Of a DNA stretch of 43,541 bases, positions 1 to 43,541 are shown piece by piece. A program made the position numbers and the translations under genes. The notes beneath the pieces were generated by a model, which was given only the letters and a program-made list of their open reading frames with translations, was not told the origin of the DNA and searched no databases. Positions within the stretch are counted from its first letter, which is position 1, and every line of letters begins with the position of its first letter. The DNA is from Methanosarcina spelaei (GTDB taxonomy: Archaea > Halobacteriota > Methanosarcinia > Methanosarcinales > Methanosarcinaceae), in NCBI RefSeq assembly GCF_002287235.1, contig NZ_LMVP01000124.1:1-43541 (forward strand), given 5' to 3'.

Positions 1-102
1 TATAAATATACGATTTTCAAATATATAATATCAATTAGATACAAATTGACCATCATTTAATAAGAAAGCGAGGAAATAAATCTATAGATGCGGAGACCGG
101 AA

Positions 103-921
103 ATGAACGGCTTCGAAATTTATAAGAAGATGGATGATGGCGTTCAGGCAATATATAGATCAAGACTTCTAACAGAGATACTTCTATCATTAAACGAGGG
201 CAGTAAAAAGCTTCCCCAGCTGCGTGAAATTACCGGAAGTACGTCTCAGGCACTAATTCCAAAGCTCAGGAAACTCGAAGCAGATCATCTGATAGAAACA
301 AAAGGACACGAGTATTTCCTGACGTCAGCAGGGAAAATTGTGGCTTCAGGAATAGCTGACTCTTTTGTAATATTTTGGACAATTAATAAATTTAAGCATT
401 TCTGGTTGAAACATTACCTCGAAGAAATTCCCATTCCTTTGTTAAAAGAAATCGGATGTCTTTACGAGTCTGAAGTCCTCAAGGATAAAGGTATGAAGAT
501 CCTTAATGTCTACAACAATCAGTTAAAAATGCTTAAAGAAGCAGACCATATACACGGTATATCATCCGTGGTAACCGAAGGATATACCGATTCTATCTCT
601 GAAAGAGTAAAAGAAAGAATCCCTGTTGAGCTTATAGTTCCTCTTCATGCTACAGAAGAATTGAAGCGATCACCTTATCTGGAAAAAATAGAAGCACTGA
701 AAAATTATGAAAACTTTAAATTGATGGTCACAGATGAAGATATTAAAGTTGGGCTTATTGTTACGGATAAACACCTTTCTCTGAATCTGTATGAAAAAGA
801 AGGCGCTGAGTACGACATAAGCACAGGCTTGTTCAGCTCTGACTCGAAGGCCATTGAATGGGGAGAGATGCTTTTTTGGTATTGTAAAGGGAAGGCAGAC
901 TTCATAAAAATGCAAATATGA
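103..921 (+). CDS. COG4742-type winged-helix transcriptional regulator (DUF1724/FilR1 family)
   Basis: Likely a cytoplasmic DNA-binding regulator of the methanogen family that includes the Msr regulators of methyltransferase genes. Residues about 15-80 form a winged helix-turn-helix (LLTEILLSLNEG, then TGSTSQALIPKLRKLE as recognition helix, then a wing ending in YFLTSAGKIVA). The C-terminal two thirds fits the DUF1724 ligand-sensing domain (GISSVVTEGY, PVELIVPL, LSLNLYEKEG). I start at ATG 103 because GGAG at 92-95 lies seven bases upstream; an in-frame ATG at 88 would add five residues but has only a distant GAGGA. It stands alone, so its target is not evident. The family is fairly clear; the specific role is inference. 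Confidence 0.85.
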   Translation: MNGFEIYKKMDDGVQAIYRSRLLTEILLSLNEGSKKLPQLREITGSTSQALIPKLRKLEADHLIETKGHEYFLTSAGKIVASGIADSFVIFWTINKFKHFWLKHYLEEIPIPLLKEIGCLYESEVLKDKGMKILNVYNNQLKMLKEADHIHGISSVVTEGYTDSISERVKERIPVELIVPLHATEELKRSPYLEKIEALKNYENFKLMVTDEDIKVGLIVTDKHLSLNLYEKEGAEYDISTGLFSSDSKAIEWGEMLFWYCKGKADFIKMQI

Positions 922-2446
922 TTTTGCAGAAATTAAAAATTCCTGGCATCCTGAATATTTGTGATTGGAGCTGTTATAACCCAAAAAACACTGACGGCTT
1001 TCGATAACTGACTCCAAGTCTATCTACTGAATAACCAAGAAAGCCGTCTACCAGGGCTGTAGCGTTTGTAAGGACTTAACGGCTCTTAAGGCCGAAATCT
1101 CTGCCGACTCGGTAGGCAGCCTGGAAGGATTAAACCATTCTGTTGTCTGCACCTTCTCAGAACAGCATTTCTTAGAGCACTAGCTTAAGACCTTTGGATA
1201 GTTTTATATGCTATCAACACATGTTAAATTTTTAATATACGCAAAGCTAACATAATCGTGCCTCTGGGCATGTGGAGTTCAGGTGAGCCTGGAAAGTTGA
1301 TCTGAACTTCATAACTTAATTTTTTTAGTCCGTTATGAATTTTTCTTGATGAAATCTTCAAGCTTACTGTTTTTGCACTTTTTTGAATCCATACTTATTC
1401 ACAGATCTTTGATTGTTTGAGACTATGGACAGAAAACTTATAAGGCTACAGTCATTGCAGATGTTTTTCACAATGTAAAGAAACGAACTTCATGACTCTA
1501 CGGACGACTCTACATTTATTTATATTGACATTCAAACCAGTTCACCTGCCGGAACGGAGGAGGTGGAAGCTCCCCTGCAGTGTATGCAGTTCAGGTTGCA
1601 CCCTGCAGTCAGTTCCCATGCGATAAGCCTTGGTGCATTTGTCATAGCAATCATAAATTAGCTGTTTTTATTAATAGCATTCACAGTTTAATGAGATTTA
1701 CAAATTAACGATAATTGGAAAGTTAGAATCATAGCTTGAGGAGTAAATAAAATACAGGTTTTTTACCAGGAGTTTAAAGTTCAGATTAATTTTACCAGGA
1801 GTTTAAAGTTCAGATTAATTTTACCAGAGATTTAAAGTTCAGATTAATTACCAGGTATTAATTCTGTTGAAACCTGAAAGATCTGGATTTAAAACTTGAA
1901 AGGTCATATTAATAAAGTAATATTAATATTCTGCCATTTCATATGAAAAATTGTAAAAAGAAAATATTCAACGTTAAATATTCAATGTTAAATTCAATCC
2001 TACATTCGGCAGCAAGCACATTCAAAAATCTAAATATTCTTAATTGTTATTTTTTGCAGGTTAAGTTAAAAACAGCATCATGCGGATTATATGTCTAGCA
2101 TTATTTATCTTTCATCTCATTTATTATAAATATATATTAATTATGTTATGGTTAACATTTAGTAATTTTTTATTTAAATTAAATTTTAAAAGATCTGAAA
2201 AAAACGACATCAATAGAAAAATTGAATGGATTTTTATGTCGACCTGCCGAAAGCAGGTTCAATGCTAAAGATCAACATTTAGAGTATTTGCTCCACCCAG
2301 ATCCATTGATAGCCTGTTTCCAAATAAAGTCTGTTATAACGAAGTAATGAACACAAACACAATTCCTGGAAAATCCAAATTCAATAACTTGCAAATTTAT
2401 CGATAAAAAACAATCAGTTATATTCCAAAAAGATAAATAACATCTC
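922..2446. other. Gene-poor interval with decayed fragments
   Basis: No convincing gene in 1.5 kb. Minus-strand 1040-1180 and plus-strand 1537-1665 each have a short open stretch of coding-like composition (the second contains AGTEEVEAPLQ and ends in a stop). They may be transposase remnants, but I cannot assign a family. Hairpin-forming sequence lies at 1280-1345 (GTTCAGG...CTGAAC and CATAAC...GTTATG), and a promoter-like block at about 1410-1442 recurs elsewhere in the window. The 62-codon frame at 2080-2268 is AT-rich and hydrophobic with no ribosome-binding site; I do not call it. Confidence 0.5.
1762..1848. repeat. Three tandem copies of a 29-bp unit
   Basis: The unit runs from TTTACCAGGAG to TTCAGATTAAT and occurs at 1762-1790, 1791-1819 and 1820-1848. 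The first two copies are identical; the third differs at the GGAG segment. It is non-coding, and a partial fourth unit (ACCAGG) follows. Confidence 0.9.
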
Positions 2447-2929
2447 TTATTTCTTTTTTCCGTGAACAGGGCACTTATCTCTTGTTTCTGGGGAGCAGTG
2501 GACATATTCTCCGGTTTTGACGAAATGCCTGAAATGTTCTATACAGATTTTTGGCTCTTCTTTTTGAGCTGTAAACTCTACAAATTTTTTAAATGTTTCT
2601 GCAGTTTTTGGATTCAGGATATGCTCAATCTTACAGGCATCTTCTTCTGCAATTGTCTCACTAACTCCAAGATGCATGAGAAATTCTTTGAGCATGCCGT
2701 ATGTCTCTTTAGTCTTATGTGCGATTTCGGTTCCTTTTTCTGTGAGAGTTACCCCTCCGTATTTTTCATAATTTATGTAACCTTCCTTGTCGAGTTTTTT
2801 GAACATACCAGTTACAGTCGATGGGCCGAGTTCCAGCTCTTTAGCTACATCTTTAACTTTGGCATATCCTTTTTCTTCAACAATTGAAGCGATAATCTTC
2901 AGGTAATCTTCATCTCTTTCCGTTGTCAT
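2447..2929 (-). CDS. DtxR/MntR-family metal-dependent transcriptional regulator
   Basis: Predicted cytoplasmic repressor that would sense Fe2+ or Mn2+. About residues 4-65 form the winged helix (EDYLKIIASIVEEKGYAKV, then ELGPSTVTGMFKKLDKEGY, then YGGVTLTEKG). The dimerisation/metal-binding region follows (GVSETIAEEDACKIEHIL). The C-terminus is Cys/His-rich (ICIEHFRHF, VHCSPETRDKCPVHGKKK) and may form an extra metal site. It is about 160 residues, so it lacks the SH3-like third domain of DtxR and resembles the short MntR type. I take ATG 2929; an upstream TTG at 2938 is possible. A perfect palindrome lies 23 bases upstream. It is the nearest candidate regulator for the metal genes to the right, but that link is inference. 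Confidence 0.85.
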   Translation of the reverse strand: MTTERDEDYLKIIASIVEEKGYAKVKDVAKELELGPSTVTGMFKKLDKEGYINYEKYGGVTLTEKGTEIAHKTKETYGMLKEFLMHLGVSETIAEEDACKIEHILNPKTAETFKKFVEFTAQKEEPKICIEHFRHFVKTGEYVHCSPETRDKCPVHGKKK

Positions 2930-2951
2930 AAAACTCAAACCCTTTTTGCGT

Positions 2952-2968
2952 ATCGAATATTATTCGAT
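2952..2968. promoter_or_regulatory. 17-bp perfect palindrome upstream of the DtxR-family gene
   Basis: ATCGAATA-T-TATTCGAT is a perfect inverted repeat 23 bases upstream of the regulator's ATG (minus strand), in AT-rich promoter-like sequence. Its length and position fit an autoregulatory operator of a dimeric DtxR-type repressor. It differs from the TTTTCGG boxes of the feo region. Confidence 0.55.
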
Positions 2969-3176
2969 TATTATATTTAATTATGCAGAAAAGACATATA
3001 AGGATACTGTATTGAACGGATGCCATCTATATAAACAATAGTTTTAAGTATCCTCTTCAAACTCAAGGGAAAACTTTCTAACTGGATAATCATAATGTAA
3101 TTTCATCATACAGTTATGAAATTAAACGTGCTTTTTGAACGTGTTTTCTTGAATTAATTAAATTCTTGAGTTTTTC

Positions 3177-3373
3177 GACTCTGTTCCAAAATCCAGTGAT
3201 TTTTGCATTTTTGATAGAAAATCTGAATTAGCAAGAAGAATCCAGTTTTTATCAAAATCAATATTCGCTATCTAAAGACTTGAATCATTAAGTTGTATTA
3301 CACGGATGGTGACCATTTACAAAATCTAGTGATTTTGAATTTTACATCCATCACTAGATTTTGGTACTGAGTC
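3177..3373. mobile_element. MITE family A, copy 1 (197 bp) with 8-bp target duplication
   Basis: The ends are imperfect inverted repeats: the left begins GACTCTGTTCCAAAATC and the right, read inward, begins GACTCAGTACCAAAATC, matching at about 21 of 24 positions. AGTTTTTC is duplicated at 3169-3176 and 3374-3381. An internal hairpin near the right end repeats part of the terminus (AAAATCTAGTGATTTT). There is no open frame. By eye the sequence is identical over its whole length to the copy at 21369-21565, which implies recent movement. The transposase that mobilises it is not in the window; an 8-bp duplication fits families such as ISL3, IS256 or IS66. Confidence 0.93.
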
Positions 3374-3461
3374 AGTTTTTCAGTGAATATATGAAATTTA
3401 CTTTTTACCCATACAATTTGAAGAGAATATATTCTTAAATGCTAATTATAGATTAAAAATC

Positions 3462-3652
3462 AACAAAGATAAATTAGTTTAACAAAGATAAATTAGTTTA
3501 ACAAAGATAAATTAGCTGAACAAAAGGGTAATTAGTTGAACTAAAGGAAATTAGCCGAACCAAAGGATAATTAGTTGAACTAGAGGGCATTCTTTGAACA
3601 AAAGGTAATTAATTGAATTAAAAGGTAATTAGTTGAATTAAAGAGGAATTGA
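3462..3652. repeat. Degenerate 19-20-bp minisatellite, about 10 units
   Basis: The first two units (AACAAAGATAAATTAGTTT at 3462 and 3481) are identical. Later units drift to forms such as AACAAAAGGGTAATTAGTTG and AATTAAAAGGTAATTAGTTG, so divergence increases rightward. Non-coding. Confidence 0.85.
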
Positions 3653-4642
3653 AACTTAAACAATAAAAACGTTTTAGTAAGCTTTTCCTGTAAATGATCT
3701 AAAGTTTAAATTATTTTTAAAGCATTATCAGGAAACAGTCAGATAATTGTTTTTCAAAAGGAGTAAGTCCTGTTTTTCAGCAATACGTTTGTAAACACAT
3801 CTTTATTTTCAGATATGACTTCTTATTCCGTTCTAATCCTCTCCTATTTCTTTTCTGAATTCTATATAGTCTCTCTCAACTTCTTCCAGTTCGTATTCCA
3901 TCTTATATCACCATTTTTGAGCACAAATTTAGAGTTTATACTTAATGAGGCAGTTTAGAAGATTAAGTAGTGTAGAAGTTCTAATGGAGGAAGATACAGA
4001 ACGGATTTTTTTCCGGGAGTGTGTGTCCAAGTTATAGGAGGTATCACTGTCCTGTTCTTCCTTTCCATTGGTCCTGAAGAGTTCAAAAGCCTATGTTTGA
4101 AACCTGTTGCCCTAATGTTCTAAAGCTATGTAGTAAATTTATTCAGTTTTTGATCCTATGGAGTGATTCATTGAGTGGTCTATTTGCCAGCATTTGTTCA
4201 GGAGGAACTTTGGCTATTGAACTCTACAGTCCACATTTATTGATTTTTTTATATTCTTTTTGTTTGTTTATAACACTCTCCTTTTTTTGAGTTCATATAA
4301 ACCAAACGTTGAAGCCAGGTTTTTCCGAAACATCTCAAACCTGCATTTTGCAAGAATCGAAGCAGGAGGAATGGAACGGAACCATTACCTGCTACATTTC
4401 AACGCGCTCTATTTTTCTATCACCTGACAAACCTTCAAGCGTTCATTTAAGCTGTTGAATACTCAATTCCGAGATGTCGGAATACATAGAAACTTTTGTA
4501 AAGTTCTAAAGTACTCCAGTGTTATAAATTTGCTGTAAATTAGAAATCAAATTTTAGAGTACTGGTTGTGGTCTGTTCTTCGTATATGGCATTTTCTATA
4601 TTTTGATTTTACAGAAATTGGCACACTTCTCGGATATTTATC

Positions 4643-4732
4643 TCACAGCTCATCTTTTAACCGCTTTTTAAGGTCCATACCTACTAACTTCACATTTATG
4701 CAATGTTTTACAGACAGTTTTTTAAGAGGCAT
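4643..4732 (-). pseudogene. Possible feoA-like relic
   Basis: From ATG 4732 the minus strand reads MPLKKLSVKHCINVKLVG, then MDLKKRLKDEL and a TGA; coding-like sequence (DKYPRSVPISVKS) continues after the stop. The pattern MPL..., a hydrophobic strand, then basic KKRL resembles the start of FeoA proteins, including the FeoA-like protein at 20347-20559 (MMPLVLAQIGEANCIKAF). It lies about 310 bases downstream of a promoter-like site matching the feo promoter. A strong ribosome-binding site with ATG 4775 precedes it in another frame, which would require a frameshift. The similarity is short. Confidence 0.3.
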
Positions 4733-5043
4733 ACAAAAAGATAAGTTAATCTCTCTCCGTTTCATTAACTTTCATTTTCACCTCCATTTCCCAAGAGATA
4801 GGCTATAATGTTCAGCATGAACTCGCCAGGTTCTTTAATACTCTGTAATGATGTTCTTTGGTTACAGTCAAAACAGTCTCCAAAAATATCCATTAAAAGT
4901 CACTTACGAGCAATATGGATTTTTGGCCTGTTTTCCAGCGTGTTCAGTGCTCTATCTACTTTTTGATATTCTTATTATATTGACATAATTTATTTTGTCT
5001 TACTAATCTTTACTACATATGTGAAATAAACTGGATGGTATAT

Positions 5044-5069
5044 ATAATTTTCGGGTACCCGAAAATTAT
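5044..5069 (-). promoter_or_regulatory. 26-bp perfect palindrome, iron-type operator with minus-strand promoter
   Basis: Arms ATAATTTTCGG and CCGAAAATTAT are separated by GTAC. The same 11-4-11 architecture occurs at 12117-12142 with one arm mismatch. Read on the minus strand the palindrome runs into an AT-rich TATA-like stretch (ATTATATATA) followed by TTATTTCA, paralleling the feo promoter (TATAAATA ... TTACATTTCA). No intact gene follows; the possible feoA relic at 4732 lies downstream. Confidence 0.65.
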
Positions 5070-5239
5070 GCTTAATTATGAATTATTATTGTTATTATCA
5101 ACTTCATTCTTTCCAATTAACTTTATTCTTTATTATCAACTTCATTCTTTATAATCAATTATCTTTTATGTATGGTAATTTATTCGTATTTGCAAAATGA
5201 ATTTTTACATTCCGCCAGGAGTTTAATAAATTCTGTTAA

Positions 5240-5455
5240 CTATCAGGACTTAGGCACTTAAAAAACAAAATCAATCACGGTAAAGATTGCAGATTAAAGC
5301 TACATTTTATACAGGAGCGGTCTGAGTTCATCCGGATACAGGAAGAGCTCGATGAACTGAAAAAATTAGAACAAAATATTCCGGAATTGGTTCAGGTTCT
5401 CATGCGTAGTCCGGAAGCTATGGAAATTATGAAGAACTTGAAGACGAAACAATGA
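5240..5455 (+). pseudogene. Coding fragment with coiled-coil character, no start
   Basis: A 71-codon open frame without a usable start until codon 55. The second half has clear coding bias and heptad-like spacing (RIQEELDELKKLEQNIPELV, then LMRSPEAMEIMKNLKTKQ, stop). It looks like the C-terminal end of a larger protein whose 5' part is gone. I do not recognise the family. Confidence 0.4.
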
Positions 5456-5613
5456 TTTTTCTTTTTAACTTCCTTTTTGTGGATACGAAGGAATTTAAAA
5501 AATTATGGAAGATAATTAAAAATACACTTTTTGCTTCATGTTAAGCAAATTTTTATATCGTTAGCTGTTAATTATATTTTAGAAAGCTTTTATCAAAATA
5601 GGAGGTCGTTTCT

Positions 5614-6057
5614 ATTACTGAAATTGTAGACTTAAATAAGTATCAATTTGCTAAAATCCTAGGTGAATTATATAGAATTCAAAAAAGAATCGATCCAAAA
5701 ATGTGCCGATGTTCTGATTCTATAATTTATGGGCTTATTAATGGTATTGAAGAAGCGATTAATGAGGAAGTATTCAGAAGTCCTTTTTCTGAAACTCAAA
5801 GAATAATTACCAAAGATGAGCTGAAATTTGTATATGATGTCCTCGATGAATACAAGGGTGAAAATCTCAATTCGTTTAAAGGGTATTATACGATAGAAAG
5901 AAAACTTGAGGAATATGGAATTGACAGAGAGAAGGCTATTAAGATTTTTACGTACCTGAAGCTCGATTCTAGGTACTATGAATTGATAGAAAAAATGAAT
6001 TCTATAGATTCCCCCGTCGAATTAAAAGACTTGGATCCTTTTGAATACGAGATTTAA
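5614..6057 (+). CDS. Unknown protein, probable ATT start
   Basis: The first ATG in the frame is at 5701 (118 residues) and has no ribosome-binding site. The frame stays open upstream, and a strong AGGAGGT (5600-5606) sits seven bases before ATT 5614, which would start a 147-residue protein beginning (M)TEIVDLNKYQFAKILGEL. No ATG, GTG or TTG lies in the added 29 codons. So either ATT is the start, as in a few known genes, or an ATG has mutated. The product is soluble, helical and rich in Glu/Lys with no membrane segment (e.g. YYTIERKLEEYGIDREKAIK). I do not recognise a function. An AbrB-like fragment and an ISL3 relic follow. Confidence 0.7.
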   Translation: MTEIVDLNKYQFAKILGELYRIQKRIDPKMCRCSDSIIYGLINGIEEAINEEVFRSPFSETQRIITKDELKFVYDVLDEYKGENLNSFKGYYTIERKLEEYGIDREKAIKIFTYLKLDSRYYELIEKMNSIDSPVELKDLDPFEYEI

Positions 6058-6224
6058 TGAAATCTATTTTTCGAAACTGTATCGATTGCCTTTCCTTTTT
6101 AAGCAATTCATTTTCATATTATCAGGGGTTCCTCAGAAACCCCTGCTGTGGAGCTCTTTAATCTTACTACTTTTTTTAACGTTCATTCATCACTTAATGG
6201 TGGTTAATGGGGATAGGTGGTATT

Positions 6225-6359
6225 ATGGCAAACAGTTTTGTGACCAAAATCACGGATAAGCAGTTTCGAATCGTAATCCCAATTGATATTCGAGAATTAG
6301 AGGGTATAGAAATTGATGAATTACCTCAAAAAACGGTACTTCTGGGCAACTCATTGTAG
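6225..6359 (+). pseudogene. Truncated AbrB/SpoVT-like DNA-binding domain
   Basis: A 44-codon frame from ATG 6225, behind a GGTGG sequence, reads MANSFVTKITDKQFRIVIP then DIRELEGIEIDE before leaving homology and stopping at TAG. The segment matches the swapped-hairpin AbrB/MazE pattern (V.I..K.Q.VIP..IRE..GI). A typical domain continues for another strand, so this is probably frameshifted, perhaps by the transposase relic that abuts it. It could still be expressed as a short protein. Confidence 0.45.
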
Positions 6360-6360
6360 G

Positions 6361-6492
6361 TTAACTCCAATAACTGAAGCTGCAAATACAGTAAAAAAAC
6401 ATTGGGGCGGAATACTGAATTATTTTGATTCCAAGATAAAGAATGAGCTGACCCCAAAACTCAAAAATTGCTTCTTCAGATATCAGCTTTAA
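6361..6492 (+). pseudogene. ISL3-family transposase C-terminal relic
   Basis: The frame reads LTPITEAANTVKKHWGGILN then YFDSKIKNE before diverging to a stop. The pattern AANT-K-HW-GIL-YFDS-I-N is characteristic of the C-terminal region of ISL3 (IS204/IS1001/IS1165) transposases, normally followed by LEG.NS. Only this piece survives. It marks the left border of the metal island. Confidence 0.6.
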
Positions 6493-6795
6493 AATAATCA
6501 GCTGAGCTACTGATTTGGAAAGTAGTTCTGAAACTCTTATGAATTCGGAATCACCGGTCTTTTTGGGAGTCCTAACAATAGAGAAAACGATAAAAGTCAG
6601 TCTTTACATTAAAACTATTTGAAAAAACTGGAAAACTATTTTCCATAAATTTGAAAGTCTGTTATGCTAACAAGCTTTTTCCAAAAAGGAGTTTGGGAAG
6701 CTTTCCCAAACGAAAATCTTCAAAAATGTAACAAAAAATCCTATTGCAGTATCAATAAGTGTCGCGTTTATTTGCTTCTTAACTGCCATGGGATT

Positions 6796-9700
6796 TTAAG
6801 AATCAGATTCTGTTTCATTGCCACCAGCAAATGCACTTTCATACAGTCCTACCTGAGGTACGTGATCTGATACACAGTTAATGGTCATAGTGCTGGTACA
6901 GTTTTTCACAGTAGAATTGTAAGCATAACCAGCGATACTTCCGACTTCGTTTCCACCACCGATGATACTACCTGAAGTGACACAACAGGATATCGCATAA
7001 GATGCAGGTATAGGTCTTGCATCAGCATACAAATCATGATAAAAGCTGCCACCTATCAACCCACCTACACGTTCAGTGCTGTCCGACACTTTCATAGTAA
7101 CATTCGTCGAGCATTCGGCTATCTGTGTAGGGGCATCCTCATCATAAGTTCCTGCATAACCCAGAAGTCCACCGATCATGGTATCGTTTTCACCCGAAGC
7201 AGTGATAGAAACATCATCAGCATGGCAGTTTATAACGGCAACTCCCTCAAACACGCCGCCTATCAGGCCGCCCAGTGCAAAATATTCATCACCTTCCCCG
7301 GTTACCGTGCCTGTTGCAGTGCAATTGATTACTGAGCAAGCATTCAGAGCGCCACCTAAAACGCCCGCCGAATTTCCAGAATCGCCCAAAACCACGATAT
7401 CAGCTGCAGCATTGCAGTCTTTCAGTTTTGCAGAGTCGTTACCCATATCGCTGCCACCCAAAATACCACCTACGTAGATATTACCCCGTGCCGTATTATT
7501 GCCGGTAAGAGTTATGTTTTCCAGGATGCAGTTCCCATATTGAAAGCCAACGACATCGCCGACACAAAAGTTTCCAGTCACATTAGCGCATTTCACCTTA
7601 AGGTTGGATATAGAGCAGGGATTATCCTGTTTTCCGACAATGCATCCGAACAAGCCTACTGACATGCCCTCAGGTTGATTAATGGCCATATTGCAGATTG
7701 TATGCCCATTACCATCAAAGGTTCCCGTAAAAGCTACTTCCGGATCCGGTGTCTCTTCATCCTCAGGTTTTTCAGATAAAGGCTTGAAAGCACCAATTGG
7801 TTCCCAGTTTTCGTAGCCTGAGAGGTCGATGTCCGCCGTCAAAACAAAGTCCTTATCCAGATAGTTGTGTACCTTGTTAAGCTGCTCAGCCGTGGCAACT
7901 TGATAAGGATCGGACTCCGTGCCATTGCCGCCCGCAAAAGCTTCATCGATGCCAAACAGGCATTCGAGCATAGCCACCTTATCAGCCGTACTGAATTCAT
8001 CACCCGCCTGGAGCATGGTCGGCATCCAACTGCTGAGCGTTACGCTGTCCGGTTTGTAAGTACTCAGCACATCCTTCGTTTCAGCATAGTAGAAGTGGAC
8101 GTGGGCGGGCAAGGTAGTCTCATCCATACCTTCGTCAAAGTGGGGTTTGAGCATTGCAATATAGGTCAGTACACCTGCATCGTCATCAGCCTTGAACACA
8201 TAGGTTGTCTCTCCTGCCAACATTCCCAAACTGTTGTTGCTCTCCACAAAGGTGTAAGGGTGAGACTCAATGACATTGCCGTCCTGGTCACAGAAATAGA
8301 TGGTCTTGTAATCATAACCAAATTTAATCTGGTAGATCTGTGTACCGTTATTTGCTGGAGCCGATGCCATATTTGCAAACATGGCTTTTAGAGATGCACC
8401 GTCAGTGACATTCACGCCAAACATTCCTGCCATCATTTGTGCCATCTCGGAGGAAGCTGCTGTATTCCACACGTCGTTCAGAGCTTCGTCGTTTACATAA
8501 TTGACAAGCGATTCAAAGCTACCACTACCGCTATTTGCCCAGGCAGAAAGATCCTTAAATCCTTCCGGCTGGTCAGAACTTTCGTACATTCTCTCGGTGG
8601 CACCAATCTTTTCCAGGAGGGGATTACCATCTAACTTTACGGTGCAGTTGATTTCGCTGCCTATGACGCAGTTCTCTGCACGTCCCGCAATCGCACCCGG
8701 AGTTATCGCTCCGTTTATTTGACCCGCGGTGCTACAATTGTTGATGGTAAACACTGTTTCCATTCCCATGTAGTAAAGTCCCGTGCCTACCAGTCCGCCG
8801 ATGTGTGTGGCGTTGGCCGTGTTCGTTACAAACTTGACCGAGCAATTTTCGATGGTTGCCGTATTTTCCGTGTCCCCGGTACCTGCGTATCCGCATAAAC
8901 CTCCTACTGCATGGGCCGAATTAGGCGCGGTAATAGTCACGTCCGCCGTGCATCCCGTGATGTTCTCCATATATTCAAGGCAGCCGCCGATGCCACCAAG
9001 GCCAACGGGCTCGTTGCCTTCTGCTATAATCTCGCCCCGGGCAGAGCAATTCTCAATGCTACCGGTAAAAGCGCCGCCAATGATCAGACCGCCGCATTCG
9101 GCCATATCGCACTGGATGATAGGCCCGCTTGAAAAGTTGTTATCGCCCAGTACGTTAATTGTTACATCTTCAACCGTGCAGTTCTTAACGCTTTCAAATC
9201 CATGTCCGCCGATAATCCCGCCGATGCAGTTGACGCCGGAAATCGTATTTTCACCTTTAAGCACCAGATTTTTCACCGAGGCGCAGTTAAGACCGATGAT
9301 TCCTGCCGTTGACATGTAGCCGTTAACCGAGGCATTTTCCACGGTCAGGTTTTTAATCACTGCATCGGAGGAAGCCACGCCAAACAGGCCGACACCGACA
9401 AGATCCTGGTGAGTTGCAGTCAGATTGGAGACAGTGTGGCCGTTGCCGTCAAATGTACCGGAAAAGGCAATATCGCTATGGCCTCCGTTGTCGAAAATAT
9501 TTTCGTCAATAGTTCCGATAGGCGTCCAATTTTTATATCCATCGAGATCGATATCCGCTATCAGGATAAAGTGCTTGTCCAGGTAATATCGTACCTGATC
9601 AAGCTGTACTGCTGTTGCGATTTGATAAGGAGAATTCTCTGTTCCGTTTCCTCCTGCAAAAACTCCCATGGCATCATAGGCACGGGCAACGATCAAGTTA

Positions 9701-10650
9701 GAAATAGCATCATGAGGCAGTAAAGAACGCTGTCCTTCTGCCGGATATAAGTAAGTTAATCCGTCTAAAACCTCAGGAATCTTGGTACCTGTGAACGTAC
9801 CTTCGGAAAGCATCACAGGCATAACAATAATGGAAGCTCCGGGATTTTCCTTTTGTTGTGCTTCTACAACCGTCCTGATGTTAGGTTCGCCTAGTGCCAC
9901 AAAACCATAATCAACATTCAGGAACTTGTAATTCTCTTTGAGCTGTTGCCCTAAAGAAGCCAGGTTATTTTTCCAAACGGCCAGGTCTGCCGCTTCAGAG
10001 GTCCCGTGAGCGGCCAACACTACAATTTCCTTGTCTGCCTGCCGGCTGACCGTTGCAATACGGTCATCTAGAATTTCCGCTACCAATTGGTGGTCGTCCA
10101 GGGCTGGTGTCATTTCAATCTCAGCATTGTGAGAAATTACTTCCAACCCTGCCTCAGTTGCTTCCTTTTCCTTAACGGAACTGGGAAGTCCCAACATGTA
10201 TTTGATTTCTTCAATATGATCCGAAGCCGAGGCCACAAATATCGGCACTGTGATAATATGTTCTACACCTTGCTTTTCCAAATTGGCAATCGCCGTCCCG
10301 ATGTCTTCCTCCTCAACATATTCCAGGAAACCCAATTCTATCGGGTACGGGCAATCAATACCTTCTACGGCATCCCGTACAGGTTGGTTCCATTTATCTT
10401 CCGGAGAGCCGTGCGCTACTACCAATATTCCTGTTGTTGAGGATAACACTCCTGTTTCTTCCCCATCAGCATAGGATGCGTTTTCTGACGCGCAGTTGAT
10501 GATCGTAGTGTTGGTGCAGTTTTCCACTGTAGAATTGTAGGCATACGCATTGGCCGGGAACAATAAAAAAATTATTGTCACCGTCAGCAGCATGGAGATA
10601 ATTCTTTTCAATTGCTGCTGATTACTTAAGGTAATATGTATTTTTTCCAT
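6796..10650 (-). CDS. Secreted CbiX-type chelatase / GLUG / ZinT-like fusion protein
   Basis: A 1284-residue extracytoplasmic protein. Residues 1-37 are a signal peptide (KRIISMLLTVTIIFLLFPA, then NAYA). Residues 74-329 are a two-repeat CbiX-type sirohydrochlorin cobaltochelatase domain: His80 (VVAHGSP) and His145 (SASDHIEEI) occupy the metal-site positions of repeat one, while repeat two keeps His215 (AAHGTSE) only. Residues 331-670 and 904-1260 are GLUG-type beta repeats, each opening FAGGNGTE-PYQ-ATA-QL and containing GTFDGNGHT. Residues about 697-901 between them resemble ZinT/YodA (FKDLSAW, then KPHFDEG and AHVHFYY, three candidate zinc-binding histidines). A third opening (AFAGGNETESDS) stops at once. 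The start has GAGGAG upstream. GC content is higher than in neighbours, suggesting transfer from bacteria. A role in capturing metal or metallated tetrapyrrole at the surface is inference. Confidence 0.85.
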   Translation of the reverse strand: MEKIHITLSNQQQLKRIISMLLTVTIIFLLFPANAYAYNSTVENCTNTTIINCASENASYADGEETGVLSSTTGILVVAHGSPEDKWNQPVRDAVEGIDCPYPIELGFLEYVEEEDIGTAIANLEKQGVEHIITVPIFVASASDHIEEIKYMLGLPSSVKEKEATEAGLEVISHNAEIEMTPALDDHQLVAEILDDRIATVSRQADKEIVVLAAHGTSEAADLAVWKNNLASLGQQLKENYKFLNVDYGFVALGEPNIRTVVEAQQKENPGASIIVMPVMLSEGTFTGTKIPEVLDGLTYLYPAEGQRSLLPHDAISNLIVARAYDAMGVFAGGNGTENSPYQIATAVQLDQVRYYLDKHFILIADIDLDGYKNWTPIGTIDENIFDNGGHSDIAFSGTFDGNGHTVSNLTATHQDLVGVGLFGVASSDAVIKNLTVENASVNGYMSTAGIIGLNCASVKNLVLKGENTISGVNCIGGIIGGHGFESVKNCTVEDVTINVLGDNNFSSGPIIQCDMAECGGLIIGGAFTGSIENCSARGEIIAEGNEPVGLGGIGGCLEYMENITGCTADVTITAPNSAHAVGGLCGYAGTGDTENTATIENCSVKFVTNTANATHIGGLVGTGLYYMGMETVFTINNCSTAGQINGAITPGAIAGRAENCVIGSEINCTVKLDGNPLLEKIGATERMYESSDQPEGFKDLSAWANSGSGSFESLVNYVNDEALNDVWNTAASSEMAQMMAGMFGVNVTDGASLKAMFANMASAPANNGTQIYQIKFGYDYKTIYFCDQDGNVIESHPYTFVESNNSLGMLAGETTYVFKADDDAGVLTYIAMLKPHFDEGMDETTLPAHVHFYYAETKDVLSTYKPDSVTLSSWMPTMLQAGDEFSTADKVAMLECLFGIDEAFAGGNGTESDPYQVATAEQLNKVHNYLDKDFVLTADIDLSGYENWEPIGAFKPLSEKPEDEETPDPEVAFTGTFDGNGHTICNMAINQPEGMSVGLFGCIVGKQDNPCSISNLKVKCANVTGNFCVGDVVGFQYGNCILENITLTGNNTARGNIYVGGILGGSDMGNDSAKLKDCNAAADIVVLGDSGNSAGVLGGALNACSVINCTATGTVTGEGDEYFALGGLIGGVFEGVAVINCHADDVSITASGENDTMIGGLLGYAGTYDEDAPTQIAECSTNVTMKVSDSTERVGGLIGGSFYHDLYADARPIPASYAISCCVTSGSIIGGGNEVGSIAGYAYNSTVKNCTSTMTINCVSDHVPQVGLYESAFAGGNETESDS

Positions 10651-10949
10651 AGTAAACTCCTCTTCGTGTCATTTTCTTGAAACTCATTTGCCAAAATGTT
10701 AAATAGTCGATATTTTAGTCGATAGCATACGCTAACCTGTTCAAGTCCTCTTATTACAAATGATACCGAATCAACAGAATGGCATCATAACCGTATTCTG
10801 TACTTTACTTCTGTAGCTTTTCTGAAAACTCGTCTTTTATCACATCTCTCTATAATGCTAATGATGTTTCTGACGAGATGCGACACCGTACTAGCAGTTA
10901 TGTATTTCATTAACGATGATCCGACAGTATACGAAGAAAATGCCGGTCA
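10651..10949. other. Gap between methyltransferase and chelatase genes
   Basis: About 300 bases without a gene. It contains a direct repeat of TAGTCGATA (10706-10726 region), and GTCGATA also occurs in the palindrome upstream of the methyltransferase. No clear TATA box was identified, so the chelatase gene may be co-transcribed with the methyltransferase gene. Confidence 0.4.
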
Positions 10950-11792
10950 TTAAGTGAATTGCAAACGGACTATTCTGTTATTGAAACGATTCTTAAAAGT
11001 GGGAATAACAGCCAGCCAGCCCAGCCAGCTCCCCCTGTCTTTGTGGTAATCAAAGTAGTTCCACTCGTTGACCACTCTAATTTGCTTATTATAGGTTTCC
11101 AATTCCTGGCTGTTTTTTATTCCCCATTGAAACTTAACATTCATCGTACCGACCGCGTCATGTTGTTTGCTCATCTTCACGATGTCCGGGCTCATTACTT
11201 CAAGAAGCATTTCTGCCATGGGAAATTCGGAAATTAGCTTATTCAGCAGGGTTTTGACCTCTTGTACGGTAAAATACATTAGTATTCCTTCGGCAATTAT
11301 CAATACCGGTTTGCCTGTTTCCCTGATTTTGCCCAACAAGGCATCATCGAAGACCGATTTGGCAATCATCCTGTAGCGGTCAGTTTCGACAAAAAAATTC
11401 TGCCTAATCTGGATTACTTCAGGTAAATCCAAATCGTACCAGTGTATATTGCCATTATCTACCTGCGCAAAGCGTGTATCCAGTCCGCAGCCAATATTAA
11501 TCACGACAGCATTGGGATACTTTTGGATGAAGTTTCTCGTCGCGTGATCCAAAAGTTCTGTTCTTACCACAATGCCAATTTGTGATTTCCATGCCTTGGA
11601 AAACTTCGCAAAATCATAGTCTATTCCATTCATTATCTCCGCTGCTTTAGCGTCTTTAATTATTGGACGGGCTTGTTCTGCTTCAACGGCCCGCGCCCAT
11701 AATGGGATAAGCAAGGTCTCAGGTACACCCTGTAAGTTAGGTTTTATATCCTGTAAATCCGGGTTATTATCTATACTAATAAAATCACCCAT
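10950..11792 (-). CDS. Class I SAM-dependent methyltransferase, COG3315 (LCMT/TcmP-like) family
   Basis: A 280-residue cytoplasmic methyltransferase. The SAM-binding motif I is AVVINIGCGLDTRF (about residues 94-107), the form typical of leucine carboxyl methyltransferases and polyketide/TcmP-type O-methyltransferases. An acidic motif II (WYDLDLPEVIQIR) and motif IV-V region (VLIIAEGILMYFTVQEV) follow. Length fits the family. Its substrate cannot be read from the sequence. It sits between the ABC transporters and the surface chelatase on the same strand, so a small carboxylate or metal-binding ligand is a possible substrate. Its start has only weak ribosome-binding potential, and a 13-bp palindrome lies 18 bases upstream. 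Confidence 0.85.
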   Translation of the reverse strand: MGDFISIDNNPDLQDIKPNLQGVPETLLIPLWARAVEAEQARPIIKDAKAAEIMNGIDYDFAKFSKAWKSQIGIVVRTELLDHATRNFIQKYPNAVVINIGCGLDTRFAQVDNGNIHWYDLDLPEVIQIRQNFFVETDRYRMIAKSVFDDALLGKIRETGKPVLIIAEGILMYFTVQEVKTLLNKLISEFPMAEMLLEVMSPDIVKMSKQHDAVGTMNVKFQWGIKNSQELETYNKQIRVVNEWNYFDYHKDRGSWLGWLAVIPTFKNRFNNRIVRLQFT

Positions 11793-11809
11793 TTCTCAAT
11801 TATGAGTCT

Positions 11810-11822
11810 TTATCGTCGATAA
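11810..11822. promoter_or_regulatory. 13-bp palindrome just upstream of the methyltransferase start
   Basis: TTATCG-T-CGATAA is a perfect inverted repeat 17 bases before the ATG. It could be a bacterial-type operator or a transcript hairpin close to the ribosome-binding site. The half CGATA recurs upstream of the chelatase gene. Confidence 0.35.
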
Positions 11823-12085
11823 GTTCGAATATTCCCCTCATTTTTTAACCAGAATTGGGAATAATGGTTTTCAGTCTTGAACCTTAATTTTCTGACCACC
11901 GCTCACATTGAGTTTGAATTAGTCCTTCTGTTTTCTAACAAGCTCCATTTCACAACCTCCATAAAAATTTTCTTTAGCATTGCCTAACAAATATGTATTT
12001 TTGTCCTGTTTTAACGCCTAAGAGGCATTACGATTTTTCGGACTTTTACTATACTACCAAATATATTCTGAATTGCGAATTTTTC

Positions 12086-12142
12086 CCATAAGCTTGAAAT
12101 GTAATAGTAACTATTTATAATTTTCTGATTACCGAAAATTAT
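12086..12142 (-). promoter_or_regulatory. Iron-type operator plus TATA promoter matching the feo promoter
   Basis: The near-palindrome at 12117-12142 has arms ATAATTTTCTG (plus strand) and CCGAAAATTAT separated by ATTA, one mismatch from the perfect palindrome at 5044. Reading the minus strand, TATAAATA (12119-12112) is followed by GTTACTATTACATTTCA. The feo promoter has TATAAATA followed by ATTACTGTTACATTTCA, so operator half and core promoter are both conserved. This implies co-regulation of the methyltransferase/chelatase genes with feoAB. Confidence 0.7.
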
Positions 12143-12469
12143 GCTAATACATAAAATATTATTTGTAAATAGAATATTATTTGCAAAATCATATATTATT
12201 TGTAATTACAAATGCGCCCATTTTTGCTTTTTGCCCGATATCCTAACAAACTCTGAGAATTTTCCTAAAATCAAATTACGTGCGTTTACTCCGCCCTGAA
12301 GAGGCTGTCAGGCAATTCATTTCCAGGTCAAAATCATGTAAAAAACAAGGTGTCCAAAGCCTTTAAATCGAGAAAAAAGAATTCCTTTATTACTTACAGT
12401 AATTGTCTAACAGTGAAAAGTATAGGGTAAGTTTCGGGACGCCCGACAGGGACATTGGGTTCGGTTACT

Positions 12470-12916
12470 TCATCGGCAGAAGGTCAAAGCTGTTGTGTTT
12501 TTTCCTACCGCAGCTTCATCCGGTTCCCACACACTGAGTAGCACTTCGTCCTAAACGATCTCGGTAAAAAGCTGGTGGTTCACATCCTGCATCACCATTT
12601 AACAGTATTTCAGCCGTTGCTTTCTTCACATTCCTGGCGTCTTTCAGTATTTTACGGACGGCTGAAAGGTCGGCGTAGACGCCCTTCTGCCTGCAAGCTC
12701 GTCATTGGTCCCATTTGGATGATTTTGCTGCCGACGGCCGCCAGGATTTGATCGATGTAGCGTACCGTGTTCAGCCGGTAGGCCATCGTAATAAAGATCT
12801 TGTTCTTCCTCAGCTCGGCTACGGCCATTTGCATTTTCGCGCTCATTCTCCAGATCTATGTTGGCTGTCGCTTTGTCCAGAATGATAGTGGCGCGTCCTT
12901 GAGCAAGACGCGGGCC
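12470..12916 (-). pseudogene. Decayed ABC ATPase, exporter-type end joined to an ECF-type ATPase fragment
   Basis: The first part, split over frames, reads ARVLLKDAP, then TIILDKATANIDLENE (Walker B region with Lys for the catalytic Glu), then MAVAELRKNKIFITMAYRLN (H-loop His replaced by Tyr), then KGVYADLSAVRK. This is the C-terminal end of an exporter-type ABC ATPase with at least two frameshifts. It runs into AEILLNG and, from ATG 12592, MQDVNHQLFTEIV, stop, DEVLLSVWEPDEAA, the Q-loop region of an ECF/CbiO-type ATPase with an in-frame TAG. GC content is high, as in the chelatase gene. It is a relic of a larger transporter set. Confidence 0.75.
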
Positions 12917-12939
12917 CTTATCTATATCCCCAAAAAGTA

Positions 12940-14673
12940 TCAGATACTTTGGTATTGCGCCTTTAACATTGAGGAAAAAATTCCTTGTTTTTCTTTTAAT
13001 TCCAAAGGTGTGCCTGTTTCTGCGATAACGCCGTCTTTAATAACAACAATCTTATCAGCTCCTAAAACTGTTCTCATACGGTGCGCAATAATCAAGACGG
13101 TTTTATTTTTTATAAGCTCGCTGAGTGCTTTCTGGATTTTACTCTCATTTTCCGCATCAAGAGATGCTGTAGCCTCATCAAGCAGGATAATTGGAGCGTC
13201 TTTTAGTATTGCTCTGGCTATTGATATACGCTGTCTTTCGCCTCCCGATAATCTTTCTCCGTTTTCTCCTATCAAGGTGTCGTATCCTTGCGGAAGCTTT
13301 TTAACGAACTCATCACATTGGGCAAGCTGCGCTGCTTTCATTACTTCTTCATCAGTTGCGTCTTTCTTTCCAAGACGGATATTATCCATAACGCTTGAAT
13401 TAAAAAGCGTAACATCTTGAAAAACAATTGAATAATTCTTTAGAAGGGTTTCAGGATCAACCAGGGAGATATCTTCTCCACCCAGAGTGATGGTCCCTTT
13501 GTCGATATCCCAGAAACGCGCAGACAGTTTTGCCACCGTGCTTTTCCCGCCGCCGGAAGGGCCTATAAGCGCGGTCACGTCGCCTTGCTTTGCGGTAAAG
13601 TTTACATTCTTTAATGTTTGCACACTATCCTGATAGGAAAAGTCGACGTTATTAAATCCGATATCGTAGTTTTTCGGACGAAACTCGGTTTTTCCTTCCT
13701 GTCCTGGCATGTCATCCATCTCTTTCATGCGTTTTATCCGCACGTTGAGGAATAGAAGTAGCGCAAAGTTGTTCAGGGCGTCCATAATCGGATTATAAAT
13801 ACGGGCCGTAACGACAAGAAACACAAGATAAGTAAAAATGTCTATGGAACCTGTTGATAAAAGATAAGCTCCAACCAATATTACACTTGGAAGACCGAGC
13901 TTTAATATAACGTAAGAAAGGTTGACAAAAGCTCCTATCAAAAGCTCGCTTTTAATCATAAATTTTTCGTAATTGTCTAATTTTGTGTTTAAAGTTCTTG
14001 AAAAAGCGTCTTCTCTATTATAGGATTTTATTTCGTAGACCGAGTCAAGCCCTTCTTGAATATTATCCGAGATATCCCTTTTAACATCATAAAGCTCTTT
14101 ATGCATCCTGTTTTGGAGCTTCCTGGACAGATAAAAGACCAGGACTGCAACCGGAACCACCCAAAACACGGCAAGAGAGAGCATCCAGTTGTAAAAAAAC
14201 ATCATCACGCCTATGATCAGAACAGTCGACATCGCCGCGTAGATTTGAGGAACCGCATGGGAAAATTGCTGCTCTATCTGTGTAGCATCCTCCATTATTG
14301 TAGAGCTTAAATCGGCAATATCCTTTTTGCCGAAAAAAGCCAGTGGAAGCTTTCTCAGTGTCTCAGCCAGGCTGATCCGTCTACGGGCGCTTTCTTCGTA
14401 AATTTTGGTATAGGTCGAGTCGTACTGAAAATATGCGATAACAAACATTAACAGGAAAAATGTTCCAGACATAATAACGTAGTAGAGAACGCTATTTCCC
14501 TGGCTGTTTGAAGAGTTTAAAAGTAAACTCATGTCTTCATCTAAAAATTTAAAGCCGAGGATTACCGGAAGCATAAAGCTAATGTCCATCACTATGGTCC
14601 AAATTATCGAGTGAAGAAGGTCTTTCGCACCTTTTTCAGACATAGCATAGTTGTTTTGAAAATATTTAAGCAT
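12940..14673 (-). CDS. ABC transporter half-molecule, permease-ATPase fusion (second of pair)
   Basis: Type IV (exporter-fold) ABC half-transporter of about 577 residues. Six predicted membrane helices span roughly residues 25-310 (e.g. VLIIGVMMFFYNWMLSLAVF). The nucleotide-binding domain has Walker A GPSGGGKS (374-381 counted from the upstream GTG), signature LSGGERQR (478-485), Walker B IILLDEA (498-504) and His534, so it should hydrolyse ATP. I take ATG 14673 behind GGTGG rather than GTG 14682. It overlaps the stop of the upstream half-transporter by eight bases, so the two are translationally coupled and probably form a heterodimer. Such pairs include exporters and siderophore importers (YbtPQ, IrtAB); the setting beside feo and a chelatase favours metal or metallophore traffic, which is inference. 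Confidence 0.88.
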   Translation of the reverse strand: MLKYFQNNYAMSEKGAKDLLHSIIWTIVMDISFMLPVILGFKFLDEDMSLLLNSSNSQGNSVLYYVIMSGTFFLLMFVIAYFQYDSTYTKIYEESARRRISLAETLRKLPLAFFGKKDIADLSSTIMEDATQIEQQFSHAVPQIYAAMSTVLIIGVMMFFYNWMLSLAVFWVVPVAVLVFYLSRKLQNRMHKELYDVKRDISDNIQEGLDSVYEIKSYNREDAFSRTLNTKLDNYEKFMIKSELLIGAFVNLSYVILKLGLPSVILVGAYLLSTGSIDIFTYLVFLVVTARIYNPIMDALNNFALLLFLNVRIKRMKEMDDMPGQEGKTEFRPKNYDIGFNNVDFSYQDSVQTLKNVNFTAKQGDVTALIGPSGGGKSTVAKLSARFWDIDKGTITLGGEDISLVDPETLLKNYSIVFQDVTLFNSSVMDNIRLGKKDATDEEVMKAAQLAQCDEFVKKLPQGYDTLIGENGERLSGGERQRISIARAILKDAPIILLDEATASLDAENESKIQKALSELIKNKTVLIIAHRMRTVLGADKIVVIKDGVIAETGTPLELKEKQGIFSSMLKAQYQSI

Positions 14674-16474
14674 ATAAACCACCTTTGTTTACAGCATTTT
14701 TAGTGGCTATTTTCCAAGCGACAGATTTTTGGTATTCGTCCCACATGGTTTTGTAGATCCCGCCTTTATTCAGCAGCTCCGCGTGTGTTCCTTCTTCCGC
14801 AATTTTTCCGCTTTCTATAACCAGGATTCTGTCGACATTCCGTACGCTTGTAAGACGATGGGCAATCATGAGAGTTGTTTTTTCACGACTAAGCTCTTTA
14901 AGGGCTTTTTGAATTAAATGCTCATTTTCGGGGTCTGCAAAGGCAGTGGCTTCATCTAAAAGTACGATAGGAGCATTCTTGACCATAGCTCTGGCAAGCG
15001 CAATTCTCTGCTGTTCTCCTCCTGAAAGATAGGTTCCTTTTGAGCCTATTACCGTATCAAGTCCATCAGGAAGATTTTCGATAATTTCTCTTGACTGTGA
15101 AAAATTAATTGCGTTGTTTAATTCTTCTTCTCCTGCATTTTCCTTTCCAAAAACTATATTTTCTCTTAATGAACCTTTAAACAGCTTAGTGCTTTGAAAA
15201 ACAAAGGAAATATTGTCCATTAGTTCTTTTTTAGGAATATCCTTAACATTTATTCCTCCGACTAATACTGCGCCTTCATCTGCATCCCAAAAGCGAGCGG
15301 CTAGCCGGGCAATGGTTGTTTTTCCGCTTCCTGAGGCACCGACAAGTGCGATCGTTTCACCTTCGTTTAATTTAAAGCTGATTTTATCGATAGCGCGCTT
15401 GTCGCTTCCTTCATATGAAAACACTACGTCCTTAAACTCCAGACCGTGATTTTTAATGTTTTTTGTGTTTTCACTATAGCTCATATTCGGATAATTTAAA
15501 AGATTGTCCAGCCTGTCAATAGCCTGCTCTGCAATCAAAGTATTTTGCTGGAAATACATCGATTTCATCAAAAGCATAGTAAAAATTGGCGATATCAGAA
15601 TGTAAAAGATAAAGTCTGCAAGCATAAGGGGAAGATTTTCTCCTCTTCCGATTAAAAAAATGGCCATTGGAATTAAAAAGAATGCTGTGGATTGCATAAT
15701 TACGGTATAAAATGACATCGGTTTTCGCCAAAGAAGCGTATACGCATAAACCATCTCTCTATACTTGATTATGCTGTCATAGAATCGTTTAAAAGAAAAT
15801 ATTGATTGACCGAATGTTTTTACAACCGGAATGCCGCGAATATATTCCACTGATTCGGAGCTCATCTCTTCCAATGAATCATAATACATTTTTTGGAATT
15901 TTTTACCTTCAGTGCTCGTCATAAATTTCATTGTTACAAAACCCAATATAATTGGAACAAGAGAAGCAAGCCCCATTCTCCACTCTATGATAAAAATCAA
16001 AGCTAAAAGAATAATGGGGGAGACGACACTGCCTGCCATGTCCGGGAGCTGATGTGCTAAAAACGTATGAGTTGTTCCCGCTCCGTCGTTTACAATTTTT
16101 CGTATTTTTCCGCTTGAATGCTGATCAAAAAAACCAAGGGGCATAGACAGTATTTTTTCCATACCAACTTTTTGCATTCCGACTTCAACGCGAAAAGCTG
16201 CGAGATGTGAGCTCATAAGTGCGAAAAAATAGACTATTATTCCTCCTATTGCACTTGCAAAGGCGAGCCACGCATAAAAACTGACATTTGAAACATCAAT
16301 CGATTGCGGAGCTGATAATATATCACGTGTTATATACCATACAAGCACGAAAGGCAAGATGTTAAGAACTGCGGAAATTCCTGACAATACTAATGACAAA
16401 GGCAAAAGTACTTTCTTCTTGCCCATGTAAGGCGTGAACCTTTTTAAAATAAAAATTTTTTTCTCTTTTGGCAT
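14666..16474 (-). CDS. ABC transporter half-molecule, permease-ATPase fusion (first of pair)
   Basis: A 602-residue exporter-fold half-transporter. Membrane helices lie at about residues 20-310 (VLLPLSLVLSGISAVLNILP, VVSPIILLALIFIIEW). The ATPase domain has Walker A GASGSGKT (379-386), signature LSGGEQQR (483-490), Walker B VLLDEA (504-509) and His539, all canonical. The ATG is preceded by GGAAG. It overlaps the next gene by eight bases and is its likely partner. The C-terminal extension after EYQKSVAWKI is short. The sequence does not settle the direction of transport or the substrate; by position it belongs to the metal island. It could alternatively be a multidrug-type exporter. Confidence 0.88.
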   Translation of the reverse strand: MPKEKKIFILKRFTPYMGKKKVLLPLSLVLSGISAVLNILPFVLVWYITRDILSAPQSIDVSNVSFYAWLAFASAIGGIIVYFFALMSSHLAAFRVEVGMQKVGMEKILSMPLGFFDQHSSGKIRKIVNDGAGTTHTFLAHQLPDMAGSVVSPIILLALIFIIEWRMGLASLVPIILGFVTMKFMTSTEGKKFQKMYYDSLEEMSSESVEYIRGIPVVKTFGQSIFSFKRFYDSIIKYREMVYAYTLLWRKPMSFYTVIMQSTAFFLIPMAIFLIGRGENLPLMLADFIFYILISPIFTMLLMKSMYFQQNTLIAEQAIDRLDNLLNYPNMSYSENTKNIKNHGLEFKDVVFSYEGSDKRAIDKISFKLNEGETIALVGASGSGKTTIARLAARFWDADEGAVLVGGINVKDIPKKELMDNISFVFQSTKLFKGSLRENIVFGKENAGEEELNNAINFSQSREIIENLPDGLDTVIGSKGTYLSGGEQQRIALARAMVKNAPIVLLDEATAFADPENEHLIQKALKELSREKTTLMIAHRLTSVRNVDRILVIESGKIAEEGTHAELLNKGGIYKTMWDEYQKSVAWKIATKNAVNKGGLYA

Positions 16475-17045
16475 TTGGTTTAACTTCCTGAATACTTGGA
16501 CCCTGGGCTATGTTCAATACTTTCGTTTATTAGGAAGAGTAAAAGCCTGATCATTTGCAACCTGTTGGCTTAAAGTTTCAAATTATGTTTTCAGTTCTCG
16601 TTTTGCAACTATTCAGGTACTATAAAATAAGTTAGTTGACACTGATTTGGTCAGAAGGATCTGTCTAATAAAAGAGCTTCATAGCAAAATTAAAAATAGC
16701 GTCAATTCGCCTTAGTTTACAAAATCGACTGAAATTTATTGTAAATGTCAAACATTCTAAATTACGGCTTTTTATGTCGATTTAGGGAGCCTGAATAGTT
16801 ATCTCGTTTTTTATTTCTGGTCTTGATCTTGCTTGTTTTTTATTCTGTTCGTTTTTTGACCCTGCTAACTTTTTAACTCTCTCATCTTTTTTTTAATTCT
16901 TTTCGTTTTTGACCCTGCTAACTTTTAGATTCTTACGTTTTTTGACACAGCGTACTTTTTTATTCTGTTCTTTTTCTTGTCCGCTTGTGCAACTTTAGGG
17001 TCAGGAAGACTGTGTTCAGGCTTTGAGATCTCCGGTTTTTATTTT
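16475..17045. other. Interval with IS66-type MITE and T-rich repeats
   Basis: The MITE at 16605-16802 is listed separately. From 16803 to about 16985 the plus strand is very T-rich, with a repeated block (TATTCTGTTCGTTTTTTGA, CCCTGCTAAC) two to three times. On the minus strand this follows the feoC-like stop and precedes the ABC genes, so it may act as an intrinsic terminator region. No gene seen. Confidence 0.4.
16605..16802. mobile_element. MITE family B (198 bp), IS66-related ends, 8-bp target duplication
   Basis: The left end is GCAACTATTCAGG and the right end is CCTGAATAGTTAT, inverted repeats with one mismatch pair. CTCGTTTT is duplicated at 16597-16604 and 16803-16810. The terminal sequence matches the end of the IS66 element at the right edge of the window (GTAACTATTCAGG at 42825), and IS66 elements make 8-bp duplications. 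No open frame. It lies between the feo operon and the ABC pair. Confidence 0.85.
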
Positions 17046-17372
17046 TCAGGAGATTTCAGACCCAACCTTCTGTTCATGACATACTCTTTTTCCCTTTTCT
17101 GTCAGTTTGTAAACCGTACACGTCGAAATAGTAGATTTTTCTAAAAACCCGAAACATCCACAACTTTTGCATGAATCGGAACAGACAGGAGAGAGAAGGG
17201 AGTTATTGTCCTGAACCTTCTCAACATGACCCATTCTTTCCATTATTTCGAGCAAACCTTTAAGCTGTTGCGTACTCATTTTCAGATGTCTCGATATCTC
17301 ACTCAAAGATATATTGCCTTTTTTTTCTACTTCTGCCATCTGTTTTAACACGTACATGTATCCCAGTACCAT
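17046..17372 (-). CDS. feoC: FeoC-like winged-helix regulator with Cys cluster
   Basis: A 108-residue DNA-binding protein. Residues about 5-52 form a winged helix (YMYVLKQMAEVEKKGNISLS, then EISRHLKMSTQQLKGLLEIM). A loop carries Cys64, Cys68, Cys71 and Cys73 (CSDSCKSCGC), the arrangement by which FeoC proteins may bind an iron-sulfur cluster; Cys85 and Cys98 are extra. It is longer than enterobacterial FeoC (about 80 residues). It is the last gene of the feo set, 227 bases after the Cys-rich protein. GGAGGA precedes the ATG. Whether it controls transcription or FeoB stability is unknown. Confidence 0.75.
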   Translation of the reverse strand: MVLGYMYVLKQMAEVEKKGNISLSEISRHLKMSTQQLKGLLEIMERMGHVEKVQDNNSLLSPVCSDSCKSCGCFGFLEKSTISTCTVYKLTEKGKRVCHEQKVGSEIS

Positions 17373-17599
17373 TGATCTATTTCCTCCTCATTGCTTAGTA
17401 AGTTTGAATTTATTTTCCCAGCTCATGTATATGCAAGAAATATCAAGCCAAGGTACAGAGCAGGTTTGAGATCTTCAATCGCTGTCCATTTCCTCAAATT
17501 CTTCTGCAAATAGCACCCGGACGTCGATAATTAACCAATAAACCAGGTTTCCTCTGCAGTCCCGAAAATTAAGGTTACAAAGGAATCTTTCTTAGTTTT

Positions 17600-17812
17600 T
17601 TAGTTATTTTTGCCTTTTTTGTTGGATGATAGGCTGCTGCAGGGAATGATATAATCGTTGTTGCCACAATCATTTACATTACAACCTGCGCAGCCGATGC
17701 ATTGGCCTTTCTTCGCTTTTCTGATTGTATACCGTATGGTAAACACTATAAAGATTAGAAGGAGTGTACCTATCAGGATTGTTGCAGCATTGGCAATTAT
17801 CCAGGCAATCAC
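17600..17812 (-). CDS. FeoB-associated Cys-rich membrane protein
   Basis: A 70-residue protein with one N-terminal membrane helix (about residues 5-28) followed by basic residues and a Cys cluster, Cys38, Cys41, Cys44 and Cys49, plus Cys58 (CIGCAGCNVNDC). This is the pattern of the small FeoB-associated protein common in Firmicutes and other anaerobes. Its start codon overlaps the feoB stop in ATGA, so translation is coupled. A role in delivering or sensing Fe2+ at FeoB is the usual assumption. Confidence 0.85.
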   Translation of the reverse strand: MIAWIIANAATILIGTLLLIFIVFTIRYTIRKAKKGQCIGCAGCNVNDCGNNDYIIPCSSLSSNKKGKNN

Positions 17813-20001
17813 TCACTCACCCCCGCAGTTGCCGATAAGTTGGAATCGGATTTTTCAATATCATGCTGTTTTGGTGCAGGCCTGAATAACATAAAGAGAA
17901 GTACGGCAAGAAGAATAAACGCTACCGCTGTTCCTGCGGTAAAACTGCCACCGCTAAAGAACGTGCCAAGCTGATAAAAAATCAGCGCAATGACATAAGC
18001 AAATACGCACTCGTAACCTATTGCGAATACCGTCCATTTCCAGTTGTTCATTTCGGTACGGATAGTATTCATCGCCGCAAAGCAGGGAGCGCAAAGCAAG
18101 TTGAAGATAAGGAATGAGTAAGCAGCAATTCCACTCGAGAATAGGGCTGCAATCGGAGACAATCCTCCAACATTCGCAGAATCAACCATCTCAAGGGCCA
18201 AATCTTCATTACCAATGGATGTAAGAACACCAAATACTCCTACAACCTGTTCTTTGGCTGCCAGGCCCATAATGGATGCCACAGTAGTTTCCCAGCGACC
18301 GAATCCAAGAGGAGCGAAGATTAACGCTAAAGAATTGCCAATGTTATGTAGCACGCTGTTATTCAGGTTGTCTACTAATCCAAAGGTTCCGTTTACGAAG
18401 CCAAAACTGGCGCCAAACCATACGAGAATGCTTGCTAACGTATATACTGTGAAAGCTTTTTTAACAAATGAGCTACCGCGTTCAAACATGCTTCTGATGA
18501 CATTTCCGGCCATTGGGATATGGTAGGCGGGTAATTCTATAACAAACGGGGATGACTCACCCATGAACAGCTTTGTCTTTTTCAAAATAATACCGGATAT
18601 AACCACTGCGCCTATGCCAAGAAAGTACGCGGAAGGTGCTACCCACCATGTACCGCCGAATACCGCGCTCGAAATAAGTGCAATAAGGGGCAGCTTTGCA
18701 CCGCATGGCATGAAAGTGGTTGTCATAATCGTCATACGCCGGTCATTTTGTTGCTCAATAGTTCTTGCAGCCATAATGCCAGGAACACCGCAACCCGTAC
18801 CGATAAGCAATGGAATGAAACTTTTGCCTGACAAACCTACTTTCCTGAAAATACGGTCCATCAAGAAAGCGATACGCGCCATGTAGCCACTGTCTTCCAG
18901 AATAGCAAGAAAGAAAAACAGGATGAGCATTTGCGGCAAAAATCCAATAATTGCGCCGAGGCCTCCTACGATGCCGTCCACAATAAGGCCGATCATCCAT
19001 TCTGCTGTTCCGATTGATGTAAGCCAATTTGCAAGTGGTGCTTGTATCCATTCACCAACAAACATATCATTGGTAAAATCCGTAACATATGACCCGACAG
19101 TTGAAACTGATACGTAATAAACCAAAAACATAATTGCAGCAAATATCGGAAGACCAAGCCAGCGACTTGTAACAATGGAATCAATTTTATCGGATAAGGT
19201 CGTGCCTGAACGGGACTTCTTTACGTAGGAGCGTACTACATCAGATATATATTCATAGCTTTCTGATGCGATAATGGATGCGCTGTTATCGTCAAGCTCT
19301 TCTTCGCAGGCAAGGATGATTTGCTCGATTTTTCCTTTTATAACATCGGATAGCGTGATTCGCTCTAGTACCTTTTCATCCCGTTCAAAAAACTTTATGG
19401 AATACCAGCGAAGATTTTCATCTGGCACATTATTTTTGATTAATTCGGCAATATTGGACAGGGCAAGTTCTACTGGCTTCGAAAATTGACGTTTAAAAGT
19501 TCCTTTTTTTCCGGCCTTTGCCAATTCAATCGCTTTTTTAGTAAGCGCTTCCAGGCCAGTCCCTTTTTGCGCGGATGTTTCAATAACCGGGCAACTAAGA
19601 GTTTCTGAGAGTTTTTTAATGTCAATTATATCTCCACTTTTGTTTACAATATCGATCATGTTAAGAGCGATCACTACTGGAATGCCCACGTCGAGTATCT
19701 GTGTAGTCAAGTAGAGATTTCTTTCGATATTTGATCCGTCAACAATATTGATAATTACATCCGGTTTTTCGTTCACCAAATAATCTCGGCTTATAACTTC
19801 TTCCAACGTATATGGAGAAAGAGAATAAATACCAGGCAAGTCGATTATCGTTACATCTTTATATTTTTTAAGCCTGCCTTCTTTTTTATCAACCGTAACG
19901 CCAGGCCAGTTACCGACGCGCTGCGATGATCCCGTAAGGGCATTGAACATTGTGGTCTTACCGGAGTTCGGATTTCCGGCAAGCGCTATTGTGACTGGCA
20001 A
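17809..20001 (-). CDS. feoB: Ferrous iron transporter FeoB
   Basis: A 730-residue GTP-dependent Fe2+ importer of the cytoplasmic membrane. The N-terminal G domain has G1 GNPNSGKT (9-16), G3 DLPG (54-57) and G4 NMID (114-117). A helical GDI-like region (about 175-265) leads to the membrane domain, with the two Gate motifs readable (IGTGCGVPGIMAART and LCAPCFAAMNTIRTE, both with the conserved Cys). Length fits the family and no key residue is missing. It is fourth in the feo operon, 86 bases after the third feoA, and overlaps the Cys-rich gene by four bases. Operon layout resembles Firmicutes more than typical archaeal feoAB. Confidence 0.96.
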   Translation of the reverse strand: MPVTIALAGNPNSGKTTMFNALTGSSQRVGNWPGVTVDKKEGRLKKYKDVTIIDLPGIYSLSPYTLEEVISRDYLVNEKPDVIINIVDGSNIERNLYLTTQILDVGIPVVIALNMIDIVNKSGDIIDIKKLSETLSCPVIETSAQKGTGLEALTKKAIELAKAGKKGTFKRQFSKPVELALSNIAELIKNNVPDENLRWYSIKFFERDEKVLERITLSDVIKGKIEQIILACEEELDDNSASIIASESYEYISDVVRSYVKKSRSGTTLSDKIDSIVTSRWLGLPIFAAIMFLVYYVSVSTVGSYVTDFTNDMFVGEWIQAPLANWLTSIGTAEWMIGLIVDGIVGGLGAIIGFLPQMLILFFFLAILEDSGYMARIAFLMDRIFRKVGLSGKSFIPLLIGTGCGVPGIMAARTIEQQNDRRMTIMTTTFMPCGAKLPLIALISSAVFGGTWWVAPSAYFLGIGAVVISGIILKKTKLFMGESSPFVIELPAYHIPMAGNVIRSMFERGSSFVKKAFTVYTLASILVWFGASFGFVNGTFGLVDNLNNSVLHNIGNSLALIFAPLGFGRWETTVASIMGLAAKEQVVGVFGVLTSIGNEDLALEMVDSANVGGLSPIAALFSSGIAAYSFLIFNLLCAPCFAAMNTIRTEMNNWKWTVFAIGYECVFAYVIALIFYQLGTFFSGGSFTAGTAVAFILLAVLLFMLFRPAPKQHDIEKSDSNLSATAGVSE

Positions 20002-20086
20002 ACTTTATGCCTCCTTTAAGAATCTAAAGTTAGTTTCTAACCTCGTGAGTTAAAAAATCGGAGATTTCATTCTCATTTCTAGCGTG

Positions 20087-20314
20087 TTATTTTACTTCTA
20101 TCATTTCCGCGTCAGTTTTCCGCAAAGATAACTCATAACCTCTTACTTTCACTTCAACCGGGTCTCCGAGCGGAGCTACCTTACGTACAAAAATCTCCAC
20201 TCCTTTTGTAATGCCCATATCCATTATCCTGCGCTTGAGAGCGCCTTCCCCGCAAATTTTTATTACAGTGACGGTTTGCCCACATGGTACTTCTCTCAAC
20301 GATGCCATATTCAT
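20087..20314 (-). CDS. feoA: FeoA, SH3-like partner of FeoB (third in operon)
   Basis: A 75-residue canonical FeoA: SLREVPCGQTVTVIKICGEG, then ALKRRIMDMGITKGVEIFVR, then APLGDPVEVKVRGYELSLRK. All hallmark positions (RR..DMG...G, APLGDP, LSLR) are present. It is the FeoA copy nearest feoB and the most standard of the three, so it is the most likely to act on FeoB. Confidence 0.93.
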   Translation of the reverse strand: MNMASLREVPCGQTVTVIKICGEGALKRRIMDMGITKGVEIFVRKVAPLGDPVEVKVRGYELSLRKTDAEMIEVK

Positions 20315-20346
20315 AAGCCTCTTTTTTAGCAGTTTTTGAAATATTT

Positions 20347-20559
20347 TTATACCATAATTTTTTTAGCCAATTCTTCACTGATTGCAATTCGACTATCTTT
20401 TATGCTTACAATTACATTACCGAATGTTTTTGATAGTACGCATACTTCACTACCAGCGGTGAAGCCAAGATTTTCAAGATGATTTCTTATTTTCTCCTGT
20501 CCCCAAAACGCTTTGATACAATTTGCTTCTCCAATCTGTGCCAGTACTAACGGCATCAT
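20347..20559 (-). CDS. Divergent FeoA-domain protein (second in operon)
   Basis: A 70-residue protein with the FeoA fold pattern (MMPLVLAQIGEANCIKAF, then IRNHLENLGFTAGSEVCVLS, then NVIVSIKDSRIAISEELAKK). It lacks the APLGDP motif and the RR pair of canonical FeoA, and carries a Cys at residue 14. Such divergent FeoA proteins often precede a canonical one in Firmicutes-type operons. Its ATG overlaps the preceding stop by one base (TAATG), with GGGAGGAA just upstream. Confidence 0.85.
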   Translation of the reverse strand: MMPLVLAQIGEANCIKAFWGQEKIRNHLENLGFTAGSEVCVLSKTFGNVIVSIKDSRIAISEELAKKIMV

Positions 20560-20879
20560 TACAAATTCCTCCCGTATTGATATGATAGGTAAAGTGAGCC
20601 TTGATTCGTAAGAGGCATTTGTGTGGTCAAATTAAAACCCTCAAGCTGTTCAACAACTGTCATTTCAGCGCCCTGCTTCCTGAGAGATAGTTTTTCTTTC
20701 AACTTAATCTCGACAAAGTTTCCCAATGGGGCTTTTTTGGTTGCGCTCAGGATTGCTCCTGAAACCATGCCTATATCAAGAGGCTGCTTGCGAGAGTTTC
20801 CCTTACCTTTTATCCGGATAATGCGAGCTCTCTGACCTATTTTCAGCATGTTGAGGGTTTTATCGATGATTTCTGTCAC
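20559..20879 (-). CDS. FeoA-domain protein with C-terminal extension (first in operon)
   Basis: A 106-residue protein, longer than a typical 75-residue FeoA. The core is MLKIGQRARIIRIKGKG, then QPLDIGMVSGAILSATKK, then APLGNFVEIKLKEKLSLRKQ. The usual R-R-L-L-D-x-G is R-K-Q-P-L-D-I-G. About 27 residues follow the SH3 core (from EGFNLTTQ to GRNL), with no recognised motif. The start is GTG 20879; ATG 20849 would give the standard FeoA length. It is the promoter-proximal gene of the operon, with the iron-type boxes upstream. Confidence 0.85.
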   Translation of the reverse strand: MTEIIDKTLNMLKIGQRARIIRIKGKGNSRKQPLDIGMVSGAILSATKKAPLGNFVEIKLKEKLSLRKQGAEMTVVEQLEGFNLTTQMPLTNQGSLYLSYQYGRNL

Positions 20880-20893
20880 CTTTGTACCACCAC

Positions 20894-20976
20894 AATATTT
20901 TCGGATATACTAATTTTTTGCTTGGCTATGAAATGTAACAGTAATTATTTATAGTTTTTGTATATCCGAAAATATT
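20894..20976 (-). promoter_or_regulatory. feo promoter with paired 17-bp inverted boxes
   Basis: AATATTTTCGGATATAC (20894-20910) and its exact reverse complement GTATATCCGAAAATATT (20960-20976) flank the core promoter. On the minus strand TATAAATA lies at 20953-20946, with initiation expected near 20920, about 40 bases before the GTG of the first feoA. One box lies just upstream of TATA and the other near or just after the start site, so a repressor binding both could block initiation. The TTTTCGG/CCGAAAA core matches the sites at 5044 and 12117. Confidence 0.75.
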
Positions 20977-21020
20977 ATGAATGGCTGAAAAAATGATAAT
21001 TTAAAAAAAATATTTTCAAG

Positions 21021-21131
21021 AAAATTGTCGTTAGTAAAAATTGTTGCTAGTAAAAATTGTTTAGTAAAAATTGTCGTTTGTAAAAATTGTCATTAGTAAA
21101 AAGCGTCATTAGTAAAAAGTGTCATTAGTAA
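21021..21131. repeat. Degenerate 16-bp tandem repeat, about 7 units
   Basis: Units of the form TTAGTAAAAATTGTCG repeat with small changes (TTGTTGC, GCGTCA, GTGTCA). Non-coding, upstream of the feo promoter. Confidence 0.8.
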
Positions 21132-21294
21132 ATAGATACGAAGTTCCTTGTCGATAATCACTTACATGAACACGGATGTCGTAAGTCGGATTTATAGGGT
21201 CTATATTAATTCAATGATCTGCAAATATAACTTAAATAACGGGAAGTAGAAAAATTCGATAACTTGCAAGCTTATGGAATAGTATAAATTGTCC

Positions 21295-21916
21295 TTAAAC
21301 CGTAATTACACCTATCATTATTGGTGTCTCATTATCCCAGTATATATCTATAATGGCCGTACTCCAACGACTCTGTTCCAAAATCCAGTGATTTTTGCAT
21401 TTTTGATAGAAAATCTGAATTAGCAAGAAGAATCCAGTTTTTATCAAAATCAATATTCGCTATCTAAAGACTTGAATCATTAAGTTGTATTACACGGATG
21501 GTGACCATTTACAAAATCTAGTGATTTTGAATTTTACATCCATCACTAGATTTTGGTACTGAGTCACTCCAACGATGCAAAGATATTGAAGTTTTTTCTT
21601 CTGCTACTCCGTTATCTAACACAACTTTGAATGTATATTTTTTCTGATCAAAAGAGTTTTTAAGATTAAACGGTTTTGTTCTTGAGACTGATTCGTCTGG
21701 ACTGAGCTTATACGATTCCTTAAATACGGATTCATTATGAGAATTGAGTATTTCAACCGATACTTCGTGGGTTCCTAAATCGTGGTTTTCTAACTCAAAA
21801 AAATTCTCCTCTGCCGGACCAACAAGAAGAAATGTTAACAAATAATAACCAGCGATTGCAGCTAAGGGTATGAATAATAGAAATAGAAGTAATTTTTTAT
21901 AATTCCGCATTTGCAA
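21295..21916 (-). pseudogene. Small membrane-anchored protein gene interrupted near its 3' end by a MITE
   Basis: The current frame (21916 to 21518) gives 132 residues: an N-terminal membrane anchor (KLLLFLLFIPLAAIAGYYLL) and a beta-rich exported domain (THEVSVEILNSHNESVFKES). The last 16 residues, from DSVPKSS on, come from MITE sequence, ending at a stop inside it. Removing the MITE and one copy of its 8-bp duplication joins LHRWS to 21 further residues beginning TAIIDIYWD and ending GVITV at a TAA (21295-21297), in frame. So the ancestral protein was about 137 residues. The altered protein may still be made. The family is unknown; the domain resembles small archaeal exported beta-sandwich proteins. 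Confidence 0.85.
21369..21565. mobile_element. MITE family A, copy 2 (197 bp), inside a gene
   Basis: By eye identical over its whole length to 3177-3373 and in the same orientation. The target duplication is ACTCCAAC at 21361-21368 and 21566-21573. Ends are GACTCTGTTCC... and ...GTACTGAGTC. The insertion cut the 3' end of the gene at 21295-21916 and supplied its new stop codon. Confidence 0.95.
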
Positions 21917-22014
21917 TCCTCTCCTTACGAAAGAATAAGAAAAGACCTAATTTCTTATCATATGGAAATATTTAGTTCAATTTAGAGTCCATTAAATATA
22001 AGTTCAGCTTTGCG

Positions 22015-22273
22015 TTACTTTTTCCCTAGCTTTTATCCATTATACAGGCAAATCAAGCTCCCTAATTATCCAAAACCTGGGGCAGATTCATTCTTATTTG
22101 ATTTATATTCATTTGAGGTACTTCATTACCAGATTCAGAATCTTTACTGTCTGAGCTGTTAATATATCCAGTGCCTTTTTCTCTTACCATATACAGGTTT
22201 GTTGAGTTCAGTCCAGGAGGCAAGGAATGTGCCAAGCTGCTTATTCCCAGACTTCAATTTGCATGAATGTAGA
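22015..22273 (-). pseudogene. DUF3160-protein relic with decayed PGF-type C-terminal tail
   Basis: The minus strand begins TFMQIEVWE, stop, then after shifts LASWTEL, matching TFMQTEAWED and LASWTEL of the intact DUF3160 protein at 23753-26059; DNA identity is also clear (22212-22273 against 24361-24423). It ends APGFG, stop, LGSLICLYNG, stop, KLGKK, which mirrors the surface-anchor tail at 33652 (PGFGLLGNFICLYGGWKF). So a paralogue carrying a PGF-type tail has decayed here. Confidence 0.7.
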
Positions 22274-22394
22274 ATATAATCTTATATACGAACTACTTTG
22301 GTTCTATAGATGTTGAATGGAGCTGAAGACCGATTGAGTATATGTAAAGGAATGCAAAAAATTATAATGTAAATAACATGCCAAAACTATTCTG

Positions 22395-22853
22395 TTATTG
22401 CTCGAAATCTGAAGTTGCATATAGATTCTTTCTCATTAATAAATAAATGAAAATTAACATAATGTATCCACCACCTATATTGAGGGAATAAGGAATAGTA
22501 ATATTAAATAAGAAAGTAATTATTGTTATAAATAGCCACAAAATAAAGCCTATTAATGAGCTTTTTATACCGATGATGTCACTATTTTTTTCAATTCTGC
22601 TCATATTCTTACTACACAATAAATAGTGTCCAAATATCAAAAAGAATAAAATAAGACCTGCCCCAAGCCATTGATCTATTTGACCCCAATTCGGAGCCAT
22701 AGTTATTTCATTGCCATTTACGATTGACCTTTCTGAAAAAAATGACATTTTTACACTATATATAAATATGATCCAAGAATAAAATAATATAAGTCCAAAT
22801 AAAATTCCGATTACATCCAGGACTTTATTTAGAATCGAGGTTGTCTCTTTCAT
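22395..22853 (-). CDS. Unknown four-helix membrane protein
   Basis: About 152 residues with four predicted membrane helices (about 13-35, 60-80, 100-120 and 125-145 from the chosen start; e.g. VIGILFGLILFYSWIIFIY, LGAGLILFFLIFGHYLL). The loop between helices 1 and 2 carries NGNEITMAPNWGQIDQW and is probably outside. I take ATG 22853, nine bases after GAGAGG; ATG 22895 would add 14 residues but has no ribosome-binding site. No family recognised. It lies in a run of exported or membrane proteins on the same strand. Confidence 0.6.
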   Translation of the reverse strand: MKETTSILNKVLDVIGILFGLILFYSWIIFIYSVKMSFFSERSIVNGNEITMAPNWGQIDQWLGAGLILFFLIFGHYLLCSKNMSRIEKNSDIIGIKSSLIGFILWLFITIITFLFNITIPYSLNIGGGYIMLIFIYLLMRKNLYATSDFEQ

Positions 22854-23044
22854 ACAATAAAACCTCTCAATATCAGTTTGAGCTTCACTAAACATTTTTC
22901 AAAGATGTACTATATAAATTGTAAAGTTTTTGACCAGATCATTGAACAATTCATGCATAATTGCTGTTAGTATTTTCTATGAGAAAAAAGCACCTTGAGA
23001 CTTTATAGATGGTTTTTCCTGAAAATCACGATTCAGAATATATC

Positions 23045-23569
23045 TTAAGGTTCATCTTCCGAAACTTCTTCAATTATAGTTTCTGTAGTCCATTCAGGCA
23101 ATTCATTCACCTTTTCAATCGACTTCACGGTCTCGTTTGGCGTGTCAATAGTTATCATATAGAACTCTCCCCCGGTCATTTGTGAGTGAATGGATATTAT
23201 GGACCCGTTCAGAGAATCAGCTTCTCTGTAGAGATTTTCCTGGGAGCTATCCGGTCCAATGGTTTTTAATGTCCCGTTTTGCATCTTAATAGTGGCTTCG
23301 TGAATATACGAGCCGTTGACCTGGATATATTCTACGGATTTCCCTGTTTCATTGAAGATTCCACCTGAGCCTGAATAGTTCCCTTTTGTCAGGTTTTGAA
23401 AACTACTATCATTTTTATATATTGTTTGCATTACATCTGAAGGAGCCAGTCTGTTTTCTCCACCACAGTTACCAATATCATCATTTGTAACCCAGGACAA
23501 ATCGCCGGATTCATAAAGGGATAAAAGAAAAATTGCCGAGAATAAACCTATAATTATCAGCGAAAACAA
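23045..23569 (-). CDS. Unknown exported protein, TTG start
   Basis: A 174-residue protein with an N-terminal hydrophobic segment (FSLIIIGLFSAIFLLSLYES) that serves as signal or anchor. The rest is acidic and beta-rich with many N-x-S/T sites (e.g. NYSGSGG, NGSYIHEATIK, NGSIIS), as expected for glycosylated surface proteins. There is no ATG; TTG 23569 follows GGAAG at short spacing. No family recognised. The repeated phrases VEYIQVNGSYI and IISIHSQMTGGEFYMI suggest two similar hairpins. Confidence 0.6.
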   Translation of the reverse strand: MFSLIIIGLFSAIFLLSLYESGDLSWVTNDDIGNCGGENRLAPSDVMQTIYKNDSSFQNLTKGNYSGSGGIFNETGKSVEYIQVNGSYIHEATIKMQNGTLKTIGPDSSQENLYREADSLNGSIISIHSQMTGGEFYMITIDTPNETVKSIEKVNELPEWTTETIIEEVSEDEP

Positions 23570-23752
23570 TTTACTTCCTTCCAGAATTATCCCTCTTTAC
23601 ATCTTTGCCTTTTAATTTTTGTACCTGCCTTTTCGAGTTTAGAAATCTGGCATATTACCTGTTTTTCTGGACTATGCAAGCGGCACCCTTAAAGGTGAAA
23701 AATAGGTGAAAATTAATAAGGTGAAAAAGATTAATATCCATAATAGCATCTT

Positions 23753-26059
23753 TTACACCTTAAAGGACTTTACCCAATCTGGCCTTTCAGGACAGTTGTT
23801 TTCAAAGATGTTTACTCTCCATTCTTCATCTGTCAACCTCTGCCCAGGGGGCTGCCAGAATTCATAATAACTCATCACAGGTCCTGCTCCGAGAACAATT
23901 CTTCCATCAGGCTGTTTATAGGCTACTATTATGAGATTCAGTTTTCCGGTCCCTTCTTCTAAAACTCCAGCAGGAGATGTACAGACATCCGCAACCAGAA
24001 TTGAGTTTTGAGACTTTATATCCACATTCTCAAGCATTGGAGATATGTTTTGATCGAAATTCCTGATGAACTCATACTCTTCTTCTGTCAACTCTTTATT
24101 TTCAAGCTCTTTAATCGAGATTTCCAGCAGTTTTTCAAGAGTGTTTTCAAGAGTTGTAAAATCTTTATCCGACTGCTCATCAAGCACTTTCATTTCAGCC
24201 AGTCCGGTATGTGCCATTTTTGTAAGGGCAAGCATCCTGGCATAGAATTCGGGAATTGGTTCCACATATCCCTGAACAGGTTTTTCTTCCGGTGGCACCT
24301 GGGGAGGGCCTGTAAAGTATTCCTGCTTTGCATAGAGAATAGTATCATGCCTGAGCTCAGTCCAGGAAGCAAGAGCTGTGTTAAGCTGTTTATCTTCCCA
24401 GGCCTCAGTCTGCATGAAAGTGGGATAGCCCTCGGGATAGCTTACAAGAAGAGGCTTTAAAGTGTACAGTTGAGCCCAGTAGAGATTTTTATTCCAGTCC
24501 TCTTCGTCAAAAGCTCCAAATTCATTTTCCAGAGATAGGTGACGGTTTTTGTATTCCTCGTTTTCGGAAATATTCAGGCTTTTTAAGTGTTTTTTTGCTT
24601 GTTGAGAACCAAGAAGGTCCATGATATTCAGAGCAGGAGGATGGAGCTTCTGGAAAATATACGAGTCTGGAGTATACCGTTGACCTATGAACCTGAACCC
24701 TTTTGTAGCCTCAAGAGTTTTGTTTTCGGTTTCAGATCCCTCCTGAATTATTCCCCCTGTTCCGCTGTAGATTTTTGGGCTTTCATATTTTTCAAGTTCA
24801 GTTTTCAGTGCTGTAAGACTTTCATTGTCGAAGCTTACTCCGTTCCTATCGTTTCCAAAAACAGTATCCAGAACTTTTGCATATTCATAGGGCCCAAGGT
24901 CGTCGGAAAAACCAACATAGAAAGCCGTCACGCTGTAGATTCTGTCCCATCTTGCCTGAAGGTCTTTATCCCTGTCAAAATGGTCCGAAATCAAAAGAGC
25001 CTGAATGGTCTGAATTTTCGCTTCATTTTCCGAGTTTTGTGCACAAATCACGTCAGACTGAAGGATCATACTTATTCTACCGTGCCACATCATGGCTTTA
25101 AAGTAATTCTTCAGGATTTCTGAATTAGTGTAGTGTCCCCGTGGAATGTACTGAGAGTAATCTTCACTATACTTAAAAATTGGAGAAAGAGCAGAACCTT
25201 CATGCGCTTCTATCAAGTTCAATTCGGCTTCAACATCATCTTTTACAAATGAAGGAACTTCTACACTGTAATCTTTCGCATTCCCAGAATAGAAGGGTGT
25301 ATTTTCTTCTGCAATTCCCGAATCTTCTGCTATCTGCTCAGGTTTCGGTTCGAGAAGGCTCAAAGCAACTGCAAAGTATGCAATATTTCTTCTTGCAGCT
25401 TCTTTTTCTGCCCCTGATGCTCTATTATAATCCTCTATGGAAGCTTCAAGGAGAGCTTTGTCAAGTTTCCATAGATCGTCATAAAATTCCTCAGTCTCTA
25501 CTCTTTTTAACGTTTCATCAAACTGGATGTGATAAAGGTGTAGAAGAGAATCAGATGTGATAAAAATAGGAACATCAGCCACTTTTAGGTCTAGGTAAGT
25601 TTCATTTACCAGAGTCTTCCCTGCTATAAGCAGGTTTTCAGTAGTTCCATTTTCGATTACAATAAAACCGTTTTTGTATAGTAAATCCCTTTCCTTGCTA
25701 GTTAGGGGAATCTTTTGGGTGAACTGATAATAATTTGCAATTTCGGAATCCTGTAGAGGTAAGGAATAAGTGGGAACTGCAGCTTCAAACTGCAGACTTT
25801 TCTTATTGTAGTAGTTAGAAAAGGAGCTTTGCCCTTCAAGTGTAAGGGAATTTTTGCTCTTTTCAGATGAGTTCTCTACAGAAACATCTTTTTCGGTGGA
25901 ATTATATGAGCTAGTTTGATTGTTTATTTCATACTCAAGTTTTGTCTCATTAACCAATTTTGTTTCTTTGACTGGCTCACTGCTACTGCCAATGCAACCT
26001 GATTCAAGTATCAGTGATACTATAAGCAAGCAGATAACTATCAATGCCCTCATTTTCAA
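23753..26059 (-). CDS. DUF3160 family lipoprotein
   Basis: A 768-residue exported lipoprotein. The signal peptide ends in a lipobox (LILESGC, Cys22). A Ser/Asn/Glu-rich linker (about 23-95) leads to a large helical domain with DUF3160 features: DVPIFITSDSLLHLYHIQFD (about 166-185), FIGQRYTPDSYIFQKL, TFMQTEAWED, ASWTELRHDTILYAKQ, and near the end LVADVCTSPAGVL and GPVMSYYEFWQPPGQRLTDE. It should face outward; its biochemical role is unknown. The start is TTG 26059 (six bases after GAGGGA) or ATG 26053. A decayed paralogue lies 1.5 kb downstream at 22015-22273. Confidence 0.85.
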   Translation of the reverse strand: MKMRALIVICLLIVSLILESGCIGSSSEPVKETKLVNETKLEYEINNQTSSYNSTEKDVSVENSSEKSKNSLTLEGQSSFSNYYNKKSLQFEAAVPTYSLPLQDSEIANYYQFTQKIPLTSKERDLLYKNGFIVIENGTTENLLIAGKTLVNETYLDLKVADVPIFITSDSLLHLYHIQFDETLKRVETEEFYDDLWKLDKALLEASIEDYNRASGAEKEAARRNIAYFAVALSLLEPKPEQIAEDSGIAEENTPFYSGNAKDYSVEVPSFVKDDVEAELNLIEAHEGSALSPIFKYSEDYSQYIPRGHYTNSEILKNYFKAMMWHGRISMILQSDVICAQNSENEAKIQTIQALLISDHFDRDKDLQARWDRIYSVTAFYVGFSDDLGPYEYAKVLDTVFGNDRNGVSFDNESLTALKTELEKYESPKIYSGTGGIIQEGSETENKTLEATKGFRFIGQRYTPDSYIFQKLHPPALNIMDLLGSQQAKKHLKSLNISENEEYKNRHLSLENEFGAFDEEDWNKNLYWAQLYTLKPLLVSYPEGYPTFMQTEAWEDKQLNTALASWTELRHDTILYAKQEYFTGPPQVPPEEKPVQGYVEPIPEFYARMLALTKMAHTGLAEMKVLDEQSDKDFTTLENTLEKLLEISIKELENKELTEEEYEFIRNFDQNISPMLENVDIKSQNSILVADVCTSPAGVLEEGTGKLNLIIVAYKQPDGRIVLGAGPVMSYYEFWQPPGQRLTDEEWRVNIFENNCPERPDWVKSFKV

Positions 26060-26799
26060 CTAAGATCCCTCGAAACTGCAAAAATAAATACAAATTCAAT
26101 AACTAATAACTTTAAAATAAATTGAACTCTATAATTTAATTTAAGCATACCCTTTATAAGTTTTTCTAACCAAATCTTCAAACTTATTCTTCTCACATTG
26201 TCTTCCAATTATAGCTGTTTCTTGACCTTTAATTGTTAGAGACTTTGGACAGAAAGCTTATATGACGATATAGACCGTAGCTATTTTCCTGAGATACGAA
26301 AACTGTAACCTCATACTTTTGTGACTCTTTACATGACAGTTTTACCAATAAAAGTTGAAATCCAGTACCAGATTTTTTGACTCCTTTTTGATTCTTTTTT
26401 GACTCGGATTTGGTAAAGAAAAGAAATTTCGATAAAAAGCAGAATATTTAGTTAAAAGAGGTCATTTTTCAAGAACAAAAAGAATTTGCTGTGAAACCTG
26501 AAAAGAGTTTGCGGTGGAAAGAGTTAAAAAGGATTTTCGAAGGAGAATGCTTATTGTCAAAGTGAGTTCTAAAGGGAAAGTCACAAAAAAACACTGGTAG
26601 AGAGTCACAAATAACACTGGTAGAGAGTCACAAAAAAATATGGGTAAAGGCAAAGCTATCTTATTATTTTGAAACTACTCTGATCATTTCTGACAATTTG
26701 GCATTAGTTGGAATAGCATCAGTTGAAACGTCATCAGTTGAAACGTCATCAGTTGCAACGGACATTTTGTAGATTTGGATTCAGTTTCGTTGCATCCTT
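26060..26799. other. Intergenic interval with short repeats
   Basis: No gene. A promoter-like block at about 26232-26262 (GTTAGAGAC...GGACAGAAAGCTTATA) recurs at 1414 and 32424. Short direct repeats occur at 26570-26640 (GAGAGTCACAAA two to three times) and 26708-26758 (CATCAGTTGAAACGT repeated). The 63-codon minus-strand frame at 26462-26653 is read from these repeats and has no coding features. Confidence 0.5.
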
Positions 26800-27897
26800 T
26801 TATTTCAGCAAAGTACTGGGATTTATAAATCCACTCCTGAGCATATGGTCTGTAAGCACAAGAGCAACCATAGCTTCGGCAACCGGAACCATGCGCGGAG
26901 GAATCGTGGGATCATGCCTTCCTTTAATTGCTATTTCAGTGTTTTCCAGGGTTTTAAGGTCGACGGTCTGCTGAAGTTTTCCTATGGATGGGGTTGGCTT
27001 TACTGCTGCCCTGCAGACAATGTCCAGGCCGGTTGAAATTCCTCCTAAAATCCCGCCTGCGTTATTACTCAAAGTGGTTATTTTTCCATCCTCGATCCGG
27101 AAAGGATCGTTCATTTCACTTCCGCGCAGGCGAGCAGCTTCAAATCCGGCTCCTATTTCAAAACCTTTAACGGCAGGAATACTCATCAGGGCTTTTGCAA
27201 GGTCTGCATCCAGTCGGTCAAAGACAGGCTCTCCAAGGCCGGCAGGTACACCTTTTATAATAAGCTCGACAATGCCTCCGATACTGTCCCCTTCCTGGCG
27301 AAGGGCCGAAACTTTCTCAAGCATTTTTCCGGCAGCATCAAGATCAGCACAGCGCACTGGGGTCTTTTCTACGTTTTCAAGAATCTCTTCAAAGGAGAGG
27401 GGCTTTGCACGGATGGCTCCAAGTTCAAGCACATGCCCTACAATTCGGATTCCGAACCTGGAAAGCAGGAGTTTTGCAAGAGCTCCGCCCGCGACCCTGC
27501 CTATTGTTTCCCTGGCTGAAGATCTGCCTCCACCACGGTGGTCCCTCATTCCGTAACGGGCCATATACGTAAAATCAGCATGTCCGGGCCTGGGAGTGTC
27601 TTTAATAGCGTCATAAGCCGAAGACTTGGCATCCGAGTTCCAGACAAGCATAGAAACAGGAGTGCCTGTACTCATTCCTTCAAAAATTCCTGAAAGAATT
27701 TCAACCCTATCGGCCTCGTGTCTCGGAGTTGAAACCTCACTCTGTCCCGGACGCCTCCTGTCCAGTTCTTTCTGAATATCAACTTCGGAGAAAGGAAGTC
27801 CTGCAGGCAGTCCATCTACCACAACACCTACAGCCCTGCCGTGGGATTCACCCCAGGTCGTAATTCGAAACATCTGCCCGAAAACGTTTCCAGCCAT
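26800..27897 (-). CDS. aroC: Chorismate synthase
   Basis: Converts 5-enolpyruvylshikimate 3-phosphate to chorismate, the last common step of aromatic amino acid synthesis, using reduced FMN. The 365-residue length fits. Signature regions are present: [20 protein letters not shown] (11-30), [59 protein letters not shown], and near the end [20 protein letters not shown]. Conserved His and Arg positions are intact. It follows the CDF gene by five bases on the same strand, so the two are probably co-transcribed although functionally unrelated. Confidence 0.97.
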
Positions 27898-27902
27898 GCA
27901 TC

Positions 27903-28799
27903 TTAACTGGTTTTTTTGCTATTTGATCCTTGGGGTCGCTGGAGGGAGGGTTCAAGATGTACAACCACTTCAGAGACATCTTTGTATTCACCCTTCAGCT
28001 TTTTGCTGACTTTATGAGCGACAAGGTGTGCATCCTCAAGTGGCATATCCGACTGGACAAGAAGGTGCATATCAACCTTGATATCTCCCATGCTACCACG
28101 AGTTCGGATTTTATGGCATCCCTTTACTCCTTCGACTCCCATGACCAGGTCACAAATTTCTTTCTCTTCAATTCTGGACATATCCAGAAGGGCCCTTGAA
28201 CCTTCTTTAATAATCCTGTACCCGGCTCTGAAAATGATAAAAGCAATTACTACAGCTATTAAAGGGTCCATGGAGGAGAAACCGAGCTTGACAGCCGCCA
28301 GACTTACTATAACCGAGAGGGAGACATAAATGTCACTCTTTGTGTGCATGGAGTCTGCTATAAGCACCTGGCTTCTGAGAAGTTCACCCTGCTTATATTC
28401 GTATTGTGTTACCAGATAGTTAATACACATCGTTCCGAGAATTATGAGAAAACTTATAGCTGTGACTTCTGGCACGCTTGGGGTAAAGAAACGATTAAGA
28501 GCGTTCAGGAATATCTCAATCCCTACAAAGATCAAAAGTAAAGCAATAAAAATGGAGGCTACGGTTTCATATTTTCGGTGTCCATAAGGATGTCCGAGAT
28601 CCGGCGGACGGGCTCCGATGAAACTCCCAGCCAATCCTATAATATTGGAAACTCCATCAAAAAGAGAGTGGTAGCCGTCTGCAGTCATGCTCAGTGTACT
28701 GGTCAAGGTTCCGTAAATTATTTTGGCAAACGCAACTGCAAGGTTCAGAAATAGTACATAGATGAGAACTTGCTGTACTTTTTTGAACTTCTGTAACAT
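27903..28799 (-). CDS. Cation diffusion facilitator (CDF) family metal exporter
   Basis: A 298-residue membrane transporter that would export Zn2+, Fe2+ or Mn2+ in exchange for protons. Six helices span about 10-215. The metal-site motifs are [10 protein letters not shown] in helix 2 (about 40-49; D-x-x-x-x-x-x-D) and ADSMHTKSD in helix 5 (about 152-160). A cytoplasmic domain of about 80 residues follows ([41 protein letters not shown]). The sequence does not reveal metal preference. GGGAG precedes the ATG. Confidence 0.93.
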
Positions 28800-29048
28800 A
28801 CATCTGACTCCCTACATCGAATGTGCGAAGCCGGAAAACAGGCTGCGGATAATAAACAATTAAGAAAATTAATCCTGAAAAAATTAATTTGGTTGAAGAC
28901 TATCAAGAAGCTATCAATGATATACTGATTTATTTTTATATAAAATTCTGCCTTTTAAAAAAAGGGTAAAAATAAGGGTAAGAAAAAAAGCAATGTGAAA
29001 AAGCAATGTGAAAAAGTAAGATGAATAAAAGCGGAAGAAATAGATTTT

Positions 29049-29789
29049 TTATTCCAAACTTGTCCATTTCATATAAGCTTCCACTATTTCCTGCCCTTCC
29101 AGAAATACCAGTCCGTGTTCTTTACCATACTCTTTTGAGTCTTCTTTAGAGAGAGCTTTTCCATTACTATCATCAAGCATTTCGCAGACTACCATTGCAG
29201 GAGTAATGCCTGCCATGCGGGCAAGAGCAACTGAAAGTTCGGTCTGGCCTTTGCGGTCATCCAGAAGCCCATCTGCAGCCCTTAGCAGTGCAACGTGCCC
29301 AGGGGTTCTAAATTCGTCCCCAAAATGAATTTCATCCCCTGAAAGCTTTTTTTCCGTAATTTCTCCTATCTTCCGGATAGTAAGGGCTCTTTCGTTATCA
29401 GGAATGCCGGTTCGGGTCTCCCTGTGATTGACCCAGAGAGAAAAGGACGAATGAGAATCATATTTAAGGTCGCCTTCTTTTTCTACAATTTCCCCGAGCA
29501 CATCACTGGTTTTACCGGCTTCCCTGACAAGTTCAGCCATAAAAGGCAGCCTGAGCTGTTTTGATGCTACAGGATCTACAGCCACACATATAAGGCCGCC
29601 TGCATCTTTTCGCATCCATTTCACGTCTTTGAAAGTAACCGCTTTAGCAGGAATTACAAGATCAGTTTCTCCTTCCCTTGAGTCCGAATCGTAAATCTGG
29701 ATCATTTTTCCGGCTCTCAGGGCTTCCAGCGCCCTGTTGATATTTTCATTTCTGTACGTAAGACATTCGTAAACCGTACTTCCGCTCAT
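29049..29789 (-). CDS. ribB: 3,4-dihydroxy-2-butanone 4-phosphate synthase
   Basis: Makes the four-carbon unit of riboflavin from ribulose 5-phosphate, with Mg2+. The 246 residues carry the family motifs SREGETDL (36-43), DAGGLICVAV, HRETRTGIPDNERALTI, DEFRTPGHVALLRA and RKGQTELSVALARMAGI. It is the stand-alone archaeal type without a RibA domain. Its ATG overlaps the ribK stop (ATGA), so ribK and ribB are one translationally coupled unit under the RbkR operator at 30485-30509. Confidence 0.96.
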   Translation of the reverse strand: MSGSTVYECLTYRNENINRALEALRAGKMIQIYDSDSREGETDLVIPAKAVTFKDVKWMRKDAGGLICVAVDPVASKQLRLPFMAELVREAGKTSDVLGEIVEKEGDLKYDSHSSFSLWVNHRETRTGIPDNERALTIRKIGEITEKKLSGDEIHFGDEFRTPGHVALLRAADGLLDDRKGQTELSVALARMAGITPAMVVCEMLDDSNGKALSKEDSKEYGKEHGLVFLEGQEIVEAYMKWTSLE

Positions 29790-30463
29790 TTCTGGTTCTC
29801 CATTCCCTGTTTTTTTAACTGCACCACAACTCTGTCCCCATCGTTCAATCCCAGGGCGTCTCTTAACTTTACAGGTGCAATAATCTCAATCAAATCCGAT
29901 GGGTAGTGTGTTCTTTCTGGAGCGACTACAGCAGCCTCTATACCACCAATGACAACTGGATAACATTTCCCGCCTCCGAATGTACGTTCTCCGTCATTGA
30001 AACCTTCTACCCGGACAGCCGGCATTTCACGTAAGAGATTTCTAAGAGGTGAACTGCTTTCAGAAAGCTGTACGTTCAGAGTCCCAGGGAAAGGTACAAA
30101 ATGCAATTTTTCTTCAAATTGCTTCCGGTATCCGGGTATATTTACATAGTACTGACCTTCGCCGAGTCCCTTGAGCACCTTTCCTTCAAGTTCGAGAATC
30201 TCGCATTCCGGAGAAAAGATCCTGCTATAATCGACGTACTCATTCTTAAGAACTTCAATCCCTTTTTCTGTCATTGTTATCAACTGGCCACCGGGAACGA
30301 TCTTCCTTTCAATCAGCCCTTCTTCTTCCAGCTGTTTGAGCTTTCTTGCTGCGGTTTTGGAGCTCGCTCCTGTATGCTTTTGAAACTCGCTCGATGAGAC
30401 CTTGATGGTTTTATTTACTGCTCCTATAAGTGCGAGTTTTTTAAGGTATTCAATGTCAGGCAC
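29786..30463 (-). CDS. ribK: RbkR: HTH regulator fused to CTP-dependent riboflavin kinase
   Basis: A two-domain archaeal protein. The N-terminal winged helix (about 1-90; KVSSSEFQKHTGASSKTAAR, KLEEEGLIERKIVPGGQ, MTEKGIEVL) should bind the rib promoter. The C-terminal domain is the CTP-dependent riboflavin kinase that makes FMN (GLGEGQYYVNIPGYRKQFEE, FVPFPGTLNVQL, FGGGKCYPV, SDLIEIIAPVKLRDALGL). RbkR proteins of this architecture are known to repress riboflavin genes. I take GTG 30463 (GGGGG seven bases upstream); TTG 30499 would add 12 residues overlapping the operator. It heads the ribK-ribB operon, so it is probably autoregulated. Confidence 0.95.
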   Translation of the reverse strand: MPDIEYLKKLALIGAVNKTIKVSSSEFQKHTGASSKTAARKLKQLEEEGLIERKIVPGGQLITMTEKGIEVLKNEYVDYSRIFSPECEILELEGKVLKGLGEGQYYVNIPGYRKQFEEKLHFVPFPGTLNVQLSESSSPLRNLLREMPAVRVEGFNDGERTFGGGKCYPVVIGGIEAAVVAPERTHYPSDLIEIIAPVKLRDALGLNDGDRVVVQLKKQGMENQK

Positions 30464-30484
30464 TGTCGGCCCCCATCTTAATTT

Positions 30485-30509
30485 TGAGATGCATCTCAAT
30501 TATGAGATG
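30485..30509 (-). promoter_or_regulatory. RbkR-type operator, overlapping inverted GAGATG repeats
   Basis: TGAGATGCATCTCA (30485-30498) is a perfect palindrome, and CATCTCA-ATTA-TGAGATG (30492-30509) is a second that shares a half-site, giving three GAGATG units. A TATA-like TTTATTATAA lies about 20 bases upstream on the minus strand, so the operator covers the expected start site of the ribK-ribB transcript. This fits repression by the RbkR it precedes. Confidence 0.75.
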
Positions 30510-30733
30510 TTATACAATGCATTCCGTTATAATAAAACTTTTGATAGCAAAGTCCACCTGATGCCTTTTAAGGAAATTTTTTAGTATCTTCTGGGATTGC
30601 TAAAATTTGACATCAATTTTACTGGCAGCTGGCAACAATAAATCAAAAACTCGGAAAATACTATGTCCCGAAAGTTATCTAAACTCAAATTAACTTCTTA
30701 TCATTTTTAACACAAAAACCAAGTTCATTGTTT

Positions 30734-31003
30734 TTATTGATGCATAGGTTTTTGCATTTTACCTGGTCTAGCTGAAGGTTTTGAACTCAGTTTTTTTAAC
30801 TTCATGCCTCTGTTAGTCATTTCAGTTTCTACATCTTCAAGCAAGGTCCTGAGATCAATCACAACTTCGAGTAAATGAGAATCAGAAGTATTTACAAGCC
30901 CTTCGTCAACTGCATGCCTTATTCTTTCTAGCATCTTTATTCTTAAATAGTTGAGAGTGTTGGGATCTAGAGGTCTAGAATGTTCAGACTTGTTATCTAC
31001 CAT
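30734..31003 (-). CDS. Small unknown protein
   Basis: An 89-residue soluble, basic and helical protein (TLNYLRIKMLERIRHAVDEG, then LEVVIDLRTLLEDVETEMTN), with a disordered Lys/Pro/Ser-rich tail (KKLSSKPSARPGKMQ). Coding bias is good and TGAGGAG lies ahead of the ATG. No family recognised and no operon partner. The helical core may dimerise. Confidence 0.6.
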   Translation of the reverse strand: MVDNKSEHSRPLDPNTLNYLRIKMLERIRHAVDEGLVNTSDSHLLEVVIDLRTLLEDVETEMTNRGMKLKKLSSKPSARPGKMQKPMHQ

Positions 31004-31386
31004 TCTTTTTAACTCCTCATGTTTTTAAGTAATTATAGGGCACAATATACAGAAATGTATAAAAAGAATTGTAAGAAGAATCTATAGAGATAGTTTTGAG
31101 ATAGTTTTTTGTACTCTCTTAAAGTCTTTTTTGTCTGAGAATTCGAGATTTCACATATATAATCTTAACCATATCAGGTTTAAGCAGTTCAAAATTGCAC
31201 CATTCTTCTTCCATGGTCAGCACATCTATATATAGCCTGGCAATATGTCGGTAGATGTAAAGTCTTCGAGAACTTAATCTATTTTTAGCCAGCTGCGTAC
31301 TTATAATATGTTGATTTCCCGAAGACTATACAGAACCTTATCGTAATCTCAAATCGGGTTTCTACAGAGAATAACTTGAATTTTTA
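31004..31386. other. Intergenic interval
   Basis: No gene. An inverted repeat pairs AGTCTTCGAGAA (from 31260) with TTTCCCGAAGACT (ending near 31328), about 45 bases apart; it could be an RNA stem or a relic of an element end. Confidence 0.35.
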
Positions 31387-31791
31387 TCAGAGTAATTTCT
31401 TTCCTGCATCCGGGCCGGGAGCACACTGGAAGACATCGGTAATCTTGACTTCGATGAGAGTTTTTGCAGGAAGCCCGGGTTTTGCTGTATGCACAATTTC
31501 TTTCATTTTTTCAAATTTTTCCCCAGAGTCAATAATATCAGCTTTACCTTTTATCTGGAAACAGCCGCCTGTATCAGGGCCCCAAACGTAAACTGCAATA
31601 TTTGGATTCTCTTTTAGGTTTTCCAGGGACTTAAGCATAAAATTGTCTGCAATCCAGATTGTCTCATCATCCACAAGCTGGCAGAACCCTATAGGCACTA
31701 CGTTAGGAACTCCTTCTTTTGAGGCCGTAGCTACGGGAAAAATCTTTACCTTCGAAAATGCAGTTTTCATCTTTTCATCTAATTTTACCAT
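31387..31791 (-). CDS. Pyridoxamine 5'-phosphate oxidase-fold flavoprotein
   Basis: A 134-residue split-barrel protein of the PPOX family that probably binds FMN. Features: FPVATASKEGVPNVVPIG (about 18-35), IWIADNFMLKSLENLKENP, and IAVYVWGPDTGGCFQIKGKA with the usual Gly-rich strand. The C-terminal CAPGPDAGK may add a Cys ligand. I take ATG 31791 rather than ATG 31842, because the extra 17 residues are unlike the family and GGGTGTGA precedes the inner ATG. Substrate unknown; monocistronic. Confidence 0.85.
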   Translation of the reverse strand: MVKLDEKMKTAFSKVKIFPVATASKEGVPNVVPIGFCQLVDDETIWIADNFMLKSLENLKENPNIAVYVWGPDTGGCFQIKGKADIIDSGEKFEKMKEIVHTAKPGLPAKTLIEVKITDVFQCAPGPDAGKKLL

Positions 31792-32536
31792 AGTATCACA
31801 CCCAAGATAATTGTAGTATATATTAATATAGTTAAGCGTCATAATTCTGTATCTGACTTTTGTTTGTGTATTTTAATGACCTTTCAATCTATAAAATATA
31901 AAAAATTTCTAAAGCCTTGAGCTAATATACAATATCTTTCTCAGGGAGGTTAATACTAATGGTTTTAGAAACTTTTTACTATTCTCTGGTTTCCAGTTCC
32001 ATTTTCAAATCATGCAAAAAAATAAAATTTTAAGAACAATAAGGGCTAATCCCCGTCAGTTTAATGGTGGGAAACAGTCCGTCAACCTCAACAAAACACC
32101 AAATCTAATTTTTTAGATTTCCTAGGTTAAAGCAATTTATTCAGGTGCATGCACAATAACGGTAAGTTCTCGTCCTTCGAACTCTTTAATTGATTACACC
32201 AATATAGTCCGAATTGGATAGTTCATAAACAAAAAAGACTATATTTATTATTTCTTAACTTAAATAAGGCTTTTATGTATTAAAATCGAATATTACTTTA
32301 TTTTATATTTATTTTTGAATATGAGTTAAGGCATAATACTCAAATAAATAATTTATGGCCAAATCATCAAACTATAAAAATATTATAAAGTAATCCAGAC
32401 TCAAAATCCGCTTGAAAATTGCATTGTTAGAGAGAGTGGACATAAAACTTATAAGAAGTTAAGAAAGAGGAGTTTATGGAGTTCAAATGTGCTTTCCCGG
32501 TTCATACGAACTCCATACTTGCTTTGGAAGGTTTAT
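31792..32536. other. Intergenic interval with possible IS605-end relic and promoter
   Basis: At 32041-32100, GGGCTAATCCCCGTCAG and GGTGGGAAACAG can fold into a hairpin like those found at the right ends of IS200/IS605 elements; no transposase is near, so this is a weak call. At 32424-32455 a promoter-like block (GTTAGAGAG...GGACATAAAACTTATA) precedes the surface-protein gene at 32537 and recurs at 1414 and 26232. The rest is AT-rich without a gene. Confidence 0.4.
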
Positions 32537-33652
32537 ATGGCAATGCGAAAACTTCTCTTCATATTATCAGTTATTTTGATTTTTTTTTGTTCTATAGGTA
32601 CTGTTTTTGGAATAAATCCAACTGATAATATATCAGTCCAGTCGGGTGATTATTTGAATTCAGAAATGAGTAATGTAAATTTTGACTATTATCACGAATT
32701 TTTTGGCTTGAACTCGTACGGAAATACCGTAATTGCCAGATATGGCAAACTTCCTGTACTGGAAACTATGGAACAAAAGAAAAGCTGGAACTCTACTCTT
32801 GAAAAACTTAGCAATAAAATAAAAGATACTATTGCCTCTAAATACATGTATCCTCATGGGCAAGTAGTAACATGTGGGGTTAACGATAAGGGATACTTTG
32901 TAATTTTATTCAAATATGGTAATGTTGATAAATCGTTGATGAATGAGATATATGCTTTGATAGACAATTCCGCAAGAGGAATGGGCATACTTGGCATTCC
33001 AGTAGAATTTGGATATGGTACTTATATTAAGGCGGATATTCCACTAAGTACAGATGTAAAGAATCTTTCTGAATCAGAAAACCACTTTATCGAAGAATAT
33101 ATGAAACAAAAGCATGAACCTGTATATAAAGGTGGAGATATTGCAAATTATGGAACTATCCCTCTGTTTAAAGATGAGAATGAGTACAATGTATGGGCGA
33201 ATAAATTGGATTTGATTTATAAGCGCGTTGGTGAAAAAATAGATGCATATATGGATAAAGGTCAGCTTAGATCATTTGGATTAGAGTTAACTAGGCTGCA
33301 AGTTGGGATTCCCGAAAATATATCAAGTGAAGAAAAGATGACTATTTCTAAAGAAATTTATCCGATAATTGATGAAGAGGCAAGAAAATTAAATTTGACT
33401 GATTTCCCTGTTGCTTTTCAAAGTGTGGGAAACTATACTGATGTAATAGCGAATTCAAATGGAAATTTAACCACTAACTCAAATGGAAATTTAACCACTA
33501 ACTCAAACGGAAATTTAACCACTAACTCAAATGGAAATTTAACCACGAACTCAAATGGAAATAAATCGAGTGATAAGAAAGTTACTCCAGGTTTTGGATT
33601 ATTAGGAAACTTTATCTGCCTGTATGGTGGATGGAAGTTCAGGAAGAAGTAA
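32537..33652 (+). CDS. Exported surface protein, duplicated domain, Asn-rich repeats and PGF-type tail
   Basis: About 371 residues. Signal peptide MAMRKLLFILSVILIFFC is followed by two similar domains: ARYGKLPVLETMEQKKSWNS...LGIPVEFGYG (about 50-155) and ANYGTIPLFKDENEYNVWAN...FPVAFQSVG (about 185-305). A linker of tandem TTNSNGNL octapeptides follows, then TPGFGLLGNFICLYGGWKF and basic residues, the tripartite PGF-type anchor of Methanosarcina surface proteins. I take ATG 32537 behind GGAAGG; GTG 32489 would extend upstream without a binding site. Function unknown. A decayed TnpB begins at the stop codon, so an IS inserted just downstream. Confidence 0.75.
   Translation: MAMRKLLFILSVILIFFCSIGTVFGINPTDNISVQSGDYLNSEMSNVNFDYYHEFFGLNSYGNTVIARYGKLPVLETMEQKKSWNSTLEKLSNKIKDTIASKYMYPHGQVVTCGVNDKGYFVILFKYGNVDKSLMNEIYALIDNSARGMGILGIPVEFGYGTYIKADIPLSTDVKNLSESENHFIEEYMKQKHEPVYKGGDIANYGTIPLFKDENEYNVWANKLDLIYKRVGEKIDAYMDKGQLRSFGLELTRLQVGIPENISSEEKMTISKEIYPIIDEEARKLNLTDFPVAFQSVGNYTDVIANSNGNLTTNSNGNLTTNSNGNLTTNSNGNLTTNSNGNKSSDKKVTPGFGLLGNFICLYGGWKFRKK
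33452..33562 (+). repeat. In-frame 24-bp tandem repeat, 4.6 copies
   Basis: Units of AACTCAAATGGA-AATTTAACCACT begin at 33452, 33476, 33500 and 33524, with a partial fifth at 33548; they encode NSNGNLTT. The copies differ by one or two bases, so expansion is recent. Each unit carries an N-x-T sequon (NLT), so copy number also changes the number of possible N-glycosylation sites. Confidence 0.93.
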
Positions 33653-33653
33653 T

Positions 33654-34151
33654 ACAGGGTTCTTTGTTACAGAAGAAAAAGCTCTGGCAAAAGTACAGCG
33701 TAAAATCTCAAAACTTGTAAAAGGAACACCTGAAAGAGCAAAGGCTTTGAAAGCTATTCAGCGCGTTCATGAAAAAATCGCAAACAAAAGAGAGGATTTT
33801 GTACAAAAAATGAGTCTTGGCCTGATCAGAACTTATGATTTGATCACTTTTGAAGATCTTAATGTCAAAGGAGTGACAAAAAAATCACTGCCTCGCAAAA
33901 CATATTGCAGATACAGCATGGAGTAAATTGACAGCTATCACGTCTTACAAGGCAGAATATGCTGGTAAACGTGTAGAGCTTGTCAATCCATGTAACACAT
34001 CACACATGTGCTCAGGCTGTGATCAAAAGTTAAAAAAGACCTATTGGAGAGAATACACAGCTGTCCTTACTGTGGTCTTACTCTTGATAGAGATCATAAT
34101 GCCGCTATTAATACTCTCAGACTGGGATTACGGTCTGTAGCGAAAGCTTAG
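33654..34151 (+). pseudogene. TnpB (IS605/IS200 OrfB) relic, 5'-truncated and frameshifted
   Basis: Reading across frames: FFVTEEKALAKVQRKISKLV, then TYDLITFEDLNVKG (the RuvC-II Glu region), then after a shift LAKHIADTAWSKL, then ITSYKAEYAGKRVELVNP, then TSHMCSGC (zinc-finger half), and after another shift ERIHSCPYCGLTLDRDHNAA (second CxxC and the final RuvC Asp), ending at TAG. The N-terminal half is missing and at least two frameshifts remain, so no active nuclease is made. Confidence 0.88.
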
Positions 34152-34190
34152 ATGTCCGCAACTTCAGTCGTGGGAGTAATCACTTTTATT
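34152..34190 (+). mobile_element. Right end of the decayed IS605-type element
   Basis: After the TnpB stop, GTCCGCAACTTCAGTCG then TGGGAGTAATCAC has the short hairpin style of IS200/IS605 right ends, the region that overlaps the 3' TnpB-associated guide RNA in active elements. The left end is not recognisable. Confidence 0.5.
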
Positions 34191-34483
34191 AAACAAAATC
34201 TTTCTAATCGAAAAAGGAAACAAAATAATCAATATATCAGTTTGAAATGATATTCAAAGGCAATGTATTAGTTCCTGTTTTTGTATTGATGAAAATTCGG
34301 ATAGATCGCTGTTTCTTAAATAAGGAGAAGAGTTTAATAAACTCGGATGAAGTTCTATCATGCTTTTTATCATTCTTTTAAAATTCAAAAAGAACCAGAA
34401 AATATTAAAAAATTTATCTCCAGGGAAAATGTCGCCGGAGAAGTTAAGTATTTAGTATCTTGAATCCATCTATTGATTATACC
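34191..34483. other. Intergenic interval
   Basis: AT-rich, no gene. A TATA-like stretch (TTAAGTATTTAGTA, about 34443-34456) lies 27 bases before the ATG of the next gene; no good ribosome-binding site is seen, so that gene may be leaderless or nearly so. Confidence 0.35.
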
Positions 34484-35119
34484 ATGACAAGAGAAATTGA
34501 AGTTGAGTGCCCCTCATGCTCTCCTGACGAAGAGGTAGGGCATGAGGTTTTGAAAGAGGGCCAGAGTCCGCTTGTTCGCTGTCTGGAATGCGGGCAGGTT
34601 CATGCAGTAAAGCTTAAAACCCCTAAATCCGTTAGTTTGAAAGTGATAATCAGCAAAATGGATGTCACAAATACCTACAAGACTGAACTTGACTCAGAGA
34701 CTATCCTTCAAGTAGACGATGAGCTGGTTATAGACGATGAAGAAACAGGAGTAGTTATACCTATCCTGATTACTGCTCTTGATGCAGGAGGAAAACGGGT
34801 TCAGGTTGCCCGGGCAGAAGATACCGAGACAGTCTGGGGTAGGGCCATTGATGAAGTAACTGTAAAATTTTCCGCACAGGCAGGAACTGAAAAAACCGAG
34901 GTTCTTGAAAAACGTGTGTCTGGCGATTATGAATTTGTTGTAGGAGCAGAAGAAAGAGTGGGAAATAAAAGTCTTTTCATTAGTAAAATCAAGGTAAGGG
35001 ATGGGGCATTCCGATCCAGAAAAGGCGATGTTGTGCTTGCAAAATATGTGAAAAGAATTTTTGCGAGAAAGAAATGGGAAGGTTCGGGTCAGCGTGATTT
35101 CCGAAGAGGGCCGTGGTAA
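34484..35119 (+). CDS. HVO_0476-type archaeal zinc-finger protein
   Basis: A 211-residue cytoplasmic protein of the conserved archaeal family COG1326. The N-terminus holds a four-Cys zinc site ([15 protein letters not shown] and RCLECGQVH). Beta-rich domains follow ([38 protein letters not shown]). The basic C-terminus ([20 protein letters not shown]) could bind nucleic acid. Exact role unknown. I take ATG 34484; TTG 34460 would add eight residues. Its 3' end overlaps the pcm frame by up to 59 bases, so the two are translated together, an arrangement expected of an operon. Confidence 0.85.
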
Positions 35120-35810
35120 AGGAAAAGATAAAAGAGAAAAAGAAGAGGAAGAAAAACTCGAAGCAATGCGTAGGCGCCTTGTAGACGATCTTGAGGCTTA
35201 CCTGCTGCTGAAAGATAACGTCCGTGAGGCTATACTCCATGTTCCAAGGCATAAGTTTGTTCCGGAATATGAGCAAAAAGCAGCTTACATGGACAGACCC
35301 CTTGATATCGGTCACGGGCAAACAATCTCTGCCCCACATATGGTTGCAATGATGTGTGAACTCCTTGAACTCTCAGAAGGGCATAAAGTCCTTGAAATAG
35401 GGGCAGGCTCAGGATATAATGCTGCAGTGATGGGAGAGCTCGTAGGAAAAAGTGGGCACGTGTACACGGTTGAACGTATAGAAGCCCTTGCGAATTTTGC
35501 AAGGGAGAACCTGAGAAAGACAGGATATCAGAATGTTACAGTGCTACTTGAGGACGGTTCAATGGGTTATTCTTAGTATGCCCCTTATGACAGGATAGCT
35601 GTGACATGTGCAGCTCCTTATATTCCTGAACCTTTGCTGGAACAGTTGAAGCCTGGAGGCATAATGCTTATTCCTGTGGGGGATTATTCTCAAGAACTTT
35701 ATAAAATTAAAAAAGACAGCAAAGGACATATATATAAAAAGAGAAAAGGTGGGGTCGTTTTTGTACCCCTGATTGGTAAACATGGCTTCCGAAAAAGCCT
35801 TGAATGCTAA
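35061..35810 (+). CDS. pcm: Protein-L-isoaspartate O-methyltransferase with in-frame UAG
   Basis: Repairs isoaspartyl residues by SAM-dependent methylation. The frame has [35 protein letters not shown], motif [31 protein letters not shown], and [15 protein letters not shown], then TAG at 35574-35576. The same frame continues intact with [35 protein letters not shown] and [10 protein letters not shown] to TAA at 35808. So the gene is whole except for one amber codon where relatives usually have Glu, Lys or a similar residue. Methanosarcina can read UAG as pyrrolysine, so a full-length 249-residue product is possible; otherwise this is a nonsense mutant. The start is uncertain: ATG 35061 overlaps the upstream gene; ATG 35166 gives the usual N-terminus. 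Confidence 0.85.
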
Positions 35811-35822
35811 AAACTCTGGTAA

Positions 35823-35976
35823 GAATAAGTCTACCCTTAACTTATGATAAGTCTACCCTTAACTTATGATAAGTCTACCCTTAACTTATGATAAGTCTAC
35901 CCTTAACTTATGATAAGTCTACCCTTAACTTATGATAAGTCTACCCTTAACTTATGATAAGTCTACTCTGAACTCC
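35823..35976. repeat. 22-bp tandem repeat, 6 copies plus one degenerate
   Basis: The unit TGATAAGTCTACCCTTAACT-TA begins at 35823 (first base pair variant), 35845, 35867, 35889, 35911 and 35933; the seventh (35955) has CTCTGAACTCC. Each junction forms the palindrome ACTTAT-G-ATAAGT. Positioned just after the pcm stop. Confidence 0.95.
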
Positions 35977-36112
35977 TCTAATTATTTCCTTGAGGCAAAA
36001 ACCGGGCTGAAAGTTTTGATAAAAGAAGCCAATTCCGATCTTCAAGTAGTGTTTTTAATATAATTTAAAAAATTAAATTAAGTATTAATAAGTTTAAAAT
36101 CATCTAATAAAT

Positions 36113-36577
36113 ATGGACATCGACAGTTATGAGGATTTTGAGGAAATTCGAGTCAAGGATGTCTATATAGTCGATGTTTTTACAGACCCGACTCCTATAG
36201 TGCTTCTTGAAGATTTGCAGGGAAATATGCTACCTATATACATCGGGCATCTCGAAGCTCTCTCAATAGGAAACGTAATTAAAAAGGTTTCTCCGCCCAG
36301 ACCTCTGGCTCATGATCTTATGCTCAATATTTTCGATAGGCTCGATATAAAAATCGAGGGAGCCTTGATTGATGAAAAAGTGGATAAAATCTATTATGCC
36401 AGGCTCCTGATAAGAAAGGATAACAGTATCATGCAGTTTGACGCAAGGCCAAGCGATTGCATTGCCCTTGCCTTGCGTGTTGGAGCCCCAATAAGAGTCA
36501 GAAAAAATGTGCTTGAAAGTTCCGAAGTCGAGATGTCAAGGCTTGAAGGCGCCCGGGTGATGAACATTTTCGGCTAG
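36113..36577 (+). CDS. Bifunctional nuclease (BFN/DUF151) domain protein
   Basis: A 154-residue soluble protein that is nearly all BFN domain: IVLLEDLQGNMLPIYIGHLE (about 28-47), then RPLAHDLMLNIFDRLDIKIE, then YYARLLIRKDNSIMQFDARP, SDCIALALRVGAPIRVRKNV. The conserved PIYIG and ARPSD(A/C)IALA motifs are clear. Some plant and bacterial members degrade RNA and DNA; the archaeal role is unknown. It ends with TAG, which shows that UAG also serves as a stop codon near pcm. TTTAAAAAATTAAAT upstream may be a TATA region. Confidence 0.88.
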   Translation: MDIDSYEDFEEIRVKDVYIVDVFTDPTPIVLLEDLQGNMLPIYIGHLEALSIGNVIKKVSPPRPLAHDLMLNIFDRLDIKIEGALIDEKVDKIYYARLLIRKDNSIMQFDARPSDCIALALRVGAPIRVRKNVLESSEVEMSRLEGARVMNIFG

Positions 36578-36953
36578 ATTGGAACATGCAGATTTCATGT
36601 GTAGATTCCTTTCATTTACCGTCACTTATTTTCACTTATCTTCTCTTAATCCTGCTTTTAAGGCTGTAAAATCAGTTTTGGAAAAAATCGGTTTTGGAAT
36701 TATGTTTAGTGATTTTTAGGCATTTCCCTTTCCTTTGAAAAGATTTAAGTTTAAATATTCTTTAGAGCTTATTATCTACACCTATCATTGATCTATAAGC
36801 TTCTGTCGGGTGCGGAAGGACTATTTTTGATAGAGACTATTGTCTAATACTGCCATTGATCCAGTACTGCCGTTAATCCAGGAATGGAACTAAGACTGGT
36901 ATTGGCTTAATTTCAACAAGCTTTTAATAAAAGTTTAATTTATTATCCCATAG
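36578..36953. other. Intergenic interval, hisF promoter region
   Basis: No gene. TTTAAATATTC at about 36752-36762 and other AT-rich tracts are candidate TATA boxes. A short direct repeat occurs at 36844-36880 (TACTGCC and GATCCAG/AATCCAG). Confidence 0.35.
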
Positions 36954-37775
36954 ATGCTCACCAAAAGAATTATACCATGCCTTGATGTGACCCTTGACAG
37001 AGCAGGTGGCTGTGTTGTTAAAGGGGTTGAGTTCGTGGACCTGAAAGAGGCCGGAGACCCTGTGGAACTCGCCAAGCGCTACAATGAAGAGGGTGCAGAC
37101 GAACTTGTTTTTCTTGACATTACAGCTTCGGCTCATGGCAGGAAAACTATGATCGATGTGATCGAAAGGACTGCAGACGAGGTTTTCATTCCTCTTACGA
37201 TTGGAGGAGGAATAAACTCCGTTGATGCAATTCGCCAGATTCTTCGGGCTGGGGCAGATAAGGTCTCAGTTAACACCTCTGCGGTCAAGAATCCTGACTT
37301 CATCAAAGAGTCTTCAGATATATTCGGAGCCCAGTGTATTGTCACTGCTATTGACTGCAAGCGAAACACTGACATAAAGAACAATCCCGATAAAACTATT
37401 CTGGAGCTCGAGGACGGAACATCTGCCTGGTATGAAGTTGTAATTTACGGAGGCCGGGAAGCTACGGGAATCGATGCCGTGCAGTGGGCAAGAAGAGCAG
37501 AAGAGCTTGGCTCCGGAGAAATCCTGCTCACAAGCATGGATCGGGACGGAACATGTGCCGGTTATGATCTGCCAATCACGAAAAAGCTCTCAGAAGAGCT
37601 CGATATTCCGATTATAGCCTCAGGAGGTGTAGGAACCCCTCAGCACATCTATGAGGGCTTCTCAATTGGAAAAGCCGATGCTGCCCTTGCAGCAAGTATT
37701 TTCCACTTCAGGGAATACTCGATTAAAGAAGTTAAAGAATATCTGAGGGAAAAGGAAATTCCTGTAAGGCTCTAA
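36954..37775 (+). CDS. hisF: Imidazole glycerol phosphate synthase subunit HisF
   Basis: The cyclase subunit that, with HisH, converts PRFAR and ammonia to imidazole glycerol phosphate and AICAR in histidine synthesis. The 273-residue (beta-alpha)8 barrel has [20 protein letters not shown] with catalytic Asp11, [47 protein letters not shown]-like [29 protein letters not shown] with the second catalytic Asp, and [11 protein letters not shown]. An insert of about ten residues ([14 protein letters not shown]) makes it slightly long. It is followed 39 bases later by the mazG-type gene, probably in the same operon. Confidence 0.97.
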
Positions 37776-37814
37776 ATTGAAAAAAACAGAAACAGATAGG
37801 AGTGGGGAAGAGTA

Positions 37815-38102
37815 ATGGAAATCTCAGAATTTCAGAGACTGATGTCCGATCTGTATGCGCATAATGACAGAAAGAGGGGAGGAAAGGCTACCATGCTCTG
37901 GCTGATTGAGGAAATTGGAGAACTTGCCGAAGCCATTCGCAGGAAAGAATCCGAAAATATAGAAGAGGAACTTGCAGACTGTTTCGCATGGATAGGAGCA
38001 CTTGCCAATCTTTACGGCGTGAACCTTGAAGAAGCCTTCCTCAAGAAGTATCCTGGCATGTGCCCTACATGCAAACAGAAGCCCTGTATATGTACGGATT
38101 GA
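37815..38102 (+). CDS. MazG-type nucleotide pyrophosphohydrolase
   Basis: A 95-residue all-alpha NTP pyrophosphatase. The metal-binding motif is present: WLIEEIGELAEAI (about 29-41) and EELADCFAWIGALANLYG (about 50-67), i.e. E-E-x-x-E followed by E-x-x-D. The C-terminus CPTCKQKPCICTD is a four-Cys cluster that may bind zinc, seen in some archaeal members. Being next to hisF, it might act like HisE on phosphoribosyl-ATP, but the sequence is closer to general MazG; both are possibilities. GGAGTGGGGA precedes the ATG. Confidence 0.85.
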   Translation: MEISEFQRLMSDLYAHNDRKRGGKATMLWLIEEIGELAEAIRRKESENIEEELADCFAWIGALANLYGVNLEEAFLKKYPGMCPTCKQKPCICTD

Positions 38103-38387
38103 GTACGGTAAACGTATCTTGTTTGAAGAGCCTGATTTTTCAGAAGGCTTATTTTTAGAGGACTAGTTCTTAAAGGACTAATCCTTAGAGGAATTGCTTT
38201 TAGAAGGCTTATTTTCCGAAGGCTTATTTTCAGAATTCGGTCTCCATATCTTGGTTGCCCTGGCTTTTGTTCTTTCGGAAGTTTTTTTCATATTATCTTT
38301 CATATATTTTGAGATACTTTTTTATTTCTTAGAGGCAATTTCTTATGTGGAATTCTTATATGGATTCTCCATTATCAGGGGATATAT
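38103..38387 (-). other. Interval with repeats and a possible 41-codon ORF
   Basis: On the minus strand ATG 38303 opens a 41-codon frame (MKDNMKKTSERTKARATKIW, RPNSENKPSENKPSKSNSSK, stop TAG at 38178). It is very basic and ends in SENKPS repeats that continue at DNA level to about 38140 (AGAAGGCTTATTTT and AGAGGACTA units). It may be a small basic protein or a relic; no ribosome-binding site is evident. Confidence 0.3.
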
Positions 38388-38789
38388 ATGTCAGAAGCCG
38401 ACACCATGGAACTTCTTGAGGGTTTGCAGTTGAAGATTCTTAACAACACTGATGAGGATCTTGTGCTCCAAGCTGAGAAAATTGATAAAGGGAAATTTAA
38501 AAAAGGTCACCAGGCTCCAGCTAAAATTGAATCTTATGAGGAAAAGAGCTTTGAGCTCATTGCATGCGAAGGGAGCTGTGAAGGTGGAGCGGACATTGAA
38601 GGCTGGGTTAAGTACGGGCTGGGGTGTACGGAAGGGTACTGTAAAATACACTTCAGATACGTGGGAAAAACAGATAAACTCAGCTACTCGTGTGAATGCC
38701 ACATGCACGATGGAAAAATGCTCTGCGAAGCTTCAAAAGATGAGAAAGCCGGGAGAACTGTGAGCTGCATAATAGGGCCAAAAGCCTAA
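38388..38789 (+). CDS. Unknown beta-rich protein, possibly aegerolysin-like
   Basis: A 133-residue soluble protein without signal peptide. LQLKILNNTDEDLVLQAEKI, GKFKKGHQAPAKIESYEEKS and then GGADIEGWVKYGL recall the beta-sandwich layout of aegerolysins and related small proteins (NNT...L, GKF...PP..I, G.EG.V.Y). The second half has seven Cys residues (GCTEGYCKIHFRY, SCECHMHDGKMLC, SCIIGP), which aegerolysins do not share, so the match may be only structural. CAGGGG lies upstream of the ATG. The role is unknown. Confidence 0.6.
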   Translation: MSEADTMELLEGLQLKILNNTDEDLVLQAEKIDKGKFKKGHQAPAKIESYEEKSFELIACEGSCEGGADIEGWVKYGLGCTEGYCKIHFRYVGKTDKLSYSCECHMHDGKMLCEASKDEKAGRTVSCIIGPKA

Positions 38790-38960
38790 TACTGAAACAT
38801 AATCCGACCTGTCCGGCAAGAATCACTCAGTCTGGGCTTCGTTCTTATCTATTTTTACCTATTTTTAATTTTAATTTCTTTTATAAACTTTAACTATTGG
38901 CCTTGTATACAAAAAAGGTATGCCAAAGTTTAATTAAGGGCAGGCTCTCTAATCCTTTCG

Positions 38961-41801
38961 ATGAAGCCTGAAAAACCGGAACTGCTTGCCCCGGCAGGAG
39001 GCATGGAAGCTTTTATTGCAGCCGTAGAAAATGGGGCGGATGCCGTGTACCTCGGAGCTCGGGCTTTCAGTGCTCGGGGGTATGCCTCTAACTTTTCAGA
39101 GAAAGAGCTTGAAGAAGCCATTGATTATGCTCATCTGAGAGGCGTGAAAGTATACGTAACTGTTAACACGCTACTTAAGGAAGACGAAATAGAAAACGCT
39201 CTCAAACTGCTTTCCTGGCTAAGAAGCATCGGGACCGATGCAATCATAATTCAAGATATGGGGCTTATATCGCTTGCAAGAAAATATCTGCCTGACCTCC
39301 CACTGCATGCGAGTACCCAAATGACTTTGCATAATAGCGAAGGAGTTGAACTCGCAAAAACAATGGGAATAGAGAGGGTAGTTCTCTCAAGGGAGTGTTC
39401 GCTTGAAGAGATAATAAGAATTAAAGAAAAAACAGGGACTGAAATTGAGGTTTTCATACATGGGGCTCTCTGTATTTCATATTCAGGTCAGTGCCTTCTA
39501 AGCAGCCTTATAGGGGGAAGAAGTGGAAACCGGGGATTCTGTGCCCAGCCGTGTCGTAAAAAATACAGACTGTACTGCGAAGGAAAGCAAATAAAAACAA
39601 CCGGAAACTATCTCTTAAGCCCGAAAGACCTTAATACGACTTCAGGACTGGGAGCTCTTATAGAAGCCGGGATTGAATCTTTCAAAATCGAAGGGCGGAT
39701 GAAAAGACCGGAATATGTTGCAGGTGTCGTCAGGATTTACCGCCGCCTTATTGACAGGTATATTGAAAATCCCGCAGACTATTACGTTTCCGAAGAAGAG
39801 CAGGAAATACTTACTCAGCTCTTTAACAGGGGTTTTACTAATGGTTACTTTTTTGAAAATCCACGCTGGAGGCTCATGAGCAGGGAAAACCCCCACAACC
39901 GTGGAGTTCCGGCAGGTACGGTTATAGGGTATGACAGGCATTCAAATCGTATCCGGGTAAAACTTTCCCAACCTCTTCGTCTCGGAGATGGGATAATGGT
40001 TGAAAATGCAGAGACCAGGCCCGAAGATAAAGGAAAAATCATATCCTCAATGTATGTCGGAAAGGGTTCAGTATATAGTGCAGGAGTGGGGGATACGGTA
40101 GAAATTCCTTTTGATTCAAGAGCTCCCTCAGGAAGCACGGTATACAGGACGCATGACAAAAAACTTATGGATTCCCTCAAAAAGGAAAGCGAATCAGGAA
40201 GCCTGAGGGCTAAAATCCCTGTGTCTATTACGACAACCGTTATATCTGGAAGATCTATCGGGCTTGAGATAAGAGACAGGGATGCAAACTCAATAACAAT
40301 TGAGTCCGAATATCTGGTTGAAAAAGCCGAAAAGCAGCCAACTTCAAAAGCCAGCATCGAAAAACAACTTTCAAAATTAGGAAACACTATTTTTGAGGCT
40401 GCTGAATTTCATATCACGATGGAAGAAGATGTTTTTGTTCCTGTGGGGCAGTTGAACGAGCTAAGGACAAAAGCAGTGGAGCAGCTTGAAAACCTGCGGA
40501 TTTCCAGGTGGAAACGTAAACCTCTTGATATTCTACAGGTCTGCGAATCTGGGGAAAATGAATCCTTAGAAAATGGATCAGTGGAAAATGAATCCTTAGA
40601 AAATGGATCAGTGGAAAATGAATCCTTAGAAAATGGATCAGTGGAAAATGAATCCTTAGAAAATGGATCAGTGGAAAATGAATCCTTAGAAAATGGATCA
40701 GTAGAAAATGGATCAGTAGAAAATGGATCAGTAGAAAATGGATCAGTAGATAAGGAATCCTTAGAAAAGAGATCAATAGATAAGGAATCCTTAGAAAAGA
40801 GATCAATAGATAAGGAATCATTAGAAAAGAGATCAGTAGATAAGGAATCATTAGAAAATGCAGGCCAAGAAGCCGAAAAAACTATTCAAGAGCATCTTCC
40901 TATACATTCCTTGCTCTCGGTTTCCGTTTATTCCCTTGAAGGGCTTAAAGGGGCGCTTGAAGGCGGAGCCGATAGGGTTTATTTCGGCGAGGGACTTTTC
41001 AGAAGGCCGGAAATAACAGGGCAAGAAGAAGGTTCGACAAAGAGATCTGAAGCAATTTTTGAGAAAGCTATTGCGGAGACTCAAAAGGCAGGCAAGGAAA
41101 TCTATTTGATTACTCCAAAGCTTGTAAAAGACTCCAGAATGAAGTCCGTAGAAAAAATCTTCTCTCACGTAAGGAAACTGGGGGCTGATGGGGTCCTTGT
41201 TTCAAATCTGGGGACTCTTGGTCTCGCAAAAGTCGGGAAAATTACTTTTATTGCGGACAGTCCTCTGAATATCTTTAACAGCCGTACTTTTGCCTTTCTA
41301 TTGCAGGAAGGGGCTCAAATGGCTGTAATTTCTCCGGAACTGACCCTTGAGGAATTAAAATGTGTTACATCTCATGGGCCTGCAGAGTGTATTGTTTACG
41401 GCAGGCTTGAACTGATGGAATCAGAACACTGCCTTACAGGCGGGCTTCTCGGGAACAACAATGGGCAATGTAATGCCCCATGCAGGTCAGGAAAGTTTAC
41501 ACTGGTAGATGAGAAAAACTATGAGTTTCCCCTGCTCATGGATTATGAATGCAGGATGCATCTTCTTAACTCAAGATCACTCTGCATGCTTGAGTATCTT
41601 CCTGATATTCTCGAAAGCGGAGTTTCAAGTCTCAGAGTTGAAACTCTGGGAATGGATAACCCGGATGAGATCCGAAAAGTGACCCGAGCTTACAGAAAAG
41701 CAATTGATACTTATCTTGAAACCGGGAAAAAGGGACCGGAAAATTGCGAGAAGCTTGGAAAGGGCTTTACGACCGGACATTATTTCAGGGGTGTACAGTA
41801 A
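38961..41801 (+). CDS. Peptidase U32 family protein with two domains and repeat-expanded linker
   Basis: A 946-residue member of the U32 family (COG0826), now linked to RNA or tRNA hydroxylation (RlhA, TrhP) as well as collagenase activity. The N-terminal domain (1-300) begins PELLAPAGGMEAFIAAVENG and has the U32 signature EVFIHGALCISYSGQCLLS (163-181) plus Cys194 and Cys198 (GFCAQPC), four Cys that can hold an iron-sulfur cluster. A DUF3656-like domain follows (to about 520). Residues about 531-633 are tandem S-x-E-N/K repeats. A second U32-like domain (about 648-946) has SVYSLEGLKGALEGGADRVY, CIVYGRLELMESEHCL and GQCNAPCRSG. No ribosome-binding site is seen, so it may be leaderless. The substrate is unknown. 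Confidence 0.9.
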   Translation: MKPEKPELLAPAGGMEAFIAAVENGADAVYLGARAFSARGYASNFSEKELEEAIDYAHLRGVKVYVTVNTLLKEDEIENALKLLSWLRSIGTDAIIIQDMGLISLARKYLPDLPLHASTQMTLHNSEGVELAKTMGIERVVLSRECSLEEIIRIKEKTGTEIEVFIHGALCISYSGQCLLSSLIGGRSGNRGFCAQPCRKKYRLYCEGKQIKTTGNYLLSPKDLNTTSGLGALIEAGIESFKIEGRMKRPEYVAGVVRIYRRLIDRYIENPADYYVSEEEQEILTQLFNRGFTNGYFFENPRWRLMSRENPHNRGVPAGTVIGYDRHSNRIRVKLSQPLRLGDGIMVENAETRPEDKGKIISSMYVGKGSVYSAGVGDTVEIPFDSRAPSGSTVYRTHDKKLMDSLKKESESGSLRAKIPVSITTTVISGRSIGLEIRDRDANSITIESEYLVEKAEKQPTSKASIEKQLSKLGNTIFEAAEFHITMEEDVFVPVGQLNELRTKAVEQLENLRISRWKRKPLDILQVCESGENESLENGSVENESLENGSVENESLENGSVENESLENGSVENESLENGSVENGSVENGSVENGSVDKESLEKRSIDKESLEKRSIDKESLEKRSVDKESLENAGQEAEKTIQEHLPIHSLLSVSVYSLEGLKGALEGGADRVYFGEGLFRRPEITGQEEGSTKRSEAIFEKAIAETQKAGKEIYLITPKLVKDSRMKSVEKIFSHVRKLGADGVLVSNLGTLGLAKVGKITFIADSPLNIFNSRTFAFLLQEGAQMAVISPELTLEELKCVTSHGPAECIVYGRLELMESEHCLTGGLLGNNNGQCNAPCRSGKFTLVDEKNYEFPLLMDYECRMHLLNSRSLCMLEYLPDILESGVSSLRVETLGMDNPDEIRKVTRAYRKAIDTYLETGKKGPENCEKLGKGFTTGHYFRGVQ
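40550..40859 (+). repeat. In-frame 15/30-bp tandem repeats in the U32 linker
   Basis: Five 30-bp units encoding ESLENGSVEN begin at 40561, 40591, 40621, 40651 and 40681. Then come 15-bp units (GATCAGTAGAAAATG, GSVEN), then four 30-bp units encoding (K)RSIDKESLEK. The 15-bp half-unit suggests the array grew by two rounds of duplication. The linker is highly acidic first, then mixed charge. Confidence 0.95.
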
Positions 41802-41843
41802 AAGCCGGAATTGTGGAAAAACAGGCTGAAAGGTGAATGAAAT

Positions 41844-42302
41844 ATGGAAAAACTGGAAAAATCGAAGGTTTCGGAAAAAAGAAGCCCCAAAATCTTCTTG
41901 TCTGGCTCTATCCGTGGGGGAAGGCAACTGCTTGAAACATACAGGTTTATGTTTGACACTCTCGAAGAGGCAGGGGCTGAAGTGCTAAGCTTGCACGTTG
42001 CAGATCCTGAGCTGGAAAAGACCGAAATGAAAATGACAGAAGAAGAAATCTATACCAGGGATATGGGTTTGCTTGTAAAAAGCGATGCCCTGATTGCAGA
42101 AGTAACAGTGCCGTCCATAGGTGTGGGTTATGAAATCTGCAGAGCCCTTGTACTGGGAATTCCCGTGCTATGTGTTTACAGCCCTGATAAAGCAGTCTCG
42201 GCAATGGTACTGGGAAATCCAGACCATTTACTTAAGGCAAGAGCTTATCCGGACAAAACCTCACTTAATAAAATTATTACTAAATTTATTCGGTCTCTTT
42301 GA
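41844..42302 (+). CDS. Nucleoside 2-deoxyribosyltransferase-fold protein (DNPH1-like)
   Basis: A 152-residue cytoplasmic enzyme that probably cleaves the N-glycosidic bond of 2'-deoxynucleoside 5'-monophosphates, a clean-up role in nucleotide pools. [20 protein letters not shown] (about 16-35) forms the nucleotide-binding loop, [20 protein letters not shown] carries the conserved Asp and Glu, and [20 protein letters not shown] completes the site. It follows the U32 gene by 42 bases with AAAGGTGA before the ATG, so the two are likely co-transcribed. Confidence 0.88.
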
Positions 42303-42445
42303 GAATAAAAGCCTTATGTTATCCTTCTTTTCGAAAGAAACGCCATTGGATATCCTGCCAAACCCTGATTGTAATCTTTATGGCTTATAACTGTATTATA
42401 AAACTCAATGATAATTATAAATAAGTTGAGCCCCTAAGTAGGATT

Positions 42446-42703
42446 ATGGTAGTTGAAATTATAGAAATTTTAGTACTGATTTTGGCAATCGTAGTGGCCT
42501 TTGTCCTGTATAAGGTCCTGAAGACCGCAACCAGCCTTGCAATAAATGCAGTACTTGGGGTCTTAGTCCTTACGGCGGCAAAACTTTTGTTTGGACTTGA
42601 AATAGCAATTACCTGGGTAGCAGTTCTTATCTGCGCAATAGGGGGCGTTATAGGGGCGCTTGTTATAATTGTGCTGAATTATCTAAAAGTAGCTTTCGTA
42701 TAA
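42446..42703 (+). CDS. BofA-family small membrane protein
   Basis: An 85-residue membrane protein with three hydrophobic segments (IIEILVLILAIVVAFVLY, LAINAVLGVLVLTAAKLLFG, VAVLICAIGGVIGALVIIVL). The central N-A-x-x-G and final G-G-x-x-G-A patterns match the family of the sigma-K processing inhibitor BofA, which occurs in archaea with no sporulation role known. TAGGA lies ahead of the ATG. Function in archaea unknown. Confidence 0.85.
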   Translation: MVVEIIEILVLILAIVVAFVLYKVLKTATSLAINAVLGVLVLTAAKLLFGLEIAITWVAVLICAIGGVIGALVIIVLNYLKVAFV

Positions 42704-42769
42704 ATAAATAGGTAAAAAATTAAAGGAAATTAAAGGTACAAGAAAACTTTTGATAAAACCTTTTAAATT

Positions 42770-42824
42770 CTTTTTGATAAACTTCTTCTAAGTAGTTTTT
42801 GATAAACTTTTTTCTAAGTAATTT
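42770..42824. repeat. Direct repeat of about 27 bp next to the IS66 end
   Basis: TTTTTGATAAACTT followed by CTTCTAAGTAG and then TTTTTGATAAACTT followed by TTTTTCTAAGTAA; a shorter copy (TTTTGATAAAACCTTTT) precedes. Non-coding, directly left of the IS66 terminus. Confidence 0.7.
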
Positions 42825-43541
42825 GTAACTATTCAGGGTATAGTTAGCGGCGCTCCTTTGAGCGCCGCGAGAATACCCTCTAAAACAGGTAAACCATTCT
42901 TTCTTATTGTGGAAATATATGCTCTAATTCTGCAGAAAGCTTCCGCTCCTCGTGCAGTTCTGAAAGTTCCTGATATTTTCTGCTGTAGCTTCATCATCCT
43001 GACATCTCTTTCTGCTTGATTATTCTCAAACGGAACTTTCAAGTCTGTCAGGAATCTCAGAATCTTGTCTTTATGTTCTATAAACCTATCAAGCAGATTC
43101 CTTGCTTTGGTTTTTGGATTCTTACCACGTTTTCCTCGTTTTTCAGGATTTAAAGAAGGTGGATTTTCTTCAATTCCTTTCGCGACTACAGCATTGAACC
43201 TTTTTTCTAATGCCTTAACTTGTTCAAAATCTAGATTTTTGACCTGCTCTTTACACTCATCAGCATACTTTTTCATTTCAGACAACAGCTCATTCATATC
43301 TTTAGCCCATTGCTGTTTATAATTCTCTTCAATTCCAGTAAGTTCTCTCTGGAGATGAACATTGCAAAGAGCATGATCACAATTATAACTGTTGTAAGGT
43401 TTCCATCCATCGTGAACTGCTACCCCTTTAAACTCTGGAAGAATTCCCATAGCATCAATAGCTTCGGATCCTCTTTTTGCATGAGTAAAATAACAGGTGT
43501 ATTTGTCAGTAGAAGCTACATGAAGCCAATGTCTTTTTCCT
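42825..43541 (-). mobile_element. IS66-family element, 3' end of element (continues beyond window)
   Basis: The element's terminus GTAACTATTCAGGG starts at 42825, eight bases outside the transposase stop; it matches the ends of the MITE at 16605-16802. The other end and the target duplication lie outside the window. Confidence 0.75.
42833..43541 (-). CDS. IS66-family transposase, C-terminal part (5' end outside window)
   Basis: The partial DDE transposase reads in from the window edge as KRHWLHVASTDKYTCYFTHA then KRGSEAIDAMGILPEFKGVA. It contains the catalytic Asp of VHDGWKPY and the N-x-x-E of PFENNQAERDVRMMK, typical of the IS66 Tnp core, and ends with TFRTARGAEAFCRIRAYIST and EGILAALKGAPLTIP. 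A GC-rich 9-bp hairpin (42847-42868) lies within its last codons. No stop or frameshift is seen in this part, so the element could be active if its 5' part is whole. Confidence 0.95.
   Translation of the reverse strand, partial: GKRHWLHVASTDKYTCYFTHAKRGSEAIDAMGILPEFKGVAVHDGWKPYNSYNCDHALCNVHLQRELTGIEENYKQQWAKDMNELLSEMKKYADECKEQVKNLDFEQVKALEKRFNAVVAKGIEENPPSLNPEKRGKRGKNPKTKARNLLDRFIEHKDKILRFLTDLKVPFENNQAERDVRMMKLQQKISGTFRTARGAEAFCRIRAYISTIRKNGLPVLEGILAALKGAPLTIP

Follow-up and report, generated by a model that had tools for sequence, protein, structure and literature searches.

The window analysed here, meaning the whole stretch of 43,541 nucleotides from Methanosarcina spelaei, contains a gene for a 1284-residue protein in which a predicted signal peptide is followed by a tandem CbiX domain, a block of GLUG repeats, a ZinT-like domain and a second GLUG block. 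This layout was obtained using Pfam, profile comparison by hhalign, hydropathy and inspection. The gene is a single uninterrupted open reading frame beginning with ATG and has no second copy among the 559 contigs (5.09 Mb) of the genome; its G+C content is 47% compared with 39% for the window. The genes feoA, feoB and feoC, the ABC transporter pair, the LCM methyltransferase gene, the CbiX–ZinT gene and the DtxR gene are all on one strand (Table 1).

Table 1. Features of the CbiX–ZinT gene and its neighbourhood in the window
Feature	Position	Strand	Basis and remarks
DtxR-family metal-dependent repressor	2447..2938	-	Pfam; in all Methanosarcina loci compared
Whole gene, 1284 aa	6796..10650	-	ORF list and Pfam
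Second GLUG repeat block, aa about 905-1268	6847..7938	-	Pfam Glug, best stretch 1232-1258
ZinT-like domain, aa 687-902; triad H837, H850, H852	7945..8592	-	hhalign with decoys; no Pfam match
First GLUG repeat block, aa about 331-686	8593..9660	-	Pfam Glug; limits by inspection
Tandem CbiX (class II chelatase), aa 67-325; H80, E110, H145 in first lobe, H215 in second	9676..10452	-	Pfam, homologue boundaries, conservation, PDB profile
Predicted signal peptide, aa 1-38, hydrophobic core, ANAYA	10537..10650	-	Hydropathy and inspection
SAM-dependent methyltransferase (LCM family), conserved neighbour	10950..11792	-	Pfam, synteny
ABC exporter-type half transporter A	12940..14682	-	Pfam; 85% identical copy in Syntrophomonadaceae L036
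ABC exporter-type half transporter B	14666..16474	-	Pfam; 88% identical copy in L036
FeoC-like regulator	17046..17372	-	Pfam
FeoB ferrous iron transporter	17809..20001	-	Pfam
FeoA	20559..20879	-	Pfam

The preliminary description of the gene had read a signal peptide, a CbiX domain with His80 and His145, and GLUG blocks on both sides of the middle domain, and all three were borne out; it had named no strand, which is the minus strand. The N-terminal stretch is hydrophobic, with ANAYA at its end, and no segment beyond it has a mean hydropathy above 1.68; from the hydrophobic N-terminus and the absence of any later membrane-like segment we infer that the protein is exported and is not a membrane protein. 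This would place it on the outer side of the cytoplasmic membrane, presumably at the cell surface in Methanosarcina. The Pfam GLUG model (PF07581) matched the protein in eight stretches with 94.4 bits (cut-off 20.5, E 1.6e-27), and the CbiX model matched it in two stretches with 81.9 bits (cut-off 22, E 4.9e-23). Pfam CbiK also gave a match (E 4e-6). A PDB search with the profile of the CbiX relatives led to structures of CfbA-type sirohydrochlorin chelatases (6m25 and others, E 5.6e-9).

The conservation of the CbiX domain was examined in 67 aligned relatives. H80 is invariant in all 67, all except two have E or D at the position of E110, and H145 is kept in all except two proteobacterial proteins. 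Meanwhile, H215 is kept in all except four rows, which come from L039, L040 and L060 and include three degenerate second copies. The metal site of SirB consists of His10, Glu43 and His76, and its second lobe has Arg134 and Leu200 (PMC11301274). By sequence motif, H80 corresponds to His10 and E110 to Glu43, and the tandem of two lobes with a His-Glu-His site in the first is shared with SirB. The protein differs from SirB of B. subtilis in having H215 at the position of Arg134 and in that H145, as counted on the sequences, lies one residue past the canonical second histidine (His75/His76). The cytoplasmic Bacillales homologues have the identical offset, and this together with the conservation of the four residues indicates that the predicted metal site looks functional. 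A model in which this site is not formed had been named beforehand as an outcome that would refute the preliminary description; at the sequence level the residues of the site are conserved.

The three histidines H80, H145 and H215 make up the same pattern as in the engineered SirB variant R134H, in which the nickel-chelatase activity is raised (PMC11301274). The closest NCBIfam models are those of the F430 nickelochelatase CfbA family; the Desulfotruncus arcticus relative exceeds the cut-off, while the window protein, with 77.6 bits to NF033198, stays under the equivalog cut-off of 120 bits. Both features would suit an exported chelatase serving uptake by the ABC transporter, either through insertion of cobalt or nickel into sirohydrochlorin-type rings that have been scavenged or through corrinoid binding. 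We consider such a role improbable, as the neighbours are iron genes among which none for corrinoid or F430 biosynthesis or for B12 transport was recognised, and no riboswitch or other known RNA was found within positions 5000–21500. The usual class II chelatases SirB, CfbA and CbiX, to which the domain belongs by Pfam and by PDB profile, differ from the window protein, which carries a signal peptide, is fused to GLUG and ZinT-like parts and stands in an iron-gene context, none of its neighbours being a siroheme, F430 or B12 gene, whereas the cytoplasmic Bacillales homologue L050 lies within a siroheme operon between the genes for a tetrapyrrole methylase and a siroheme dehydrogenase. CbiK-P of Desulfovibrio vulgaris is a periplasmic cobaltochelatase of class II and works outside the cytoplasm, as is predicted for the window protein. 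It is a single-domain, unfused CbiK, and we know of no linkage of its gene to feo.

The domain between the GLUG blocks had been taken for ZinT-like on account of its KPH and AHVH histidines. The Pfam ZinT model (PF09223) gave no match to residues 687–902 at E ≤ 1 or ≤ 10. Meanwhile, the comparison of profiles by hhalign, in which six copies of the domain were set against four ZinT members, gave a score of 28.9, and this rose to 44.1 when the second M. acetivorans domain was added. None of the 444 decoys (best 24.2 and 24.8) and none of the 196 column shuffles (best 20.7 in both cases) beat the ZinT score. The signal depends on bridging sequences and drops to decoy level with fewer of them: when L103, a Clostridia-type secreted protein with a ZinT match of E 2.5e-4, was left out, the score was 22.0, inside the decoy range. 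The other Bacillota ZinT matches tried as bridges were mostly unrelated and weak (amidase-like L104, the sugar-nucleotide enzyme L105) and only L103 was useful.

The KPH and AHVH motifs align with the zinc ligands SDH and SHFH of E. coli ZinT, whose sequence was verified against PDB 1s7d, and the predicted order of helices and strands agrees with that protein, as do the three histidines. H837, H850 and H852 are invariant in five copies, and the G676 copy has lost the first of them (KPG in place of KPH). The domain thus resembles ZinT/YodA and the ZinT domain of AdcA in its collinear predicted secondary structure, its zinc-ligand histidines and its export; it differs from them in being unseen by Pfam ZinT and in its setting between GLUG blocks beside a chelatase domain. 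AlphaFold models built to look for the calycin fold of ZinT, from shallow alignments of five and then eight sequences, were of too low confidence to judge the fold (pLDDT of 57 and 51, no significant Foldseek match), which we ascribe to too little sequence depth, and a PDB profile search with the alignment of the domain returned a chance match to a restriction enzyme and nothing else. The domain was found in 3 of 238 genomes of the archaeal class, in 3 of 63 of the class of Syntrophomonas wolfei and in 1 of 398 in a phylum-level sample; the 113 genomes of the D. arcticus class yielded one match at chance level. Independent support for the ZinT kinship comes from Methanosaeta L060, where only 15 bp separate the end of a gene for a secreted ZinT (Pfam E 1e-11, above the cut-off) from the gene for a secreted CbiX that follows it. 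Residues 687–902 therefore appear to be remote kin of ZinT, above chance, rather than a member of the ZinT family, and the earlier assignment holds in this reduced form.

The preliminary description knew of no such architecture from archaea. A search for it elsewhere showed that it is rare but not unique: it recurs in three Methanosarcina genomes and in Syntrophomonas. Its domains are known ones. The M. acetivorans relative has 4226 residues with four copies of CbiX, the last one cut short, one copy of the ZinT-like domain and a second, divergent one with a weak Pfam ZinT match (15 bits, E 0.05). The other Methanosarcina relatives are a protein of 1650 residues (G099), one of 710 residues without ZinT (G078) and a fragment only (G079). 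An assembly artefact was ruled out, as G078 repeats the same N-terminus, domains and C-terminal end and the architecture is also seen in other genomes, including that of the S. wolfei isolate. In S. wolfei and in a Syntrophomonadaceae metagenome-assembled genome (MAG), the proteins have the order SLH-GLUG-ZinT-CbiX-FmdE, with an FmdE part that is weak or recognised by eye, and the S-layer-anchoring SLH domains suggest that these bacterial versions are held at the cell-wall surface. One genome of the Syntrophomonas class encodes a GLUG-ZinT-SLH protein without CbiX directly behind feoA-feoB.

The D. arcticus protein contains two CbiX-FmdE units and a C-terminal domain of the copper-amine-oxidase type, and its gene is followed by those for a FecB-type binding protein, a methyltransferase, FecCD and an ATPase. 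Secreted CbiX proteins, most of them with FmdE-like parts, were also found in Methanolobus, ANME-2, ANME-3, Methanoperedenaceae, Methanophagales and Methanosaeta. FmdE (PF02663) is present in D. arcticus and L044, weakly in the Syntrophomonadaceae MAG (L036), and in L040 in a neighbouring gene; Pfam recognised none in the window protein. A wider family of secreted CbiX-FmdE proteins thus exists in Methanosarcinales, ANME and Desulfotruncus. A literature search for an exported CbiX-GLUG or CbiX-FmdE protein found none, and the family appears to be undescribed in the literature searched.

The GLUG blocks and the range of sizes from 710 to 4226 residues resemble the evolution of surface proteins and, with the histidine lost in G676 and the fragment in G079, would be expected if the protein served at the surface or in adhesion and its chelatase and ZinT-like domains had lost any role with metals and were in decay. 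The metal-ligand residues of CbiX are nevertheless kept in nearly all copies with an intact domain, and the linkage to iron genes is repeated; we regard decay as very improbable.

The gene order of the window is kept in part in three other Methanosarcina genomes. Feo or DtxR genes were found near 11 of 33 secreted-CbiX loci and near none of 19 loci of the cytoplasmic Bacillales homologues (about 11–19 kb each). These 11 loci, two of which (L061 and L062) are near-duplicates, come from Methanosarcina, Methanolobus and relatives, Methanosaeta, Methanoperedenaceae, ANME-2c and Methanophagales; the other two-thirds show neither Feo nor DtxR, though many of the contigs are short. NCBIfam gave only general ABC exporter matches for the ABC pair of the window. 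We take the pair to be similar to YbtPQ and IrtAB, siderophore importers of the ABC-exporter type, in that paired halves stand beside iron genes, and the AraC regulators beside the bacterial copies are presumably a further likeness to these systems. With FeoA, FeoB, FeoC and DtxR, this pair makes the context point to iron more than to zinc or cobalt. The earlier proposal of a surface protein for binding or stripping metal or a metallated tetrapyrrole agrees with this context, with iron in the first place rather than zinc or cobalt.

Genes for ZnuA/ABC-3 adjoin the relatives L026, L027 and L039, including the versions of Methanolobus, and methyltransferases of differing families adjoin the copies of Methanosarcina, Methanolobus, Desulfotruncus and Syntrophomonas. 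The strongest rival explanation, in our estimate a doubtful one, is that the protein is a metal sponge, in which the chelatase fold is reused with no tetrapyrrole and, on the surface, both domains do no more than bind free divalent ions (Zn, Fe, Co or Ni) and pass them to transporters. ZinT is a zinc-recruitment family, and such a role would account for the ZnuA-type transporters, for the recurrence of FmdE with CbiX and for the retention of both first-lobe histidines almost without exception. Meanwhile, the whole two-lobe domain is conserved, including E110 and H215, which a simple site does not need, and the presence of a methyltransferase of some family beside many copies suggests a small organic molecule.

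We give about even chances to the reading, based on sequence and gene context, that the protein is an exported surface component of iron acquisition and that its catch is metal or a metallated tetrapyrrole. In class II chelatases metal is exchanged with a tetrapyrrole inside a cleft, and ZinT binds zinc for delivery to a transporter. By analogy, the protein would work outside the membrane, its pair of CbiX lobes would bind a metal ion, and probably a tetrapyrrole too, in the cleft between them, the ZinT-like domain would be a further module for holding metal, and spacers or surface contacts may be the part played by the GLUG blocks. The captured metal, or metal freed from a metallated tetrapyrrole, might then be passed to FeoB or to the neighbouring ABC transporter. 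This reading is favoured by the same-strand Feo, DtxR and ABC neighbours and the locus counts, by the partial synteny in Methanosarcina, by the FecB and FecCD genes in D. arcticus, by the GLUG-ZinT-SLH gene behind feoA-feoB and the SLH domains of the bacterial versions, as well as by the ZnuA/ABC-3 genes beside relatives, the gene pair in L060, the conserved H80, E110, H145 and H215 and the Bacteroides precedents described below. It is weakened by the majority of loci that have neither Feo nor DtxR and by ZnuA beside some relatives; nothing convincing was found in a comparison of the regions upstream of the iron genes and of the CbiX–ZinT gene for a shared operator.

The most attractive version, though on its own less likely than not, is a chelatase run in reverse that would free iron from heme-like compounds. 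CbiX domains natively act on sirohydrochlorin, and class II chelatases are not known to run in reverse physiologically; both points speak against the reading of iron acquisition, including this version. As precedents, HmuS acts outside the cytoplasm in Bacteroides as a de-chelatase that frees heme iron (PMC12583661), and in B. fragilis FeoAB plus CobN-like proteins serve heme iron (PMC6460266). The proposed logic is the same, as the CobN-like de-chelatases HmuS and BtuS with FeoAB combine an extracytoplasmic chelatase-type protein with ferrous iron uptake in anaerobes. These proteins differ in belonging to class I, in being membrane-bound and in depending on NADH, which is absent outside the cell and so counts against the reverse reaction here; close sequence kinship to the window protein is not expected.

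The acquisition of iron by methanogens beyond FeoB is poorly known: in a survey of 326 genomes of methanogens, methanotrophs and alkanotrophs, FeoB and heme use are discussed and siderophores do not appear in the main text (PMC8351635). An exported chelatase family whose genes accompany those for iron uptake in Methanosarcinales, ANME and syntrophic Bacillota is a directly testable candidate, and one that automatic annotation would label as cobalt or nickel chelatases of cofactor synthesis. A broader proposal, rather doubtful as a whole, is that exported class II chelatases run in reverse in methanogens, in ANME and in the bacteria living in syntrophy with them, where, together with ZinT-like and FmdE-like metal holders, they strip iron from heme or other metallo-tetrapyrroles at the surface for Feo, and that the genes move between archaea and Bacillota.

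In the CbiX tree, which carries no outgroup root, the window domain groups with the Methanosarcina copies and next with D. arcticus (100/98). It lies inside a clade of 11 rows with Syntrophomonas (98/97), whose members degrade fatty acids, separate from the archaeal clade of 33 rows (99/98). As it thus groups with Bacillota and not with the general archaeal family, and as the two ABC halves in the Syntrophomonadaceae MAG share 85–88% identity with those of the window, the CbiX-type gene has apparently moved between Bacillota and Methanosarcina, in a direction that we infer from its patchy presence within the genus Methanosarcina. The gene offers a natural case of a biosynthetic enzyme fold that was relocated outside the cell and is common to two domains of life.

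Tandem CbiX proteins of the cytoplasmic type, encoded at L050 and at other Bacillaceae/Thermoactinomycetaceae loci, naturally carry a three-His set equivalent to H80, H145 and H215 of the window protein, and one of them lies in a siroheme operon. PMC11301274 obtained a three-His form of a class II chelatase by mutation and reported no natural monomeric enzyme of this class with four His. Against the NCBIfam model of the F430 nickelochelatase CfbA, the exported protein of D. arcticus scored 135 bits, which is above the cut-off of 120; therefore, it would receive the wrong name from automatic annotation.

Coordinates of the features in the relatives' loci and in the window
Feature	Locus	Position
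Relative of window protein, 4226 aa, M. acetivorans	L016	3879-16559
ZinT protein, Methanosaeta	L060	937-1680
Exported CbiX protein, D. arcticus	L035	7606-11151
DUF2325 gene	L035	6418-6849
DUF2325 gene	L061	10198-11352
DUF2325 gene	L039, L048, L069, L084	
Cytoplasmic tandem CbiX protein	L050	8989-9771
Cytoplasmic tandem CbiX proteins	Other Bacillaceae/Thermoactinomycetaceae loci	
Apparent remnant of window-protein gene	L024	G079:C2 near 4276452-4276613
U32-like protein	window	38961-41801 (+)
DUF3160 protein	window	23753-26059 (-)

The M. acetivorans protein combines four CbiX domains with a ZinT-like, a second calycin-like and an FmdE-like part; its C-terminus falls within a CbiX lobe, and a transposase-like remnant lies past this end. 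In the sister species G079, a fragment with 96% identity to the final 54 residues of the window protein adjoins feoC and a second-type feoB, and the window-protein gene has apparently been lost there. In the Methanosaeta ZinT protein, the ZinT N-terminal motif (LSLEKWSGRWVN...LDDPLMDPVYEAAAN) is placed behind the barrel part, as if the protein were circularly permuted or a tandem had been cut.

In Desulfotruncus, as well as in several archaea of the ANME type, a DUF2325 gene repeatedly lies next to Feo genes and genes for secreted CbiX proteins; its product is a possible partner.

Elsewhere in the window, a protein resembling U32-type peptidases by eye contains a long internal insert of GSVENESLEN/DKESLEK repeats, and a complete DUF3160 protein (E 2e-224) has a lipoprotein-like start.
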